Assembly (NCBI GenBank): GCA_035628995.1
Contig: DASPIR010000028.1
Location: 19,690-83,689 of the forward strand
Source: Clostridia bacterium
Lineage (GTDB): Bacteria; Bacillota; Clostridia; Lutisporales; Lutisporaceae
Direction of reading: 5' to 3'
Length of the DNA: 64,000 nucleotides
Shown here: positions 1 through 64,000 of the stretch, one piece after another
Layout: every line of letters begins with the position of its first letter
Position numbering within the stretch: the stretch's first letter is position 1
The notes under the pieces: model-generated
The model's input: only the letters and a program-made list of their open reading frames with translations
The model's database searches: none
What the model was told of the DNA's origin: nothing
Position numbers and translations under genes: made by a program

Positions 1-1311
1 CTCATCGGTCGCATCATCCTTGCCATATCTGATGTTATCGGCTATAGTACCTGAAAACAGCACCGCAGTTTGTGGAACAAAACCGATTTTTGCTCTCAAA
101 TCCTTCTGTGTCATATCCCTGACATCTATGCCATCCACCAGTATACTTCCGCTTTCAATATCATAAAAGCGCGGTATAAGATTGATAAGCGTTGATTTTC
201 CTGAACCGGTGCCTCCTATAATTGATGTTATCTCCCCTGGTTTAGCCACAAAGGAAATGTTGCTTATCGCTGGTTCTTCTGCGCCAGGATAGCTGAAGAC
301 AACATCCTTGAATTCCACATAACCTCTCTGCTGATCGGCTTTATTGGGTTGATGAGGGTTAACAATCTCCGGATTCATATCAAGAACTTCATTGATTCTT
401 GCTGCAGACGCCTGTGCACGGGGAACCATTACATACATTATGGATACCATTATGAGAGAAAACATTATCTGCATAGCATACTGAAGAAATGCCATCATAT
501 CTCCCAGCTGCATCTTGCCGCTGTTTATCCTTAGTCCGGCAAACCAAATAATAGCCATAGAGGTAACATTCATGAAAAGCATCATTATTGGCTGCATTGC
601 TGCCATAATCTTATTAACCCTTATAGATGTATCTGTAAGATCTCCATTAACTTCCGCAAACCTGTGCCGTTCTATATCCAGTCTGTTAAATGCACGTATT
701 ACTCTTATACCTGTAAGGTTTTCACGTAATACAAGATTGACCTTATCAAGCTTTTTTTGCAGTGACTTGAATATTGGTACTACCGTAGCCGCAAGAATAC
801 CAATCAGTATCATAAGCACAGGTAAAACGATAGCAAGAATCATGGTCAGTGGCTTATCCTTGGATAATGCCATAATAATACCTCCGATGCACATGATAGG
901 GGCATATATCATAAAACGCATACCCATGACAATAAGCGTCTGCACCTGATTGATGTCATTGGTAGTCCTCGTAATCAACGAAGCAGTACCAACCTTATCA
1001 AATTCATGCAGTGAATAGCTTTCTACCCTTTCAAAAACCTTGCTTCTTATAATTCTGCCATAACCCAATGCAACTCTTGCAGATAAATAACTGCCAACAA
1101 TCGCACAAATGCTGCTTCCCAATGCTACAACAAGCATGTAGCCGCCGTATCTCCATATATAGCCTGTATCGCCCTTCATCATTCCATTATTTACGACATC
1201 TGACATAAGCGTCGGTAAATATAGCTCCGCCATAGCCTGAAGAAATAAAAACAATACAACGAAAAATACAGACCATATGAATGGTTTTAAAAACCTAAAT
1301 AATCTAAACAT
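1..1311 (-). CDS. ABC multidrug/lipid exporter, membrane-ATPase half transporter (3' end cut by window edge)
   Basis: An exporter-type ABC half transporter, N-terminal 437 residues only; the gene continues left of position 1. Reading from ATG at 1311, a six-helix ABC membrane domain fills about residues 1-310, followed by the nucleotide-binding domain with a Walker A GGTGSGKST near residue 364 and the Q-loop region VPQTAVLFSGTIADNIRYG. The LSGGQ signature and Walker B lie outside the window. Such proteins (BmrA/LmrA and YheI/YheH types) export drugs or lipids as homodimers or heterodimers. The MarR gene ends 47 bp upstream in the same direction, so the two probably form a regulator-exporter operon. 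A second half transporter may follow downstream, outside the window. The family call is secure; the substrate is unknown. Confidence 0.93.
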   Translation of the reverse strand, partial: MFRLFRFLKPFIWSVFFVVLFLFLQAMAELYLPTLMSDVVNNGMMKGDTGYIWRYGGYMLVVALGSSICAIVGSYLSARVALGYGRIIRSKVFERVESYSLHEFDKVGTASLITRTTNDINQVQTLIVMGMRFMIYAPIMCIGGIIMALSKDKPLTMILAIVLPVLMILIGILAATVVPIFKSLQKKLDKVNLVLRENLTGIRVIRAFNRLDIERHRFAEVNGDLTDTSIRVNKIMAAMQPIMMLFMNVTSMAIIWFAGLRINSGKMQLGDMMAFLQYAMQIMFSLIMVSIMYVMVPRAQASAARINEVLDMNPEIVNPHQPNKADQQRGYVEFKDVVFSYPGAEEPAISNISFVAKPGEITSIIGGTGSGKSTLINLIPRFYDIESGSILVDGIDVRDMTQKDLRAKIGFVPQTAVLFSGTIADNIRYGKDDATDE

Positions 1312-1358
1312 AAATAACCCTTTCCATCAGCTAAAGCTGCATAACCCGCTAGTATAAT

Positions 1359-1784
1359 TTAATCTAATCTATCAAATATTTCCTTCATTTCCAGTATAAG
1401 CTCATTTAACCTTTCAATGTCTTTGTCATTAAACGAATCCAGTCTCTCCATCATCTCTCCCTTGATTCTTTTAATATTTTCATTAATATATTCTTCGCCT
1501 TTTTTTGTCAAAGCTAAAATAATTACTCTTCTGTCATTGGAATCAAATGCTCTCTCCACAAAACCGTCATTTATCAGCTTATCTGCTATAACAGTGAGAT
1601 TAGGTTTTGGAACCATCATTTTTTCACTGTAATAGCTCATTGGCTTTCTATTTTCCTTGCTGATATGGAATAAAAGCCCCATCTGCTGCTTTGGCATTTC
1701 AAAAGTAGGATGAACCCTCATAAGTTTTTTGAACATTGCAGGTAAAAAATTCAACAAGTTTTCAGCTAGTTTCTCCCTATCCAA
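1359..1784 (-). CDS. MarR-family transcriptional regulator
   Basis: A 141-residue winged-helix regulator of the MarR family, the usual length. The recognition region (about residues 50-75) and a wing with NDRRVIILALTKKG are visible. The start is TTG at 1784; the in-phase region has no better start, and GGAGG lies 10 bases upstream. MarR proteins normally repress neighbouring transporter genes and are released by small ligands. It lies just upstream of the ABC exporter and probably controls it together with itself. A set of TAACTA/TAGTTA inverted half-sites lies at 1839-1870 in front of it. Confidence 0.9.
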   Translation of the reverse strand: MDREKLAENLLNFLPAMFKKLMRVHPTFEMPKQQMGLLFHISKENRKPMSYYSEKMMVPKPNLTVIADKLINDGFVERAFDSNDRRVIILALTKKGEEYINENIKRIKGEMMERLDSFNDKDIERLNELILEMKEIFDRLD

Positions 1785-1838
1785 GAATGATGCACCTCCA
1801 TTTATTACTCTTCTTACGTAATTTACTATCTATAATTA

Positions 1839-1870
1839 TAACTACTTATAATAGTTACGTTTTATAACTA
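1839..1870. promoter_or_regulatory. Putative MarR operator: three alternating TAACTA half-sites
   Basis: TAACTA (1839-1844), TAGTTA (1852-1857) and TAACTA (1865-1870) are spaced exactly 13 bp apart, giving two overlapping inverted repeats with 7-bp spacers. They lie about 55-85 bp upstream of the marR start, where a promoter would be. MarR dimers typically bind such AT-rich dyads and repress their own operon. Assignment to this MarR is inference. Confidence 0.55.
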
Positions 1871-1917
1871 TTATATAATATCACTATTATTATTATATGG
1901 CAAATACTTTTTCATAC

Positions 1918-1969
1918 AAAAAATAATAGTGCTGTACTCATTTTGCTGAGTACAGCACTATTATTTTTT
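1918..1969. repeat. Perfect 23-bp inverted repeat (hairpin) between divergent genes
   Basis: Two perfectly complementary 23-nt arms (1918-1940 and 1947-1969) surround a 6-nt loop TTTTGC. The core is AGTGCTGTACTCA, and the arms end in A6/T6, so it resembles a bidirectional terminator. It lies between divergent genes, where no transcript obviously ends. Confidence 0.8.
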
Positions 1970-2149
1970 GCATATGTTAATCAAATCTATTTTGTGGGCA
2001 ATTATTGAGTTAATTCCATAAATTAGCTTATTTTCTATAAGAAATTTTCAAATTTTGCGTCAAGACATGTATATAGCACATATCATGGAAGTGTACGCAC
2101 TAAAGACTCCCTTATGCGTACTAATTTAGCAGTATACCTGGAGGGTCTT

Positions 2150-2740
2150 ATGGATAAGAAATTATATAAGCGATATATTGAGAACTTCGATATCAATCTG
2201 TTGGATTGCAGACCCCTTGGTGGAGGCCACAACGGAATTGTATATCTACTGCCCGAAGGGAAGGTTATCAAGATATGCTATGAAGCCAATAGCTGCAAAA
2301 AGGAATACGATATTCTAAAAAGAATAAAGAGAAATAATTATTTCCCTCGAGTATACGGCATGATGGGAAATTACATGATAAGGGACTATGTGGATGGAAT
2401 CACTCTCAGTAAACATATCAAGCACTATGGCTTTGACAAGAAGCTGGCGGTGAACCTGATGGAGCTTTTAGAAGAATTCAAAAGATTGAATTTTAAGAAG
2501 CAGGATATACGCTGCAAGGATATAATGATTCAGCCTGATGGTCGACTGATGGTCATTGATCCTAAAAAGTTCTATTCAAAACAACGTGATTTTCCCAAAC
2601 ACCTGTCCAAAGGTTTGTATAAACTGGGGGTGCTTGACAGCTTCATGAATATTGTCAGGGAAGAGAAGCCGCAGCTATACAAGCAGTGGCACAGCAAGGT
2701 TAATGACTATATCTATCAAAAACAAAATGAGTATAAATAG
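2150..2740 (+). CDS. Small protein-kinase-like (RIO/APH-type fold) protein, function unknown
   Basis: A 196-residue protein resembling a minimal eukaryotic-type kinase fold. It has a glycine-rich loop GGGHNGIVYLL (about residues 24-34), a following lysine in VIKICYE, and a catalytic-loop-like segment RCKDIMIQPDGRLMVIDP (about 121-138) in which IDP stands where DFG is expected. The usual HxD aspartate is replaced by CKD, so catalysis is uncertain. The ATG at 2150 has GGAGG five bases upstream; an earlier in-frame ATG at 2114 has none. It is monocistronic and ends at a strong bidirectional terminator. It could be a lipopolysaccharide-kinase or RIO-like enzyme, or a pseudokinase. Confidence 0.75.
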   Translation: MDKKLYKRYIENFDINLLDCRPLGGGHNGIVYLLPEGKVIKICYEANSCKKEYDILKRIKRNNYFPRVYGMMGNYMIRDYVDGITLSKHIKHYGFDKKLAVNLMELLEEFKRLNFKKQDIRCKDIMIQPDGRLMVIDPKKFYSKQRDFPKHLSKGLYKLGVLDSFMNIVREEKPQLYKQWHSKVNDYIYQKQNEYK

Positions 2741-2744
2741 CAAA

Positions 2745-2784
2745 AAAGACTGTATCAGGTGAAATTGCACCTGATATAGTCTTT
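2745..2784. terminator. Bidirectional terminator between convergent genes
   Basis: Stem of 17 bp (2745-2761 with 2768-2784; one G-U pair) and a 6-nt loop, with A-rich and T-rich flanks. It lies between the convergent kinase-like gene and the GNAT gene, so it can serve both. Confidence 0.9.
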
Positions 2785-2785
2785 C

Positions 2786-3532
2786 TTAATATGCTAAAGC
2801 ATCTTCAAAACGTACATAGTTCAGTAATTTGCTCTCCTTAAACAGCCACAAACCAACAAAACCTTCATTTATCAATTTTCCCTGCTGCTCAAGATCACCA
2901 AGGGGTATGCTTAAAAGCTTGCTTGTTTTCTTTTCTGCCATTGGCTCCAGATCCATGTGAAGGATGAACCTCCACATCCCATCTTTTCCATCTTTATCAG
3001 TTCCATATTTTTTCTTGAGTGCTTTTATTCTTAAACCGCTTTTAATTATATTAAATAAGCTGAAAACATTCTGAGGAGATACAGTACAAAGCAAATGACT
3101 GTAGCCAAATTCCTTCACCATTGGTATGGCTTGCTGCAGTGTCAAGCTCTGCAGCGAATTTCCCCTGTAATCAGGATGTACAACTGTCGTTTCAAGATGA
3201 GCCACCTTTGCCAGCTCTTTCTGCGGCATATTTATGTCATTTCCCAGATTTTTCTCAGACCAGCCCGGAAAACCTATATAACGATAAGCAATCAGCTCTC
3301 CTGCTTTATTGTATACACCAATTATTTTTGCTCCGTTTTTCATATCCTCAAGCATATCTTCGTAAGAATCCATGTATAGTACCTGCTTGTTGGGAAGCTG
3401 GTTATAGACATATTTCTGGAGTTCAACTGCAGCTTTAAGCTCTCCTGTTGTTATAAGTCGCATAGCATACTCATCCTGTTCTATTCTATCATCCTTGTGT
3501 TTAATTAGTTGTCCTGTCTTTAATACCATCAT
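2786..3532 (-). CDS. GNAT-family N-acetyltransferase
   Basis: A 248-residue protein with a GNAT acetyl-CoA binding motif in its middle (TVVHPDYRGNSLQSLTLQQA, about residues 115-134). An aminoacyl or polyamine-type acceptor is possible, but the substrate cannot be read from the sequence. The start is ATG at 3532, with AAAGGAGG seven bases upstream; a longer reading from 3589 would swallow the ribosome binding site. The promoter region in front carries paired GACAACTT inverted repeats, so expression is probably repressor-controlled. It lies directly downstream of a BusR-like regulator, from which it is separated by a terminator. Confidence 0.85.
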   Translation of the reverse strand: MMVLKTGQLIKHKDDRIEQDEYAMRLITTGELKAAVELQKYVYNQLPNKQVLYMDSYEDMLEDMKNGAKIIGVYNKAGELIAYRYIGFPGWSEKNLGNDINMPQKELAKVAHLETTVVHPDYRGNSLQSLTLQQAIPMVKEFGYSHLLCTVSPQNVFSLFNIIKSGLRIKALKKKYGTDKDGKDGMWRFILHMDLEPMAEKKTSKLLSIPLGDLEQQGKLINEGFVGLWLFKESKLLNYVRFEDALAY

Positions 3533-3584
3533 ATGTCGGCCTCCTTTCAAAATCCCTTTGGTTTTAGCAGATTCTCCACAGTGT

Positions 3585-3665
3585 GACAACTTTTGTCATA
3601 TTATCAAGTTGTCTCTTTAATTAATAATATCACAGACAACTCATTATTGTCAATCAAGTTGTCTG
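3585..3665. promoter_or_regulatory. Operator array: two inverted repeats of GACAACTT
   Basis: Four copies of the same half-site form two dyads. The first is GACAACTT (3585-3592) with AAGTTGTC (3606-3613); the second is CAGACAACT (3633-3641) with AGTTGTCTG (3657-3665). All arms are perfect. On the minus strand a TTGACA (-35) and TATTAT (-10) with an 18-bp spacer lie inside the second dyad and just downstream of it, so a bound protein would block the GNAT promoter. The regulator is unknown; the BusR-like protein next door is one candidate. Confidence 0.65.
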
Positions 3666-3679
3666 TTAGATAAAAAATT

Positions 3680-3705
3680 AACTGCTATCTTCTCAGATAA
3701 CAGTT
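3680..3705 (-). terminator. Terminator of the BusR-like gene
   Basis: Stem AACTGCTATC (3680-3689) with GATAACAGTT (3696-3705), one G-U pair, 6-nt loop. On the minus strand it is followed by T6 at 3672-3677. It lies directly after the stop of the gene ending at 3713. Confidence 0.85.
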
Positions 3706-3712
3706 TTTTAAA

Positions 3713-4360
3713 TTAAACTTTATTTACGTATTTATCTACCTTGTCAGAAATATTAGCATCATTCCCTACATAAAGAATAATATCATTTGAGTAAAACACC
3801 AGTTTCGGTCCCGGTGACAGATACAGGTGTCCGGAGCGGTTTATTCCTATTATCGTCGCACCTGTATGATCCCAGAAACGCACCTCCCCGATTGATTTTC
3901 CTATGAGATGGCTTTTTTCAGATATTTTCAGCTCCAAGGGATATATAATTCCAATATTTCTAAGAAGCATAGCCTGCTCAATAACCGAGTCCACCCGTTC
4001 AATAACAGATTTTTCAATGGACCTTTTTTCATCCATTAGTTTGTAAATATCCTCTCTAAGGGACAAAATTCTATCTTTTGACTGGTACTCCTTTATGAAA
4101 GTATTAGCTGCTTCTTTGGATTTTATTAAAATACCTTTTTTTTCGATAACATTCACAACCCGCAGCTCTTCCAGCAGCTTCAATGCTCTTCTGATTGTTT
4201 CCGGAGAAACGCTGTACTTGCCCGAAAGTGTAGATCGTCCTTTGACCATTTCGCCAACTTTCCATTCGTCGTTAAGAATACTATAAGCTATATCCAGTGC
4301 TATCTTCTCATATTTTGCAACAGATTCACCTTTATCTTCCAAATGGTTTTTCAAATTCAT
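3713..4360 (-). CDS. GntR-family regulator with C-terminal RCK_C (TrkA-C) domain, BusR-like
   Basis: A 215-residue regulator. An N-terminal GntR/YtrA-type winged helix (about residues 12-80, with SPETIRRALKLLEELRVV) is followed by a coiled-coil stretch with many charged residues (about 85-135). The C-terminal RCK_C domain spans about 140-215. This order matches BusR, the c-di-AMP-binding repressor of osmolyte uptake in streptococci. In that family c-di-AMP binds RCK_C and enhances DNA binding. No osmolyte ABC transporter is adjacent here, but a BCCT betaine transporter lies at 18731. ATG at 4360 has GAGGG six bases upstream. The domain call is firm; the ligand is inferred. Confidence 0.85.
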   Translation of the reverse strand: MNLKNHLEDKGESVAKYEKIALDIAYSILNDEWKVGEMVKGRSTLSGKYSVSPETIRRALKLLEELRVVNVIEKKGILIKSKEAANTFIKEYQSKDRILSLREDIYKLMDEKRSIEKSVIERVDSVIEQAMLLRNIGIIYPLELKISEKSHLIGKSIGEVRFWDHTGATIIGINRSGHLYLSPGPKLVFYSNDIILYVGNDANISDKVDKYVNKV

Positions 4361-4466
4361 TTCAACACCCTCTGCAATTCTTAATTCAAATTATTAAATA
4401 TTACATACTCTAATTCTTCTATTCTTGTAAGCAGTTGTCAAGCAAATTATACTTTACACCAAGGAA

Positions 4467-5831
4467 CTATTCCTGTTCTTGGCTTTCTAAATGTCTTGCA
4501 TCCAGATGCCTCATTTCCATTATAAGAAAAATTCCTGTTATTATTGACGAAGTTAAATCTGCTACAGGTCCAGCCATCAGCACCCCATCCAAACCATAGA
4601 ACCTTGGCAGGATAAGCAATGCAGGTATAAGTATTAAAACCTGCCTTGATAATCCTAAAAAGGATGCATGCTTTGGCTTTCCAACCGCCTGGAAATAGTT
4701 TGAAGATACTATCTGGAATCCAATAATCGGAAGGAAGATTAGAAATATCTTTATTGCTCTAGCTCCAAATTTTATCAGTTCTGCATCTTCCCTATTAAAC
4801 ATAGCAACTAGCTGGTAAGGAAATATCCTTGTAGCTATAAATCCGATAAATGCAATGGATGTAGCAGCAAAAATCGCCAGCTTCAAAGCTTTTTTCACCC
4901 TGTCAAACTTTAGCGCACCATAGTTATATCCAATTATGGGCTGGGCTCCTTGATTTATACCAAATATCGGCATGAGTATCAGCATAGTGATGCTCATAAC
5001 TACACCCATTCCTGAGACCGCAATATCTCCGCCATATACAGTCAGGCTCTTGTTCATGATAACATTTAACAGGCTTGCAGCCATCTGCATCAAGAATGGA
5101 GCCGCACCTAAGGTAATGATTTTAACAACCATCGGCAAATGCAGCTTCAAATTTTTCAGATGGACCTTAAGAATGCTTTTGCCTCCCAGAAAATGATAAA
5201 GTACCCATACCGCTGATACCGTCTGTGATAAGACAGTTGCTATAGCAGCACCCTTGATGCCCCAGCCAAATACAAAGATAAAAATGGGGGCTAATATTGT
5301 ATTCAAAATGGCACCTATCAGCATTGTGAACATAGCGATTTTGGGATTCCCCTCAGCCCTGATGAAGTTGTTCATTCCAAAGCCTATTGTCTGGGCTACA
5401 GTCCCCCAGAGTATGATTCCTAAATAGTCCTTTGCATACGGGAGCACCGCCTCACTGGCTCCAAAAGACCTTAAGAGCGGCTCTAAAAAAATCAGGCCTA
5501 TAGCCGATATTATCACTGCTGCGACAATTAACAGCACCATTGCATTTCCTAAAATGAGCTCAGCTTCTTCCTTTTTTCCTTCTCCCAGTCTAATAGAAAT
5601 CAATGAGTTTGCCCCTATACCTATAAGCATGGCAAAGGCCATAATCGCCAACATAATCGGAAAGCCTATAGTTATTCCGGCAATTCCTAAAGAACCTACA
5701 CTATTCCCGATAAAAATACGGTCTACTACATTATATAAAGCATTTACCAGCATTCCTACAATTGCCGGTATTGAAAACTTCACTAGAAGTTTTGATACTT
5801 TCTCTTCTCCCAGCTGTCTCGATCGATCCAT
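4467..5831 (-). CDS. MATE-family multidrug/sodium antiporter
   Basis: A 454-residue integral membrane protein with about 12 predicted hydrophobic segments in two homologous halves, typical of MATE exporters of the MepA/DinF type (usual length about 450). The N-terminal FSIPAIVGMLVNALYNVVDR and GNSVGSLGIAGITIGFP segments are characteristic. It should export cationic drugs or metabolites using a Na+ or H+ gradient. The start is ATG at 5831 behind GAGGAG; the longer TTG reading at 5855 is not supported. No regulator is obviously linked. Confidence 0.92.
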   Translation of the reverse strand: MDRSRQLGEEKVSKLLVKFSIPAIVGMLVNALYNVVDRIFIGNSVGSLGIAGITIGFPIMLAIMAFAMLIGIGANSLISIRLGEGKKEEAELILGNAMVLLIVAAVIISAIGLIFLEPLLRSFGASEAVLPYAKDYLGIILWGTVAQTIGFGMNNFIRAEGNPKIAMFTMLIGAILNTILAPIFIFVFGWGIKGAAIATVLSQTVSAVWVLYHFLGGKSILKVHLKNLKLHLPMVVKIITLGAAPFLMQMAASLLNVIMNKSLTVYGGDIAVSGMGVVMSITMLILMPIFGINQGAQPIIGYNYGALKFDRVKKALKLAIFAATSIAFIGFIATRIFPYQLVAMFNREDAELIKFGARAIKIFLIFLPIIGFQIVSSNYFQAVGKPKHASFLGLSRQVLILIPALLILPRFYGLDGVLMAGPVADLTSSIITGIFLIMEMRHLDARHLESQEQE

Positions 5832-5982
5832 TCTGCTCTCCTCTACTTGAAACAAATATTATTTCAGTTTATAGCATTTCCATTTTTGCGCATATAATTA
5901 CTGATTGATATTGTAATAATACTAGCTATATCCAAGAAAATCAAGCATTGCTTGTGGGTTTGAGGATATTTCTTAAACTGCC

Positions 5983-6012
5983 TTGCAGCAGATAGTTGAA
6001 TTCTGATATAAT
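5983..6012 (+). promoter_or_regulatory. Sigma-A-type promoter for the TM1266-family gene
   Basis: TTGCAG (5983-5988), an 18-bp spacer and a perfect TATAAT (6007-6012), 34 bp upstream of the start codon at 6046. Confidence 0.65.
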
Positions 6013-6045
6013 GAATATATAGTTAATTATTTAACGAGGTGTGCA

Positions 6046-6297
6046 ATGGAAAGTGATAGCAGGATTGCCGTAATAGGCATAGTGGTACAGAACAGAGAAG
6101 AAACAAGCAGAAAGCTTAATGAAATATTGAGTACTTTCGGCAATATAATTGTAGGAAGGATGGGCATACCCTATAAAGAGAAGGATGTGTCTGTTATGTC
6201 CATAATAGTTGATGGTACGAATGATGAAATCGGCGCATTGGCCGGGAAGCTTGGAAGTATAAATGGTGTTAAGGCAAAGGTTGCATTGACACATTAA
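6046..6297 (+). CDS. TM1266-family putative iron-only hydrogenase system regulator
   Basis: An 83-residue ACT-like (NikR C-terminal-like) ferredoxin-fold protein. RIAVIGIVVQNRE at the N-terminus and the segment GRMGIPYKEKDVSVMSIIVD match the TM1266 family, which often sits with [FeFe]-hydrogenase maturation genes. Its biochemical role is not established. No Hyd maturation gene is in this window. GAGGTG lies four bases before the ATG, and a good promoter lies upstream. The next gene follows only after a structured leader, so this one is probably monocistronic. Confidence 0.85.
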   Translation: MESDSRIAVIGIVVQNREETSRKLNEILSTFGNIIVGRMGIPYKEKDVSVMSIIVDGTNDEIGALAGKLGSINGVKAKVALTH

Positions 6298-6323
6298 CAA
6301 ATTGACCAATACTCTAAGATGGC

Positions 6324-6438
6324 GGAGTTTTCCAACATCAAGGAGAATATTTAATCCTGACGAGATGGAAGGCTCTTATCGAAGGGGGAATACGCATGTT
6401 GAATACTGCTGTAAACTCCTCCTGACAAATACAGGAGG
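6324..6438 (+). ncRNA. Candidate riboswitch (unrecognised class) with overlapping terminator
   Basis: A structured leader in front of the ECF S-component gene. GGAGTTT (6324-6330) pairs perfectly with AAACTCC (6413-6419), and inside it CAACAT (6333-6338) pairs with ATGTTG (6396-6401). The enclosed 57 nt can form two small hairpins, giving a junction-like fold. Directly after it, CCTCCTG (6418-6424) pairs with CAGGAGG (6432-6438), followed by TTTATTATTTAT. The 5' arm of that terminator-like hairpin shares bases 6418-6419 with the closing helix, so the two folds compete. I did not find the signature boxes of TPP, FMN, cobalamin, THF, preQ1, lysine, glycine or purine riboswitches. The class and ligand are unknown. 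Confidence 0.5.
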
Positions 6439-6479
6439 TTTATTATTTATCATATTATTATTTTAATGGAGGTTTTATT

Positions 6480-7004
6480 GTGAGTAGTAATTCTAAGAAA
6501 ATACAATTTATGACTAGAACGGCACTTTTGCTTGCATTGGTAATCACTGTACAAATGGCAGGAAGGCTTATACCCAATAGCAACTTCGTGGTAGGCCCAC
6601 TTGTGAATGCATGTCTGCTTATTTCTACTGCCCTTGCAGGAGTGTGGAGCGGAATCATAATTTCTGTTATCTCACCTTTTGCATCACTTATTAATAATCA
6701 TGCCCCTGTAGCAGCAGCACTGCTGCCCTTTGCCCCTTTCGTCGCAGCTGGCAACGCTGTATATGTTCTATGCTACTATTTGCTAGGAAAGAAAAATTCC
6801 GTTGTAGGTGTGGGTATCGGATCGATATTGAAATTTGCTTTTCTCTATTCATCTATAAATATATTCCTTCAGTTATTTAGCTTCCCTAAGTTCGCTAAAG
6901 TACTGACATTCCTCTTTGGATGGCCTCAGCTGATAACAGCCCTGATAGGCGGTATACTCGCCCTCGCTGTTGTGAAGATATTAAAAGGCCATATTACAGA
7001 GTAA
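6480..7004 (+). CDS. ECF transporter substrate-specific (S) component
   Basis: A 174-residue hydrophobic protein with about six membrane segments, the size and pattern of an energy-coupling-factor S component. An early MTRTALLLALVITVQMAGR segment begins helix 1. S components bind a vitamin or cofactor precursor and dock on a shared EcfA-EcfA'-EcfT module, which is not in this window. The start is GTG at 6480, with GGAGG seven bases upstream. The structured leader in front suggests control by the imported compound, as for many S components. The substrate cannot be assigned; FolT, HmpT or NiaX-like roles are all possible. Confidence 0.8.
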   Translation: MSSNSKKIQFMTRTALLLALVITVQMAGRLIPNSNFVVGPLVNACLLISTALAGVWSGIIISVISPFASLINNHAPVAAALLPFAPFVAAGNAVYVLCYYLLGKKNSVVGVGIGSILKFAFLYSSINIFLQLFSFPKFAKVLTFLFGWPQLITALIGGILALAVVKILKGHITE

Positions 7005-7013
7005 AAAGCATAA

Positions 7014-7051
7014 AAAATGAAGAGAATCTTTGAAAAGATTCTCTTCATTTT
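7014..7051. terminator. Strong bidirectional terminator between convergent genes
   Basis: Perfect inverted repeat with 16-18 bp arms (AAAATGAAGAGAATCTTT from 7014, complement ending at 7051) and A/T-rich ends on both sides. It ends both the ECF S-component transcript and the long Mo-hydroxylase maturation cluster. Confidence 0.93.
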
Positions 7052-7847
7052 ATTTTATTTCCCTCATATGTTTTAAGTGACCGTTGTTTTTTACAAGCAA
7101 TATCTCAGAGAGAATACCAAAGGCTATCTCGGAGGCAGTATCCCCGCCCAGGTCCAGACCTATAGGCGCATATACCTTTTCAAGTTCAGACCTGTCGCAG
7201 CCTTCGTCCAAAAGCTGGTCAAAGACATATTTCGTCTTCTTACGGCTTCCTATCATTCCTACATAAGCAGCGTCCCTTCCTATTGCAGCCTTCAAAGCTT
7301 CAGTGTCGCATATATGTCCTCTTGTTACAATTACTACATAGCAGTTGTTGTCCAAGGGATAATTACTCATGCATTCACCGATATTCCCAATAAAGATATC
7401 GCAGCCGGGAAACCTTTCAGCATTTCCGTATTCCTCCCGGTCCTCAATAATCACTGCATGAAAGCCCATCAGCTCTCCAAGCTTATATAATTCAAGAGCT
7501 ATATGTCCGCCGCCAGCTATAACCAGCCTGTCCTTTTCCTTGAATACCTTTATGAAAACACTTGCTTTTCCCCCGCACTGCATATGCAGTTCGCCGGATT
7601 CCGTAAGCTCCAGCTCCAGAAGTCTGTTTTTCCCTTCTTCCATGCTCTCAAGTGCGTATTTCCTGGCTGTATTTTCAAAGTTTCCTCCACCAATTGTACC
7701 CATGGTTGTTCCATCCTCAAACACAGCCATCATAAAGCCTTGCTTGCCTGGTGATGACCCTTCTTCCTCTACTAAAGTAACAAGAGCTGCTTTCCTGTTA
7801 GCCTTGATTTCCGCAGCCAGCTTTTCCATAAGTGCGTATTCCATCAT
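7050..7847 (-). CDS. xdhC: XdhC/CoxI-family molybdenum hydroxylase maturation protein
   Basis: A 265-residue protein. The N-terminal XdhC_CoxI domain has EEGSSPGKQGFMM (about residues 28-40) and GTIGGGNFE; a C-terminal Rossmann domain has VIAGGGHIALELYKLG (about 112-127) and VGMIGSRKKT. XdhC proteins bind the molybdenum cofactor, promote its sulfuration and insert it into xanthine-dehydrogenase-type enzymes. The start is ATG at 7847 behind GGAAGGTG; only one base separates it from the stop of yqeB, so translation is coupled. It is the last gene of the maturation cluster and ends at the terminator at 7014-7051. Confidence 0.92.
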   Translation of the reverse strand: MMEYALMEKLAAEIKANRKAALVTLVEEEGSSPGKQGFMMAVFEDGTTMGTIGGGNFENTARKYALESMEEGKNRLLELELTESGELHMQCGGKASVFIKVFKEKDRLVIAGGGHIALELYKLGELMGFHAVIIEDREEYGNAERFPGCDIFIGNIGECMSNYPLDNNCYVVIVTRGHICDTEALKAAIGRDAAYVGMIGSRKKTKYVFDQLLDEGCDRSELEKVYAPIGLDLGGDTASEIAFGILSEILLVKNNGHLKHMREIK

Positions 7848-7848
7848 T

Positions 7849-8652
7849 TCACCTTCCAAATCTTTCTTTTCTTAGGTATAGTATTGCTTCCAGCACACCA
7901 CCTGCCACCGACCGTGCCTTATCCGAAATGGTATAGCAATATTCCCTTATTCCCCTTGGATCCACATCGCCGATTTTCAGTCCTTCTTTTACATAAGTAT
8001 TATCAGCAATTAGTCCTCTTATAACCCCTGCAATGGATGACTTCACCGGCTCATTATCTATAAGCGCAACTACATCCCCCTGCTTTACTATATCACCTAT
8101 TTCAAGAACGTTCTTTATTATACCGCTTCTAGAGGCACGAAGCAGCCTCTCCTGTGAATAGCCCATGATGTTTCCGGGTATTCCTGTATCTGCTGCAGCC
8201 GAGCCTTTATATATAGCCATTCCCAAGTCATGTCCTCTTTTTGTCTCTACTACGGCATCCACATCCACGCCTGCTTCAAAACCTGGACCAACACCTACTG
8301 TAATAGGCGCCATTCCCCTGTTAGTCCCAAGATTCTTTTTAGCCATTATTGCATCAACGACTGCTAACGGCTTGACTTTATCAAGAATACAGCACTCACT
8401 GTCGCATAATATGGGAATGCTATTGTTGTCCCATATTCCAGCAATACTATCACTGCTCAATGCCTTTACAGCCCGCACCCCTTCAATCTCGGCCTCACCT
8501 ATAAGAATTGCATTTGCAAAGGACGCACAGCGCCTTACAACCAGAGGCTCCTCGATATCAGTGAGAAGCAGTCTGAAGCCGCTTTTATAAAGTCTGTGGG
8601 CTATACCGGTAGCCAGATCTCCCGCGCCTCTAATAACAATTACATCATCCAT
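7849..8652 (-). CDS. yqeB: YqeB: selenium-dependent molybdenum hydroxylase system protein
   Basis: A 267-residue protein of the EF2563/YqeB family. VIRGAGDLATGIAHRL opens an N-terminal nucleotide-binding-like domain, and GVGPGFEAGVDVDAVVETKRG lies in the middle (about residues 127-147). YqeB and YqeC are phylogenetic markers of molybdenum hydroxylases with labile (non-selenocysteine) selenium at the active site. It probably helps put selenide on the cofactor. The start at 8652 has GGAGG seven bases upstream; M1 of the longer reading is too close to it. It overlaps the end of the yqeC-mocA fusion by 8 bases. Confidence 0.9.
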   Translation of the reverse strand: MDDVIVIRGAGDLATGIAHRLYKSGFRLLLTDIEEPLVVRRCASFANAILIGEAEIEGVRAVKALSSDSIAGIWDNNSIPILCDSECCILDKVKPLAVVDAIMAKKNLGTNRGMAPITVGVGPGFEAGVDVDAVVETKRGHDLGMAIYKGSAAADTGIPGNIMGYSQERLLRASRSGIIKNVLEIGDIVKQGDVVALIDNEPVKSSIAGVIRGLIADNTYVKEGLKIGDVDPRGIREYCYTISDKARSVAGGVLEAILYLRKERFGR

Positions 8653-9994
8653 TTTCATCCTCCAGCTTTAGGGCTGATTTGTATTCCTCTGGGGTATCGA
8701 TATCAAACCCTATAGTATCATTATCAAATTCAACTGCGACAATATGCCCTTCAAGTCCCTCAAGCAGTGTACGCCCTCCCGCATCTCCTCTGAGACTTAA
8801 AAGCCTATCTCTTAGTAAAGAGGAAAATATCACAGGGTTTCCCCTGTTTCCATTATATAATGGGACAACCGCACTGCAGTTCTCCTGTGAAAAGCTTTCA
8901 ATGAGCTGATTTATTATGCTGTCTGTGATAAAGGGCTGGTCTCCCACTAAGAACATGAATCCCTCCGCAGCCGGGCAGGAATTCTCTGCTCCAAGCCTCA
9001 CAGACTGGCTTTGTCCTAACTCGGGAGCAGGATTATGCACAAGCTTTGCTCCATATTTTCTGCCGATGGAGGCTATTTCATCACTGGCACATACCAAGAC
9101 AACCTCTCCAAGTTTTGAACGGTCAGCTGCTGCAAGTATTCTCTCTATTACGGGAACACCGCCTACAGGAAGCAGAAGCTTATTTCCGCCCATTCTCTTT
9201 GACAAACCTGCTGCAAGTATAATGCCGCTTATTTTCTTGACTGCATTCGTAAAGATGCAATTCTTCATACTGGCAATTACTATTTGTTCAGGATTATACC
9301 CATTATACAATAGCTTTTGTGCAATATCAAAAGCAGCTCTTCTCTCCTTTTCCCCCTCAGCCTTATTCACAATAAGGTATCTTTCAGAAAGAATCGGAGC
9401 AGCTTTGAAAAGTCCCTCCTTGTGCAGTATGAGCCTTAGTATCATATCTGCATCAATAATATCTCCTTCAGTGCACCCGAGCAGCTTGCAGAATAGCTCC
9501 GGCCTATGTACATTATCCGCACATACCTCTTTACCAACACAGTCCAAACCAATCAACCCTATTACCTTAGTGGTAGCAGATGGAATTACCGGCTCATGTT
9601 CTGCCGGTGCCTTTACCGGCCTGCCCTTTGAACCATCACCCTCGACCAGTATATAGTCAAATATACCCTTTGAGAATACAGTATCAAGAAACCCGGGACT
9701 AACTCCCAACAGCTTGCCTTCAGCGGAAAGCGACCTGCCAAGGACAGTTATTCCGCATTTATTTTCATTATCAAACAGCTCTAATGATTCTTCTTCAGAA
9801 ATTACTATTTTGTCATATTGGCTCTGCTCAGGATAATAAATTGCAGTAGTCGTTGTGGCAAGAATCTTCTTTCCATCTGATGAAAGCTCTCTGGCAAGGC
9901 GGAACATTGTCGAGGTTTTGCCCCCTGCTCCTATGAGGCAAATCATATCTGCCCTTTCTAGTTTGATATTTATCATACTGTATAGGTTTTCCAT
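8645..9994 (-). CDS. YqeC-MocA fusion: Se-Mo hydroxylase accessory protein / Moco cytidylyltransferase
   Basis: A 449-residue two-domain protein. Residues about 1-240 match YqeC, with a P-loop-like CLIGAGGKTSTMFRLAREL (about 18-36) and the segment ILVEGDGSKGRPVKAPAEHEP. Residues about 250-449 are a MobA/MocA-type nucleotidyltransferase with IILAAGLSKRMGGNKLLLP, VGDQPF and GNRGNPV motifs. MocA adds CMP to molybdopterin to make the dinucleotide form used by xanthine-dehydrogenase-type enzymes. These are usually two separate genes. The ATG at 9994 has GGAAGGT; it lies 5 bases after the stop of the MoeA-like gene. Confidence 0.9.
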   Translation of the reverse strand: MENLYSMINIKLERADMICLIGAGGKTSTMFRLARELSSDGKKILATTTTAIYYPEQSQYDKIVISEEESLELFDNENKCGITVLGRSLSAEGKLLGVSPGFLDTVFSKGIFDYILVEGDGSKGRPVKAPAEHEPVIPSATTKVIGLIGLDCVGKEVCADNVHRPELFCKLLGCTEGDIIDADMILRLILHKEGLFKAAPILSERYLIVNKAEGEKERRAAFDIAQKLLYNGYNPEQIVIASMKNCIFTNAVKKISGIILAAGLSKRMGGNKLLLPVGGVPVIERILAAADRSKLGEVVLVCASDEIASIGRKYGAKLVHNPAPELGQSQSVRLGAENSCPAAEGFMFLVGDQPFITDSIINQLIESFSQENCSAVVPLYNGNRGNPVIFSSLLRDRLLSLRGDAGGRTLLEGLEGHIVAVEFDNDTIGFDIDTPEEYKSALKLEDENG

Positions 9995-9998
9995 ACTA

Positions 9999-11018
9999 TT
10001 ACCTTCCAAATGTGCAATTGGGATATCTGCAGATATCGCAATTCTGGCATAGTCCCCCATGTCCCATCATCGTGAAATCCTTTTTGCAGAAGACCTCTCC
10101 CGCAAGAATTCTTGGCAATACAATATCAAGAACAGTAATTTTGTGATACATTCCACAAGCAGGAATACCCAACAGCGGAATGTTATTCTTATATCCCAGC
10201 ATAAACATCGCCCCCGGAAGTACTGGTGATCCGTAAGTGACTATGCTGTCAGCAACCTCTCTAATTGCAGAAGGGGTAACATCGTCAGCATCGACAGACA
10301 TTCCACCCGAAACAAACACTAATTGCACACCGCTTTTTATTTGTGCTTCAATGGCGGCTTTTATCTTCTCTTTACTATCAGGAGCATATATAGTATCTGT
10401 GAGCAGGCAGTCATAATCCGTAAGCTTCTTGGCAAGTACAGGCCCGAACTTATCTGTTATTCTGCCCTCAAACACTTCAGTACCAGTTACAACTATTCCT
10501 GCCTTAGGCTTTTCCAGCTCCTTGATCCAAATTACCTTGCCAAGTCTGCTGCATATTTCTTCAACCGCCTCTATGCTGCCCTTATCGATACAAAGTGGTA
10601 TGATTCTTGTACCCGCTATAATTTTGCCTATATTGACCATTGTATTGTTATGAAGTGTGGAGAATATAACCATATCTATAGCATTTATACATTCAAGTGC
10701 CTCAAGGTTTATTTTCAAAAGCCCTTTTTTGTCAGCCTTTAAACTGATTTTACCTTCGGTGGGGCCTGTCAGAATAATTCCCTCCCCTGCTGCCGCTTCA
10801 GCTATCCTCATGGCAGCATCATCCTCATGGAGAGTATTGCAGTCCATTTCAAGCACGAATATATTATTTTTTCCCATCTTTTTAAGTTCTTCGATATCTT
10901 CAGCCTGTATTATATGCCCTTTCTTAAAGGCCGCTCCCTTGAATTCGCCTGGTACAATTTTCGTAAGATCATGAGCCAGTATAGTTCCTACAGATTCTTC
11001 CACCCTAATGCTTTTCAT
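9999..11018 (-). CDS. Molybdopterin-binding protein (MoeA/MogA-like) with C-terminal cysteine cluster
   Basis: A 339-residue protein with a MoCF-biosynthesis (MogA/MoeA) domain at about residues 170-305, including VVTGTEVFEGRITDKFGPVL, VFVSGGMSVDADDVTPSAI and LLGIPACGMYHK. MoeA inserts molybdate into adenylated molybdopterin; this short version lacks the usual MoeA length (about 400). It ends in a cysteine cluster with spacing C-x2-C-x2-C-x4-C (GLCQNCDICRYPNCTFGR), suited to a metal or Fe-S site. AAGGAGGTGG lies 7 bases before the ATG. A terminator separates it from the lyase gene upstream, so it may have its own promoter or depend on read-through. Confidence 0.85.
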   Translation of the reverse strand: MKSIRVEESVGTILAHDLTKIVPGEFKGAAFKKGHIIQAEDIEELKKMGKNNIFVLEMDCNTLHEDDAAMRIAEAAAGEGIILTGPTEGKISLKADKKGLLKINLEALECINAIDMVIFSTLHNNTMVNIGKIIAGTRIIPLCIDKGSIEAVEEICSRLGKVIWIKELEKPKAGIVVTGTEVFEGRITDKFGPVLAKKLTDYDCLLTDTIYAPDSKEKIKAAIEAQIKSGVQLVFVSGGMSVDADDVTPSAIREVADSIVTYGSPVLPGAMFMLGYKNNIPLLGIPACGMYHKITVLDIVLPRILAGEVFCKKDFTMMGHGGLCQNCDICRYPNCTFGR

Positions 11019-11055
11019 GAATTCTCCACCTCCTTATTATAATTGTAATTGAAAA

Positions 11056-11087
11056 ACAGACATGGAGCAAGATGCATCCATGTCTGT
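11056..11087 (-). terminator. Terminator after the HAL-fold lyase gene
   Basis: Perfect 11-bp stem ACAGACATGGA (11056-11066) with TCCATGTCTGT (11077-11087), followed on the minus strand by a run of T. It divides the structural genes (lyase and hydroxylase) from the maturation genes downstream. Confidence 0.88.
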
Positions 11088-11097
11088 CAATAAACCT

Positions 11098-12618
11098 TTA
11101 TTTGGTTATTCTCATTGCTTCTTTTACATCTGCAATTAACTTACCCGAGCGTAGAACCTCATATGCTTTTTTTATATCTACGGAAAGGTTTCTGTCCTTA
11201 TCATAGAAGGGTACTGCTTTTCTTATAGAATCAAAAGCGGCTTTTGTACCTTTTCCCATATGTATGTCGTTTCTCAAATCAACGGCCTGAGCAGCATGTA
11301 TGGCCTCTATCCCCAATATGTAGAACATATTGTCAACTATCTTCCGTGTCTTCTGTACTATGTATGGAGCGTTGTTTGCATGATCCTCCATGTCTCCTGC
11401 CAATGAAAAGAAATCAGAAATTGCAGGGTTGGATAAATGTCTTATCTCAGTATCAAGGGATGTATAAGTCTTCTGTATTGTTGCAAATGCAAGTACATTA
11501 TCCGCAGGTGAAAGGAATCTGGACAGCTTTGTAAATGCCGGATTACCAAGTTTAATCATCCTGTGGCATGAGACCTTTGAAAGCTGACTTAATGCCAAAC
11601 CCAGCATTTCAAATCCCAAGGACCAATTGGTGACCTCGAAATTCGAGCAGGATATTATCTTTTTGTCATCCATTATTATGCATGGATTATCATCTGAGGA
11701 ATTCAGCTGTATGTCCAGCAAGCCCTCAACATAAGCAACTGCATCCCTGACTGCTCCATGTACATGAGCTGAGCCTCGGAAGCTTAAAGGGTCCTGAACG
11801 GGCTTTTTCCAATCCGGTTCCCAAATATAGCTTCCCTCAAGATATTCTGTAATTCTCTCTGCACTGTATGCCTGTCCTTTATATGGCCTTATACGGTGCG
11901 TCCTTACATCCAGAGGAGAAACATTTCCATTTAGTCCTTCAAGGGATAATGCATATATTACATCTGATATATCTAAAAGCTCTTTTATATCATTTAATAC
12001 AAGGGCTCCTTGTCCGGCTGAAAGTGCATTGGAACTCACTATAGCAAGACCATCCTTTGGTCCTAGCACCACAGGCTCCAAGCCCGCTCTTTTCAAGGCT
12101 TCAGCAGAAGCTATCCTCTCTCCGTTATAGAAGGCCTCCCCTTCTCCCAGCATTGCAAGTCCTATATGAGAAAGACAGGTTATATCTGCTTCTCCGATAG
12201 AGCCTCTTTCCGGAATAACCGGATGCACCCCTGCATTGAGCATATCCTTATACATAACAGCTATCTCAGGCTGTATTCCTGTCGCACCTACCAACAGTGT
12301 ATTGAGCCTTGCGAGCATTATTGCCCTTACTTCATCCTCGGTCGCAATCGGGTCTACCCCAAGGCAGTGGGAGTATATGAGATTCCTATTATACTCCTGG
12401 AAGAACTCCTTAAAGACTCTTTTGTCTTTATTCCAACCAACGCCTGTATTGAAGCCGTAAACCGGCACATTACTGTCAACAAGATCGAACACCAGCTGTC
12501 TTGACGCTTTAAGTGCATCAATGGCTTCGGGAGTAATTTCCACCTTAAGTCCTTCCCTTGCGACCTTGACAACCTGCTCTATTGTCAAATCTCTGCCATT
12601 CAAATTCACAGTATCCAT
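11098..12618 (-). CDS. Aromatic amino acid lyase (HAL/PAL) fold enzyme lacking the MIO triad; candidate ergothionase-like lyase
   Basis: A 506-residue protein of the histidine/phenylalanine ammonia-lyase superfamily. Kept features are VYGFNTGVG (about residue 55), NRNLIYSHCLGV, the SSNALSAG asparagine region, QDPLSFR and GDMEDHANNAP (general-base Glu). The cofactor loop near residue 134 reads GSIGEADITCLSH where HAL has GSxGASGDLAPLxH. The self-cyclising Ala-Ser-Gly triad is therefore absent, and one residue is deleted. The catalytic Tyr of QDPYSLR (HAL Tyr280) is Leu here. Such an enzyme should not remove ammonia by the MIO route. Ergothionase, which eliminates trimethylamine, is the known MIO-free relative. 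No hutU or hutI is nearby. The fold is certain; the substrate is inferred. Confidence 0.85.
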   Translation of the reverse strand: MDTVNLNGRDLTIEQVVKVAREGLKVEITPEAIDALKASRQLVFDLVDSNVPVYGFNTGVGWNKDKRVFKEFFQEYNRNLIYSHCLGVDPIATEDEVRAIMLARLNTLLVGATGIQPEIAVMYKDMLNAGVHPVIPERGSIGEADITCLSHIGLAMLGEGEAFYNGERIASAEALKRAGLEPVVLGPKDGLAIVSSNALSAGQGALVLNDIKELLDISDVIYALSLEGLNGNVSPLDVRTHRIRPYKGQAYSAERITEYLEGSYIWEPDWKKPVQDPLSFRGSAHVHGAVRDAVAYVEGLLDIQLNSSDDNPCIIMDDKKIISCSNFEVTNWSLGFEMLGLALSQLSKVSCHRMIKLGNPAFTKLSRFLSPADNVLAFATIQKTYTSLDTEIRHLSNPAISDFFSLAGDMEDHANNAPYIVQKTRKIVDNMFYILGIEAIHAAQAVDLRNDIHMGKGTKAAFDSIRKAVPFYDKDRNLSVDIKKAYEVLRSGKLIADVKEAMRITK

Positions 12619-12657
12619 ATGCTATCCCCTTCCACTGTTTTAAAACAATCTTTGATT

Positions 12658-14919
12658 CTATTTACATTTCTCTTTGATTTTTTCCATTATGCGCTCCGGA
12701 GTTGCCGGCAAGACATCTAGCTTTATATCAAGAGCATTGTTTATAGCATTTATTATTGCAGGGGCTGCAGCAACAGTTGCAACTTCTCCTACACTTTTTG
12801 CACCATAAGGGCCGTATTCCTCCCCTTCTTCAATAAGTAGCACCTTAACATCAGGCATATCTGGAGCATTAACAACAAGGTATCTGCCAAACCGGTCATT
12901 TTGAATCCTTCCCTTGCTGTCAAAAGTGATTTCCTCTGATAGAGCCATACCCATTCCCATCTGTATCGATCCCTGAATCTGCCCTATAACGAATTCCGGA
13001 TTTATTGCCTTTCCAATATCATGAGCTGCCAGAAAATCCAGTACCTTTACCATTCCGGTAACTGTATCCACCTCAACCTCAACAAAGTTAGCACAATAGC
13101 TTGCAGGATTTCCTGGTGACTGGTATGTCAAAGTTTCTCCCGCCTCATCGCCATATTGGGTTTGAATAATCGATGCAATATCCCCATAGGACATTTTATT
13201 TGATTCCTTCTGTCTATCCCATATGAAGCCTTTTTCCATAACCACATCTTCTATATTGCATTCAAAAATACCTGCGCTGTACCTCTTAATTTTTTCTTTG
13301 ACCAACTGTGAAACCTTCATTGCCGCTCCACCGCATACAAATGTCACTCTGCTTGCCTGGGTACCGGCAGAGTCAAAAGGACTTGCAAGAGTATCGGCTC
13401 CAGGTACGTATATCTTATCAATATCCATATCCAGAGTTTCAGCGACAATCTGCATCATAGTTGTATTTGTACCACAGCCCAAATCATGCAATGCACCTTT
13501 AAGCACTGCATACCCATCTGCGGAAATTCTCAGTGACATGGTAATAAAGTCCGGATATGCGCCAAAATACCCGTTCCCGTGAGCACAGCAAGCCATACCC
13601 ACTCCGCGTACGAATCTGCCTTCATCCTTCTTTCTTGTATACCTTTCTTTCCAATTAAAAGCCTCAGCTCCTTTAGCAACACAATCGATTACTCTCGCAT
13701 TGCCAAGATCGGGCCCTCCAATCGGATCCTTTTCATAAGGATGAACAAGATTCTTAAGCCGAAGTTCCACAGGGTCCATCCCAAGGCCTCTGGCGACATT
13801 CTCGATGTTTATCTCGGTTATAGCGTGCAGCTGCGGTGAACCATAACCTCTTGCTGCTCCACCTATCGGTGTGTTTGTATAAACGCTTGCAGTACTATAC
13901 TTTTGATTCTTTATCCTGTACAACTTAAAAGCTTTTTTACCCATTGCCATTGCAATAGCGCTTCCGTTTGTAAAATATGCCCCTGCATCCACAAGAACGT
14001 GGATGTCTCTTGCCAGAATATTTCCTTCCTTATCCACAGCAGTTTTTACTGTGCCTATGGTTTTGGTCCTTGTTCTAGTTCCAATTATTGCTTCCGTCCT
14101 GTCCATAACAAGCTTAACCGGCTTTTTCAATTGTTGAGAAATATAAGCACAAACCGGCTCAATTGTCGGCTGGCTCTTTCCCCCAAAGGAACCTCCAAGA
14201 GTGGTTTTTATGACACGGACACTGCTGTCTGGTATTCCTAATGCTTCTGATATAATAAGCTGTACCTGAAAAACAACCTGGCAAGGCGTCCATACGGTAA
14301 TATTCCCACAAGGGTCGGTATCTGCAATGCAAGCGTGGGTTTCCATTGCTGCATGATGCACTTTGGGGGTTTCAATCCTATCGTCCACAACAAGATATGC
14401 ATTCTCCATTTCCTTAGCGGGGTTTCCGCAGCCAAACTCTTTACTGAATACAACGTTGCCGGATTCATGAATCTTTACAGCATCAGCCTTTAATGCATCC
14501 TCCGGATTTATAATAACAGGAAGTTCTTCATATTCAACCTCAATAAGCCTAACCGCCTTCTCTGCTGTATGCTTATCAACCGCTACTACAGCGGCAACTC
14601 TGTCCCCATAATAGCGGATTTTGTCTGAAAACAAGCACTCATCCTTTACAACCTCTAAACCGCTTATCCATCTATGCGAATTATAGAGGTTATGCGGAGA
14701 ATTCTTATAGGTAAATACAGCCTTTACCCCGACTAGGGCTTCTGCTTTTGATGTATCTATATTCTTTATCCGACCATGGGCAATATTGCTAAGCAGGAGC
14801 TTGGCATGGAGCATCCCCGGCAGTACCATATCCCCTACATACTTGGTTTTCCCCGTAAGCTTCTCTCTTACATCATGCATTGGAACATAAGTCCCGACAT
14901 ACCTCAGATTTTCTGCCAC
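12658..14919 (-). CDS. Molybdenum hydroxylase large (Moco-binding) subunit, xanthine dehydrogenase family
   Basis: A 753-residue catalytic subunit, the normal length. Visible are the N-terminal ald_Xan_dh_C domain (about residues 15-125), GGSFGGKSQPTIEP (about 235), the substrate-site motif GGAARGYGSPQ (about 355), and GAKSVGEVATVAAAPA near residue 704 with the catalytic Glu of the GxKxVGE motif. It hydroxylates a carbon next to nitrogen in a heteroaromatic ring, or oxidises an aldehyde, using water as oxygen source. The start is GTG at 14919, overlapping the FAD-subunit stop by one base. The neighbouring YqeB/YqeC predict labile selenium at Mo. The lyase gene follows after 39 bases, suggesting that the two act in one pathway. 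Confidence 0.94.
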   Translation of the reverse strand: MAENLRYVGTYVPMHDVREKLTGKTKYVGDMVLPGMLHAKLLLSNIAHGRIKNIDTSKAEALVGVKAVFTYKNSPHNLYNSHRWISGLEVVKDECLFSDKIRYYGDRVAAVVAVDKHTAEKAVRLIEVEYEELPVIINPEDALKADAVKIHESGNVVFSKEFGCGNPAKEMENAYLVVDDRIETPKVHHAAMETHACIADTDPCGNITVWTPCQVVFQVQLIISEALGIPDSSVRVIKTTLGGSFGGKSQPTIEPVCAYISQQLKKPVKLVMDRTEAIIGTRTRTKTIGTVKTAVDKEGNILARDIHVLVDAGAYFTNGSAIAMAMGKKAFKLYRIKNQKYSTASVYTNTPIGGAARGYGSPQLHAITEINIENVARGLGMDPVELRLKNLVHPYEKDPIGGPDLGNARVIDCVAKGAEAFNWKERYTRKKDEGRFVRGVGMACCAHGNGYFGAYPDFITMSLRISADGYAVLKGALHDLGCGTNTTMMQIVAETLDMDIDKIYVPGADTLASPFDSAGTQASRVTFVCGGAAMKVSQLVKEKIKRYSAGIFECNIEDVVMEKGFIWDRQKESNKMSYGDIASIIQTQYGDEAGETLTYQSPGNPASYCANFVEVEVDTVTGMVKVLDFLAAHDIGKAINPEFVIGQIQGSIQMGMGMALSEEITFDSKGRIQNDRFGRYLVVNAPDMPDVKVLLIEEGEEYGPYGAKSVGEVATVAAAPAIINAINNALDIKLDVLPATPERIMEKIKEKCK

Positions 14920-15812
14920 TATCTTTCACCCCCGGTAAGCATATCCCCAAACAGCATATTATAAATATCAATACCAGCACCTGTTACTTCATCTATCTTG
15001 TTCTCATATCTCTTTACCCCGTTTATTGAGTCTTTGACATGATCCTGAAGCGCAGATACAAACCTATAGCCCAGTTCCACAGTCGGTTTGCTGCCCCTTA
15101 AGGCGTTCTCCGCCATTACCGCATGATATGGAATCGGGGCTGCAGATCCAATTACAATACTTGCATCTTCTATTACACCAGTGCTGCTATCATATTTTAC
15201 TGCAGCAGCTACATTGATGTTTGCAATTACAACTGTTGTTCTGCTGCTTTCCCTGCCGTACTTGCTGAAAGCACTTCTACAGCCGCCATTTACATATGGA
15301 ATCAGCATCTCTATAATAGCCTCATCTTTTTTTAGGCTGTTTTTACTTATTCCTATGACAATTTCATCTATAGTTCTTAAAGTTGTTTTACCATTGCTGT
15401 TAATTGTTCTAATCAGTGCATTTACGGCAAGAAGTGCAGGAATGGAATCCCCTCTGGGAGAGCTGTTTGCAATATTTCCTGCCATGCTCGCAGCATTCCG
15501 TATCTGCTGTGAACCAACCTGCCTTGCGGCTTGCCCAACACATGCAGCATATTTGTTTATGATTTCACTTTCTCCTATTTCAGCGAAGGTAACATTTGCA
15601 CCTATCTTTATAAAGCCGTCATCAATTTTAATATGCTCAAGCTCACTTATTCCGGACATATCGATTATCCTGCCGGAATAGATGCCGCGGTTTCTGAGCT
15701 TTATTGTTAAATCGGTTCCGCCGCTTAAAATATATGTGTTGACATCCGCATTTTTAAGGTAGACTATAAGCTCCTTTACACTCCTAGGAGTTTCAAACAG
15801 AAACTGTTCCAT
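14919..15812 (-). CDS. Molybdenum hydroxylase FAD-binding medium subunit
   Basis: A 297-residue FAD subunit (CoxM/XdhB type). It has YILSGGTDLTIKLRNRG (about residues 28-44), AASMAGNIANSSPRGDS (about 105-121) with the flavin-contact asparagine, and a CO_deh_flav_C domain from about 175. It passes electrons from the Fe-S subunit to NAD or another acceptor. The ATG at 15812 lies behind GGGGGG; a longer ORF from 15845 would overlap the Fe-S gene without a ribosome binding site. It is the second gene of the three-subunit operon. Confidence 0.92.
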   Translation of the reverse strand: MEQFLFETPRSVKELIVYLKNADVNTYILSGGTDLTIKLRNRGIYSGRIIDMSGISELEHIKIDDGFIKIGANVTFAEIGESEIINKYAACVGQAARQVGSQQIRNAASMAGNIANSSPRGDSIPALLAVNALIRTINSNGKTTLRTIDEIVIGISKNSLKKDEAIIEMLIPYVNGGCRSAFSKYGRESSRTTVVIANINVAAAVKYDSSTGVIEDASIVIGSAAPIPYHAVMAENALRGSKPTVELGYRFVSALQDHVKDSINGVKRYENKIDEVTGAGIDIYNMLFGDMLTGGER

Positions 15813-15837
15813 TATATCCCCCCCTGGTGTTTTTAAC

Positions 15838-16296
15838 TTATGCATCCTGTGACACCTCTTTAACTGCCGCTACAATTTTGGTATAGCCTGTACATCTACA
15901 CAAATTTCCAGATATGGCGACCCTTATTTCTTCCTCTGTAGGGTGAGGGTTTTTCATCAAAAGTGCTTTACTGGACATAAGCATACCCGGAGTACAATAC
16001 CCGCATTGAACAGCACCATTGCTTATAAATGCCTTTTGAAGCCTGTCAAGCTCCCCGTCCTTTTCCAGCCCTTCTACAGTGATAATTTCCTTTCCGCCTA
16101 TCTGTCCAATCATTATCAAGCAGGAGTTGACTGCCAGACCATCCATTATCACAGTACATGCTCCGCACTCGCCTTCTCCGCAGCCTTCCTTCGTACCCGT
16201 CAGGCCAATATCCTCCCTCAGTACATCCAAGAGCCGTCTTTCCGGCTCAACCTCCAGCGAATACTTATTACCATTTACTATCATTTCAACCCGCAT
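15838..16296 (-). CDS. Molybdenum hydroxylase [2Fe-2S] small subunit
   Basis: A 152-residue iron-sulfur subunit with two [2Fe-2S] sites. The plant-ferredoxin-type cluster is in GCGEGECGACTVIMDG (about residues 38-53); the helical-domain cluster uses CGYCTPGM (about 98) and NLCRCTGY (about 131). It transfers electrons from the Mo site to FAD. It is the first gene of the hydroxylase operon, with GGAGG ahead of the ATG and a hairpin terminator of the chemoreceptor gene just upstream. Confidence 0.95.
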   Translation of the reverse strand: MRVEMIVNGNKYSLEVEPERRLLDVLREDIGLTGTKEGCGEGECGACTVIMDGLAVNSCLIMIGQIGGKEIITVEGLEKDGELDRLQKAFISNGAVQCGYCTPGMLMSSKALLMKNPHPTEEEIRVAISGNLCRCTGYTKIVAAVKEVSQDA

Positions 16297-16328
16297 GGAT
16301 AAACCTCCGTATCAATTTCTACAATAAA

Positions 16329-16356
16329 ATATGCTGATTCTTATAAATCAGCATAT
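16329..16356 (-). terminator. Terminator between chemoreceptor gene and hydroxylase operon
   Basis: Perfect 11-bp stem ATATGCTGATT (16329-16339) / AATCAGCATAT (16346-16356) with a 6-nt loop, followed on the minus strand by TTTTATT. It could also lie in the leader of the hydroxylase operon and act as an attenuator. Confidence 0.7.
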
Positions 16357-16414
16357 CATAAAATCGTCAAGAAAAAGTCTAATATGTATTAACTATATCC
16401 CATTCCTCAACTGC

Positions 16415-18388
16415 TTATTTTATAATTGAATCTGCCAGCTCGGAAGCTGCCTGGGCACGTGACATGCCTGTATGCACTTTGCATATGGCTGTATTTAACA
16501 CCTGAATATCCAACTTGAAGTCCTTAAACAGCTTATAAAGCTCTGGATTTTCTTCCTTAAGACCTTTACGGACAATGGTTGCAGTATATTCCTCCGGTCC
16601 CATGGTCTCCTTGGGATCCTGCAGGAATTTAAGCTCATAGAAACCAAATTTCCAGTGTGGCTGCCACCCTGTTACTGCCACCCATTCCTTGTTTTTGTAG
16701 CGTTTATCCAGTGCTTCCAGCATGGTATTCTCAGTGCCGAAGTCCGGCTCAAAACCTGCCAGACCGTACTCATTAATGGTATTGATAAGCTGCATCCCGG
16801 TAGCCAGCTTTCTTTCAGGTGAGTATATCCTGCCTCCGAACTCACGGACATACTTATTCATATCCGCTATCCTATCTATGCTGACATATCTTGGTACAAT
16901 AATCCCGCTTTTGCAGCCATGCATATTGGGTCCCAAGTATTCAAAATCCTTCTGGTATTTTTCCATGAAAGCCTTACCGGACAAGGGTAGCCATGGACCT
17001 AAAGTACCATCTATGCTTCCGTCTGCAACTGCTTTGTACAATGCCCCCGAGGGTACGGGAATACCTTCCACAACCAGCCCCAGCTTCCTTCTCACCAACT
17101 CCTTGAACACTTCAACCTGCATTATGGCGTCCTCATATTCTCTGTGGGCTACTTTAATATATTTGAACTGTTTCATCTGTTCTGATATTTTGACTGTTTT
17201 TGAGCTAAACTCTGCGACTCTCTCATTAATCATAGCTATTGAGAACACCTGCTCCTGTACGCTGGCTGACACTTCCTCAGCCCCGGCTGCTGTTTGCTCG
17301 GTTGCTGCAGAAATATCCTCCATAACGCCACTGATATTCTTACTGAAGGTTGTCAGCTGATTTGTCTTTCCGCTAATACTCTCAACCTGGTCAGTAATGG
17401 CCTCAATAGACGAATGAATATTCCCGAAGGCTTTTTCTGTGTGTTCAATAGCAACCCGCTGCCCCATTATGGTTTCGCTTCCACTCTGGACGGTCTCAAC
17501 TATGGATGAAACCTCATTTACTATTTTGTCAATAAGTCCTTTAATCTCCAGAGTAGAGTTCTTGGTGTTGTCTGCCAGCTTTCTGATTTCACCAGCCACA
17601 ACAGCAAATCCCTTACCCGCCTCTCCTGCCCTGGCGGCCTCTATTGCGGCATTCAGCGCAAGCAGATTGGTCTCCTCCGATACCTGAGAGATAGTTCCGA
17701 TAATATTCTTTATTTCCATGGTACTTTGGTTAAGACCTGAGACGGCATGTTGAATGTCATTAAATTTCTCTGTTGTATCTAACACTACCCTCTTCTGCTC
17801 CTTCAGAACCTCATTACCTTCTGTAACTGTTTGAACCGAGTTCTGCATGCCTTTTCTAATGGTTAAAGCATCCTTATCAATGGATTGTATAAAATCTCCA
17901 GTACGTATAATTTCCATGGCCGCATCCTGAACCATCTCCGCTATATGAGTATTACCCTGTGCTACGTCATTGACCGCTGCAGCTACATGTTTTGCAGACT
18001 CTTCTATTGCTTTTGTATCCTCGTACAGAAGATCCCCAGAGCTTTCAACCGTTTTGGCTGCCGCCATTACATCCACAGAAATTGCTTTCAGGCTGTTCAT
18101 AATCTCTAATATTTTTCCATCTTCAGAAGAAGCACTTTGCTTATTATTCTGAATAACGTTGAAATTGTAACTGCTCAGCTCATCCAAAAGCCCATCATCC
18201 TTTTTACCGCGGCTTTCCTTCATGAACATGATAACAGCTATGCAGCAGAGGACCTGAATCCCTAAAAAGGAGACTTCACTTACAGTCCCCGCCAACTTTG
18301 CCAACGCTAAATAATGGACCAGGTTCAATGCTACTATGACAAAACATAGTAAAAGAACTCGATGCAAACGGTGACTTTTTTCTCTCAT
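16415..18388 (-). CDS. Methyl-accepting chemotaxis protein with C-terminal cytoplasmic OpuAC betaine-binding domain
   Basis: A 657-residue receptor. Two membrane helices (about residues 9-30 and 38-56) are joined by a very short loop, so there is no extracellular sensor. The signalling coiled coil follows, with the tip around [20 protein letters not shown] (about 243-262). From about residue 405 to the end is an OpuAC-type (glycine betaine/proline ABC) binding domain with Trp residues in [10 protein letters not shown] and [10 protein letters not shown] that could form an aromatic betaine cage. By topology this domain is in the cytoplasm. It would sense an already imported quaternary ammonium compound and signal to CheA. 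It is divergent from the BCCT transporter and upstream of the hydroxylase operon. AAGGAGG precedes the ATG. Confidence 0.9.
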
Positions 18389-18730
18389 TGTATACCTCCT
18401 TAAAGTTGTACTATAATCACTGGTTTATCCATAATTTTATACATTTGGTGTAATTATACTATCAAAACGTCAACAAATAATCTAAAAATACTACATAATA
18501 TTACATGTGTATTTTAAAAATATGTATGTCATCTGAATAAACATAATATTGAGAATATATAGAAAGTTTATTTTTTTAGACCTTTTATTGACGTTTCTAT
18601 TATAATATAATCATGAAAACCATTTATTAGGTGGGGCAGGATTGGTAATACAATCAAATATATCTAGGGAGGTGGGGATTTAAAGGCATCTCTTGCTATG
18701 AGTAAAAAATAGAAACAAGGAGGTATATTA
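18389..18730. promoter_or_regulatory. Divergent promoter region of chemoreceptor and BCCT genes with shared TTGACGTTT motif
   Basis: A 342-bp intergenic region with no supported gene. Both directions carry the nonamer TTGACGTTT a short distance before a perfect TATAAT. On the minus strand the motif is at 18473-18465 and the -10 at 18458-18453. On the plus strand the motif is at 18588-18596 and the -10 at 18601-18606. The spacing is too short for a normal -35, so the nonamer may be an activator or repressor site. The BCCT leader is about 115 nt long and ends in AAGGAGG. The divergent layout suggests co-regulation, perhaps by the SARP-type regulator at 20410. Confidence 0.5.
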
Positions 18731-20350
18731 ATGAAATCAAAAATCAGACCGATAGTTTTTTGGCCATCTTTCATTATTCTTATTGCGGCTGTGATCTTTA
18801 GTTTAGTAAATCTTGAAACATTTTCCTCCACTCTTTCAAAGGTTACCGTGTGGTCAATGGGTTTCTTTGGAGCAGGTTATGAATTGCTTACTGTCATAAT
18901 GATGTTTGTGTGCATAGCAGTCTTTCTAATGCCCTTTGGCAGAGTCCGAATAGGCGGTGGTCAGGCTCAGGCACCTTATGGACTATTTTCTTATTTTACT
19001 ATGTGTCTTGCAATGACAGTAGCAACAGGTATCCTTTTCTGGGGCGCATTAGAGCCTATATTCCATGTGACACAGCCTCCGGCATCATACGGAATTACCC
19101 CTGGATCACCTGAGTCAGCTGTCTTCGCTATGTCCACCATATTCCTTCACTGGACATTTACGCCCTATGCCATATATGGCGTACCGACAGTATTATTCGC
19201 ATTCGTATATTACAACATGAAAAAGTCATTTACAGTATCCTCCATGCTATCCCCTATATTGGGCGATAAAACAGAAGGCAGAATAGGTCAGATAGTAGAC
19301 TCCATCATAGTTCTTGCAATGGTATGTGGTGTTGCCACAACCCTTGGCGTTGGAACAATGATGATTACCGGTGGTCTCAGAACTGTATTCGGCATTCCGA
19401 GCAATATTTGGATTTGGCTTTGTGTATGCGGCGGCATCGTGCTTGCTTTTGTAATTTCAGCAATAGCAGGCATTTCAGATGGTCTGAAGCACTTGGCAAA
19501 GTTTAATTTCTTCATATTCCTTTTCCTGTTGGGCTGGGTCATCGTATTCGGTTCCGCTCTCTACTGCATCAACCTTGGACTGGAAGGCTTCGGAGACTTC
19601 TTAGGCAATTTCTTCCAGAAAAACTTCTTCACAGGCGCAGCAGCAGGCGATCAATGGCCTGTATGGTGGACTATATGGTATTATGCAATATGGATGGCAT
19701 GGGCGCCTGTCAGCGCAGTATTCCTTGGCCGTATCTCCTACGGCTACAAGGTCAGAACTGTTATCGGCATCAATGTTTTCGTATCTGCACTCTTCAGTGT
19801 AATTTGGTTCACTTTCTTCAGCGGTACTGCAATCCATATGGAAATAGTACAGCAGTTAGGTCTTGGACAAGTGCTGGCGACTCAAGGAAATGAAATGGTA
19901 ACCTATGCATTCTTCGGAGGCTTGCCATTAGGGAAGCTTATAAGCGGTGTATTCGTTATTACAGCTTTTATAACCTTTGTTGCCGGTGCAGATGCAATGT
20001 GCGCAACACTGGCTGGTCTAAGCACCTATGGTATTTCTCCTGATAATCCGGAATCCTCACGTTCTTTGAAGATTATATGGGGTGTTGTACTTGGTGCCGT
20101 TGCCTGGATTACCATGAGCTTTGCAGGTCTTGACGGACTTAAGGCACTCTCCAATTTGGGCGGTATTCCTACCTTGCTCTTACTGGTACCTGTAACCTGG
20201 GCATTAATAAAGGTAGCAGCAAACCCATTCAAGTATGATACTTTCAAGGAAGACTATGATGTTTACGGACAGCCTAAGAGGGAGATTGTAAATCCTCTTG
20301 CTGAGGCTGCTGCTTCAACAAGTGCTGAAGCAGCAAGCACAAACAACTAA
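18731..20350 (+). CDS. BCCT-family betaine/carnitine/choline-type transporter
   Basis: A 539-residue protein with 12 predicted membrane helices, the BCCT family size. Helix 3 holds ATGILFWGALEPIFHV and helix 8 the tryptophan-rich signature WWTIWYYAIWMAWAPVSAVF with following LGRISYG. BCCT carriers import quaternary ammonium or sulfonium zwitterions (glycine betaine, carnitine, dimethylsulfoniopropionate) by Na+ symport or by exchange. Helix 3 lacks the GMGIG of sodium-coupled BetP, so coupling may differ. A short Ala/Ser-rich tail ends the protein, without a long osmosensing extension, which fits nutrient uptake rather than osmoprotection. It is divergent from the betaine-domain chemoreceptor. 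Confidence 0.94.
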   Translation: MKSKIRPIVFWPSFIILIAAVIFSLVNLETFSSTLSKVTVWSMGFFGAGYELLTVIMMFVCIAVFLMPFGRVRIGGGQAQAPYGLFSYFTMCLAMTVATGILFWGALEPIFHVTQPPASYGITPGSPESAVFAMSTIFLHWTFTPYAIYGVPTVLFAFVYYNMKKSFTVSSMLSPILGDKTEGRIGQIVDSIIVLAMVCGVATTLGVGTMMITGGLRTVFGIPSNIWIWLCVCGGIVLAFVISAIAGISDGLKHLAKFNFFIFLFLLGWVIVFGSALYCINLGLEGFGDFLGNFFQKNFFTGAAAGDQWPVWWTIWYYAIWMAWAPVSAVFLGRISYGYKVRTVIGINVFVSALFSVIWFTFFSGTAIHMEIVQQLGLGQVLATQGNEMVTYAFFGGLPLGKLISGVFVITAFITFVAGADAMCATLAGLSTYGISPDNPESSRSLKIIWGVVLGAVAWITMSFAGLDGLKALSNLGGIPTLLLLVPVTWALIKVAANPFKYDTFKEDYDVYGQPKREIVNPLAEAAASTSAEAASTNN

Positions 20351-20359
20351 GAAATGTTT

Positions 20360-20392
20360 AAATCCCTTGGCATTCAAAATGCCAAGGGATTT
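20360..20392. terminator. Bidirectional terminator after BCCT and SARP genes
   Basis: Perfect 15-bp stem AAATCCCTTGGCATT (20360-20374) / complement (20378-20392) with a 3-nt loop, followed by TTTATTTTA on the plus strand. It lies between convergent genes. Confidence 0.93.
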
Positions 20393-20409
20393 TTATTTTA
20401 TGTTTATTA

Positions 20410-23400
20410 TTATGCATTTCTCAGATTCAACATGATGTCGGACTCATAACAGTTCTTTGCCTTCTTCATCAGCCTAAGGCCTGTATCGCAGTACTCCTCT
20501 GCGGATTTATCCAGTATATCAGAAAGAATCTGTCTCATTTCAGTGTCATATTCCATAAGCCTACTGATTTCTCCCTGGGACCTAAACAGCAAAGCCTTCT
20601 CATAAGGGCTTTTTACCAGGTCGGCATAAACCTGTGCACTCTTCAGGCAATTCTTGGCCTCATCAAAGCTGCGCTCCTTAACTAATAGCATCGCCATGTA
20701 ACCATATGCAGTGGAACGCTCCCACAAGGTATTCAGCTTATTATATCCTTCTATGGCCTGTGCCAGATAAACTTTTGCCTTTTTGTAATCCTTCATGTCG
20801 TAAGCAGTTTGCCCCGCATAGGTACTGATTACCGGCAGCCCCTGCTCAAAGCCTTTTTCCTTGCATATTGCGATTGCCTTGTCATAATAGGGTATAGCAC
20901 TGGAGAATTCTTTTCTTCTTCGTCTGCATTCACCAATAAAGTTATAAGCAGCAGCAATATTCAGAAGATAACTCTCCTTCTCCTCCAGCTGCTCAAACAT
21001 CACTATAGAATGCTTCAGGATTTCCTCACCTTCAGCAAACCGCCCATCCATTACCCTATGCATGCCCTTAAGCCGTGTGAGTATTGCCAGTTCTCCCTGC
21101 AGCTGACACCGCTCCGCAGCCTTGATTGCTTCTTCAATGTGGTTTTCCATCAGCTTCACATTGCAGGTATTGATGGCAAAATATATCATTTGACGGTAGC
21201 CCTTTAGGGCAAAGCTGCATTCTCCCAGAACCAAAGCCCTGTCCGTCATCCTTCGGATGGCCGCCAGGCCTTTCCGGTACTGCCCAGACCAGACATATCC
21301 TCTGCCAATCATGTGTATGTATGCCAGTTCCAATCTATCCAGCTCCCTGCTGTTTCCTTCCTCATTCCTTATCTCCGCTATCATATTCTGAACCTGAAGC
21401 AGTTCCTTCTGCCTTTGTTCCTCACTCATTTCCATGAATGTCATCTTGGGAATGTTCTCCTCTGAAAATACGGGGAATATTTCCTGGCTCAGGCATAGAT
21501 AGTATTCGAGGTTCTTGATGGTATAATTCAGTGCAGGAAGCCTTTTGCCGGCACTTTTGTAATGGTGTATAAGCCTTGAATAAAGGATGCAGTCTCTCCT
21601 GTCACCTTTGAGATTTTCCTCCAGAAGCCTTGCTATCCTCGAATGAAGGATTTTCCTTTTCGAATTTGAAAGCTGGGAATACACAAATTCTCTAAGCTTC
21701 TGGTGGGTAAATGCAAAACCAACGTTGTTGATTTCCCCTATCTCCTTGATGAGATTCTTTTCCTCAAGCCCACTTATTATATCCAGCAGCTCCAGTTCAC
21801 TTTTCCCACTGACTTCCAAGAGCTCCTCCAAGGTAACCATATCAAAAAACAATGAAGTAATGTTAAGTATTTTCATACCTTCTTCAGATACGCTTAGGAA
21901 TCTGCTCTGTATAATGTCCTGCATCTTAGGCGAAATGGAATAAAACTTTTCATTATGCTTTAAATTGTTTAGAAACTCTACTATAAAGAATGTGTTTCCT
22001 TCAGTTTCTCTATATATCGAATTCCCCATCTCGCTGTTAATGTTGAGCTTTGGCATCATTCCACTGGCGAATTCCATTGTCTCTTCCCTATTGAAACGTT
22101 TTAGTTCAATTGACTGAATCAAGCCATACACTTTAGGGTCCACTAAAAGCTTTTCAATTTTGCCCCCATGGCCTGTCCTGGCAGAAATAATAAAAGACAT
22201 TGTTTGGTTCTTATTATCCATAATTATTTCATTTATCAGAGAGAAGCTCATTGTGTCAGCCCATTGAAGATCTTCAAATACAAGCACTATCTTCTTTTTC
22301 TTAGCGACATGCTTGAAAATATCTATGATGGCTTTTTCTGCCACTTGATATTTCAGTATGTCTATCTGTTCAATGGGGTTTTGCTCTACATAATCATCCT
22401 TTACCGCAAAGGCTGGGAATATATGACTGACAACTCTCTGCAGCAGTACAGGAATTTCGATATTTTCCGCTTCAATCACCTTGGAAAGCTGGTATAATAT
22501 ATCGCTCCACGGTTTCAGCAAGTAATTCTCCTCAGCCTGGTAGCAGTTGGTTTTCATTACTATGAGCTTTTCATCCTCCATAGCCTTTAGATGTCTGTTG
22601 ATCAATGCAGTTTTACCAAGTCCGGCCTCGCCAAGTATCACAATTGATTTTCCCTTTTTCTCGCTTATAAATCTATAATAATTCTCGCCTAGAAGCTCTA
22701 GCTCCTCTTGTCGTCCGTAAAAGAACTCCTCTGCTTCATTCCTTGAAGATGTCTGTCTTGTAGCCTTTTCCTTCAAAATCTCTCCAAGAAGCTCAGTAGT
22801 TCTTTGATCAGGAGTGATTGAAAGCTCGCTTCTTAATAGCTTTAAAAGGTTGTTGAACACATCTATGCTCTTGTCATAGAGCCCCATTTTCCTGTAAACA
22901 TTCATCAGAATCCTATAAGCTTTTTCGTTGAATTCGTCTATTTTGATAAGATTCTTGCAGAAGAACTCCACTTCTCCAAGTTTTTTCTCTTTTATACACT
23001 TTTGTATCTGCTTATGGAGTTTGTTAACGTATGCGTCACTATATTGATCCCTTGCAGAAAATATCCATTTGTCAAAGCTGTCCGCATCCTTTACTAAAAA
23101 TCCTTCCAGATATTCGCCCGTATAAGCCTCTATGCTCCCACAGTCCTCCCCTGCTAAAAACACTTCAACATCCGTTATAAATTCATATTCGGGGTTCAAC
23201 ATGATTATTGCACGTTTGGGGGAGACCAGTACATTATCTCCAAAGGTTTTGTTCACAACATACATTGCATTTCTGAGACTCTTCTTGGCTATCTCTTCTT
23301 CTACCGATCCCCATAGCATTTCCACAATGGTATCTCTGAAGCATTGTTTCTTGACCATGAGATAATAAAAGAGCGCCTCCGCCTTTTTATATGGGAATAT

Positions 23401-23463
23401 TATCTTTTCTCCGTTTTTCAGTACTTCGGGTGTTCCAAAAAGCTTGCAGGTAACAGTATTCAT
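20410..23463 (-). CDS. SARP-type transcriptional regulator: wHTH + BTAD + AAA ATPase + TPR
   Basis: A 1017-residue regulator. An OmpR/SARP winged helix occupies about residues 1-95 (KKSLRNAMYVVNKTFG), a bacterial transcriptional activation domain about 100-240, and a STAND/AAA NTPase about 260-600 with Walker A GEAGLGKTALI and Walker B IVLVFEDLQWAD. A long TPR region fills the rest. Such proteins act as ligand- or nucleotide-gated activators. The start is set at ATG 23463, eight bases after GGGGG; an earlier ATG at 23487 has no site. It is convergent with the BCCT gene, and no other regulator sits in the cluster, so it is the likely activator of the betaine locus. This link is inference. Confidence 0.85.
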   Translation of the reverse strand: MNTVTCKLFGTPEVLKNGEKIIFPYKKAEALFYYLMVKKQCFRDTIVEMLWGSVEEEIAKKSLRNAMYVVNKTFGDNVLVSPKRAIIMLNPEYEFITDVEVFLAGEDCGSIEAYTGEYLEGFLVKDADSFDKWIFSARDQYSDAYVNKLHKQIQKCIKEKKLGEVEFFCKNLIKIDEFNEKAYRILMNVYRKMGLYDKSIDVFNNLLKLLRSELSITPDQRTTELLGEILKEKATRQTSSRNEAEEFFYGRQEELELLGENYYRFISEKKGKSIVILGEAGLGKTALINRHLKAMEDEKLIVMKTNCYQAEENYLLKPWSDILYQLSKVIEAENIEIPVLLQRVVSHIFPAFAVKDDYVEQNPIEQIDILKYQVAEKAIIDIFKHVAKKKKIVLVFEDLQWADTMSFSLINEIIMDNKNQTMSFIISARTGHGGKIEKLLVDPKVYGLIQSIELKRFNREETMEFASGMMPKLNINSEMGNSIYRETEGNTFFIVEFLNNLKHNEKFYSISPKMQDIIQSRFLSVSEEGMKILNITSLFFDMVTLEELLEVSGKSELELLDIISGLEEKNLIKEIGEINNVGFAFTHQKLREFVYSQLSNSKRKILHSRIARLLEENLKGDRRDCILYSRLIHHYKSAGKRLPALNYTIKNLEYYLCLSQEIFPVFSEENIPKMTFMEMSEEQRQKELLQVQNMIAEIRNEEGNSRELDRLELAYIHMIGRGYVWSGQYRKGLAAIRRMTDRALVLGECSFALKGYRQMIYFAINTCNVKLMENHIEEAIKAAERCQLQGELAILTRLKGMHRVMDGRFAEGEEILKHSIVMFEQLEEKESYLLNIAAAYNFIGECRRRRKEFSSAIPYYDKAIAICKEKGFEQGLPVISTYAGQTAYDMKDYKKAKVYLAQAIEGYNKLNTLWERSTAYGYMAMLLVKERSFDEAKNCLKSAQVYADLVKSPYEKALLFRSQGEISRLMEYDTEMRQILSDILDKSAEEYCDTGLRLMKKAKNCYESDIMLNLRNA

Positions 23464-23611
23464 AAACTTTACCCCCATTATATTCATACTCTAATTATAT
23501 AAAAGGCCTCTATTGAAACATTTTAATGATTAAGGAAGCCTTTTATGAAATGTATTTAACGGAAAGTGTTACACTAAGGAAATTTATTCTTTCCTATACA
23601 TTATAACCTAA

Positions 23612-23649
23612 AAAAAGACAATAGATAGTCAAAATTTAACTATCTATTG
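23612..23649 (-). terminator. Terminator of the aminotransferase gene
   Basis: Perfect 11-bp stem CAATAGATAGT (23619-23629) / ACTATCTATTG (23639-23649), followed on the minus strand by a run of T (23617-23612). It ends the aminotransferase/ABC transporter cluster ahead of the SARP gene. Confidence 0.88.
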
Positions 23650-23661
23650 ACGTTTTTTAGT

Positions 23662-24822
23662 TTATATGAATATTCCCATACTTCCGATTCTATTAAAAGC
23701 GTCTCTTAATATATCAACATTTACAGTACATGCAATGCGTATGTATCCCTCTCCACTTTTTCCAAAGGCGTTTCCCGGAACCACCAGTACATGAGCTTCT
23801 TCCAGAATTCTTCTGCTTACCTCAGCAGATGTCAACCCTGTCCTTTTGATATTGACAAAGAGATAAAAGCTGCCTTGCGGTGAAAGCACTGATATTCCAG
23901 CTATCTTATCAATATGCTCGCAGGCATAAAATACTCGCTTTTTATACTCAGCTACTAGAGCGGGCTGTATTTTCTCCCTCTGCCTCAGAGCATGGATTGC
24001 AGCCCTTTGAGATATGGAGGGTGCAGAAAAGCATACTCCCTCGTTAATATCCCTGATACAGCTTATCAGATAGTCAGGGGCTAATATATAGCCTATCCTC
24101 CACCCTGTCATGGCGTAGTCCTTCGAAAAGCTTCCTACTGTGATTGTTCTCTCCTTCATTCCTGCTATTGTTGTTATAGGATAAAATTGCTCAATAAAGC
24201 TAAATGCACCATATACATCATCCGAAATGATTAGTAGGTCATTTGCGATCGCTATTTCCGCAAGAGCTTCAAGGGTTTTCCTGCTGTAGTACGCCCCTGT
24301 GGGATTATTGGGCGAATTTATTATAATAGCTTTTGTACGGTTAGTAATTAAAGCCTCTAATCTTTCATTATTAATCTGAAAGCCCTCTTCTTCAAAGGTT
24401 TCTAAAGTAACCATCCTGCCCCCCGCAAGCTGTATCTGGTGTGCATAAGGTGTAAAATACGGCTCCGGTACGATAACCTCATCTCCATCATCCAATATAG
24501 CTTCAAGTGCGAGGTACATTCCATGACATGCGCCCACTACCGCCATAACCTCACTCATGCCTACCTGATATCCATAAGAATTCTTATAGTAATTGCTGAT
24601 CTCTTCCCGCAACTCCGGGTCGCCTAAAGAATCAGTATATCTGGTATGACCCTTCGATGCATCCTTGAAAGCCTCAGTGATAATTCTGGAGTCCGTTGTC
24701 AGATCAGGGTCCCCCAGGCTAAGATTGATGATATCATCATATCTGTAGGCAAGCTCAACCACTTCAGCCATAGGTGTTGAAAAGTTATTCCAATATCGCT
24801 TTGAAAGGAACTTATGCTTCAT
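23662..24822 (-). CDS. PLP-dependent class I/II aminotransferase
   Basis: A 386-residue fold-type I aminotransferase (AspC/PatA group). NNPTGAYYS (about residues 170-178), the ISDDVYGAF aspartate region, the PLP-lysine motif GSFSKDYAMTGWRIGY (about 230-245) and a C-terminal RIACTV arginine are visible. It transfers an amino group between an amino acid and a 2-oxo acid; the exact pair is unknown. It follows a polar amino acid ABC transporter and a LarA-family gene in the same direction, which suggests that it acts on the amino acid imported by that system. Confidence 0.9.
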   Translation of the reverse strand: MKHKFLSKRYWNNFSTPMAEVVELAYRYDDIINLSLGDPDLTTDSRIITEAFKDASKGHTRYTDSLGDPELREEISNYYKNSYGYQVGMSEVMAVVGACHGMYLALEAILDDGDEVIVPEPYFTPYAHQIQLAGGRMVTLETFEEEGFQINNERLEALITNRTKAIIINSPNNPTGAYYSRKTLEALAEIAIANDLLIISDDVYGAFSFIEQFYPITTIAGMKERTITVGSFSKDYAMTGWRIGYILAPDYLISCIRDINEGVCFSAPSISQRAAIHALRQREKIQPALVAEYKKRVFYACEHIDKIAGISVLSPQGSFYLFVNIKRTGLTSAEVSRRILEEAHVLVVPGNAFGKSGEGYIRIACTVNVDILRDAFNRIGSMGIFI

Positions 24823-24909
24823 AGCCTCACCTTCTTTTATAAATTATTAATGTGCCTCTTAACAGTAAGAATTTCTAATCCTGTAGAGGCACAACATCAA
24901 GGAGGTGCA

Positions 24910-24950
24910 TTTTTAACACTTGAATAGCTGGATAAATGTTGTGTTAAAAA
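24910..24950 (-). terminator. Long-loop hairpin between ATPase and aminotransferase genes
   Basis: Perfect 10-bp arms TTTTTAACAC (24910-24919) and GTGTTAAAAA (24941-24950) around a 21-nt loop. It may be a weak terminator or processing site within the operon. Confidence 0.45.
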
Positions 24951-24953
24951 GCA

Positions 24954-25679
24954 CTAGCTCAATACTTTTCCCAGGAAATCCTTTGTCCTTGAGTGCTTCG
25001 GATTGTTGAACACCTCATCCGGACTTCCTTCCTCCACAATTTTTCCTTCATCCATAAACAGCACCCTGCTGCCTACTTCCTTGGCAAAGCCCATTTCATG
25101 AGTAACCACAACCATTGTCATACCCTCTGAAGCCAGCTTCTTCATGACATCCAGCACCTCCCCCACCATTTCAGGGTCCAGAGCGGAGGTGGGCTCATCA
25201 AAAAGCATCACATCCGGCGACATGGCTAATGCTCTTGCTATTGCTATTCTTTGCTTCTGCCCTCCAGAAAGCTGATTGGGATATGCATGGGTCTTATCTT
25301 CCAGCCCTATTCTCTTCAGCAAGCCATTAGCAATTTCTCCTGCTTTTTCCTTAGACAGTTTTTTGACTTTCATTGGAGCCAGGGTAATGTTCTCCATGAC
25401 AGTCATATGAGGAAACAGATTGAACTGCTGAAATACCATTCCCATTTTTTCCCTCAGCTTGTTAACATCATTATGCTTGCCCGTTGTAGAAGTGCCTTCA
25501 AATATTATATGTCCACTTGTAGGTTGCTCAAGTAGGTTGAGACACCTTAGGAAGGTGCTTTTCCCAGACCCGCTGGGGCCAATTACGACAACAACCTCAC
25601 CTTGCTCTATTTTGGTATTAATGCCCTTTAATACTTGCAAGCTGCTAAATTCCTTTTTTAGATTAAATGCTTGAATCAC
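24954..25679 (-). CDS. Polar amino acid ABC transporter ATP-binding protein
   Basis: A 241-residue ATPase of the GlnQ/HisP type. Walker [10 protein letters not shown] (about residues 34-42), Q-loop VFQQFNLF, signature LSGGQKQR (about 134-141) and Walker [13 protein letters not shown] (about 156-167) are all present. The start is GTG at 25679, overlapping the permease gene by 17 bases. With the permease and the lipoprotein it forms an amino acid importer. Confidence 0.95.
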
Positions 25680-26325
25680 CGGTCCTCAGCCTCCTTTCCA
25701 GTAAACCCAACAGTTTTGACAACGTAAAGGTTATCGTAAAATAAATAGCTGCCGCTACTACAAGCGGTGCAAAGGGCTTATAAGTATTACCCCTCACCGT
25801 GTCTGTGTTATACATCAAATCATGTATGCCAATAACGGATACAATTGCCGATTCCTTTATCAATACGATAAATTCATTTCCCAGAGCAGGCAGTATATTT
25901 TTGAAGGCCTGCGGGATTATGATATTGATCATTGCCGTTCTATGAGACATTCCCAGTGAACGTGCCGCTTCCATCTGACCTTTATCAATTGATAGAATTC
26001 CTGCCCTGATTATTTCTGCTACATATGCAGCACTATTCAGGGAAATCGCTATAATACCTAATGTGATATCGTCAAAATCAATCCCAACAAGCCTGGGAAG
26101 CCCATAGTAAACTATATATAATTGCACCAGCAGCGGCGTTCCCCTCACTACCTCGATATATGCCGCAGAGAAGCTCTTAAGCAATGGATTCTTTGACAGC
26201 TTCATCAAAGCAAATACCACGCCTAAGAGTGCCCCAAAAGCTACGCCAAAGAAGGATAAAAGCAAAGTTGTTATTGTTCCATCAATGAAGAATCCGTAAT
26301 ATTTCTGTAAAAATGAAAAGTCCAA
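25663..26325 (-). CDS. Polar amino acid ABC transporter permease
   Basis: A 220-residue HisM/GlnP-type permease with about five membrane helices. It has [18 protein letters not shown] (about residues 58-75) and the EAA loop [20 protein letters not shown] (about 118-137) that contacts the ATPase. The start is TTG at 26325 with GGAGGTG six bases upstream. A 287-bp gap with a palindromic repeat element separates it from the binding-protein gene, unusual inside an ABC operon. Confidence 0.93.
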
Positions 26326-26374
26326 TCCTTACACCTCCAGCATATGGACATTAGTACGTACATCTAATAGATGC

Positions 26375-26598
26375 GTAATAGGGAACTGAGAGACGGGAAC
26401 CACTGAACACACGGATGTTTCACGGATTCCTACGGAATAACACGGTTAATTTTATATAATATATTGCGACTTTAGAGAATATTTTAACTTACTTCATTAT
26501 CGAATATTACTAGTGTTTCAGAGTATTTTTCCCGCCGTGTATTCAGTGGGTTCCCGTGTTTTTCCGAAGGAAATCCGTGGTATCCGTTCCCTATTTAC
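26375..26598. mobile_element. MITE-like palindromic repeat element inside the ABC transporter operon
   Basis: About 224 bp with terminal inverted repeats GTAATAGGGAAC (26375-26386) and GTTCCCTATTTAC (26586-26598). Inner matching arms are GGGAACCACTGAACACACGG (26395-26414) and its near-complement at 26535-26555. CACGG-rich segments recur on both sides, and an AT-rich centre separates them. There is no ORF. The layout is that of a non-autonomous palindromic element. It lies between the permease and binding-protein genes. No clear target duplication was seen. Confidence 0.6.
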
Positions 26599-26612
26599 TA
26601 GTTCGTATTATT

Positions 26613-27452
26613 CTACTGTTCCGACAGTATTGTTGCTTCCCCTATGAACTTATCTATTGAGCCGTCTTTCATTAATTTGTCCAATGTTTTATCTATAGCT
26701 TCCAGTAAATCGGCATTCCCCTTGTTCACAGCCACTGCGACTCCGTCTTCCTTGCCAAAGGTGATATCAGGAACAATCAGGTCCTGGTTCTGTTTCGCAT
26801 ATGCTGCAGCTACTGGAGCTACTAATACGATTCCATCAATTTTATCGTTTTTCAACTCTAATACCAAATCTGTTATTTTACTTAAGGACTTTACTTCTGA
26901 TGCTTCTATCTTTGTTTTCGCAATATCTTCCTGCACTGTTGATTTCTGAGCTCCGATCTTCAGTCCCTTCAGATCAGCAATTGTTTTTATTTTCTCGGCA
27001 GCGGCAGTCTTAATAAGCATCTTTTGTTCTGCTTGATAGTATGGAATAGAAAAGTCCACGCTCTGCTTTCTCTCTTCCTTAGGAACCATACCTGCAATTA
27101 TGAAATCTATATCGTCAGCTACCAACGCAGCCAATAGTCCATCAAACTTCATATCCTTTATCTCCAGCTGAACCCCCAGTTCTTCTGCCACTGCTTTTGC
27201 AATATCAATATCAAAGCCTACGATTTCATCCTTACCATTGATTTCCTTGTGAAACTCATATGGTGGATAATCAGCTGACGTACCAAGCACTATTTTCCCT
27301 TTTGCCTTTATTTGCTCCAATTTTCCTGCCACTTTTTGATCTTCAGCAGTCTTTGCATCACTGTCTGCTTTTGCGCTGCAGGCTGCAAGTGTGAACAGCA
27401 TCACCAATACAAGGATTATTGAAGCTGCCTTTTTTACATTATTCTTTATCAT
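26613..27452 (-). CDS. Amino acid ABC transporter substrate-binding lipoprotein
   Basis: A 279-residue lipoprotein with a signal peptide and lipobox LAAC (Cys about residue 25). The mature part is a type II periplasmic-binding-protein fold (SBP_bac_3) with GTSADYPPYEF (about 57), GFDIDIAKAVAEELG (about 78) and GMVPKEERKQSVDFS (about 120). It captures a polar amino acid outside the cell for the adjacent permease and ATPase. A 26-bp perfect AT-rich palindrome lies 50 bp upstream. Confidence 0.94.
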   Translation of the reverse strand: MIKNNVKKAASIILVLVMLFTLAACSAKADSDAKTAEDQKVAGKLEQIKAKGKIVLGTSADYPPYEFHKEINGKDEIVGFDIDIAKAVAEELGVQLEIKDMKFDGLLAALVADDIDFIIAGMVPKEERKQSVDFSIPYYQAEQKMLIKTAAAEKIKTIADLKGLKIGAQKSTVQEDIAKTKIEASEVKSLSKITDLVLELKNDKIDGIVLVAPVAAAYAKQNQDLIVPDITFGKEDGVAVAVNKGNADLLEAIDKTLDKLMKDGSIDKFIGEATILSEQ

Positions 27453-27501
27453 TTTATTTCCCCCTTAATTAATTAAAAATATTAATAATAGTAATAATTT
27501 A

Positions 27502-27527
27502 TTATAAATATGCATGCATATTTATAA
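27502..27527. promoter_or_regulatory. Perfect 26-bp palindrome upstream of the binding-protein gene
   Basis: A perfect palindrome with half TTATAAATATGCA centred between 27514 and 27515, in the 103-bp gap between the LarA-family gene and the lipoprotein gene. Related ATGCATATAT / TATATTTATGC sequence lies around the -10 of the LarA promoter (about 28964-28997). It is a plausible operator for a common regulator. Confidence 0.5.
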
Positions 27528-27555
27528 CTTTCTATGCATATATAGTCCACATTCT

Positions 27556-28851
27556 TCATTTCATATCATCCGCCCTAAGGTATAATGGCCTGGGCAGGGT
27601 GTTTGCACCGCATGGCATGAAGTATGTCGTTATGCTGTCCCCCTTTAGCTGCCTGGCAATATCCAACGCTTCCATAACAGTGGCTGTCACCGTAATACTT
27701 GTATTTTTCAACGTCTCGGGCTCCAGTGAGGATACCAGAATCACATTGAAATTTTCTGCGATCTCAGCAATCAAATATCCTGTATATTTCTCCACGGTAT
27801 AAGCTTCTCTCAAAGCTCTTTCTCTACCGATGTTCTCGCTGAACTCTTCAATAATCCATTGTACTTCTTCGCCTCCAAAACCCTCAATGCATTCAGCCAG
27901 AAGTATAATCACTCCACCTTCATTTACTGCTTCCTTTGCATTGATCAAAGCCTTTGAAGCCTGGTACAAATTTATATCCTTCGGGAATCCCCCAGCCGAA
28001 ACCACAATCATATCAGCTTTTTCTTCTATGTAAGCGCTATCGATTTCATCCACCATTTGCCGCCCAGCTTCGTGGGCTTTTAAATAATCTCCTGCCACTG
28101 CCTTTCCTATATTCCCATTCTCATCAATGATTACATTGAATAAGAAGCTAGGTTTAACAAAGGCAGCCGCCTCAAGCATATCCATATGCACAGGGTTGTT
28201 CAAAACATTTCCACACCGCACAAGAGGATTCGTACCCTCCCCTTTTTGAGGGTTAAGAGACAAGGAATGATTAGCCATAATGCTCTCGTATGCACTTATG
28301 CCCGGCAATATGGACTTTTTTCCTCCTCCCCACCCGACCAAATCATGAAATACAATTGCTCCGGTCAAAATAATATGGTCGCTTTCCACAGCAATCTTGT
28401 TCACTATAACGGGGGTGCCGAAGCTCGTTGTGCCCAACCTTGTCAAGTTAGCTTCGTCCCTGCAGTTATGCTCAAGCACTTCAAAACGATGAGACAGTTT
28501 CTCTCCCAAAAGAGTCCTGTGCTCTTCCTGAGTCTGTGGTCTGTGAGAGCCGGTAGCACATAGGAAAGTAATGTTCTTATCTTCAATGCCTGCCTTATTC
28601 AGCTCTTCAACTATATAAGGCAAATATGCGTCCATCTTCTGCCACGCACGGGTTGTATCAGATATTATTATACATACCTTCTCCGGCCGCTTGACAATAT
28701 CCCTCAGCCTTTTACTTCCGATAGGATTCTCAAGGGCTTCCATAATGACCTGTTCTTCCGGCTTTATATCTACCATGCCTTTGCTCTGTATCAAACCAAG
28801 AAAACCGCCATTTTGGAGCTCAATATTTACTTCTTCCCTGCCATATTTCAT
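27556..28851 (-). CDS. LarA-family protein (nickel-dependent racemase/epimerase superfamily)
   Basis: A 431-residue protein matching the lactate racemase LarA. It has SDTTRAWQ (about residue 64), CATGSHRPQTQEEH (about 98, catalytic His) and HDLVGWGGGKKSILPGIS (about 168) with the second His and the lysine that anchors the nickel-pincer nucleotide cofactor. LarA homologs interconvert various 2-hydroxy acids. The cofactor genes larB, larC and larE are not in this window. The ATG at 28851 behind GGAAG is preferred; a GTG at 28875 is too close to its G-rich site. It leads a cluster with an amino acid importer and an aminotransferase, so the substrate may be a hydroxy acid related to an amino acid. 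Confidence 0.85.
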   Translation of the reverse strand: MKYGREEVNIELQNGGFLGLIQSKGMVDIKPEEQVIMEALENPIGSKRLRDIVKRPEKVCIIISDTTRAWQKMDAYLPYIVEELNKAGIEDKNITFLCATGSHRPQTQEEHRTLLGEKLSHRFEVLEHNCRDEANLTRLGTTSFGTPVIVNKIAVESDHIILTGAIVFHDLVGWGGGKKSILPGISAYESIMANHSLSLNPQKGEGTNPLVRCGNVLNNPVHMDMLEAAAFVKPSFLFNVIIDENGNIGKAVAGDYLKAHEAGRQMVDEIDSAYIEEKADMIVVSAGGFPKDINLYQASKALINAKEAVNEGGVIILLAECIEGFGGEEVQWIIEEFSENIGRERALREAYTVEKYTGYLIAEIAENFNVILVSSLEPETLKNTSITVTATVMEALDIARQLKGDSITTYFMPCGANTLPRPLYLRADDMK

Positions 28852-28975
28852 CTTTATTGCTTCCAGCTTTACCACCCCCTTTGTCAGTGCAGTTGCGATT
28901 ATTCACAATATGCATTAAACAGACCTTAAACACACATTTTTATTCACAATTTAAACTCTCATAATGCATATATAT

Positions 28976-29004
28976 AATATATAATGTATATTTATGCTTG
29001 TCAA
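28976..29004 (-). promoter_or_regulatory. Promoter of the LarA-family gene
   Basis: On the minus strand, TTGACA (29004-28999), a 17-bp spacer and TATATT (28981-28976). The AT-rich near-palindrome around it may be an operator. The remaining 28852-29108 region holds no other feature I can support. Confidence 0.65.
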
Positions 29005-29072
29005 TAATAACTTTCATGGTTTTCACCCGAGCAAACCTCTCATATACATAGCAGGCAAAAAGAATAAAAGGA

Positions 29073-29093
29073 CTGCATTCAAAAAGAATACAG
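29073..29093 (-). terminator. Terminator of the RQC-domain gene
   Basis: CTGCATTC (29073-29080) pairs with GAATACAG (29086-29093), one G-U pair, with A/T-rich flanks. On the minus strand it ends in CCTTTTATTCTTTTT. It lies just after the gene ending at 29109. Confidence 0.6.
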
Positions 29094-29108
29094 CGCTTTT
29101 TAACCTTT

Positions 29109-29537
29109 TTATACTGCATCAGGCAAAGAATCCGGCTGCCCCGTCAAATCCAGCATCAGCCTGCTTATATCTATAATTTTGATGTTTGATTCAAAAACCT
29201 CCTTCAACCTATCGCTGAACTCACTATCCTTCTCATCCAAGAACTGTTTCGCGGCTTGGTCCAGATGAAGCAAGGGATAAAGAAACCCATCCGTCAGCCT
29301 GTTATTTTTTATTTGCAGGACTTTGCTTTCTATCAGCTCATCATACATTGCTTCTACACTGCTCCTGCTCAGCAAGCCTAACAAATTATAATAACCCCAC
29401 AAGGATTTCTTGTTCAGCATATATAAAACTTTTTTCTGCTTGGAACCTCGGAGCAGACTGATGAAAAATGCCTTTCCCCTCTCGCCGTTCAGTTCGGATA
29501 CAAGAGACAGCAATATGTATTTATAGAATTCATCCAC
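29109..29537 (-). CDS. Stand-alone RQC-domain DNA-binding protein (RQC-minor type), SOS-controlled
   Basis: A 142-residue protein resembling the winged-helix RQC domain of RecQ helicases: FFISLLRGSKQKKVLYML (about residues 24-41) followed by SVEAMYDELIESKVLQIK. It lacks helicase motifs, so it matches the RQC-minor stand-alone group. It probably binds DNA ends or forks. The start is GTG at 29537 behind GGAGGGG. A LexA box overlaps its promoter, so it should be induced by DNA damage. The family call rests on pattern recognition. Confidence 0.7.
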   Translation of the reverse strand: MDEFYKYILLSLVSELNGERGKAFFISLLRGSKQKKVLYMLNKKSLWGYYNLLGLLSRSSVEAMYDELIESKVLQIKNNRLTDGFLYPLLHLDQAAKQFLDEKDSEFSDRLKEVFESNIKIIDISRLMLDLTGQPDSLPDAV

Positions 29538-29555
29538 TATTTACCCCTCCTTTTA

Positions 29556-29569
29556 CGAACATATGTTCT
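29556..29569 (-). promoter_or_regulatory. LexA (DinR) SOS box
   Basis: CGAACATATGTTCT read on the plus strand fits the Gram-positive LexA consensus CGAACRNRYGTTYC except the last base, with a perfect GAAC-N4-GTTC core. It lies between the -10 and the ribosome binding site of the RQC gene, where LexA would block transcription. Confidence 0.8.
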
Positions 29570-29574
29570 TATAC

Positions 29575-29604
29575 ACAATATACCATATATGTAATTTTTG
29601 TCAA
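29575..29604 (-). promoter_or_regulatory. Promoter of the RQC-domain gene
   Basis: Minus strand: TTGACA (29604-29599), 18-bp spacer, TATTGT (29580-29575). The SOS box follows directly. Confidence 0.75.
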
Positions 29605-29637
29605 TATATACTAATTAATTTTTTTATATAACGACAA

Positions 29638-29672
29638 AAAGCACTGCATTTTCTTATCAAATGCAGTGCTTT
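29638..29672 (-). terminator. Terminator of the DUF368 gene
   Basis: Perfect 14-bp stem AAAGCACTGCATTT (29638-29651) with its complement (29659-29672) and a 7-nt loop. It shares the GCACTGCAT core with other terminators in the window. Confidence 0.9.
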
Positions 29673-29693
29673 ATATAAGTTGCTTTAATTATT

Positions 29694-30500
29694 CTATTCT
29701 TCTTTCATATAGTTGCTTAAAGTAAGGGACAAGTAAAATCCTGCAGCAAAAATGAATATGCTGATCAAATATTTGGAACTGAAGGCCACCCCTGGGAATA
29801 TTGCTATAATTGAGCCCATTACAAAACCCAGCACGGCATAATATGTATATCCGTAAATTCTCTTGAAAAGCAGGCTTATCAGCTTGGCAAACAAAATAAT
29901 GCTCACTACAAATCCAATTCCAACAGGCACAAGAACTGCCAGATCAATATCTGCAATTCCTTCAAGTACTACTTGATATGCTCCGATATACATCAGCACA
30001 AATGAGGCACTTATACCAGGCACTATTGTCCCGATGCCTATGATGGCACCGTATGCAGCAAGATGCAGTATCCCCGGCTTTACCTCCGGATTAATATTAA
30101 TACCACCATTCTCCAGCGCTATGGCCAGTAAAGTCACACCAAATGCGATAATGCAAGGTATTATATAAACCCTTTTGAAGCCTTTCTTGTTAGCTTGTTT
30201 AAGTACAGAGGGAAGTGTTCCAATCATGAGCCCTATAAAAAGGTACTTAACCTGTACATCATAGTAACGAAAAAGATATTTCATAATCCTGCTGAAAGCA
30301 AGTACTCCAACGGCACCCCCAAGAGCTAAGGGAAAAAAGAAAACTACTTTTTTTCTAAAATCCTTAAAAACATTTGCGATGGCATCTGTTATTTTTTCAT
30401 ATATTCCGAATATTACCGCAAGAGCCCCCCCGCTTACGCCAGGGGCAACTGCTCCAATACCTATAAATAATCCTTTAATAAAATCAGATAAAAATCTCAT
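29694..30500 (-). CDS. DUF368 membrane protein, putative undecaprenyl-phosphate translocase
   Basis: A 268-residue polytopic membrane protein of the DUF368 family. It has GLFIGIGAVAPGVSGGALAV near the N-terminus and a second, similar GIGTIVPGISASFVLMYIG in the other half, an inverted-repeat pattern. DUF368 proteins (PopT) were reported to recycle undecaprenyl phosphate across the membrane for cell wall synthesis. The ATG at 30500 matches the usual family start; ATG codons at 30539 and 30554 are alternatives, but a TATAAT near 30550 argues against the longest. The start is uncertain; the family call is firm. Confidence 0.88.
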   Translation of the reverse strand: MRFLSDFIKGLFIGIGAVAPGVSGGALAVIFGIYEKITDAIANVFKDFRKKVVFFFPLALGGAVGVLAFSRIMKYLFRYYDVQVKYLFIGLMIGTLPSVLKQANKKGFKRVYIIPCIIAFGVTLLAIALENGGININPEVKPGILHLAAYGAIIGIGTIVPGISASFVLMYIGAYQVVLEGIADIDLAVLVPVGIGFVVSIILFAKLISLLFKRIYGYTYYAVLGFVMGSIIAIFPGVAFSSKYLISIFIFAAGFYLSLTLSNYMKEE

Positions 30501-30577
30501 TGTTGTCTCACTCGCCTTTACGCTTTTACTTTTATCCATCAGCTTTCTTAGCATATTATAACATAGAAGTATAAAAA

Positions 30578-30607
30578 AATACTGCATCTAATTTAGAATG
30601 CAGTATT
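30578..30607 (-). terminator. Terminator of the nitroreductase gene
   Basis: AATACTGCAT (30578-30587) pairs with ATGCAGTATT (30598-30607); on the minus strand it runs into T7. It lies between the nitroreductase and DUF368 genes. Confidence 0.88.
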
Positions 30608-30614
30608 CCGCATA

Positions 30615-31136
30615 TTATTTATACGATTCATTAAACACAAAATCTTCAAGAGGCAATCTTAGTTCGTCATGTCTATCCGGTGATTCAGCAGCTCCAGCAG
30701 CATAGCCCATGGCTAGAATATTAAACGGCTCAACGTTCTCAGGGATATTAAACTCCTTCTTGAGTACCTCTGGATTAAAATGACATATCCACAGTGTTCC
30801 CAAGGCCAACTCTGTAGCTTCAAGCATCATATGATCAGTCACAATAGCAGCATCTATGTCAGCTATATCTTTTTTATCATAATGCCTTTTCCAAGAGATA
30901 TTATGATCTGCACACACTATGATAGCCAAGGGAGCCCCATATACATTGGCTGCTTTTTTCAGTCTTTCCAAACCTGACGCTTCCCGAACGACAATCAGTC
31001 TGTGGGGCTGCCTATTAGCTCCTGTAGGTGCTACCCTTCCCGCCTCCAATATTTTCAAAAGCTTTTCTTCCTCAACCATCTTTGGTTGGTAGCTCCTTAC
31101 AAAGTATCTTTTTTTCGCAAGCTGTAAGAAATCCAT
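30615..31136 (-). CDS. Nitroreductase-family FMN oxidoreductase
   Basis: A 173-residue nitroreductase with KKRYFVRSYQPKMVEEEKLL at the N-terminus (Arg contacts FMN), GRVAPTGANRQPHRLIVV (about residues 33-50), and a C-terminal half with TLWICHFNPE. It reduces nitro, quinone or enone groups with NAD(P)H; the natural substrate is unknown. ATG at 31136 has GGAAGG eight bases upstream. It is a single gene flanked by terminators. Confidence 0.9.
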   Translation of the reverse strand: MDFLQLAKKRYFVRSYQPKMVEEEKLLKILEAGRVAPTGANRQPHRLIVVREASGLERLKKAANVYGAPLAIIVCADHNISWKRHYDKKDIADIDAAIVTDHMMLEATELALGTLWICHFNPEVLKKEFNIPENVEPFNILAMGYAAGAAESPDRHDELRLPLEDFVFNESYK

Positions 31137-31193
31137 ATAATACACCTTCCTTAACAGATATCCTTTTATACTATTTTACCCCATTGCCATTCA

Positions 31194-31234
31194 GAACAAA
31201 AGCACCACATCTCGAAAAGGCAGTGCTTTTGTTC
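31194..31234 (-). terminator. Terminator of the PTS operon (after ptsH)
   Basis: Perfect 12-bp arms GAACAAAAGCAC (31194-31205) and GTGCTTTTGTTC (31223-31234) around a 17-nt loop, directly after the HPr gene on the minus strand. Confidence 0.85.
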
Positions 31235-31244
31235 TATATTTCTG

Positions 31245-31508
31245 TTATTCGTTAAATTTCAGTTGAATTAGTTCCACAAGCTTGCTTACAGCTTCTTCTT
31301 CGTCAGGTCCCTGCGCTGAAATTGTAATTTCTGTTCCTTTGGATATACCCAGGGACAACACAGCCAGTATTGATTTTGCGTTAACCTGTTTTTCCCCTTT
31401 CTGTACCATCAGTTCAGATTTGAATTTCGCTGCCATATTGACGAATATTGATGCTGGTCTTGCATGCAGTCCGGTTTCATTTATTATTGTAACCTTCTCT
31501 GATTTCAT
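31245..31508 (-). CDS. ptsH: PTS phosphocarrier protein HPr
   Basis: An 87-residue HPr. The active histidine lies in NETGLHARPASIF (His about residue 15), and the regulatory serine region is AKSILAVLSLGIS (Ser about 46), so it can be a target of HPr kinase. It carries phosphate from EI to the EIIA of the mannitol-type system. ATG at 31508 lies behind GGGAGGG; the longer reading from 31538 overlaps ptsI. It is the last gene of the PTS operon, after ptsI, an order opposite to the usual ptsH-ptsI. Confidence 0.95.
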   Translation of the reverse strand: MKSEKVTIINETGLHARPASIFVNMAAKFKSELMVQKGEKQVNAKSILAVLSLGISKGTEITISAQGPDEEEAVSKLVELIQLKFNE

Positions 31509-31521
31509 GTTTTCACCCTCC

Positions 31522-33258
31522 CTAAACGAGTTCGACATTAAGCTGCTTTAAAATCTCTCGTGAATACTCCAGCACCTCTTCCGGTGTTTCCATGGCAAGT
31601 GCATGCTCTGCAATTACTTCAGCCTTTTCGCAACTGATTTTCCTTACGATATTTTTAATCACCGGTATTGATACAGCACTCATACTGAACTCGTCAAGTC
31701 CAAGTCCAAGGAGTATGACGCATGCCTCAATGCTCCCTGCCATCTCCCCGCACATTCCGGTAAACTTACCATGCTTGTGGGATTCATCTATAACATTCTT
31801 TATGAGCCTCAGTATTCCCGGATGCAGCGGTTGATACAGCTTTGACACCTTCGGATTCATCCTGTCTACTGCCAATGAATATTGACACAAGTCGTTGGTT
31901 CCTATGCTGAAAAAATCCACCTCTTTAGCAATTACATCCGCCGTCATGGCAGCCGATGGTATTTCTACCATTATACCAACCTTTATATTTTCATCAAATC
32001 TTATGTTCTCACTTCTTAGCTCAGTCTTGGCCTCCTCAAGCACTTTCTTTGCTTCCCTTACTTCCCCAACCCCAGAAATCATAGGAAACATGATAAGAAT
32101 ATTACCTGATATGCTCGCTCTAAGTATGGCTCTAAGCTGTGTTTTGAAAATATCCTTCCTCTCCAGGCAGATTCTAATAGCTCTCCACCCCAGGAACGGA
32201 TTCATTTCTTCAGGCAGCGGAAGATAGCTCAGTTTCTTATCTCCCCCTATATCCAGAGTTCTTATTATAATAGGCTTGCCTTCAAGTCCAACCGCAGCCT
32301 TTCTGTATTCATCGTACTGCTCCTCCTCAGTGGGAAGAGCATTCCTGTTCATATATAAAAATTCAGTTCGGAAAAGCCCGACTCCATCTCCTCCATTTGT
32401 TCTGACACTGTCAATGTCCTCTGGAGTCCCGATGTTGCCAGCAATTTCTACTCTTCTTCCATCAATGGTGACCGCAGGTAAATAAGCCTGGTTTTCAAGG
32501 TTCTCCCTATATTCTCTATATTCTCTGATTTTCTGTTTGTATTCAGCTTGCTGCTCATTGTCAGGGTTTATTATTACCAAACCTTCAAGACCGTCAATTA
32601 TTACATAATCGCCGTCGCTGATTTTCCTGCTAATATCCCCCATTCCGAGAACCGCCGGGATTCCCAGACTTCTTGCCATTATTGCAGTATGTGAGGTGCC
32701 GCCCCCTATATCAGTTGTAAAACCCAGTACAAGGTGCTTGTTCATCAATGCTGTGTCAGAGGGTGTAAGGTCATGGGCCACTACAATAACCGGGGCTCCT
32801 ATCCCACTCAAACCCTGTAAGGATACCCCTGCAATATTTCTTATCAGTCTGCTGCTTATATCCTTAATATCGGCAGCTCTTTCCCTCATATAAGCATCCT
32901 CTATATTCTCGAATATCGAAATATAAAAATCTGCAGTCTTCAAGACGGCATATGCAGCATTTGCCAGATCGGTTTTTATTGCTGTCTTGATAGCGTCAAC
33001 AAACTCAGGATCCTCCAGCATCATCATATGTGCCTCGAATATTTGGGCTTTTCCCTCATCAAGCTCTGCAGCAACCCTCACCTTAAGCTCTTCAAGCTGT
33101 GCTTTGCTATTCCTTATTCCCTCATCCAGCCTGTTCAATTCAACCGTTATAGACTCTGCTGATATGCTTGCCTTATCTATCTCAGCCTGTTCATTCTTAT
33201 ATACATAAGCTCTTCCGGCTGCAATTCCTTCCGAACCGGCAATACCCTTATATATCAC
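31522..33258 (-). CDS. ptsI: PTS enzyme I (phosphoenolpyruvate-protein phosphotransferase)
   Basis: A 578-residue enzyme I of normal length. The phosphohistidine lies in GGGTSHTAIMARSLGIPAV (His about residue 189). The PEP-binding barrel has GVGLFRTEFLYM (about 290), VEIPSAAMTA and FFSIGTNDLCQYSLAVDR (about 450), and the C-terminal MCGEMAG has the catalytic Cys. It phosphorylates HPr from PEP. The start is GTG at 33258 with GGAGGG. A complete general PTS pair located in a sugar-specific operon suggests a dedicated phosphorelay, or that this is the cell's only copy. Confidence 0.96.
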   Translation of the reverse strand: MIYKGIAGSEGIAAGRAYVYKNEQAEIDKASISAESITVELNRLDEGIRNSKAQLEELKVRVAAELDEGKAQIFEAHMMMLEDPEFVDAIKTAIKTDLANAAYAVLKTADFYISIFENIEDAYMRERAADIKDISSRLIRNIAGVSLQGLSGIGAPVIVVAHDLTPSDTALMNKHLVLGFTTDIGGGTSHTAIMARSLGIPAVLGMGDISRKISDGDYVIIDGLEGLVIINPDNEQQAEYKQKIREYREYRENLENQAYLPAVTIDGRRVEIAGNIGTPEDIDSVRTNGGDGVGLFRTEFLYMNRNALPTEEEQYDEYRKAAVGLEGKPIIIRTLDIGGDKKLSYLPLPEEMNPFLGWRAIRICLERKDIFKTQLRAILRASISGNILIMFPMISGVGEVREAKKVLEEAKTELRSENIRFDENIKVGIMVEIPSAAMTADVIAKEVDFFSIGTNDLCQYSLAVDRMNPKVSKLYQPLHPGILRLIKNVIDESHKHGKFTGMCGEMAGSIEACVILLGLGLDEFSMSAVSIPVIKNIVRKISCEKAEVIAEHALAMETPEEVLEYSREILKQLNVELV

Positions 33259-33309
33259 GGATATCCCTCCAAACTTTTTTTCAGTATTGGACTAAAACAT
33301 AACCGCTTC

Positions 33310-34566
33310 TTATTTCCAGTTTTCAAGCAGATATCTCTCGGCTTCGGCGCACCATAGGCCTTTATTTCGGTTTACTATTTCTGCGAGCTTTGTAAAATGA
33401 GGGTTGTCTTTACCCTTTTTTTCAAAATCGTTAATAGCTGTCAGCTCCATTTCAATATGAGTGTATATGAGCTTTTTCCCCCCCGGAATCTTTGGCAGGT
33501 TCAGGACTGTATCGGCAACTGAGTCCAAGCCTCCAATATGCGTAACCATTACAGCGGGGTTTATAAACTTCTTCTCTGTAAGCTTCAAGGATTCTATAAG
33601 ATCCTCTGTGTTCCCCCCTGTAGTGCCCATTACATGAGTAGAGGCATAGTGTATATTGTAAAGGTTCAATTCTGCTGAAAGGTCCGTATTTGTCGGTCCG
33701 GCAAAGAAATTCAAGCAGCCATCCCTGGCAAGAATACTGTCTCCTTGCTCAAAAACAGCCTTCACAGGTGCAAAGACAAGTACATCGTCATACCCCACTC
33801 CACCGGTCAATGATTTAAGATAGCCAGTGACATCAGCAATTTTCGCAGTATTTACAAACATCAGCTCTACACCGCAATTTTGTGCTTCCTCTTGTGTAAA
33901 TATTTTTTTTGCCCGCTCTATTCTGTCATCGTCTATATCCGTCACAACTAAAAGGCCAGGCCTTCTATCACAATGCAGCGCGTAGTCTACAGCCCCCAGC
34001 CCCATTGGTCCGGCTGCTGCCAGCAATGCCATCCTGCCGCCTTCAGCTATTCCCATCTTGTGTACATAATTGCCCATATCTGTATGGTAATTTGCATGAA
34101 AAGCGCCAATTATACAGGACATGGGTTCTGCCAAGGATGCCTCATAATAGGTTTCTCCCTCATAGTTCAGCAGACAGCCTATCTCCATGACCTCCTGCGG
34201 TATGATGTTATATGTGGCATCTCCTCCGAAATACATATAAGAGTAGCCCGGAGACCACATTGTTCCTTTGTAGTTCAAAGCAGGCTGCTGTGCAAATTTG
34301 CTTCCTTCTTTGAATTTATTCTTCCATTTGGAACCGACTTTGATTATATTGCCGGAAAATTCGTGTCCCACAATTATCGGGTTCTCCGAAACGTCCTTCG
34401 GTACCCTTTTATGTTTTTTTCCCAATATCGCAGCCTTGTACGTCGACATGCAAACACTATCAGAAATTATCTCTACAAGTATTTCATCTTCCTTTATTTC
34501 CGGCAGCTCGAAAGTTTCCAACCGCAAATCGTTTTCTCCATATAATCTTACTGCTCTTGTTTTCAT
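33310..34566 (-). CDS. Zinc-type alcohol dehydrogenase, L-sorbose-1-phosphate reductase (SorE)-like
   Basis: A 418-residue medium-chain dehydrogenase, longer than the usual 340-350 and like SorE. CMSTYKAAILG holds the metal-ligand Cys position, VGHEFSGNI the second ligand, LAEPMSCIIGAFHANYH a third, and AAAGPMGLGAVDYAL (about residue 195) the NAD(P) fold. SorE interconverts a ketose 1-phosphate and a hexitol phosphate. There is no mtlD here, so this enzyme is likely the hexitol-phosphate dehydrogenase of the operon. ATG at 34566 lies behind GGAGG. Confidence 0.8.
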   Translation of the reverse strand: MKTRAVRLYGENDLRLETFELPEIKEDEILVEIISDSVCMSTYKAAILGKKHKRVPKDVSENPIIVGHEFSGNIIKVGSKWKNKFKEGSKFAQQPALNYKGTMWSPGYSYMYFGGDATYNIIPQEVMEIGCLLNYEGETYYEASLAEPMSCIIGAFHANYHTDMGNYVHKMGIAEGGRMALLAAAGPMGLGAVDYALHCDRRPGLLVVTDIDDDRIERAKKIFTQEEAQNCGVELMFVNTAKIADVTGYLKSLTGGVGYDDVLVFAPVKAVFEQGDSILARDGCLNFFAGPTNTDLSAELNLYNIHYASTHVMGTTGGNTEDLIESLKLTEKKFINPAVMVTHIGGLDSVADTVLNLPKIPGGKKLIYTHIEMELTAINDFEKKGKDNPHFTKLAEIVNRNKGLWCAEAERYLLENWK

Positions 34567-34584
34567 ATACGTGACCTCCAAACG

Positions 34585-35520
34585 TTATTTCAAGGAATTT
34601 AAACGCACCTGACTTTCATACCTGAGCACATCCTCCAGTCTTGGGGGCTGAGTACCGGAGCTGGCTACATTTGCTGCTGCTGTCGCAACAGATAGAGTTA
34701 CAGCCTTTTCAAAGGTATAATCTCGAATAAATGCAAGCGCCAGGGACGCGACCATTGCATCCCCTGCCCCCACTGTGCTTCTGACATCCACCGTAAGCCC
34801 CTCGGCATATATGGCTTTATCCTTTTTCACAAATACAGCCCCATCAGCTCCCAGAGAAACAGCAATTATCTCTATCCCAGTATCAAGCAGGCTCTTTGCT
34901 GCGTAAGCAACCTCATCTATATTCGCAAGCTTCCTGCTTAATAATCTTTCCAGTTCGTTAATATTAGGCTTTACTAAGCAGGGTCTTGCTTTTATGCCTT
35001 CCCTCAGCAGCTCTCCGTCCGCATCAAGTAAAACTTTGACACCAGATTTTCCAGCTCTCTCGGTCCATTCTCTATAAATGCCCGATGAGACATTGGAAGG
35101 TACACTTCCGGATAATACCAGAATATCATCCTTACCCATGCGGTCGAAAATACTCCTCTCAAGGGAACTCAAATCCTCCTGAGTAATATCAATAATACCT
35201 GGCTCATTTATGTCAGTATTGGTGTGGTTCAATCTGTCAACTACCTTTACATTGGTTCTCGTCTCTCCCTTTACAAAAGTGAAATCATTGTCCACTCCCA
35301 TTTGATCAAGATAGCTCTTTATGTATTCACCGGTTTTGCCCGCAAGAATTCCTGTTGCCAGACTGCTGCCGTCCAATGCCTTTATAGTCTTTGAGACGTT
35401 GATGCCTTTTCCCCCTGCATCAAGTTTTAAGGATGAAATCCTATTAACGGCACCAACCCTAAAATTAACAATCTCAACAGTTTTATCTACAGCAGGATTC
35501 ATAGTTACTGTTTTTATCAT
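34585..35520 (-). CDS. fruK: 1-phosphofructokinase-type sugar kinase (PfkB family)
   Basis: A 311-residue PfkB kinase of the FruK/LacC group. It begins TVTMNPAVDKTVEI, carries LDAGGKGINVSKTIKALDG (about residues 33-51), and has the C-terminal ATP/anion-hole motif RSTVGAGDAMVASLALA (about 249) with the catalytic Asp. It would phosphorylate fructose 1-phosphate (or tagatose 6-phosphate) to the bisphosphate. It starts immediately after the EIIA stop codon. With the SorE-like dehydrogenase it suggests a route through fructose 1-phosphate. Confidence 0.88.
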   Translation of the reverse strand: MIKTVTMNPAVDKTVEIVNFRVGAVNRISSLKLDAGGKGINVSKTIKALDGSSLATGILAGKTGEYIKSYLDQMGVDNDFTFVKGETRTNVKVVDRLNHTNTDINEPGIIDITQEDLSSLERSIFDRMGKDDILVLSGSVPSNVSSGIYREWTERAGKSGVKVLLDADGELLREGIKARPCLVKPNINELERLLSRKLANIDEVAYAAKSLLDTGIEIIAVSLGADGAVFVKKDKAIYAEGLTVDVRSTVGAGDAMVASLALAFIRDYTFEKAVTLSVATAAANVASSGTQPPRLEDVLRYESQVRLNSLK

Positions 35521-35961
35521 CTACACATCACCCTCTGTCAGTATTGATATGATTTCCTCCTTGGTGCAGGCGTTTCGAAGCTTATCAACATTTTGCTCAT
35601 CCGAGCACACAAGTGCAATAGCAGACAATATTTCCAAATGCTCATCGTTTTGCCCTGCAATCCCAATCAGTATAAACGCAACATTCCCAGCTCCGAAATC
35701 TACTCCTTCCGGATACTGCACAACAACAATCCCAGATTTCCTTATATGCTTAATATATTCAGATGTCCCGTGGGGAATTGCTATTCCATTTCCGATGTAC
35801 GTTGTTATCTCGTCTTCTCTTTTTTTCATACCCTCTACATATTCTATAGCTACATATCCGTTATCTGCCAGCAGTCTTCCAGCTCTTTCAATAGCATCGT
35901 ATTTACCCTCTGCTGCAGTGTTCAGCAATATGTTTTCTTCATTCAATATTAGATTGTTCAT
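35521..35961 (-). CDS. mtlF: PTS mannitol/fructose-type EIIA protein
   Basis: A 146-residue EIIA with the phosphohistidine in NGIAIPHGTSEY (about residue 65). It takes phosphate from HPr and passes it to the EIIB domain of the MtlA-type permease. Its ATG overlaps the stop of the regulator gene by four bases (ATGA), which indicates coupled translation. Confidence 0.92.
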   Translation of the reverse strand: MNNLILNEENILLNTAAEGKYDAIERAGRLLADNGYVAIEYVEGMKKREDEITTYIGNGIAIPHGTSEYIKHIRKSGIVVVQYPEGVDFGAGNVAFILIGIAGQNDEHLEILSAIALVCSDEQNVDKLRNACTKEEIISILTEGDV

Positions 35962-38015
35962 CTACTTTCCTCCCTGTTGATTATTTCTACAATTTCATTT
36001 CTTATGTCCTTTATATCACCAAATCTTAGAACATTTATAAAGCTATTTTCTTCTACAAGGGATGCACTGATTTTTCCCAGGGCTTCCAATATATAATCGC
36101 TTTCACTCTTCCTCGCAAGCATAACTAAAATGGTATCAACATTTTCTATGGAAAACCCGGCGCTTTTCATTTCTATAAAATGCTCTAGCCTGAATACTCC
36201 AACAAATGGCTCATCGATTTCTTGTGTCCTGATGTGAACCAAGGCCACATGGCTTCCCGGAATTACAACACTGCCCTTTTCTTCTCTCTTTTTTATTTGT
36301 TTCTCTACCATCTCTCTTTCTGCAATGACATTGGATTCAAAAAGCTCACGCACAACTTCCTTTATTGTGCTTTGAATATCTTCGGAAGCAATGGTCTTTA
36401 GTTTGAAATTCTTCAGCATATTGTCTGCTGCAATGAAATCCACTTCTGTCTCTGCTACATCATCGTCGAAATTCACAGACACATTCTTCTTCAGCTTGCT
36501 GTTTTCCCCCGCTTTGCTTTTAATCATCGCGCTTACCTTCTCAATATCCTTGTTCGGCAGAAATGGTGATATCATAATTATCCCGCTATCCGGCTTCTTA
36601 CTGACCTGAACAGTTGACAGAACAATGTCATAGTCCTCTTTGATCTTTTCATCCATTTCCCGCAGAGAGCATATATCTATTATATCTATCTCTGGAAACT
36701 TGCTTTTTAGCTTACCAAACAATATCTTAGCTGTGCTCATGCCATTAGGGCAAATAACCAATACCCGCATTCTGCTCTCAAAGCCATGTTGCCTTTCTAT
36801 TGCCGCACCGATATGCATAGTTACATAACCTACTTCATTAGCCGGAATAATCAGGTTATACTTTGAAAAAACAAGCCTGCATGCATAATCTACAGCGTCA
36901 AATAAATCACTGTAATACTCTTTTATCTCATTGATTATAGGATTCCTTACCTCCAACCCCATCGTCAGTCTATACAACGCAGGGTTAATATGTTGTCTAA
37001 GTCCGACTATCAGCTGATTGTCACACTCTATTGCTATATTCAGCCTTTTTCCTGTAATATGTATGATTTCCCTGATGGAATCCTCAAGGTCGAAGCCTAA
37101 TTCTTTGGGTACCTTGTCATCTGTATATATATTGTTATCTTCCGTCAGGTGAATTGCAAGATAAGCAAGTTCACTGTCAGGAAGCTTGATTCCGTTTTCA
37201 TCAAGTACATTTTCAATGTCCTTTATAAAGGAAAACTCATTCATCGATAATGTGTCTTTTATGAGATAATCAGGAAGCTCGATAGGCATACCGCTCCGAG
37301 TTCTCTCAATTGCAAGCAGCAAATGAATAAAAGTGCTGAAATAGTCCACATCGTTGGCCTTCAGCATATTGCTTTCAGAATACAGTTTTTTCAGCATACC
37401 TTTCACATTAGAAACAAGTTTTTCACCAAATGTAACACTGAAAAAGGCATGGAGTGAATAATCATTGTTGTCTTCATACAAAAACGCCAGAAGCTCGCTT
37501 ATAGACTTATAATTGTAAAGAAGCTCGGCAAATGCATTTCTCTTATTCCAACCGGAACCGATAATTTCCAAGCCATACCCTCTTCTTCTTATGAGCTTCA
37601 AATTCTTAGTCCTAAGCCAGCTTTCAATTTTATCAAGATAAAAAATTATGGTGCCTTCCACTACATTGAATTGGCAGCTGAAATATGCTGATTTTATAGG
37701 TTCTCTAGATAGCAGAAGCTGAGCTGTTATCAGTACCTGTCTTTGCTCCTGGGTAAGCATCCACAAAAGGGGTACTCCCCCGAAAAGCTTTAGAATCATA
37801 TCCAGTTGTTCCGGGCTTCCGCTTAAATGAAGCTTGCCTCCGATATCCGAGATACGTAGGCTGTACTGCTTCAGCCAATCATTAATAGAGGACACCTCCC
37901 TAAGTATGGTGCGCTCGCTTACATCAATCTGCTGAGAGAGGCCCTTGGTAGTTAAAGGGCCTTTCTCAATCAGATTATTCAATATGAACTTTTGCCTGAC
38001 GGTAAAACTATCCAT
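35958..38015 (-). CDS. mtlR: MtlR-type PRD transcriptional activator
   Basis: A 685-residue multidomain regulator. An N-terminal helix-turn-helix (LSQQIDVSERTILREVSSI) is followed by two PRD domains (about residues 190-400), an EIIB-like domain with LVICPNGMSTAKILFGKL (Cys about 420) and a C-terminal EIIA-like domain with IPGSHVALVHIRTQE (His about 590). In this family PTS phosphorylation of the PRDs, EIIB and EIIA sets activity. The start is either ATG 38015 or GTG 38024; neither has an ideal site. It lies between the permease and EIIA genes it should control. Confidence 0.9.
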   Translation of the reverse strand: MDSFTVRQKFILNNLIEKGPLTTKGLSQQIDVSERTILREVSSINDWLKQYSLRISDIGGKLHLSGSPEQLDMILKLFGGVPLLWMLTQEQRQVLITAQLLLSREPIKSAYFSCQFNVVEGTIIFYLDKIESWLRTKNLKLIRRRGYGLEIIGSGWNKRNAFAELLYNYKSISELLAFLYEDNNDYSLHAFFSVTFGEKLVSNVKGMLKKLYSESNMLKANDVDYFSTFIHLLLAIERTRSGMPIELPDYLIKDTLSMNEFSFIKDIENVLDENGIKLPDSELAYLAIHLTEDNNIYTDDKVPKELGFDLEDSIREIIHITGKRLNIAIECDNQLIVGLRQHINPALYRLTMGLEVRNPIINEIKEYYSDLFDAVDYACRLVFSKYNLIIPANEVGYVTMHIGAAIERQHGFESRMRVLVICPNGMSTAKILFGKLKSKFPEIDIIDICSLREMDEKIKEDYDIVLSTVQVSKKPDSGIIMISPFLPNKDIEKVSAMIKSKAGENSKLKKNVSVNFDDDVAETEVDFIAADNMLKNFKLKTIASEDIQSTIKEVVRELFESNVIAEREMVEKQIKKREEKGSVVIPGSHVALVHIRTQEIDEPFVGVFRLEHFIEMKSAGFSIENVDTILVMLARKSESDYILEALGKISASLVEENSFINVLRFGDIKDIRNEIVEIINREESR

Positions 38016-38054
38016 ACTGTTCACAACCTTATCTATATTTCGATATCTGACTTT

Positions 38055-39470
38055 TTAATTCTTGAACCTGCTCAGATACTCATCATAGGCAGTCTGCTCC
38101 AGGAAGTTTTTGATTGTTACTATTTCTGCATTGGGAGCTACCTGGGCTGCTCTATCAACAAGGCTCTCCTGGGTAAAAATAACTTCTGCATCATAAGATA
38201 ACTGGTTAACTGCAGAATGCTTAACTTCTATATCCAGTCCAGCCTCTTTTATCTTTTTCTTCAATATGGATTCTCCCATTGCAGATGAACCCATCCCTGC
38301 CTCACAAGCGAAAACTATAACCTTTGGAAGCTTTACAGTTACGACCTTCTGTCCTTTGCTTTCAGCCTTCATATGCGAAACCATCTGCTTTGCTGTATCC
38401 AACGAGTCTACTTCAACTTCAGTCTTGTCTCTCTTAAGGATTATTGCAGCAATGAGGAAGGATACTACAGCACCGATTGTGATACCTGCTAATACCGGCA
38501 GCAAGCCTCCTTTAGGAGCCATTGCCATCTCTGCAAATATACTTCCTGGTGCTGGTGTTGCAACAAGACCGGCTTTCAATAAAACAAAGGTGAAATCTGC
38601 AGCAATTCCGCCGCCTATTGCAGCAATTATGAGTAATGGCTTCATAAGTATATATGGGAAATATACTTCATGAATACCACCGAGGAAATGGATTATCACT
38701 GCACCTGGGGCAGACTGCCTTGCAGCTCCCTTACCGCAGAGCCAGAATGCAAGCAGGATACCAAGTCCAGGGCCAGGATTACTTTCAAGCAGGAAGAATA
38801 TTGATTTTCCCATTTCTGTAACCTGTTGAATTCCCAGAGGAGCCAGAACTCCGTGGTTTATGGCATTGTTCATGAACAATACCTTCCCAGGTTCAATAAC
38901 TATTGCTATAAGAGGAAGCAAACCTGCATCTGTAATAACTTTTGCAGCACCGCCCAGTGTCATTGAAATGGCAGTTACTATAGGCTCAGCTATTATAAAA
39001 GCAAATATGGAAAGCAGTGCTCCCAAAATACCTGTAGAAAAAGTATCGACAAGCATTTCAAAACCTGTTGGAATCTTACCTTCAACGAGCTTGTCAAATT
39101 TCTTCGTTACCCACCCGCCTAAAGGACCCATCATCATAGCACCGAGAATCATCGGAATTGATGCACCTATAATAATACCAGCAGTCGCAATTGCGCCCAC
39201 TACACCACCTCTTGTGCCATGTACCAGTTTTCCACCTGTATAGCCTACCAGAATAGGAATTAAATAAGTAATCATAGGACCGACCATCTTTAACAGGTTT
39301 TCATTAGGTGCCCACCCTGTCGGGATAACAAACAAAGTGATAGTACCCCATGCCAAGATAGCACCGATATTAGGAATGATCATCCCAGCCATGAAGCCCC
39401 CGAACTTCTGAACACCGGCCTTAACATTAGTACCTTTTTTAGTATTGGCATAGACTCTTTCAGTACTCAT
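38055..39470 (-). CDS. mtlA: PTS mannitol-type permease EIICB
   Basis: A 471-residue fusion of EIIC (about residues 1-345, several membrane helices, with the [10 protein letters not shown] substrate-site motif about 268) and EIIB (about 375-471) with the phosphocysteine in [14 protein letters not shown]. It imports and phosphorylates mannitol or a similar hexitol. The separate EIIA is encoded two genes downstream. ATG at 39470 has GGAGG seven bases upstream. It is the first gene of the operon mtlA-mtlR-mtlF-fruK-dehydrogenase-ptsI-ptsH. Confidence 0.94.
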
Positions 39471-39651
39471 AGCCTAACCTCCCTTATTATTTTACCTTAA
39501 TAGTAAGCGCAAGGAAAAGGTTTTGCAATTCAAAGAAAACCAATCTTGTCATCATATACGACTGACAATTTTGATAATTCAGATTTAATAGTAGCTGCAG
39601 CTGGTTTATCTGTATAAATAAATTTTAACATATATATTTGTATAATAAAAA

Positions 39652-39692
39652 AAGAAACATCATATTGCCATATTGGCTCTATGATGCTTCTT
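39652..39692 (-). terminator. Terminator of the WG-repeat gene
   Basis: AAGAAACATCATA (39652-39664) pairs with TATGATGCTTCTT (39680-39692), one G-U pair in the minus-strand RNA, followed by T7 on that strand. The rest of 39471-39731 is the mtlA leader, in which I see no firm promoter. Confidence 0.8.
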
Positions 39693-39731
39693 AATTGTAT
39701 AGCACAAAAACTCTGTAAGCCCTATATTGTC

Positions 39732-41867
39732 CTATTTTTTATACTCTCTTGGATCCCAGATAAAAGTGCCGCTTTTATATATATAGCCTTTGCCATATGG
39801 CGTCTCAGGAGCAACTCCATATGTATCCAGATATACTTCTGCCATTCCGTCCTTAAAACTATCTGCCTGCCCGAACTGGGGGCTTATTATGATGTTGCCA
39901 TTTTTATCAGCATAACCCTCTCTGTACAAGGTTGTCTTACTATTTTTACTTTCATACACCAGTCCTAGCCTTACAGATATCATACCTTCGCTATAGCTTC
40001 CTACATCTTTAAACTGTGGCTCGCACAGCACCTTACCGGATTTATCAATTAACCCCCATTTGTCATTACTCTTTATTCCAGCAATTCCCTCACTGAAATA
40101 CTTTACATCCTCATAAAGTGGTTCTACAACTACCTTACCAGTCTTATCGACAAATCCCCATTTACCGTTCTTTTTGACTGGTGCCATCCCATCGACAAAA
40201 TATCTGGCATCCTCATACTGTATTGAAGTAACCTGCTTTCCATTCTTATCTATGAAGCCCCACTTTTCACCTGTCTCTACAGCTGCCAAGCCTTCATAAA
40301 ACCAAAGTGCCTTTTCATATGCCGGCTGAACAACTATCTTTCCGGTTTTATCTATATAGCCCCATTTGCCATTTAGTTTTATTGCTGCCAAGTCTCCGCT
40401 AAATCCGTCCGCATCTTCGAAACCCGGATTTATTATATATTTACCGCTAATATCAATATAACCGGCTTTGCCTTCACTCTTAACCACAGCTAAGCCATAT
40501 CTGAGAAATGCTTGGTTATCAAATTTTATCTCTGTGACCTGCTTACCGGTCTTGTCAATATATCCCCATTTTTCTCCAAGCTTTACATTTGCAAGCCCAC
40601 CAACAAAATAGTATGTCAAATCATATTTAAAGTCTATAACCACATTACCTTTACTGTCAATATAACCCCATTTATTATCCTTCTTAACAGCGCCTAACCC
40701 CTCATAGAACATATATGACCCATCATATTGAGGCTCAACCACTAATTTCCCGCTTTTATCCATAAAGCCATATTTATGGTTTAAAGAAATGCCATACAGC
40801 TTTTCTTCGGCGCTTACATTTGGGCCAACTGGTTTATCAACACTATTCCATACGACATTCCCTTTTTTATCTATATATCCCCAAAATGTATCCCCACTAT
40901 CCTCAATAAATGCCAAGCCTCCATGGAAGGGAGCGATGTATTCGAAAGTATATTTAATGACTGCATTGCCAGCCTTATCAATAGCTCCCCATTTGCCATT
41001 TAGTTTTAACGTAGCCAAACCTTCCGAAAAAGGATACACTTGGTCATAAACGGGCTTTATCTTGACAGTACCAGTCTTATCAATATACCCCCATTTGCCA
41101 TCGGACAATATTGCTGCATATCCTTCACTAAAGGATTCTGCAAGTGAGAATTGGGGAGTTATTATAAACTTGCCTGTCTTATCTATATACCCCCACTTCC
41201 CATTAGAATATACCGCAGCCAAACCTTCCGAAAAATTCTTCGCTTCCTCAAACTGAAGTTTTATTGCTACTTTTCCTGTTTTATCTATATATACGTATTT
41301 ATTGTCTATTTCGACTTTTGCCAAACCTTCCGAAAAAGAAAAGTCCCCAGGCCACTCAGCCTTTACCACCAATTTTCCACTTTTATCTACTGCTCCCCAT
41401 TTGCCGTTTACTTCAACAGCAGCCAATCCATCAGAGAAATAAGTATAAGATTCATAGTAATCGCAATATGCCATTATTTTACCGGATTTATCGATATGCC
41501 CATATTTATCTCCCATTCTAACAATGGACACACCGTCATAAAAGCCTTGAACATGAGTAAACTGTGGTCTGATTGCCATTTCACCCTTTGCATTTATAAA
41601 TCCCCATTTACCGTCTACATTAACAGGGGCAAGTCCCTCTGAGAAATCATATGCACTGCTGTATTGCGGATACACAACTGCTTTTCCCTCTTGATTTATG
41701 AATCCGTACCTATCATTTTCTATAATTAAGGTTAGCATGTCATTATTCACCTGGCTTGTGTTTAAACCACTTGCACTGCTATTGTCTGAAGCAAATACTC
41801 CAATAGAATTTTGAAATGCCATAATCACCATGATAATTACTGCAGATAACAATGTTAGTTTCTTCAT
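39732..41867 (-). CDS. Secreted WG-repeat protein
   Basis: A 711-residue exported protein. A signal peptide (KKLTLLSAVIIMVIMAF, ending near FASDN) is followed by about 18 WG repeats of roughly 35 residues with the pattern KWGYIDKTGKxVI...F.EGLA. Repeats of this family are thought to form beta-rich surface structures; no enzyme activity is known. The ATG at 41867 is nine bases after GGAG. A c-di-GMP-I riboswitch in the leader indicates control by the motile/sessile signal, consistent with a cell-surface or matrix role. The gene is monocistronic. Confidence 0.9.
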   Translation of the reverse strand: MKKLTLLSAVIIMVIMAFQNSIGVFASDNSSASGLNTSQVNNDMLTLIIENDRYGFINQEGKAVVYPQYSSAYDFSEGLAPVNVDGKWGFINAKGEMAIRPQFTHVQGFYDGVSIVRMGDKYGHIDKSGKIMAYCDYYESYTYFSDGLAAVEVNGKWGAVDKSGKLVVKAEWPGDFSFSEGLAKVEIDNKYVYIDKTGKVAIKLQFEEAKNFSEGLAAVYSNGKWGYIDKTGKFIITPQFSLAESFSEGYAAILSDGKWGYIDKTGTVKIKPVYDQVYPFSEGLATLKLNGKWGAIDKAGNAVIKYTFEYIAPFHGGLAFIEDSGDTFWGYIDKKGNVVWNSVDKPVGPNVSAEEKLYGISLNHKYGFMDKSGKLVVEPQYDGSYMFYEGLGAVKKDNKWGYIDSKGNVVIDFKYDLTYYFVGGLANVKLGEKWGYIDKTGKQVTEIKFDNQAFLRYGLAVVKSEGKAGYIDISGKYIINPGFEDADGFSGDLAAIKLNGKWGYIDKTGKIVVQPAYEKALWFYEGLAAVETGEKWGFIDKNGKQVTSIQYEDARYFVDGMAPVKKNGKWGFVDKTGKVVVEPLYEDVKYFSEGIAGIKSNDKWGLIDKSGKVLCEPQFKDVGSYSEGMISVRLGLVYESKNSKTTLYREGYADKNGNIIISPQFGQADSFKDGMAEVYLDTYGVAPETPYGKGYIYKSGTFIWDPREYKK

Positions 41868-41944
41868 TTGTATCATCTCCTCGAATAATTAGTACAGGTA
41901 TCGTATACCTGGGTTCAGTCTGCCGAATGGCATTGAAATATAAA

Positions 41945-41967
41945 AACCATGCCTTAAAGACATGGTT
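41945..41967 (-). terminator. Riboswitch expression platform (terminator hairpin)
   Basis: In the minus-strand RNA AACCATGTC pairs with GGCATGGTT (one G-U pair), followed by TTTTA. It lies about 15 nt after the c-di-GMP aptamer and before the WG-repeat gene, the expected place for ligand-controlled termination. Confidence 0.75.
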
Positions 41968-41982
41968 GCATGCATGTATTCT

Positions 41983-42062
41983 TTCGGCAACCCGGCTGTC
42001 TTGGCTTTTGCTTTAGACCCGTGGCTTTGTGTCCTTGTCTTTCGACAAGTTTACCTTTTCTA
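41983..42062 (-). ncRNA. Cyclic di-GMP-I (GEMM) riboswitch aptamer
   Basis: The minus strand shows the GEMM-I core in order: GGTAAAC (42055-42049), a stem CTTGTC-GAAA-GACAAG with the conserved GNRA tetraloop, GGACACAAAGCC, the tetraloop-receptor segment GGTCTAAAGC, and the closing GCCGGGTTGCCGAA. All known landmarks of the class are present. It senses the second messenger c-di-GMP. The downstream terminator suggests transcriptional control of the WG-repeat gene; whether c-di-GMP turns it on or off cannot be told from this alone. Confidence 0.92.
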
Positions 42063-42307
42063 TTGATGGCTAATATCCCTTTAAGTTCCTGTATATTTTA
42101 CCATAGTATTCCAACTCATATTTAATATTTTACCAAATATTCGATAAATTGCAAGTAAAATCGACAGATATAGCAAGAGTCAGACACCTCACAACAACCC
42201 CGTATCCACTATACTCAGTGCTTGGCACTTTTTTTGCAGAAAAGATAATATTTCTAAACCAAAACAATATAAATCTATTAAATAGTTCTTTAAGGGGGAT
42301 GTATATT

Positions 42308-42505
42308 GTGAGTGTAGATACGGTTAGTTTTTTTTATGAGGGTGACGCAATTTACAATAATACGCAATATGTAATTAAAGCAAAGCAACGGGATATAAAC
42401 TCTAAGGTTGAAGTAGTTATTGAGGATTTTGATGATATCAGAAATAGATTTGGAAAAGAGTTTGACGATGTTTTTGAATTCTTTGAATGGCTAAAGAGCA
42501 AATAG
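42308..42505 (+). CDS. Small acidic hypothetical protein
   Basis: A 65-residue protein starting at GTG 42308, nine bases after AAGGGGG. An ATG at 42299 touches that site and is less likely. It is acidic in its second half (EDFDDIRNRFGKEFDDVFEF) with an aromatic-rich C-terminus. I do not recognise the family. It is single and ends at a bidirectional terminator shared with the FMN-binding protein gene. Confidence 0.6.
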   Translation: MSVDTVSFFYEGDAIYNNTQYVIKAKQRDINSKVEVVIEDFDDIRNRFGKEFDDVFEFFEWLKSK

Positions 42506-42524
42506 TATTTAAAGTACAATAAAA

Positions 42525-42568
42525 AAGGTATCCTGAAAAGTAATCAACACTACCTTCCAGGATACCTT
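42525..42568. terminator. Bidirectional terminator between convergent genes
   Basis: Perfect 11-bp arms AAGGTATCCTG (42525-42535) and CAGGATACCTT (42558-42568) around a 22-nt loop, with A6 on one side and T-rich sequence on the other. Confidence 0.88.
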
Positions 42569-42581
42569 ATTATTAACCTAT

Positions 42582-43367
42582 TTACTGCATATTAACAGAA
42601 TACTCTACCTGTATTGGAACTTTAATCTCTACACGATTTGCATATGCTTTCTTAAGTGTAGCAATGAAATCGCCGTGTGCATCTTTAAGGCTCATAGTTG
42701 CTCCAGATACTACATCAGCAAGTACTGCCTTTTCTGCTGCAGTAAGCTTTTCATACTTTGCTTTGTCTTCTGGTTTTGTTGTTTCTGCCGGAACCCTCAG
42801 AGGACGTCCGTTAAGGTCTGAAGTGTTCTTAGCAGCCCACTGCTCTAATTCTGCAACAGTCTTGCCAACAAAGAAATTCTGATAGAAGTCAGCCTGCTTA
42901 TGCCAATCATTAGTTGCGTTCATGCCGTAAGCATCACCACGTTCACGTTTTGTCTTCCATCCAGTAACTTCAGCTGCTATAGTTTCGTTAGTGTTGGTGG
43001 ATACACCGGTTACTTTTGAATTATCTCCTTCATGACTTGATACATTGTATCCTGGTGTTGCAGGCCAGCCGGAGAAGTGAGGCATGCTCGCGCCGTCATA
43101 GTTCGGAGTTGAAACTTCTAAAGAATCGAAAATAACATTGACTACTCTTCCGTCCGCATCAAATATTGCGTTTGCCATTACTGTAGTCATAGTATAAACC
43201 TGTACTCCATTAGCATCTTTTCCAGGTCCTACACGAAATGCCGGAACCATGGCAAACCCTTGATAAGCTTTAGCAGTAACTGGAGCTACCAAGCTGCTGG
43301 CATCTGCTACAACTGCCAGTGCCATAACCAAAACCAGGACGATAGATAACACTTTTAACTTTTTCAC
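42582..43367 (-). CDS. Secreted FMN-binding domain protein, likely ApbE-flavinylated
   Basis: A 261-residue exported protein with a signal peptide (KKLKVLSIVLVLVMALAVVADA). The C-terminal region holds VVSGATMSLKDAHGDF (about residues 222-237), matching the S/T-G-A-T motif whose Thr is covalently flavinylated by ApbE in FMN-binding domains. Such proteins act in extracytoplasmic electron transfer or as reductase subunits. No apbE or partner gene is adjacent. A consensus promoter lies about 75 bp upstream. The flavinylation is inferred from the motif. Confidence 0.8.
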   Translation of the reverse strand: MKKLKVLSIVLVLVMALAVVADASSLVAPVTAKAYQGFAMVPAFRVGPGKDANGVQVYTMTTVMANAIFDADGRVVNVIFDSLEVSTPNYDGASMPHFSGWPATPGYNVSSHEGDNSKVTGVSTNTNETIAAEVTGWKTKRERGDAYGMNATNDWHKQADFYQNFFVGKTVAELEQWAAKNTSDLNGRPLRVPAETTKPEDKAKYEKLTAAEKAVLADVVSGATMSLKDAHGDFIATLKKAYANRVEIKVPIQVEYSVNMQ

Positions 43368-43440
43368 AATAATCCCCCTTTAGTTTTTTTATTTATATGT
43401 ATTTAACATATTTCGTTGTAATTATTCTCATTATAGTTAC

Positions 43441-43469
43441 ATTATAAGACTCTGTTAATTATTAGTCAA
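43441..43469 (-). promoter_or_regulatory. Promoter of the FMN-binding protein gene
   Basis: Minus strand: TTGACT (43469-43464), 17-bp spacer, perfect TATAAT (43446-43441). The rest of 43368-43653 is AT-rich, with scattered TTAACTAT-like repeats and no gene. Confidence 0.75.
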
Positions 43470-43653
43470 CCATATTTATCCATTGTTTGATAATTAACTA
43501 TCATACCTATTAGATAAATATAACTAATTAACTATTATTTTACTAATATTTGTATAATTATGCCTTATGTTTGCCACGGACCCGGCACATATTCTCGTTA
43601 TAAATGAAAATACTATGTTAGATAACATTATTACAGGAGTATAGGAGCAATAT

Positions 43654-44052
43654 ATGAGTCATATGAATAGCAGCAGCAAAAAGCAACGAGGTAATGAGAC
43701 TAAATTGAAAAGTATAAACAATGATGAAACCGCGCTGCATGAAAGCTATAAAATGCCTTCTTGGTTTACTCAAAGCAGAAACGCAATATATTATATACTT
43801 GGTGTAATTGAGATACTTCTTGCATTCCGTTTCATTTTCAGGATTCTTGGTGCTAATTCTCAAAATGCATTTGTATCATTTTTATATTCTGCTGCGAATT
43901 TCTTTGCAGCGCCCTTCTCTGGAATTTTTAACTCTTTTGTACCCTACGGACTTGCTGCAAAGTCCGTATTCGAGCCTACCCTCATAATTGGAATGGCAGT
44001 TTATGCCGTAATAGCGTGGGGCCTGGTGGGTCTCCTCAGTATGAAGCTATAA
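43654..44052 (+). CDS. YggT-family membrane protein
   Basis: A 132-residue protein. A charged N-terminal tail (about 45 residues) is followed by about three hydrophobic segments with ILLAFRFIFRILGANSQNAF and FFAAPFSGIFNSF, typical of YggT proteins. The family function is not well defined; roles in cell envelope or division-associated processes have been proposed. Two GGAG-like sites lie upstream of the ATG. It is monocistronic. Confidence 0.8.
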   Translation: MSHMNSSSKKQRGNETKLKSINNDETALHESYKMPSWFTQSRNAIYYILGVIEILLAFRFIFRILGANSQNAFVSFLYSAANFFAAPFSGIFNSFVPYGLAAKSVFEPTLIIGMAVYAVIAWGLVGLLSMKL

Positions 44053-44163
44053 GCTGAATTCTTTACGAATTCTATTATCTCTTCCTTTGCAGCAATAAAC
44101 CCGCCTAAGCTTGCGAGAGATTTGCTAAAATTTATAAAATGAAACCTGCTTGTATAAAGAAAA

Positions 44164-44189
44164 AGCACTGCATCCTAAAATGCGGTGTT
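44164..44189 (-). terminator. Terminator of the long sugar operon
   Basis: AGCACTGCAT (44164-44173) pairs with ATGCGGTGTT (44180-44189) with G-U pairs; the minus strand continues CTTTTTCTTT. It ends the operon that begins near 57021. Confidence 0.85.
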
Positions 44190-44202
44190 CTATGTTTACC
44201 CT

Positions 44203-45339
44203 TTAAGCCTCCATCGCCTTTATAAACCTTATGATATTATCCATAGTTTTATCCATATTGCTCTTACCATGAAGTATTGCTTCATCCAGTGACGTTGGCC
44301 TTTGGTTTATACTGAAAACCGCAGAAACACCCAAATCATATATATTCTCAATACCATCGCAAATGCAACCCACAACCGCAACAACAGGAACACCTAGAGG
44401 TTTCGCCCTCCTTGCTACTCCCGCTACCACCTTGCCTCTCAAGCTTTGAGAATCAATTTTCCCCTCCCCCGTAAATATTAGGTCTGCGTCAAGAGCTATG
44501 TTCTCAAAATCAACTGTATCTAAAACAACGTCAATACCCATGCACAAAGCTGCGTTCAAGAAAGCGACCATTCCTGAACCCATACCGCCTGCTGCACCGC
44601 CGCCTTTTATATTCGCAACATCCATCGACAGATCTTTCTTTATTATTTCAGCAACATTGATGAGTCCTTCATCAAGCTCCCTTATCATGCTGTCATCCGC
44701 GCCCTTTTGCGGTGCGAATATATACGCTGCTCCCCTCTCTCCATACATAGGATTATCTACGTCACACATCACGACAATTTCTATATCTTTAAGTAAGGGC
44801 AGCATATCTGAATTGTCTATCCTTTTAATTTTTTTTATAGTGCCTCCTACAGGTATAAACTCACAATTTCTATCGTCGTAGAATCTGGTTCCAAGAGCTG
44901 CAGCTGCACCAGTCCCAGCATCATTTGTACAACTTCCGCCAAGACCTAGAATGATTCTCTTAACTCCATTATTTGCCGCATGAGCTATAAGCTCTCCAAC
45001 ACCATAAGTCGTTGTTATCAATGGATTTTTATCCTCTCCGACCATTGGGAGACCTGCACAAACTGCCATCTCAATTACAGCTGTTTTCCCATCAGCTAAT
45101 AATCCATAGAAAGCACCAACCTTATTGAAGAATGGACCTGTGACATTAAGATTTATCCTCTCTCCGCCCAAAGCCGCTAAGAAACAGTCAACACTACCTT
45201 CTCCGCCATCAGCGACAGGTATTTCAACAACCTCGCAATCGCTAAAATGTTTAATTACCGTGCTTTTCATAATCTTGCATATTTCTTCGGAGCTTAGACT
45301 GCCTTTAAAGGAATCAGGAATCAAAATCACCTTTTTCAT
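44203..45339 (-). CDS. glxK: Glycerate kinase (GlxK/GarK type)
   Basis: A 378-residue glycerate kinase of the bacterial class with PDSFKGSLSSEEIC at the N-terminus, LGGSCTNDAGTGAAAALG (about residues 125-142), GGGAAGGMGSGMVAFL and LIFTGEGKIDSQSL. It phosphorylates glycerate to 2- or 3-phosphoglycerate. Together with the GarR-like reductase two genes upstream it would feed a three-carbon product into glycolysis. ATG at 45339 lies behind GGAGG. It is the last gene of the sugar operon. Confidence 0.92.
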   Translation of the reverse strand: MKKVILIPDSFKGSLSSEEICKIMKSTVIKHFSDCEVVEIPVADGGEGSVDCFLAALGGERINLNVTGPFFNKVGAFYGLLADGKTAVIEMAVCAGLPMVGEDKNPLITTTYGVGELIAHAANNGVKRIILGLGGSCTNDAGTGAAAALGTRFYDDRNCEFIPVGGTIKKIKRIDNSDMLPLLKDIEIVVMCDVDNPMYGERGAAYIFAPQKGADDSMIRELDEGLINVAEIIKKDLSMDVANIKGGGAAGGMGSGMVAFLNAALCMGIDVVLDTVDFENIALDADLIFTGEGKIDSQSLRGKVVAGVARRAKPLGVPVVAVVGCICDGIENIYDLGVSAVFSINQRPTSLDEAILHGKSNMDKTMDNIIRFIKAMEA

Positions 45340-45425
45340 ATAGACCTCCAAGACTAATAAATGAAACTTCCATATTAAAATATTAGTCACTGATGTTATT
45401 GCATCAGCGACTCAATTTTCCACAG

Positions 45426-46238
45426 CTAAATTACTCCGCTCCTGCTTAAAAGCCCCCGCAGAAACCCTAACCCCTCTTCAGCTTCTTTTTCAATGTTTTT
45501 TGAGTATGCCTCAATACTTATTCTACCCGGCAATCCACACTCTTTCAGTTCTTTAAAAAAAGCACTATACTCCAAATTGTGTTCAAAAGTGGCTATGTAT
45601 CTCTCCAACGTGCTTGCGAAATGGGCATGGACTATGTATCCTTGCCCCGCTTTTATGCTCTGAACTGTTTCATTTCCGACTGTAAAGTGATAGTAATCTA
45701 TCAAACATTTGATATGTGGATGTCCTACCTGTTTAGCTATATCGAGCCCCTCTGCAAAAGTATTGATTATGTTGCTTTCAGTTCTATTCAGGTGCTCTAT
45801 AGCAATATGAATTCCATTCTCTTTTATAATATCACCAATTATGTTTAGTCTATCTATCAGCTGTTTTTTTGCTTCATTCATATCCACATTGTTTGGAACG
45901 TTTCTAGCCCCAGCACTGCCAAATACTATAATTTCTGCCCCTAGTCCTTTTGCTCTTTCTGCAGCCTTCTTTGTGTACTCTAAAAAGTCAAAACTGTTGA
46001 ATTGCTCACCTATAAGCTTTATATGAGCCGGGTAAAAATTATTACATGCCTGACATTTTAATCCTGATTGCTCAAGCTTTGTAAGTAAAGCCCCATACTC
46101 TTTATCATTTAACTGCATAATCTGTGCAAGTGGCAACTCTACATAGTCATATCCGGCTTTCTTGTATATGTCAATCCATTCTGCACCAATTCCGTCATCT
46201 CTAGTTGAATTCATATTAGCGCATATACCTATCCTCAT
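45426..46238 (-). CDS. Sugar isomerase/epimerase (xylose-isomerase-like TIM barrel) 1
   Basis: A 270-residue AP_endonuc_2-fold protein. Metal-binding residues fit the family: Glu in IAIEHLNR (about 145), Asp in CLIDYYHF, His in YIVHAHFAS and Glu in RISIEAYS. Relatives interconvert ketoses (C3 epimerases) or open unusual sugars. It lies in the sugar operon between the GarR-like and glycerate kinase genes. The substrate is unknown. Between it and the GarR gene is a 104-bp gap with two short dyads and a TATAAT, possibly an internal promoter. Confidence 0.82.
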   Translation of the reverse strand: MRIGICANMNSTRDDGIGAEWIDIYKKAGYDYVELPLAQIMQLNDKEYGALLTKLEQSGLKCQACNNFYPAHIKLIGEQFNSFDFLEYTKKAAERAKGLGAEIIVFGSAGARNVPNNVDMNEAKKQLIDRLNIIGDIIKENGIHIAIEHLNRTESNIINTFAEGLDIAKQVGHPHIKCLIDYYHFTVGNETVQSIKAGQGYIVHAHFASTLERYIATFEHNLEYSAFFKELKECGLPGRISIEAYSKNIEKEAEEGLGFLRGLLSRSGVI

Positions 46239-46342
46239 GCTAAATTACCTCTCGTATTGTATTTATGTTTACAATAAGTCTTGACAGACAGATATTATAC
46301 CTGCCTATCAAGACATAGCCTGCAATCACATAAGTGACCAGA

Positions 46343-47242
46343 TTATTCACTTATGGGCTTTACTTCTATTCCTGCTAATTTCTCATAATAACGTACAAGT
46401 GCACTATGATCGCAAGCGCCCATCCCGTCTTTCTCCAAATCTATCATCATATCAAGTGCCTTCTCAGTAAGTGGCAATGGCATATCAGTTGATTTGCCTG
46501 CATCAATGGCATTTCTTAAATCCTTTATATGAAGCTCTATCCTGAAACCTGGTTTAAAATTTCTGTTAAATACCATGGGAGCCTTTGCATCAAGAACTGT
46601 GCTGCCTGCGAGTCCACCCCGAATAGCCTGGTATACTCTTTCGGGATCTACTCCAGCTTTAGTTGCAAGTGAAAGTGCCTCACCCATAGCTGCGATATTC
46701 AAAGCAACGATTATTTGATTTGCAAGCTTTGTTATGTTTCCACTTCCTATTTCGCCAACATAGACTGTACTACTTCCCATACAAAGCAATATATCCTTCA
46801 CCTTATTAAATATCTCTTCCTTACCACCCACCATAATCGAAAGGGTTCCATCTATAGCTTTTGGTTCACCTCCGGATACTGGAGCATCAAGCATTTCCAT
46901 GCCTTTATCTGCAAGTATGCCAAAGAGCTTCTGTGATACTGTGGGATTAATTGAACTCATATCAATAACAATTGTACCAGGACGCGCCCCGTCACAAACT
47001 CCATTTTCCCCAAGAAGTGCTTTTTCAACATGAGGTGAATTCTGGAGCATTGTGATGACAATATCACTATTCTCTGCAACGTTTTTACAGCTTGTTCCTG
47101 CTTGTGCTCCGCATTCTGCCACATTTTTAACTGCATCTTCATTTAAATCATAGACAATCAGCTCATATCCCTTTTTTAGCAGATTCTTAGACATGGGCTT
47201 TCCCATTATTCCTAAACCAATGAATCCTATTCTTAAAGACAT
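46343..47242 (-). CDS. garR: 2-hydroxy-3-oxopropionate (tartronate semialdehyde) reductase-like dehydrogenase
   Basis: A 299-residue beta-hydroxyacid dehydrogenase. It has GFIGLGIMGKPMSKNLLKKG at the start (NAD(P) fold), DAPVSGGEPKAIDGTLSIMV (about residues 120-139) and the catalytic lysine in GSGNITKLANQIIVALN (about 170). GarR reduces tartronate semialdehyde to glycerate, which fits the glycerate kinase downstream; 3-hydroxyisobutyrate or other hydroxyacid dehydrogenases have the same pattern. The start is ATG at 47242 behind GAGGTG. Confidence 0.85.
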   Translation of the reverse strand: MSLRIGFIGLGIMGKPMSKNLLKKGYELIVYDLNEDAVKNVAECGAQAGTSCKNVAENSDIVITMLQNSPHVEKALLGENGVCDGARPGTIVIDMSSINPTVSQKLFGILADKGMEMLDAPVSGGEPKAIDGTLSIMVGGKEEIFNKVKDILLCMGSSTVYVGEIGSGNITKLANQIIVALNIAAMGEALSLATKAGVDPERVYQAIRGGLAGSTVLDAKAPMVFNRNFKPGFRIELHIKDLRNAIDAGKSTDMPLPLTEKALDMMIDLEKDGMGACDHSALVRYYEKLAGIEVKPISE

Positions 47243-47257
47243 TATATACACCTCTTT

Positions 47258-48178
47258 CTATATGAATTTATGTACCTTATCACAAATTGATTCCGCAGTA
47301 AGCTTGTATTCCGATAGCAGATCCTCATGTTTTTCAGCTGACTGACCAAACACATCTTCTACTGCAACACATTCTATTGGTATCGCAATACCCTTAAGGC
47401 CGAAAGCTACTGAGGCTGACAAACCGCCTATTATTGAATGCTCCTCAGCTGTAACAACACCCTTGAAGCCTTGTGAAAGCTCACAGACTTTTTTATATGG
47501 AAAAGGTTTTAGAGTACTTACATTAACAACACGTATAGACAATCCTTCACCTTCCAAAGTCGAAGCTGCTTCCACTGCCTTTGAGACCATGACACCGCAG
47601 GCAAAAATCACGATATCGTTGCCTTCTCTGATAACCTCAGGTTCTCCAATTACAAACGGCTTTTCAGCATCGCTCAAATCAGGTGTTTCTGATCTAGTAT
47701 TTCTTATATAAACAGGCCCATTGTGACCCACTGCCGCTTTTACGATTTTTTTTGTTTCAGCAGCATCCATAGGTACGAGGACTGTCATATTTGGGAGTGC
47801 ACACATTATTGCTAAATCTTCAATACATTGATGTGTTGCTCCATCACCGTAGTCAGAAAAGCCAGAAGATGAGCCTTGTATTTTTACATTTAAATTGGCA
47901 GTACAAATTCCTTGTCTTATCTGGTCAAAAGCCCTGCCTCCAGAAAATACAGCGAAGCTATTTGTAAAGGGTATTTTACCGGCGAGTGCAAGACCTGCTG
48001 CAAAGGATGTCATATTAGCCTCTGCTATTCCCATTTCAAAATATCTATTAGGAAATTCATTTTTAAATAGACATGTCATTGTAGATTTTCCCAAATCTGC
48101 TTCAAGAACTACAATTCTTTCATCCTCATGCCCTATTTCCACAAGTGTTTCTCCAAAGACCTGTCGTTGGTTGCCCAT
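47258..48178 (-). CDS. Transketolase C-terminal subunit (split transketolase)
   Basis: A 306-residue protein equal to the pyrimidine-binding and C-terminal parts of transketolase. AEANMTSFAAGLALAGKIPF holds the TPP-activating Glu, and DYGDGATHQCIEDLAIMCA (about residues 108-126) follows. It pairs with the N-terminal subunit encoded 27 bases upstream. Split transketolases occur in specific sugar pathways, including D-apulose 4-phosphate transketolase. GGAGG lies before the ATG. Confidence 0.93.
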   Translation of the reverse strand: MGNQRQVFGETLVEIGHEDERIVVLEADLGKSTMTCLFKNEFPNRYFEMGIAEANMTSFAAGLALAGKIPFTNSFAVFSGGRAFDQIRQGICTANLNVKIQGSSSGFSDYGDGATHQCIEDLAIMCALPNMTVLVPMDAAETKKIVKAAVGHNGPVYIRNTRSETPDLSDAEKPFVIGEPEVIREGNDIVIFACGVMVSKAVEAASTLEGEGLSIRVVNVSTLKPFPYKKVCELSQGFKGVVTAEEHSIIGGLSASVAFGLKGIAIPIECVAVEDVFGQSAEKHEDLLSEYKLTAESICDKVHKFI

Positions 48179-48205
48179 TGTTTTACCTCCAAGCTCATTA
48201 AATTA

Positions 48206-49018
48206 TTATTGATAAACTTCCATAAGTTGTTCGTATTGTTCTTTAGTCAGCGTTCCATTGTGGAATGCAGGGTTGTTTTCGGCACACGCTATGCCTTTAC
48301 CCTTTACTGTATGTGCAATAATTGCAACAGGAGCTCCAGATAGGTTGTCCAACTTATCAAGGGCTTCCACAATCTCTTTCATATTGTGACCATCACATTC
48401 TATGACAGTCCAGCCGAAAGACTCAAATTTTCCTTTAATATTATTGCAGCCTATAGATTTATCAATAAAATCTGTTGCCTGGAGTCCATTATTATCTATT
48501 ATTGCTACAAGATTATCAAGCTTGAATTTTGATGCAGCCATTGCTGCTTCCCATATCTGTCCTTCCTGAAGTTCTCCATCCCCAACAACAGAATATACCT
48601 TCGAATTGATGCCATCCATCTTAAATGCTGAAGCTATACCTGCAGCTATAGATAATCCCTGCCCAAGGGAGCCGGTATTCCCTTCAATACCCACAAGTTT
48701 TCTTACATCCGGGTGTCCTTGCAACCTGGTATGAAGTTTTTTCAGGTTTTTAAGCTCTGTTTTATCAAAATATCCAGCCTCTGCAAGACATGCATATTGC
48801 GCAGGAGCAGAATGTCCCTTGCTTAAAATAAATATATCCCTACCTTTCATGGCAGGATTCTTTGGGTTATGATTCATCTTATAGAAATATAGTGCTGTAG
48901 CTATATCAGCAATTGAGCATGATCCGCCAAAATGTCCGGCTTTTCCATGACCTATCATTTCAATAATATTGCATCTTACATTCTTCGCTTTTTGTTCCAG
49001 ATATTGTATATTTGCCAA
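48206..49018 (-). CDS. Transketolase N-terminal subunit (split transketolase)
   Basis: A 270-residue thiamine-diphosphate binding subunit. GHGKAGHFGGSCSIADIATA (about residues 23-42) and the TPP/Mg motif VVGDGELQEGQIWEAAM with following VAIIDNNGLQATDF (about 141-180) are intact. With the C-terminal subunit it transfers two-carbon ketol units. The start is TTG at 49018; GGAG lies nine bases upstream, and an alternative TTG at 49033 would overlap it. In this operon it likely cleaves the final sugar phosphate. Confidence 0.93.
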   Translation of the reverse strand: MANIQYLEQKAKNVRCNIIEMIGHGKAGHFGGSCSIADIATALYFYKMNHNPKNPAMKGRDIFILSKGHSAPAQYACLAEAGYFDKTELKNLKKLHTRLQGHPDVRKLVGIEGNTGSLGQGLSIAAGIASAFKMDGINSKVYSVVGDGELQEGQIWEAAMAASKFKLDNLVAIIDNNGLQATDFIDKSIGCNNIKGKFESFGWTVIECDGHNMKEIVEALDKLDNLSGAPVAIIAHTVKGKGIACAENNPAFHNGTLTKEQYEQLMEVYQ

Positions 49019-49058
49019 AACTATCAACTCCAATTTATTTTATATATGTATTAATCTG

Positions 49059-49895
49059 CTACACACAATATTGGCTAATTAGCTTCTTTAGAAATGAGGC
49101 TGTCTGAATGGCACATTCATCCACATTCTCAGCAGGTACAAGTCCTTCTGATAAAAATCCCTTATAACCTATTACATCAAGCAATTTAATCAACTTTACA
49201 AAATCAAATTCTCCATGGCCTATCCCGGCAGGCCATCTGTCACTGTCTGAAAAATGGAAGTGCCTTACGATATCCTTTGCTTTTATAATACTCTCTTCAA
49301 GACTTTTATCTTCAATATAAATATGGTATAAATCAAGCAAGAGCCCAAGGTTAGAAGCCCCTACCCTATTTATTATGTCTATTCCATCATCCGTTGTATT
49401 TATAAAATTGATTTCAAACCTATTGGTAGGCTCAAAATTAATTTTCACATTATGTTGTCCCGCATATTTGCATGCTTGCTTCATTATTTCAACAAACATA
49501 TCTCTAGTATAGGAGATCGGCTTAAACTCTAATGCTCTTCCTCTAAACAAACCTATGTTTACCGGGCAGTTGAAATTTTCTGCTATATTAACCATAGCCT
49601 TTAATTTATCAAAAGCTTTAAGCCTTATTTTTTCATCTTCATGTACAAGTGTTAACCCATATTCCAAAGCCATGCGTCCGCTATTTATGCAGGAAAGCTT
49701 GATATTACTATTTTTCAAAGCCAAATCAAGGGTTTTCCAATCAAATGTTTCCGGATCACTTATGATTATTTCTACTGCATCGAAACCAAATCGTGCAGCC
49801 TTCCCGACATTTAGTTCTATTTCATCATGATAGAGATGCGCACATGGAATTTCGGGCATACCCTTAGTTCCTATGAACAACGATGTCTGTATCAT
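49059..49895 (-). CDS. Sugar isomerase/epimerase (TIM barrel) 2
   Basis: A 278-residue AP_endonuc_2-fold enzyme with metal ligands Glu in KINFEPTNR (about 150), Asp in LLLDLYHIY, His in RHFHFSDSDRW and Glu in FLSEGLVP. It may be a ketose 3-epimerase or an aldose isomerase acting early in the pathway. ATG at 49895 lies six bases after GGAAG. It is between the zinc dehydrogenase and the split transketolase. Confidence 0.82.
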   Translation of the reverse strand: MIQTSLFIGTKGMPEIPCAHLYHDEIELNVGKAARFGFDAVEIIISDPETFDWKTLDLALKNSNIKLSCINSGRMALEYGLTLVHEDEKIRLKAFDKLKAMVNIAENFNCPVNIGLFRGRALEFKPISYTRDMFVEIMKQACKYAGQHNVKINFEPTNRFEINFINTTDDGIDIINRVGASNLGLLLDLYHIYIEDKSLEESIIKAKDIVRHFHFSDSDRWPAGIGHGEFDFVKLIKLLDVIGYKGFLSEGLVPAENVDECAIQTASFLKKLISQYCV

Positions 49896-49929
49896 AAACA
49901 TCTTCCTTTCTTATCTGCTAGTTATTGTA

Positions 49930-50946
49930 CTAATCAAATATAAGCACTATTTTTCCTACACTGCTAATATTATCCTTAGCATATTTAAACGCTTCGACCA
50001 CGTTGTCAAACTTAAACCTGTGGGTGACCAACAATTCCGGATGTATTTTTCCGCTGCTTGCATCAGCTATGATCTGCGGAAATTCATTTGCACTATTTCT
50101 AGATCCCAGAACAGTCATTTCATTCTTAGTAAAATTAATTCCAGTAAACGCTACTTTATCATTAGTAAGACCTATAATAATTATCTTACCCCCGGAGGCT
50201 ACAAGGTTTTCAGTATTTTCCATTACTTTCGCAACTCCTGTGGCTTCAATAACAATTCCCGCTCCCTCATTATCAGTAAGCTGCATCACTCTGGCATTAA
50301 CATCCTCAGCTAAAGGATTTATAACGTCATCAGCCCCCATACTTTTAGCAAGCTCTAATCTTGTCTGTGAAGTGTCTACAACAATAACCCTTGCGCCCAA
50401 TAACTTTGCATAATCTGTTACTGTCAGTCCAATTGCCCCAGCTCCAAGAATCAAAACAACTTCCCCAGATGTTATTTCAGCTCTGTTGCTGCAATGTGCG
50501 CCGATTGAATATGGTTCCAGCGCTGCAGCCATTTCAAACGGCATATCCTGTGGGATTTTATGAAGGTTTTTAGTTTCAACTGCTATATATTCCGCAAACC
50601 CGCCATCAGTATGTGCACCGATTACCTGAAGCTTTGTACAGCAATTGTATTTTCCGTGTCTGCATGGGTAACACTTTCCACATGCTTTGAGTGGCTCAAT
50701 TACAACATGATCCCCAACTGAAAATCCAGATGCATTCCCACCTAGCTTTACTATTTCCCCTGCAAATTCATGCCCATGTATACGAGGATAGTTCTTATAA
50801 GGATGTGTTCCTTCATAAAAATGCACGTCACTGCCGCATATCCCTGCCGCTTTAACCTTGACAAGTACCTGATCCATTCCACAATCCGGTGTGCTGACTT
50901 CTTCTACCCTCATATCAAAGGGTGCATATAAGACTGCAGCTTTCAT
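49930..50946 (-). CDS. Zinc-dependent polyol/sugar alcohol dehydrogenase
   Basis: A 338-residue medium-chain dehydrogenase of the sorbitol/threonine dehydrogenase group. Catalytic zinc ligands are in AGICGSDVHFYEG and IHGHEFAGEI, structural zinc cysteines in CGKCYPCRHGKYNCC (about residues 92-106), and the NAD fold in LILGAGAIGLTVTDYA (about 165). It would oxidise a sugar alcohol or sugar in the pathway fed by the adjacent ABC transporter. This could supply the ketose that araA would normally provide. ATG at 50946 lies behind GAGGTG. Confidence 0.9.
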   Translation of the reverse strand: MKAAVLYAPFDMRVEEVSTPDCGMDQVLVKVKAAGICGSDVHFYEGTHPYKNYPRIHGHEFAGEIVKLGGNASGFSVGDHVVIEPLKACGKCYPCRHGKYNCCTKLQVIGAHTDGGFAEYIAVETKNLHKIPQDMPFEMAAALEPYSIGAHCSNRAEITSGEVVLILGAGAIGLTVTDYAKLLGARVIVVDTSQTRLELAKSMGADDVINPLAEDVNARVMQLTDNEGAGIVIEATGVAKVMENTENLVASGGKIIIIGLTNDKVAFTGINFTKNEMTVLGSRNSANEFPQIIADASSGKIHPELLVTHRFKFDNVVEAFKYAKDNISSVGKIVLIFD

Positions 50947-51021
50947 AAAATACACCTCTTTTTATTTATAAATTTTTTTAGAGTCAAGGACAGGTATGAA
51001 TCCCTGCCCTTGACAAATACT

Positions 51022-52047
51022 TTATTTTTCGCCTTTAAATGCTTTAACATTGTCCTTATCAACTATAAATATTCCTGTATTAATATTCACTGGTATATTA
51101 GTTACTCCAAGTGCTTTGTCATCTTTGCTTACTGATGCCGGTGAATGGTTCATATCATAAAGCAATTTTGCACCGTAGTATGTAAACAGCTGTCTCTTCT
51201 GACCAACAAGAGAATTGAATACTCCTTCTTCAAGCAGTCCAATCTGTGCTGCGTCAACATTCATGCCTGTTACTGCTATTTTTCCTGCTTTGCCTGCTTC
51301 TTTAAGAGCAGTTCCTATACCAGGTGTTGCGCCGTCAAAGCCTGAGATTCCTGCTATGTCAGGATAAGCTGCCAATATATCTGCTGTAACTCTTGCTGCA
51401 ACCTCCGGGTTGGACTCTGAGTTAAATGCATCTACAACTGTCATTTCAGGATAAGCTTGCAAGTACTCCTTGTAACCCTTCAGTGCAAGCTCCATGTTTT
51501 CAGCGCCTTTTATATATACTACAGCTACTTTGCCTTTGCCTCCAGTGTGCTTTACCATTTGCTCAGCATGTGCTATTCCAACATCATACCAATCAGTTCC
51601 TATAAAGGCCTGTCTCTTGGAGGTGCTTATGTCAGCGTCTACAACTACACAAGGGATGCCCGCTTCGACTATTTTATTTATCCCTCCTGTAAGGGAGGAT
51701 TCCATACCAAGCACCATTATTCCGGCTGGTTTTCTTGCAATAACCTCTTCTATTGTTTTTACCGTACCTGCGATGTCATATTCTGATGGACCAGCTATTG
51801 TAACCTTAACTCCATACTCTTCACCGAACTTTTTCAATCCAACTTGGTCGTTCTCAACGAATAACGGGAAACCTGACAAGCAGCTTATCCAAACATACTC
51901 TTCGTTGGATACATCTACCTTATCTGTGCTGCCAGTTGCTACTGCCGGTGGTGCAGGCTCTTCTGCTGTGCAGCCTGACAACATCATAACCAATACCATT
52001 GTGAGTGCGAGCAATAAAGATAGAACTTTTGGATAACTTTTTTTCAT
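51022..52047 (-). CDS. Ribose-type sugar ABC transporter binding lipoprotein
   Basis: A 341-residue lipoprotein of the RbsB/Peripla_BP_4 type. The signal peptide ends in the lipobox MLSGC. The segment IMVLGMESSLTGGINKIVEA and IAGISGFDGATPGIGTALKE line the typical sugar site. It binds a monosaccharide or polyol for the permease and ATPase encoded upstream. GGAGGATTAATC precedes the ATG at 52047. The specific sugar is unknown. Confidence 0.93.
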   Translation of the reverse strand: MKKSYPKVLSLLLALTMVLVMMLSGCTAEEPAPPAVATGSTDKVDVSNEEYVWISCLSGFPLFVENDQVGLKKFGEEYGVKVTIAGPSEYDIAGTVKTIEEVIARKPAGIMVLGMESSLTGGINKIVEAGIPCVVVDADISTSKRQAFIGTDWYDVGIAHAEQMVKHTGGKGKVAVVYIKGAENMELALKGYKEYLQAYPEMTVVDAFNSESNPEVAARVTADILAAYPDIAGISGFDGATPGIGTALKEAGKAGKIAVTGMNVDAAQIGLLEEGVFNSLVGQKRQLFTYYGAKLLYDMNHSPASVSKDDKALGVTNIPVNINTGIFIVDKDNVKAFKGEK

Positions 52048-52087
52048 GATTAATCCTCCTCTTTTAATAGACAATATATTGCTATTT

Positions 52088-53098
52088 TTAATTCTTAACT
52101 CTTGTACGCTTTGTTATAAAAACGTCAAGAGTAATAGCCAGCATTAATATTACACCGATTACTATACTCTGCCAGTTAGTTGAAACCTTTGATATAACCA
52201 TCAGGTTATTAATAAGTCCCATAAAAAGCGTGCCAAGTGCTGCTCCGACTATTCCGCCCTGTCCACCCGCCAAGCTTGCTCCGCCGAGTATGCAGGCTGT
52301 TATTGCTCTCATTTCCATACTTTGTCCAGTTGAGGACACTGCTGCTCCAAGACGCGAAGTAAGTATTATTCCTCCTAATCCAGCCAGTCCGGAAGAAATC
52401 ATAAAAGAAATAATCCTCATCTTTGATACATTAATACCCGACAGCATTGCTGCTTTTTCATTTCCACCTATATAAAAATATCTCTTGAAAAATTTAGTCT
52501 TGGTAACAAGTAAATTAAAAATCAAAACCAAAATGAGCATGTACCACACTGGTATTCTAAAACCTAATAACTGAATATCAGCAATTTTTATAAATTCCTT
52601 AGGAAGGTTGGCTATCCCAGAACCAGCAACAAGCATTGCAACTCCCCTTAAAATACCCATCATTGAGATACCGACAATCATTGGATTAACACCAACTTTT
52701 GCAATCATGACTCCATTGAAAAGACCAATTGCTAAACAAATCAGCATAGTGATTGCAATTGCGACCCACGTATTAAAGTGCTGATAATAAACCAACCTGG
52801 CTGCAATTGCACCAGACAAAGCTATTACTGAGCCTACTGAAAGGTCAAAAACACCAGAGATCAGTAAAATCATCATACCTATTGCAATTATAGTATCGAT
52901 TGACATGTTCAATATGATAGCTCTAAAGTTTGCAGCTGTCGGGAAAGTTTTATATACCATACTTGCAACAATCGATACTATAAGTATGAGAAAAAACAAG
53001 GTAATCGTTCTGTTTTTTAGTATATACAGGCCTATATTCTTAAAATGATTTACTCGTTTTTTGTCATTATTAACAGTAATAAACTGCTTTGAGTCCAA
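52088..53098 (-). CDS. Ribose-type sugar ABC transporter permease
   Basis: A 336-residue RbsC-type permease with about eight to ten membrane helices and family motifs GVFDLSVGSVIALSGAIAAR (about residues 80-99) and ACILGGASLAGGQGGIVGAA (about 268-287). The start is TTG at 53098 behind GTAGGGG. It forms the channel with the two-domain ATPase encoded just upstream. Confidence 0.93.
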   Translation of the reverse strand: MDSKQFITVNNDKKRVNHFKNIGLYILKNRTITLFFLILIVSIVASMVYKTFPTAANFRAIILNMSIDTIIAIGMMILLISGVFDLSVGSVIALSGAIAARLVYYQHFNTWVAIAITMLICLAIGLFNGVMIAKVGVNPMIVGISMMGILRGVAMLVAGSGIANLPKEFIKIADIQLLGFRIPVWYMLILVLIFNLLVTKTKFFKRYFYIGGNEKAAMLSGINVSKMRIISFMISSGLAGLGGIILTSRLGAAVSSTGQSMEMRAITACILGGASLAGGQGGIVGAALGTLFMGLINNLMVISKVSTNWQSIVIGVILMLAITLDVFITKRTRVKN

Positions 53099-53117
53099 AT
53101 AAATCCCCTACCTTTAC

Positions 53118-54611
53118 TCAATTGTTAAATCCAGAAGCCAACTGCATAACCTTTTCTTCAGTTGCTTCCTCTCTATTTAGTTCCCCCATTTGTGCGCCAT
53201 TGTACATAACAACAATTCTGTCGCTGATTGTCAGTATCTCTGGAAGATCCGAAGATATGACTACAATGCTTGTACCACTTGCAGAGAGTTCCCTGATTAG
53301 CTTGTATATCTCTGATTTGGCACCTACATCTATACCTCGGGTAGGCTCGTCAATTATAAGTATTTTAGAATTAACAAGAAGCCATTTTGCGAAAACTACC
53401 TTTTGCTGGTTTCCTCCTGAAAGTTCACCAACTATTTTTTCTACGCTTGGCGTTGCTATATTAAGCTTATTCTTGTATTCATCTGCAACAATGTTTATTT
53501 TTTTATTATGAATCATACCGTTAGTGCATATACTTTCAAGTTTCCCAGAAATAATATTTTCAGCAATGCTCATATTTAAAAATAGTCCATGTTCTTTCCT
53601 ATCCTCAGGCAAATAGCCTATTCCATTGTTTATCGCATCAACAGTATTTCTGATTTTTGTTTCCTTACCGTTAATATAAATTTCTCCGGAGATTATCGGA
53701 TCAGCTCCGATTATACCTCTGAAAAGCTCAGTTCTCCCAGCTCCTGCAAGCCCGGAAAATCCAAGAATTTCCCCTTTATGAAGCTTGAATGTGATATCCC
53801 TATATTTGTATGACGTCAGATGTCTTGTTTCAAAAACTATCTCATCTTTGTAGCATGGTGAATATACATCAACCTGGAGATCCCTTCCTACCATCATATT
53901 AATTATTGTATTTATGTCCAATTCTGTGATTGATTGTGTTCCAACATATTTCCCATCCTTGAGCACTGTAACTCTATCTGCAATTTCAAAAAGCTCCTGA
54001 AGGCGATGTGAAATATATATAACTGAGATACCTTCATTTTTCAATTTTCCTATAACCTCAAACAGAACTTTTGTTTCGCGTTCAGTCAATGCAGCCGTAG
54101 GTTCATCAAGTATCAATATTTTACTCTTATATGACAGTGCCTTTGCAATTTCAACCATTTGCTGTTGTGCAGGAGTTAAGTAGCCAACAATATCAGTTGG
54201 TTGAACGTCTAGCTTTATTTCAGTGCAAAGCTTTTGTGTCATTTCATTCATTTTTTTATTTTCAATAAAGCCAAATTTATTTGTATACTGTCGTTCAACA
54301 AAGATATTTTCAGCAACGTTAAGATTTGGTACCAGGCTTCTTTCCTGATAAACAACACTTATGCCAAGTTCGAGAGAATGTGCATGATTTCTGATTTCGA
54401 TGGCTTTTCCATCGATTTCTATGGTTCCTTCGTCCTTTGAATAATTACCCGCCAGTATATTCATAAGTGTGCTTTTTCCTGCACCATTCTCACCACATAT
54501 AGCATGTACTTCCCCTCTTTTTATTTCAAACCCAACATTCTTTAATGCTTGTACCCCGGGGAAGGCCTTGCTTATACCACTGAGTCTCAAGAAAACTTCA
54601 TTCTTATCCAT
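53118..54611 (-). CDS. Ribose-type sugar ABC transporter ATP-binding protein (two ATPase domains)
   Basis: A 497-residue RbsA-type ATPase with tandem nucleotide-binding domains. The first has Walker A GENGAGKST (about 37-45) and Walker B ILILDEPTAAL. The second has the degenerate P-loop GLAGAGRTEL, signature LSGGNQQKVVFAKWL and ILIIDEPTRGID. This degenerate second site is normal for the family. ATG at 54611 is preferred over TTG 54617 because of the AGGGG spacing. Confidence 0.95.
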   Translation of the reverse strand: MDKNEVFLRLSGISKAFPGVQALKNVGFEIKRGEVHAICGENGAGKSTLMNILAGNYSKDEGTIEIDGKAIEIRNHAHSLELGISVVYQERSLVPNLNVAENIFVERQYTNKFGFIENKKMNEMTQKLCTEIKLDVQPTDIVGYLTPAQQQMVEIAKALSYKSKILILDEPTAALTERETKVLFEVIGKLKNEGISVIYISHRLQELFEIADRVTVLKDGKYVGTQSITELDINTIINMMVGRDLQVDVYSPCYKDEIVFETRHLTSYKYRDITFKLHKGEILGFSGLAGAGRTELFRGIIGADPIISGEIYINGKETKIRNTVDAINNGIGYLPEDRKEHGLFLNMSIAENIISGKLESICTNGMIHNKKINIVADEYKNKLNIATPSVEKIVGELSGGNQQKVVFAKWLLVNSKILIIDEPTRGIDVGAKSEIYKLIRELSASGTSIVVISSDLPEILTISDRIVVMYNGAQMGELNREEATEEKVMQLASGFNN

Positions 54612-54622
54612 AATCAAACCCC

Positions 54623-55369
54623 TTATATCTTAAGTCTGTATACCTCTTTTACAGTTTTATACATTATCTGTTCAAGCTGTACTGGGTCTTTAACTGCTTG
54701 CTTGTATTTTGCAATCTCTACGGGTGTATTTGGAATCATATCTGATGAGAACATTATCTTGGTGGCTCCGATTGTACTAATGAAGTTTTTAATATTTAAA
54801 ACATTTACCCAACTCGGTTCCAGATAAACATTTTTAAAGGTTTTAGCAAGATAAAGCGCCTGTGGAGAGAGTAAATCCTGTCCAGCATGAGCCAGTACAA
54901 TCTTCAAATCCGGAAAGGCTTCTGCTGCCGGTATAATGCTCACAGGATCTGAAAAGGGCATTCCTGCTCCAGTATGAATCATAACCGGGACATCCAGGGA
55001 TCTTGCTATCTCATACACAGTAAATGCATCTTTACTTGCAGGATGTACTGCATGGGCAATGGGCGTGATCTTTATTCCTACAAATCCAAGTTCATTAACA
55101 CAACGTTTAGCCTCTTTTTCGTAATCTTCCGGTCTAAAATGAGGGTCCATTGAAATCATTCCCCAAAATCTACCTGGATTATCGATGCAGAATTTGTGGA
55201 TCCTATTATGTATTTTCATTGTATCCTCAATATAAGGTCTTGGTATTAGCGGCTGTACAATTCCACCAGTCACACCATACTTCTCACACGCTTCGATCAG
55301 CTCCGCCTCTGTCTGTTCCTTATCAAATACATAGTCATACCCTAGATGAAGATGTGCATCTAAAATCAT
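54623..55369 (-). CDS. Amidohydrolase-family (PF04909-type) metal-dependent hydrolase or lactonase
   Basis: A 248-residue TIM-barrel hydrolase. Metal-site motifs are DAHLHLGYDY at the N-terminus, VMIHTGAG (about residue 143), IVLAHAGQD (about 170) and MFSSDMIPNTP (about 215). The group includes sugar lactonases and decarboxylases. In this operon a sugar-lactone or related hydrolysis is plausible. The ATG at 55369 has GGAGGGG; it overlaps the regulator gene by four bases. Confidence 0.8.
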   Translation of the reverse strand: MILDAHLHLGYDYVFDKEQTEAELIEACEKYGVTGGIVQPLIPRPYIEDTMKIHNRIHKFCIDNPGRFWGMISMDPHFRPEDYEKEAKRCVNELGFVGIKITPIAHAVHPASKDAFTVYEIARSLDVPVMIHTGAGMPFSDPVSIIPAAEAFPDLKIVLAHAGQDLLSPQALYLAKTFKNVYLEPSWVNVLNIKNFISTIGATKIMFSSDMIPNTPVEIAKYKQAVKDPVQLEQIMYKTVKEVYRLKI

Positions 55370-56088
55370 AAAGCTCCCCTCCCATATTGTGTGGTTAATT
55401 GTTTCCATTGTTTAATGGAGTTCTTAACTTTCTCAGTTGCATACTCTCTGTCCTTCTTTTTAAATGCTTCAATCATCTCCTCGTGCACTGTAATTGAATA
55501 CTTGGCATTTTCTTTATAGTTTTGATACGTGGCTTCAATAGTAGCTCCCAAAAAGTCTACCACATATGAATATATCATCTCGACAAGAACGTTGTTAGTG
55601 ATTTTACCCATGGTTTTGTGAAATAAAATATCCATCTTACCTAGTTCAACACAATTTCCTTTTTTACTATAAACATCCTTCATGTCCTGGTTAATGATTT
55701 CTAGCAGCTTTATGTCCTCCTGTGTAGCATTAGCAACTATAAGGTCTCCTACTGCCATCTCAATGAATTCCCTTAGTTCAACCAATTCCCGCAGCGATGC
55801 TTCACTGGTCAGCATTTTAAACATCAGAGGGTCAATAATTGCCCTGCTTGTATCCTGTGTGACGTAGGTTCCGTCACCCCTCTTAATCTCGACAACACCT
55901 ATTGCATTCAGTATCTTCATTGCCTCTCTGACAGAGCCTCGACTCACTCCCATCATCTCTGCAAGTTCAAACTCTGATGGCAGTTTGTCTCCAATATCAA
56001 TCTGTTTACTGATTATTAATCGCTTAATATTATTAATGACCACATCTACCGCTGAATCTTTTACCTTTGAAATAACCTTAAAATCTCC
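55366..56088 (-). CDS. FadR-subfamily GntR transcriptional regulator (likely repressor of the sugar regulon)
   Basis: A 240-residue regulator with an N-terminal GntR winged helix (LPSEFELAEMMGVSRGSVRE, about residues 33-52) and an all-helical FCD ligand domain (about 80-235) whose acidic and His residues normally bind a metal and a carboxylate or sugar acid. It is encoded in the operon it should control. Two identical 20-bp sites with a GT-N3-AC core, as expected for FadR-type proteins, sit at both promoters of the divergent region at 57022-57296. ATG at 56088 lies behind AGGAG. Confidence 0.92.
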   Translation of the reverse strand, partial: GDFKVISKVKDSAVDVVINNIKRLIISKQIDIGDKLPSEFELAEMMGVSRGSVREAMKILNAIGVVEIKRGDGTYVTQDTSRAIIDPLMFKMLTSEASLRELVELREFIEMAVGDLIVANATQEDIKLLEIINQDMKDVYSKKGNCVELGKMDILFHKTMGKITNNVLVEMIYSYVVDFLGATIEATYQNYKENAKYSITVHEEMIEAFKKKDREYATEKVKNSIKQWKQLTTQYGRGAL

Positions 56089-56208
56089 CATGTAAACTCT
56101 CCTATTTTTATCATTTTTAGATAAGTATACCAAATAGGACGCACTTATTAAATATTGTCAGTATTTATGTTTCGCCTAATATATACCATCAAGCAGCTAA
56201 TTCATATT

Positions 56209-57021
56209 TTATTCATAGCTGCATATAGCCTGTTTAATATATTCAATACTTTGATGAGCCCAATTTTCTTCTTTCTCAATTGTTTCTTCTATGCTGTTTG
56301 TATAAGGTGTCCACAGCTCCAAGACTATATTGACATCCTTTTCAACAGCAAGTTCTATAACCTTGCTGCAGTCAAGCATCCCCTGACCTGCAGCGGTACC
56401 GACTATTGAAAACCCCATTTGGTGTCCCACTCTTTCAATGGTAAAATCCTTTAAATGTATGTTTCCCACATATGGCGACAGCTTATCTATAACATAATCC
56501 GGACTTTCCAGCGCTCCAAAGGAATTTACTGTATCCAGGCATATCTTAAGACTCTCGCTTTTTACACCCTCAATAATACTGATAAGTTCATCCACTTTAT
56601 GCTTATCATGATTCTCTATAACTATTACGATGTTTTCTTCCTCAAATCTCTTGATGACACTTTTAAAATTATTCTCAGCTTCTTTTATGGTCACTGGCTG
56701 AGACGGTGAATGGATAATTGTTCGAAGTGTCTTAGCGCCAAGAATTTTGCATATATCCAAGAACTTCAGCATATGGTTTATTTCAGTGCCTCTTGTGCCA
56801 ACTTCCAGCACAATGTTCTTAAAGTCCGCAAAAGCTTTAATACTAACGAGTTGCTCCTTTGAGTAGCTTTCCAGTTTAATATTATCGCATATTTGCAGCA
56901 GACCTATCCGGTATTCACTTGCCTTCTTAATCAACTCAATACTGTCGAGCATTCTCCTGTGCTCAAACCCCTGAACACCTACCGACCAAGTATATGTATA
57001 GCTTGATATTCCCAGAAGCAC
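56209..57021 (-). CDS. Sugar isomerase/epimerase (TIM barrel) 3
   Basis: A 270-residue AP_endonuc_2-fold protein and the first gene of the long minus-strand operon. Metal ligands are in IVIENHDKH (Glu about 150), KICLDTVNSF (Asp), GNIHLKDFT (His) and NIVLELWTP (Glu). It starts at GTG 57021, five bases after GAGGTG. Being first, it may perform the committed isomerisation of the imported sugar. The substrate is unknown. Confidence 0.82.
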   Translation of the reverse strand: MLLGISSYTYTWSVGVQGFEHRRMLDSIELIKKASEYRIGLLQICDNIKLESYSKEQLVSIKAFADFKNIVLEVGTRGTEINHMLKFLDICKILGAKTLRTIIHSPSQPVTIKEAENNFKSVIKRFEEENIVIVIENHDKHKVDELISIIEGVKSESLKICLDTVNSFGALESPDYVIDKLSPYVGNIHLKDFTIERVGHQMGFSIVGTAAGQGMLDCSKVIELAVEKDVNIVLELWTPYTNSIEETIEKEENWAHQSIEYIKQAICSYE

Positions 57022-57066
57022 ACAATCACCTCATAATATTCGTCATATGTTCCGTCCTTCGCGATA

Positions 57067-57127
57067 CATTAAACATCATACGTTTAACTTATGTCCAAAT
57101 CATATCATCCATTATCAGAATTGTCAA
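57067..57127 (-). promoter_or_regulatory. Promoter and operator of the minus-strand sugar operon
   Basis: Minus strand: TTGACA (57127-57122), exact 17-bp spacer, TATGAT (57104-57099). A 21-bp operator at 57087-57067 follows at the expected transcription start. It contains AAACATCATACGTTT, a dyad around a GT-N3-AC-like core. The same sequence recurs in front of the divergent gene. Confidence 0.8.
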
Positions 57128-57194
57128 TACACCATTACATCATAATTGTAAGCCATGCGGCAGAATAGACGAAGGCTATTTTGATATAAGTTTA

Positions 57195-57248
57195 TTGACA
57201 AATTTTACTCCGAGATTTATTATAAATGTATACGTATGACGTTTAATG
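57195..57248 (+). promoter_or_regulatory. Promoter and operator of the plus-strand oxidoreductase-araBD operon
   Basis: TTGACA (57195-57200), exact 17-bp spacer, TATTAT (57218-57223). The operator at 57228-57248 is the inverted copy of the site at 57067-57087 (consensus CATTAAACRTCATACGTWTA). It overlaps the start point, so a bound protein would repress. Confidence 0.82.
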
Positions 57249-57296
57249 TTTTAGTCATGCAATAGTTATTAAAATTTGTAATGCGAGGTGTAACAA

Positions 57297-58139
57297 ATGA
57301 ATCAAAACTTATCTATCACGGTCGTTGGTGCTGGTGGCAAAATGGGGTGCAGAATTGTAGATAATCTTGTCAAACATGATTGTAAACTGCACTTCTGTGA
57401 AACTGGTGCTGCGGGTATAAAGAATCTTGAGGAAAGAGGTTTAAAAGTCACCGAGACAAAAGATGCCTTAGCTGTAAGTGACTATATTATTTTAGCTCTC
57501 CCTGATGCCTTGCTTGGAAAAATCAGTCATGTGCTTGTACCAATGTTAACACCTGGTACCACAGTTATTACTCTAGACCCCGCTGCTGCTTATGCGGGTG
57601 AATTATGTACAAGAGATGATTGTACCTTCGTTGTAACACACCCTTGCCATCCCCCGCTATTCGGTGAGCAGGAATCAGATGAAGCACGCCGTGATGTTTT
57701 TGGTGGAATAGCTGCAAAGCAAGACATAGTTATTTCATTTATGAGTGGCGAGTTTAATAAATTTGAAATAGCTGAACAAATATGTATAAATATGTTTGCA
57801 CCTGTTGTGACCTGTCACAGGATAACTGTTGAACAAATGGCATTGCTTGAGCCGGCCGCTGCCGAAGTAGTGATTGCATCTGCAGTATGCCTTATGAAGG
57901 AAGCTCTTGATGAAGCTATTAAAAGAGGCGTCCCCGAAGCCGCCGCAACTTCCTTTCTCTTAGGCCACATCCAGGTACCTCTTGCTATTGTTTTTAAGAG
58001 CACAAATCCATTTTCAGATGCAGCAAAAATTGCTGTTCAATATGGAACTGAAAAAATATATAAAGAAAATTGGAAAGAAATCTTTGAGCCTGAAAACGTC
58101 AAGGAAGTTCTGACCCGTATGCTTCATCCAAATAAATAA
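57297..58139 (+). CDS. Phosphogluconate-dehydrogenase-like oxidoreductase (PGDH_C type; possible oxidoisomerase)
   Basis: A 280-residue protein with an N-terminal Rossmann fold (TVVGAGGKMGCRIVDNL, about residues 8-24) and a C-terminal helical domain resembling phosphogluconate dehydrogenase C-terminal proteins (TVEQMALLEPAAAEVVIASA, about 176-195). This group includes D-apionate oxidoisomerase and related sugar-acid dehydrogenases. It leads the plus-strand operon with araB and araD behind a repressor-controlled promoter. GAGGTG precedes the ATG. A role in oxidising a sugar acid or branched-sugar derivative is inferred. Confidence 0.75.
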   Translation: MNQNLSITVVGAGGKMGCRIVDNLVKHDCKLHFCETGAAGIKNLEERGLKVTETKDALAVSDYIILALPDALLGKISHVLVPMLTPGTTVITLDPAAAYAGELCTRDDCTFVVTHPCHPPLFGEQESDEARRDVFGGIAAKQDIVISFMSGEFNKFEIAEQICINMFAPVVTCHRITVEQMALLEPAAAEVVIASAVCLMKEALDEAIKRGVPEAAATSFLLGHIQVPLAIVFKSTNPFSDAAKIAVQYGTEKIYKENWKEIFEPENVKEVLTRMLHPNK

Positions 58140-58216
58140 GTACATTTTAAGTTACTTATTTAAACATTGATTAATTATGCGGGAAATACATAGCATTGAA
58201 AGCGGAGGTAGTGAAA

Positions 58217-59902
58217 GTGAATAAAAAATATACCATCGGAGTTGATTTTGGTACACTGTCCGGGCGCGCTGTACTAGTTGAAGTAGAAAGCGGAGATGAA
58301 GCTGCTAAAGCGATAAAATCATATCCCCATGGTGTCATGGATGAGTATCTGCCGGATTCCAAAACCAAGCTGGAACATGACTGGGCTCTGCAGCACCCAC
58401 AAGACTATCTGGATGTTTTAAGAGAGACTATACCCGCAGTATTGAAAGAAGCAGGTGTCAGTGAAGAAGATGTTATTGGAGTAGGTATTGATTTTACTTC
58501 CTGTACCATACTCCCCACTGATGCCAAAGGAACGCCCCTCTGCTTTTATGAAGAGTACCGCACAAATCCTCATGCTTATGTAAAGCTGTGGAAGCACCAC
58601 TCTGCGCAGGATGAGGCAAACGCACTTAACCGCATTGCAGAGGAAAGAGGAGAAGACTTCTTAAAGCGCTACGGCGGAAAAATTTCCTCCGAGTGGGTTA
58701 TTCCAAAGGTATGGCAAATACTTAATGAAGCTCCTGATATTTATAACAGTACCGGAAGAATAATGGAAGCAACAGACTGGATTGTTTTGCAGTTAACAGG
58801 TCAGGAAAAGAGAAACAGCTGCACTGCGGGATATAAAGCTATCTGGCATAAGCAAAAGGGCTATCCTTCAAAGGAATTTTTTAAGGCATTAGACCCAAGG
58901 CTCGAAGATTTGGTAAAAACAAAACTAAGCTCAGATATTCTACCAATAGGTGCAAAAGCAGGAAGCTTAACTGAAAAAGCAGCATTGCTTATAGGGTTGA
59001 AGCCTGGAACTGCCGTAGCGGTTGCTAATGTAGATGCCCACGTGGCTGTTCCTGCTGTTGGAATTACTGATGAGGGTAAAATGCTTATGGTAATGGGAAC
59101 TTCTACCTGCCATATCCTTCTAGGTACTGAGGAGAAAGCGGTCCCTGGAATGTGTGGAGTTGTAGAAGACGGTGTAATCCCTGGATACTTTGGCTACGAG
59201 GCCGGCCAGTCATGCGTTGGTGATCATTTTGAATGGTTTGCGGAAAACTGTGTGCCTGCTGAATATACCCGTGAAGCAGAAGAAAAAGGCACCTCAATTC
59301 ATACACTACTTACAGAAAAGGCTGGAAAATTAACTGTCGGAGAAAGCGGACTGGTCGCTCTTGATTGGTGGAATGGGAACCGTTCCGTGCTTGTTGATGC
59401 AGACCTTACAGGAGTGCTTTTAGGATGTACGCTTTCTACAAAGCCAGAGCACATATACCGGGCATTAATAGAAGCGACGGCATATGGGACAAGAATGATC
59501 GTGGATACATTTAACGAAAGTGGTGTTCCAATTACAGCGCTATACGCGGCAGGCGGCATTGCTGAAAAGAATAGTCTAATGATGCAGATATACGCTGATG
59601 TCACCAACATGGAAATCAGGATATCCGCATCGCCGCAAGCGCCCGCCCTTGGGTCAGCAATGTTTGCAGCCCTTGCAGCCGGCAAGGAGAATGGCGGATA
59701 TGATTCTATTCTTGAAGCGGCCAATCATATGGCAAAGGTCAGAGCTGATTACTACAAACCAATTCCCGAAAACGTTGAAGTATATAATAAACTTTATGCA
59801 GAATATAAAATCCTTCACGATTATTTTGGCCGTGGCATAAATGATGTAATGAAGAGACTCAAGAACATTAAAGCTGAAGTGAAACAGAGGTGTTCCGAAT
59901 GA
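58217..59902 (+). CDS. araB: Ribulokinase-type FGGY carbohydrate kinase
   Basis: A 561-residue kinase of AraB length. [19 protein letters not shown] opens the FGGY fold, [14 protein letters not shown] (about residues 88-101) is the AraB-specific substrate region, and [13 protein letters not shown] with [18 protein letters not shown] lies in the second half. It phosphorylates L- or D-ribulose, or a related ketopentose, at C5. The start is GTG at 58217, eight bases after GGAGG. The partner isomerase araA is absent, so the ketose must come from another enzyme in the regulon. It overlaps araD by four bases. Confidence 0.93.
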
Positions 59903-60591
59903 TTCTGAAAGAGCTCAAGGAGCAAGTACTAGAAGCAAACCTTGAACTTCCCCGAAAGAGTCTTGTAACATATACATGGGGAAATGCAAGTGGCATCGAT
60001 CGCGAAAAAAATCTAGTTGTTATAAAACCGAGCGGTGTCTCTTATAACGAACTTAAAATTGAGGATCTGGTTGTTGTGGACCTGGATGGAAATGTAGTAG
60101 AAGGTAAACTAAATCCCTCCTCCGACACACCGACGCATTTGGTCCTTTATAAGTGCTTTAAAGAAATCGGCGGTGTTGTGCACACCCATTCCAAATGGGC
60201 AACTATATGGGCTCAAGCAGGAAGGTCAATCCCTGCTTTAGGGACTACCCATGCAGATTACTTCTATGGTAGTATACCATGTACTAGAAAATTGACTGTT
60301 AATGAGATAAGCAGTGCTTATGAAATAGAAACCGGAAATGTTATAGTTGAGACCTTTGATGATATAAATCCTATTCATGTTCCTGGTGTTGTTGTAAGCA
60401 ACCATGGACCTTTTACCTGGGGCAAGAATGCCAGTGAAGCTGTACATAATGCCGTCGTATTGGAAGAGCTCTCAATGATGGCCTATCATACCTATTGTTT
60501 GTCTCCGGGGTTGGATGCTATAGACCAGGAGCTGCTTGATAAACATTTTCTGAGAAAGCATGGCTCCGGAGCTTATTACGGACAAAAATAG
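59899..60591 (+). CDS. araD: L-ribulose-5-phosphate 4-epimerase
   Basis: A 230-residue class II aldolase-fold epimerase of normal AraD length. It has TWGNASGID (about residue 28), [24 protein letters not shown] (about 74), the zinc ligands in [18 protein letters not shown] (about 90-107) and [11 protein letters not shown] (His about 170). It converts L-ribulose 5-phosphate to D-xylulose 5-phosphate, which the split transketolase of the divergent operon could use. AGAGGTG lies six bases before the ATG. Confidence 0.94.
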
Positions 60592-60602
60592 AATACGTTA
60601 GT

Positions 60603-60667
60603 CAGGCCCCAAAGCTGTCACGTTATTGATGCTTCCGATGTAAATAACTGGATAACTTTGGTGCCTG
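60603..60667. terminator. Hairpin after araD (possible terminator)
   Basis: CAGGCCCCAAAG (60603-60614) pairs with CTTTGGTGCCTG (60656-60667) with one mismatch, and TTATT / AATAA pair inside. There is no clear U-run. It lies between convergent araD and the YcaO gene. Confidence 0.5.
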
Positions 60668-60692
60668 ATACAATAACTTACTATCTCAAACA

Positions 60693-62519
60693 CTAAATCC
60701 CTAGCTCTCGCAAATCCATAAGCGCAGCTGTCGACTGCCTATCCTTAAGTGCTCTCTTGATGCTTCTTGAAACACTATAATTACAATTATCTGCTGCACC
60801 ACATTCACTGCAATTAAAACAATTAATATCAGGGTAGATTCTTTCAATAATTTCCCTAGGCTTCTCCATTTGCTTACAAACTTTTCGAACAATATCAGCA
60901 GTATAGAAAAGTTGAAGTATATCAGTTATTTCCTTGGCAGGCATATTTTCAGCCACGGCAGCAGCATAGTCGGCAATACATCGGTAATATACTTTCTCAT
61001 CTGAACCGGATAAGCCATTTGCCACTAATCCAAAAACTACAGCAGCCTCCTCATAATTTCCAAGCTTATATAAGCAAGCCCCTATTAAGAAATAGTGCTC
61101 ATAACCCTCGCCAGGATACTTGCTATGGAAATCTACTCCTACCAGAGTAGAAAATGTAACTTCATTTATTGAGTTTTGCTTGTACTTTAGAAAGCTTACT
61201 ACCTCCCTTAATTCGTCATCCGATGCATTATGCAATCTTCTTAAGGCCGTCCTCACTATCAGGTTGGAACGGACTTCTTGTACTTTCATCAAATCTGCCT
61301 CATGTATCTCGCTGAATCCCGGTGAAATCACCTGATATGCTGGAAAACCCGAGTAGGAAGCATCTTTAATCAATACATCATACCCCTGGGAAGTAATCAG
61401 AGCCAGCATATCCTTCAGCACCTCACCATTCGATTTTCCCGTAATGTCCGTAAATGGTTCAAATTCATAATCAGCAGCTTCGCTAAAAAGCTCTGTTGGA
61501 TATTGTCCTAATCCTACTTTGACTATGTTGGTCACATTATCAGCAAGCTGTACACCAGCACTATCAAATCTCAGAATACTAAGACTAGTAAATACTTCAA
61601 CATTTCTTCCCTGTAATGCCTCGGTCAGTGTCCTCTCTAGTGCAATTTCAAATTCCGGATGTGCACCAAGCCTAACCCCATAGCTTTGACGTTCCTTGTC
61701 TATTATGATAAGTACAACTACTGGATACCCCCTACCGAGTGATCCATCCTTTACTAATACTTTATAGCGGTCCCCTACCTCAAGCTCCTTAATTACTTTG
61801 TACAGCCTTTCATATTTCATCAGATACCAATCCGGTATTATCGGAAGCATTATCCTTTCTTTAATAATCTTCAAATTCACATGCCTTTCGAATACCTCGG
61901 AGAGCCCCTGCACCAATGCCTCCTCAGGTGTGTTTCCTGAACACATTCCATTGCTGCGGTACAGCTTCCTGCAAATTGCATAAGGCAAATATTCATAACG
62001 TCTATTTTTCACACTGTAGTACTGAACAGTCACGAATTTGTCACTGCAGTCTTTGAATATCGGAAACCGCCACAAAGCCATTATATCCGCTCTACTTTCA
62101 GGGTCTTCAATGATTTTCCGCTGCCCTTCAGCACCAGCCTTTATTAGCATCCGTACAAAGGAATTGTCAGACTCAGCCAGTTCTTCTGCACTCATTATCT
62201 TTTCATCGGTCGTATAATAAAAGCCTCTATATTTCCAGGTATCTTCATCATAATCTCCGAGGTTCAAATAATCGTTTTGCATTCTTTCCATAAATTCTGC
62301 ATAAGCGCTTGCTTGTGCATATTCCTTGGTTGCTCCCTTTCCATTAGAGCCTATGCCTGTGCCGGGAACATTTACCCTGAGGGTATAGAAGCCCTCTACT
62401 CCAGTATCCCCCCAGTGTTCTTCAAGCTCTATATTCATTTCCTTCAATATTCCCTTAATGCGCTCCACCGTTTCTTCAGGCATACATTCCTTGTATTTGG
62501 TATCTCTTGTGGCCTTCAT
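60693..62519 (-). CDS. YcaO-domain protein with C-terminal helical repeats and cysteine motif
   Basis: A 608-residue protein resembling E. coli YcaO. ATP-binding motifs include SNGKGATKEYAQASAYAEFM (about residues 58-77) and GLSEVFERHVN (about 206), plus FEIALERTLTEALQGR (about 286). After the catalytic domain is a TPR-like region (about 470-560), then CFNCSECGAADNC, a Cys-rich motif that may bind metal. YcaO enzymes activate peptide amides with ATP to make azolines, thioamides or amidines, or assist RimO. A 47-codon ORF ends 6 bases upstream and is translationally coupled. No dehydrogenase, TfuA or transporter is adjacent. The substrate is unknown. Confidence 0.88.
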   Translation of the reverse strand: MKATRDTKYKECMPEETVERIKGILKEMNIELEEHWGDTGVEGFYTLRVNVPGTGIGSNGKGATKEYAQASAYAEFMERMQNDYLNLGDYDEDTWKYRGFYYTTDEKIMSAEELAESDNSFVRMLIKAGAEGQRKIIEDPESRADIMALWRFPIFKDCSDKFVTVQYYSVKNRRYEYLPYAICRKLYRSNGMCSGNTPEEALVQGLSEVFERHVNLKIIKERIMLPIIPDWYLMKYERLYKVIKELEVGDRYKVLVKDGSLGRGYPVVVLIIIDKERQSYGVRLGAHPEFEIALERTLTEALQGRNVEVFTSLSILRFDSAGVQLADNVTNIVKVGLGQYPTELFSEAADYEFEPFTDITGKSNGEVLKDMLALITSQGYDVLIKDASYSGFPAYQVISPGFSEIHEADLMKVQEVRSNLIVRTALRRLHNASDDELREVVSFLKYKQNSINEVTFSTLVGVDFHSKYPGEGYEHYFLIGACLYKLGNYEEAAVVFGLVANGLSGSDEKVYYRCIADYAAAVAENMPAKEITDILQLFYTADIVRKVCKQMEKPREIIERIYPDINCFNCSECGAADNCNYSVSRSIKRALKDRQSTAALMDLRELGI

Positions 62520-62525
62520 TCTTGC

Positions 62526-62669
62526 TCACCCTTCCCTGACCTTAAACATTTTTTTGACTGACCCGATACCAGAATATTCACCATCCAATTCAAAGGTGTC
62601 ATATATGTTCATTTTATTATATTTCGCATGGCAATGATGCTTGTCAAAAATTTTGACAGTGATTTTCAT
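62526..62669 (-). CDS. Unlisted 47-residue small protein directly upstream of YcaO (candidate YcaO partner or substrate)
   Basis: ATG at 62669 follows a G-rich ribosome binding site (GGGGGG then seven bases) and reads 47 codons to TGA at 62526. The product begins MKITVKIFDKHHCHAKYNKM and ends GIGSVKKMFKVREG. It holds one Cys in an HHCH cluster and a DTFELDGEYSGIGS stretch. The stop is 6 bases from the YcaO start, and its last codons form the YcaO ribosome binding site, so the two are co-translated. It could be a modified-peptide precursor, or a small accessory protein. I do not recognise a family. Coding is supported by site and spacing only. Confidence 0.6.
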   Translation of the reverse strand: MKITVKIFDKHHCHAKYNKMNIYDTFELDGEYSGIGSVKKMFKVREG

Positions 62670-62740
62670 ACCGTAACCCCCCAACCCTTCTTCTCATTCG
62701 ATACATTCAAGCATATTAGCTTAAGGTAAATAGAAAACAC

Positions 62741-62766
62741 CCCCAGGTGCTCTCTGCGCCCAGGGG
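62741..62766 (-). terminator. Hairpin terminator after the AOR remnant
   Basis: CCCC (62741-62744) with GGGG (62763-62766) and inner GC pairs; on the minus strand it runs into TGTTTTCTA. It ends the transcript of the AOR fragment and separates it from the small ORF-YcaO pair. Confidence 0.65.
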
Positions 62767-62773
62767 ATGATAA

Positions 62774-63157
62774 TTATAATCCAAGCTTTGATATTCTCTC
62801 CGCTGTTGGAATTCCACCATTATCCCATCCTCTATTTGCATAGTATTCCGGCAAAAGCTCGGATAATCTGTGAACGTTGCCTTTTGATGGACCATCTGGA
62901 ATCGGTTCTTCCAACAATCTCTTTGGTAGAGTATCCTGTGAAGGATCTACTCCTGCCTGCAAATTGAACAATCTTTCTATGTTATATATTCTTTCACCTG
63001 CTTCCTTGATTGGAGCCGCCGAACATGTCCATTTATGATATGCATTGATAAAATGCTCTTTGCCCGATACCTGTACAGGTATACTTTCACTCAACACCAT
63101 GCTCATCACGTTGGTGCCAATATTATTCTCATCCTTATCCTCTTTTCCGGTAATCAA
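62774..63157 (-). pseudogene. Aldehyde ferredoxin oxidoreductase C-terminal fragment
   Basis: A 127-codon ORF whose sequence from [16 protein letters not shown] through [31 protein letters not shown] to the end matches the last domain of tungsten aldehyde ferredoxin oxidoreductase (normally about 600 residues). The N-terminal two thirds, with the tungstopterin and Fe-S ligands, is missing, and the upstream DNA encodes unrelated small genes. It is a decayed remnant rather than a working gene. It shows that a tungsten enzyme was once encoded here. Confidence 0.85.
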
Positions 63158-63223
63158 ATTATGTGAATTATAATAATAAGCTTCTTATACCTGCGCATGT
63201 TGTCTTGGTAGGTGGAATGATGC

Positions 63224-63313
63224 TCAAAAGCCTTTAACCTTAATCCATTTTCCATAAATGAACAGTGCAGTCGCGATAATAAAAATGCCTGCCGCGTAGG
63301 CGTATATGCTCAT
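63224..63313 (-). CDS. Unlisted 29-residue single-helix membrane peptide
   Basis: ATG at 63313 follows AAGGAAGG and reads 29 codons to TGA at 63224. The product starts MSIYAYAAGIFIIATALFIY and ends in a basic KWIKVKGF, i.e. one transmembrane helix with a positive tail. Its ribosome binding site overlaps the stop of the CBO0543 gene, which suggests coupled translation. The function is unknown; it may be a subunit of the membrane protein encoded upstream. Confidence 0.6.
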   Translation of the reverse strand: MSIYAYAAGIFIIATALFIYGKWIKVKGF

Positions 63314-63318
63314 ATTTG

Positions 63319-63768
63319 TTACCTTCCTTTATCCAATATTACTATGGAAAACCAACTTAATGATGTGATTGCCATTAAATTTATAGGGATACTTCCAGTT
63401 AGTAAACTCCAGTGTATATATACAACAGCACCCGTCTTAACAAGCATGTATTCTTCAATGGTAAAAACAAGCGTAAATATAAGAACATGAAGAACTCTAG
63501 CCCACTTTCTTCTAGGTTGAAGCATGGCTATCAACATACCTGAAACAAAGCTAGCACCAAATGTGAAGAAGAAAGACGAGCCCCATATAGAAATAACAGG
63601 GTTCGTAATTTTGTATAGTCCAAGTGTTATCCTTTCTGTATCAATAATCAAATGTATAATGGATGAAACTATTCCGCACCAAATATTCTTTCTGAGCTCC
63701 ACCCATTTCCATCCCCCCAGTAGCGAAAAGACTGTCCAAATTGCTATAAAATGTATAATCCATTCCAT
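63319..63768 (-). CDS. CBO0543-family integral membrane protein
   Basis: A 149-residue hydrophobic protein with about four to five membrane helices. WKWVELRKNIWCGIVSSIIH and RKWARVLHVLIFTLVFTIEE are typical of this uncharacterised clostridial and bacillary family. GGAGCAGCC precedes the ATG. It lies between the IS3 element and the AOR remnant, followed closely by the 29-residue peptide. The function is unknown. Confidence 0.75.
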   Translation of the reverse strand: MEWIIHFIAIWTVFSLLGGWKWVELRKNIWCGIVSSIIHLIIDTERITLGLYKITNPVISIWGSSFFFTFGASFVSGMLIAMLQPRRKWARVLHVLIFTLVFTIEEYMLVKTGAVVYIHWSLLTGSIPINLMAITSLSWFSIVILDKGR

Positions 63769-63860
63769 TGTAGGCTGCTCCTTTAACTTATATTGTGTAT
63801 AGTATTATTAGTTGAAGGAATATTAATACAGCATATATAAACAAAAGCACTGCATCAGTA

Positions 63861-64000
63861 TGAACTGATACCCGTTAATCGGACACAAATAAAAAGCCCT
63901 ATCGCAGAATTTCATAAAATTAAGCAGACTGACACCGTTTTTCGTATGGTGTCAGTTTAGTTTTTAATTGGATACGCTCATAGTTGTAAAAGTAGATATA
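63861..64000 (-). mobile_element. IS3-family insertion sequence, one end (runs off the window)
   Basis: The element boundary is placed at 63861, where TGAACTGATACCCG...CGGACA resembles the terminal repeat of IS150-group elements. The transposase reading frame lies inside. The left flank AAAAGCACTGCATCAGTA looks like one arm of a GCACTGCAT-type terminator, so the element seems to have entered such a hairpin. The other end is outside the window. Confidence 0.75.
63920..64000 (-). CDS. IS3-family transposase OrfB, C-terminal 26 residues (partial)
   Basis: The open frame entering from the right edge reads YIYFYNYERIQLKTKLTPYE and stops at TAA 63920. This matches the conserved end of IS3-group integrase-type transposases (YIxFYNxxRxHxxLxxxxPxEY). 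The DDE catalytic domain lies outside the window. Confidence 0.82.
   Translation of the reverse strand, partial: YIYFYNYERIQLKTKLTPYEKRCQSA

What the first reader, a model, noticed from the sequence alone, without database searches (positions are those of the whole stretch)
7050..20350. Candidate catabolic system for an aromatic betaine such as ergothioneine
Seen: an MIO-less HAL-fold lyase, a three-subunit molybdenum hydroxylase with YqeB/YqeC/MocA/MoeA/XdhC maturation genes, a chemoreceptor with a betaine-binding domain and a BCCT carrier, all contiguous. Known: BCCT and OpuAC proteins handle quaternary ammonium compounds; ergothionase removes trimethylamine from ergothioneine with a HAL-like fold but no MIO; molybdenum hydroxylases oxidise N-heterocycles. 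Inference: the carrier imports ergothioneine, hercynine or a similar betaine, the lyase releases trimethylamine and yields (thio)urocanate, and the hydroxylase acts on the ring. No hut genes are present. Other aromatic betaines remain possible.
Basis: partly seen in the sequence, partly recalled or inferred. Interest (0 to 1): 0.85.

Follow-up and report, generated by a model that had tools for sequence, protein, structure and literature searches.

The report
Ergothioneine breakdown operon with intracellular chemoreceptor
This bacterial gene cluster encodes a close relative of the enzyme ergothionase beside a molybdenum enzyme, and is predicted to strip trimethylamine and then sulfur from the dietary antioxidant ergothioneine, likely guided by a chemoreceptor whose betaine-binding domain would lie inside the cell.

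Summary
The lyase is ergothionase-type: best solved relative is Treponema denticola ergothionase (544 bits; a HAL follows at 240), the MIO tripeptide is missing, and 35 such lyases form one side of a 100/100 branch. Of 22 loci of this clade read, 15 have the molybdenum enzyme beside the lyase; the other 7 have a thiourocanate hydratase instead. The host has ordinary HutH, HutI, HutU and FtcD elsewhere, with a paralog of the regulator beside HutU-FtcD. So the molybdenum enzyme most likely does not hydroxylate the ring but reductively removes sulfur from thiourocanate, giving urocanate and H2S, as a 2025 paper is cited as showing for a gut bacterium. The pathway is a new example of a known kind. 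What looks new is the chemoreceptor: a membrane hairpin, a signalling coiled coil and a C-terminal OpuAC domain predicted to face the cytosol; 11 of 23 homologues lie on contigs whose lengths match ergothionase contigs, and four family members lack any membrane segment. Nothing was assayed.

The parts
7014..7051 (.). strong terminator-like hairpin read on both strands, 3' end of the minus-strand operon
   Evidence: 17-pair stem listed on both strands
7050..7859 (-). XdhC-type maturation factor
   Evidence: PF13478 125.6 bits, PF02625 72.9 bits; homologue after the molybdenum gene in L003, L004, L005
7849..8658 (-). YqeB, maturation protein named for selenium-dependent molybdenum enzymes
   Evidence: TIGR03309 365.7 bits, cut-off 220
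8645..10060 (-). YqeC fused to MocA-type cytidylyltransferase
   Evidence: TIGR03172 199.9/73.05 and TIGR03310 192.9/186.45; a MocA-like homologue follows the molybdenum gene in L060 (185.3 bits, just under the 186.45 cut-off)
9999..11018 (-). molybdopterin-binding (MoeA/MoCF-like) protein; overlaps the next gene by 62 bases as called
   Evidence: PF00994 75.3 bits
11098..12618 (-). ergothionase-type lyase, MIO tripeptide absent
   Evidence: 6s7j 543.9 bits; clade 100/100 with it; no ASG
12658..14919 (-). molybdenum subunit, predicted reductive thiourocanate desulfurase
   Evidence: PF02738, PF20256, PF01315; beside the lyase in 15 of 22 loci; GGSFGGK in 15 of 15
14919..15845 (-). FAD subunit
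   Evidence: PF00941 119.7 bits
15838..16296 (-). 2Fe-2S subunit
   Evidence: PF01799 114.2 bits
16328..16357 (-). terminator-like hairpin between the chemoreceptor and the enzyme genes
   Evidence: 13-pair stem
16415..18388 (-). chemoreceptor: two-helix membrane hairpin, MCP signalling coiled coil, C-terminal OpuAC domain predicted to be cytosolic
   Evidence: PF00015, PF04069; hydrophobic windows only within residues 6-59; AlphaFold2 model
18389..18730 (.). divergent intergenic region between chemoreceptor and carrier; promoter-like site for the carrier at 18577-18606
   Evidence: consensus match only
18731..20350 (+). BCCT betaine carrier
   Evidence: PF02028 398.1 bits; BetP 179.9 bits; a BCCT gene in the stretch read in 11 of 15 molybdenum-type loci
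20360..20392 (+). strong terminator-like hairpin after the carrier
   Evidence: 15-pair stem
   Evidence: homologue in 12 of 15 loci; paralog 40.6% identical beside HutU-FtcD in the same genome

Best explanation
This operon, which encodes an ergothionase-type lyase, a three-subunit xanthine-oxidase-family molybdenum enzyme, a BCCT carrier and a chemoreceptor, is predicted to take up ergothioneine, likely split it into trimethylamine and thiourocanate, and would then reductively remove the sulfur to give urocanate for the host's ordinary histidine-degradation enzymes. Proposed steps: (1) the BCCT carrier imports the betaine (inferred). (2) The lyase eliminates trimethylamine without an MIO group (family and missing tripeptide shown; reaction inferred from the clade). 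(3) The molybdenum enzyme, matured by XdhC, MocA/YqeC and YqeB, cleaves the C-S bond: thiourocanate + 2e- + 2H+ -> urocanate + H2S (inferred; electron donor unknown). (4) HutU, HutI and FtcD, encoded elsewhere in the genome, carry urocanate to glutamate with a formimino group passed to folate (genes shown, flux inferred). (5) The regulator 20410-23487 and its paralog beside HutU-FtcD likely switch both loci on together (inferred). (6) The chemoreceptor senses the imported betaine from inside the cell through its C-terminal OpuAC domain (domain order shown; topology predicted from sequence and model; ligand inferred). Trimethylamine is probably released, as no MttB-family gene was found in the genome.
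For: Lyase: best solved relative is T. denticola ergothionase 6s7j, 543.9 bits over 3-495, next a HAL at 240.1; 35 MIO-less lyases with 6s7j nested among them form one side of a 100/100 branch against 9 HALs and 3 other MIO-less paralogs; ASG 0 of 35 against 9 of 9. Support for a sulfur substrate: seven Paenibacillus-type loci of the same clade show no molybdenum gene, and in 7 of 7 a urocanase-family gene passes the thiourocanate hydratase model (1020.5-1039.3, cut-off 930); in the four whose next gene was given to the scan (L007, L010, L011, L012) that gene passes thiohydantoin desulfurase (597.1-611.4, cut-off 440). Molybdenum enzyme: beside the lyase in 15 of 22 loci; in the order of Clostridium pascui's genome 9 of 225 genomes have the lyase and 10 the molybdenum subunit, all 9 shared; in the window's class 6 of 391 have the lyase (5 plus a contig-end fragment in G006) and 9 the subunit, all 6 shared. 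Route to urocanate: HutI inside the L062 operon; HutH with ASG in the L006 and L063 stretches; a urocanase gene about 11 kb from the lyase in G397, the genome of L006; the host's HutU passes hutU (448.2/375) and not thiourocanate hydratase (309/930), with FtcD and formate-THF ligase next to it and a regulator paralog just beyond. [quoted passage not shown] PMC13405746 (passages) cites thiourocanate desulfhydrase releasing H2S.
Against: No activity was tested. The cited desulfurase paper (Feng et al.) is not held, so its sequence could not be compared. By NCBIfam the molybdenum subunit scores highest on xanthine dehydrogenase XdhA (627 bits, below its 780 cut-off) and lower on 4-hydroxybenzoyl-CoA reductase (491.5). 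Four genomes have a molybdenum-subunit match without the lyase at the cut-offs used (G511, G004, G198, G309; 39-49% identity). The BCCT carriers of the other loci are only 29-43% identical to the window's, and four of 15 stretches show none (L061 has a sodium-symporter gene after the lyase; L062 and L047 are short contigs). No 2Fe-2S gene was recognised in 3 of 15 stretches, including L013, the closest. YqeB and YqeC were not seen among the neighbours in the other loci. The OpuAC domain is nearer in sequence to glycine-betaine-binding proteins than to EgtU. The chemoreceptor was found in only 2 of 18 genomes searched.
Confidence: 0.8

Rival explanations
1. The molybdenum enzyme is a true oxidative hydroxylase that adds oxygen to the imidazole ring of thiourocanate or urocanate; sulfur is lost later by another enzyme.
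For: Most xanthine-oxidase-family enzymes are oxidative (stated in PMC12771579); the best NCBIfam model is a xanthine dehydrogenase subunit; the glutamate of GAKSVGE, recalled as the catalytic one of the family, is kept.
Against: No thiohydantoin desulfurase or thiourocanate hydratase was recognised in the window's cluster, HutI lies inside one molybdenum-type operon, the host HutU is of the urocanate type, and a reductive member acting in ergothioneine breakdown is cited. The closest solved relative by phmmer is the reductive 4-hydroxybenzoyl-CoA reductase (333.4 bits; next 289.3).
Confidence: 0.12
2. The lyase acts on hercynine or another aromatic betaine rather than ergothioneine, giving urocanate or a cinnamate-type acid directly; the molybdenum enzyme then acts on that product.
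For: BCCT carriers and OpuAC domains bind many betaines (breadth recalled); the lyase is well diverged from the characterised enzyme, so specificity may have drifted.
Against: The characterised T. denticola ergothionase lies inside the clade and seven loci of the same clade carry a thiourocanate hydratase. A sulfur-removing partner would be pointless for hercynine.
Confidence: 0.08
3. The lyase is an ordinary histidine (or aromatic amino acid) ammonia-lyase that has merely diverged.
For: It still scores 405.8 bits on the PRK09367 HAL model.
Against: Below both HAL cut-offs (405.8/524; 392.2/539.15), no MIO tripeptide, and the genome has a separate HutH with ASG beside HutI.
Confidence: 0.02
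4. The chemoreceptor is unrelated to this pathway and follows glycine betaine or another osmolyte; its place beside the operon is incidental to the lineage.
For: Closest solved domains bind glycine betaine (3l6g, 30% identity); a second copy in G008 lies beside MttB-family and corrinoid proteins, not ergothionase; no match in 16 of 18 genomes searched.
Against: 11 of 23 homologues lie on contigs with the exact length of an ergothionase contig, and both window and L013 have it in the operon.
Confidence: 0.3

Closest known systems
Ergothionase of Treponema denticola (PDB 6s7j, 6s7q)
   Same: Same clade (100/100), MIO tripeptide absent, best solved relative at 543.9 bits over nearly the whole chain
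   Different: Diverged sequence on a separate branch of the clade; here in an operon with a molybdenum enzyme, a BCCT carrier and a chemoreceptor (context of the T. denticola gene was not examined)
Gut bacterial ergothioneine pathway with a reductive xanthine-oxidase-family enzyme (Feng et al., JACS 2025; known here only through citations in PMC12771579 and PMC13405746)
   Same: Ergothioneine breakdown in which a xanthine-oxidase-family enzyme cleaves the C-S bond
   Different: Sequence not comparable here; this cluster has YqeB/YqeC maturation genes, a chemoreceptor with a cytosolic betaine domain and a large BTAD regulator, whose presence in the published cluster is unknown to me
Ert-type ergothioneine route (thiourocanate hydratase, thiohydantoin desulfurase, hydantoin-5-propionate amidohydrolase, ErtE; NCBIfam NF058530, NF058529, NF058538-NF058540)
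   Same: Shares the ergothionase clade; seen in seven Paenibacillus-type loci
   Different: Sulfur removed after ring hydration by another enzyme instead of a molybdenum enzyme; none of these genes was recognised in the window's cluster
4-hydroxybenzoyl-CoA reductase (PDB 1rm6) and urolithin C dehydroxylase Ucdh
   Same: Xanthine-oxidase-family enzymes that run reductively (PMC12771579 passages)
   Different: Remove hydroxyl groups; here a thione sulfur would be removed
OpuAC glycine-betaine-binding proteins (3l6g) and EgtU (7txk, 8dp6)
   Same: Same fold as the chemoreceptor's C-terminal domain
   Different: Those are outside the cell and feed transporters (recalled); here the domain is the C-terminus of a chemoreceptor and is predicted to face the cytosol

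Membership tests
Ergothionase | HAL/PAL fold family PF00221 over the whole chain | tested here: met
   492.4 bits, residues 11-467, profile 1-466
Ergothionase | MIO-forming ASG tripeptide absent | tested here: met
   SIGE-ADI in place of SLGASGDL; 0 of 35 in clade, 9 of 9 HALs have it
Ergothionase | Groups with a characterised ergothionase and apart from HALs | tested here: met
   100/100 branch, 6s7j nested
Ergothionase | Releases trimethylamine from ergothioneine | not testable with these tools
   no assay; predicted by clade and context
Histidine ammonia-lyase (HutH) | MIO tripeptide and score above TIGR01225 cut-off | tested here: not met
   no ASG; 392.2 against 539.15 bits
Xanthine-oxidase-family thiourocanate desulfurase | Three-subunit molybdenum/FAD/2Fe-2S enzyme of the xanthine oxidase family | tested here: met
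Xanthine-oxidase-family thiourocanate desulfurase | Encoded with ergothionase | tested here: met
   15 of 22 loci; 9 of 9 lyase genomes among 225
Xanthine-oxidase-family thiourocanate desulfurase | Orthologous to the published enzyme | not testable with these tools
   paper not held; no NCBIfam model of that name among the hits
Xanthine-oxidase-family thiourocanate desulfurase | Reductive C-S cleavage | not testable with these tools
   inferred
Xanthine dehydrogenase XdhA | Score above curated cut-off | tested here: not met
   627 against 780 (NF043082), 605.7 against 916 (NF007426)
Selenium-dependent molybdenum hydroxylase | YqeB/YqeC maturation genes and SelD in the genome | tested here: met
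   YqeB, YqeC over cut-off; SelD 393.4/125 with one in-frame TGA
Selenium-dependent molybdenum hydroxylase | Labile selenium at the active site of this enzyme | not testable with these tools
   two other molybdenum enzymes on contig 10 could be the clients instead
Membrane chemoreceptor with extracellular sensor | MCP signalling domain | tested here: met
   PF00015 121.1 bits, hairpin in model
Membrane chemoreceptor with extracellular sensor | Ligand domain between two transmembrane helices | tested here: not met
   the two hydrophobic stretches (6-34, 32-59) adjoin; OpuAC is at 411-650 with no later membrane segment
EgtU ergothioneine-binding protein | Sequence match to EgtU structures | tested here: not met
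   not among the 5 PDB sequence hits at E <= 0.001; same fold at 12-16% identity only
Thiourocanate hydratase (host HutU) | Score above NF058530 cut-off | tested here: not met
   309 against 930; passes hutU 448.2/375

The most novel reading that the evidence does not exclude
The cluster defines a new kind of chemoreceptor, one that reads a nutrient after uptake: a substrate-binding-protein domain moved from outside the cell to the C-terminal end of a signalling hairpin in the cytosol, so that the cell swims by the internal level of the betaine it is breaking down. Family members without any membrane segment, and a second copy beside MttB-family and corrinoid genes, suggest one sensor family serving several quaternary-amine pathways.
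Probability: 0.5. Interest if true: 0.7.

Novelty: new variant of a known kind. Interest (0 to 1): 0.5.

Why it matters
Ergothioneine is a dietary antioxidant whose breakdown by gut anaerobes is reported to yield trimethylamine and hydrogen sulfide (PMC13405746 passages). A recognisable lyase clade with two alternative partner sets in the 22 loci read here (molybdenum enzyme, or hydratase and thiohydantoin desulfurase) lets ergothioneine degraders be told from histidine degraders, although databases mostly name these lyases histidine ammonia-lyase or aromatic amino acid lyase where they name them. PMC13405746 reports that its own BLAST search gave only ammonia-lyase names. The chemoreceptor offers a testable case of a substrate-binding domain used on the cytosolic side.

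Tried and rejected
Regulator site: two AGGTGGGG copies 41 bases apart (18629, 18670) lie upstream of the carrier, but this 8-mer was not found in L013 or L058, so I do not claim a binding site. Trimethylamine use: no MttB-family match in the genome. Plasmid search: 119 plasmid records have lyase homologues, all under 60% identity, mostly Rhizobium (67) and Sinorhizobium (27); their MIO status was not checked. First tree (53 rows) held one very long row, L038_HAL, probably a wrong frame because the longest frame was picked blindly, and two very long rows from L062; I dropped these and three duplicates (P0073, P0050, P0032) and rebuilt with 47. Before the first tree I had left out two lyase rows (the 218-residue G006 fragment, and L045, the same gene as L013), took 16 of the 120 listed homologues, and 7 of the HAL loci. 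P0143 was left out of the chemoreceptor alignment A1 (22 of 23 homologues plus the window's). Literature: ergothioneine with chemotaxis and chemoreceptor gave 3 papers (listing only, none opened); OpuAC with chemoreceptor or with methyl-accepting chemotaxis gave 4 papers each (only PMC9602780 opened, passages); a phrase search gave none. I make no claim of absence beyond these listings. The homologue search for the chemoreceptor depends on shared 5-residue words, so 23 is a lower bound, as is 11 (one search lists 120 of 2563).
Full report
What is there. The window (contig 28 of a 3.65 Mb genome of 35 contigs) carries a minus-strand run of nine genes from 18388 down to 7050, a divergent BCCT gene 18731-20350, and a large regulator 20410-23487 on minus. 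Neighbouring minus-strand genes mostly overlap or touch; the larger gaps are 118 bases after the chemoreceptor (with a hairpin at 16328-16357), 39 bases after the molybdenum subunit and 79 bases after the lyase. Strong hairpins close the run at 7014-7051 and the carrier at 20360-20392. The nearest named genome found with the same operon is MX18-03, which NCBI files under Calditrichales and which the genome tool places in the window's own family (G008; its contig length equals the record's). Two close lyases (P0016, P0103) are named from 'Clostridia bacterium', a third (P0017) from 'Caulobacteraceae bacterium'; I do not assign the host.

The lyase. phmmer against solved structures gives T. denticola ergothionase at 543.9 bits and the next entry, a HAL, at 240.1. 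The MIO segment SLGASGDL of the host's own HAL reads SIGE-ADI here, one residue shorter. In a tree of 47 lyases, all 35 ergothionase-like rows including 6s7j lie on one side of a 100/100 branch, with 9 HALs and 3 other MIO-less paralogs on the other. Twenty-two columns are fixed differently in the two groups (at least 34 of 35 against 9 of 9); among them HAL Asn to Ser at window residue 195, Thr to Asn at 197, Tyr to Leu at 278 and Tyr to Lys at 383. That some of these line the HAL pocket is recalled, not tested. The genome has its own HutH, with ASG, beside HutI and a methenyl-THF cyclohydrolase-like gene.

Two partner sets for one lyase. I read the surroundings of 22 ergothionase-clade loci (L045 is the same place as L013). 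In 15 the lyase stands beside the molybdenum and FAD genes (window, L003-L006, L013, L046-L048, L057, L060-L064); a 2Fe-2S gene was recognised in 12 of these (not in L013, L047, L064). In the other seven (L007-L012, L014; Bacillus/Paenibacillus, Cohnella, Carbobacillus) no molybdenum gene was seen in the stretch. In all seven a urocanase-family gene passes thiourocanate hydratase (1020.5-1039.3, cut-off 930), and in L007, L010, L011 and L012, the four given to the scan, the following gene passes thiohydantoin desulfurase (597.1-611.4, cut-off 440). One L014 ORF tested for it gave no family. In L007 amidohydrolase, M20 peptidase and OpuAC transporter genes follow; the amidohydrolase scores best on, but below the cut-off of, the ErtD models. 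Thus one lyase clade is paired with two different ways of handling thiourocanate, which argues for ergothioneine rather than hercynine.

Co-occurrence. In 225 genomes of the order of C. pascui, 9 have the lyase at E <= 1e-125 and 10 the molybdenum subunit at E <= 1e-140; all 9 lyase genomes are among the 10. In 391 genomes of the window's class, 5 have the lyase at that cut-off and a sixth (G006) has it as a contig-end fragment; 9 have the molybdenum subunit and these include all 6. The chance values (3e-15 and 2e-11) take no account of kinship. Molybdenum matches without the lyase: G511, G004 (82% complete), G198, G309, at 39-49% identity. The cut-offs were chosen by me to part the lyase from HALs.

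What the molybdenum enzyme does. The 15 linked subunits carry GGSFGGK where the genome's two other molybdenum enzymes have GGGFG. The closest solved chain is 4-hydroxybenzoyl-CoA reductase (333.4 bits), a reductive member of the family; against this, NCBIfam scores it highest on xanthine dehydrogenase XdhA, below cut-off. PMC12771579 (passages) says that a gut bacterial xanthine oxidase homologue reductively cleaves an aromatic C-S bond in ergothioneine catabolism; PMC13405746 (passages) says that thiourocanate desulfhydrase releases H2S. The original paper is not held. The rest of the route is present: HutU with FtcD and formate-THF ligase on contig 27, HutI on contig 29. In L062 HutI is part of the same run as the molybdenum genes; the L006 and L063 stretches have a HutH with ASG, and in the genome of L006 (G397) a urocanase gene lies about 11 kb from the lyase. 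Of the 10 molybdenum-type genomes searched (own, and nine) nine have a urocanase gene and G006 has none. A paralog of the cluster's regulator, 40.6% identical, lies just beyond HutU-FtcD in the window's genome, with one small opposite-strand frame between. I therefore infer thiourocanate to urocanate plus H2S. YqeB, YqeC and a SelD with one in-frame TGA make a selenium-containing version possible, but the two other molybdenum enzymes could be the clients, and these genes were not seen as neighbours in the other loci.

The chemoreceptor. Residues 6-59 hold two adjoining hydrophobic helices; no window starting after residue 61 exceeds 1.3 on the Kyte-Doolittle scale (19 residues). The signalling domain follows (207-353) and OpuAC is at 411-650. 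The AlphaFold2 model from 23 sequences (mean pLDDT 77.9, pTM 0.51) shows two short helices, a long coiled-coil hairpin 89-405 and an alpha/beta domain 411-656. Foldseek ranks OpuAC above EgtU by E-value and identity (30% against 12-16%); TM-scores by target length vary with the open or closed state (open OpuAC 3l6g 0.84, closed 3l6h 0.71, EgtU entries 0.58-0.73). With no membrane segment after residue 59 the betaine domain should face the cytosol, as the signalling domain must. Support: four family members that look complete have no hydrophobic segment (P0128, P0141, P0145 and the second G008 copy, L065:8264-10093; a fifth, P0146, begins inside the protein). A search found 23 homologues, all with both domains; 11 of 23 are on contigs whose exact length is that of a contig among the best 120 lyase hits, which I take as the same contigs. 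A profile search found it in 2 of 18 genomes (G000, G008). The second G008 copy stands beside two MttB-family proteins and a corrinoid protein, so the receptor family may go with quaternary-amine use in general. Trp466 and Trp575, aligned with tryptophans of OpuAC, are invariant among the rows aligned; that these are ligand-stacking residues is recalled.

Verdict.

Noticed in passing
L048:4556-6106(-), L057:4250-5746(-), L064:5828-7450(-): A second MIO-less HAL-family protein (GSVGY with three residues missing) lies near the ergothionase gene and a BCCT carrier in three loci, on its own 100/100 branch; for the L064 one the nearest solved relatives are HALs; function unknown.
   Followed up: partly
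L062:1454-2779(-) and 2792-4249(-): Two adjacent strongly diverged HAL-family proteins without the ASG tripeptide, between HutI and the molybdenum subunit in the ergothionase operon.
   Followed up: partly
L065:8264-10093(-): Soluble MCP-OpuAC chemoreceptor beside two MttB-family methyltransferases, a corrinoid protein and a PLP enzyme: possible sensor of another betaine.
   Followed up: partly
L061:13670-15772(+), L063:4585-6579(+): dCache chemoreceptors lie within or near the ergothionase-molybdenum loci of two Clostridium-order genomes; in L061 the gene is between lyase and 2Fe-2S gene.
   Followed up: no
L061:12982-13518(+), L063:13203-13739(+): 178-residue proteins without a Pfam match in the same place of two ergothionase operons.
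   Followed up: no
window 39732-41876 (-): 714-residue protein with ten matched WG repeats (PF14903).
   Followed up: no
window 31522-39470 (-): PTS-type sugar locus: enzyme I, zinc-dehydrogenase-like protein, PfkB kinase, PRD regulator, EIIC/EIIB.
   Followed up: no
P0103 (protein, not in the window): 499-residue predicted protein in which part of a MoCoBD_2 domain is joined to part of a lyase 94% identical to the window's; probably an assembly or gene-calling join of the two neighbouring genes.
   Followed up: no
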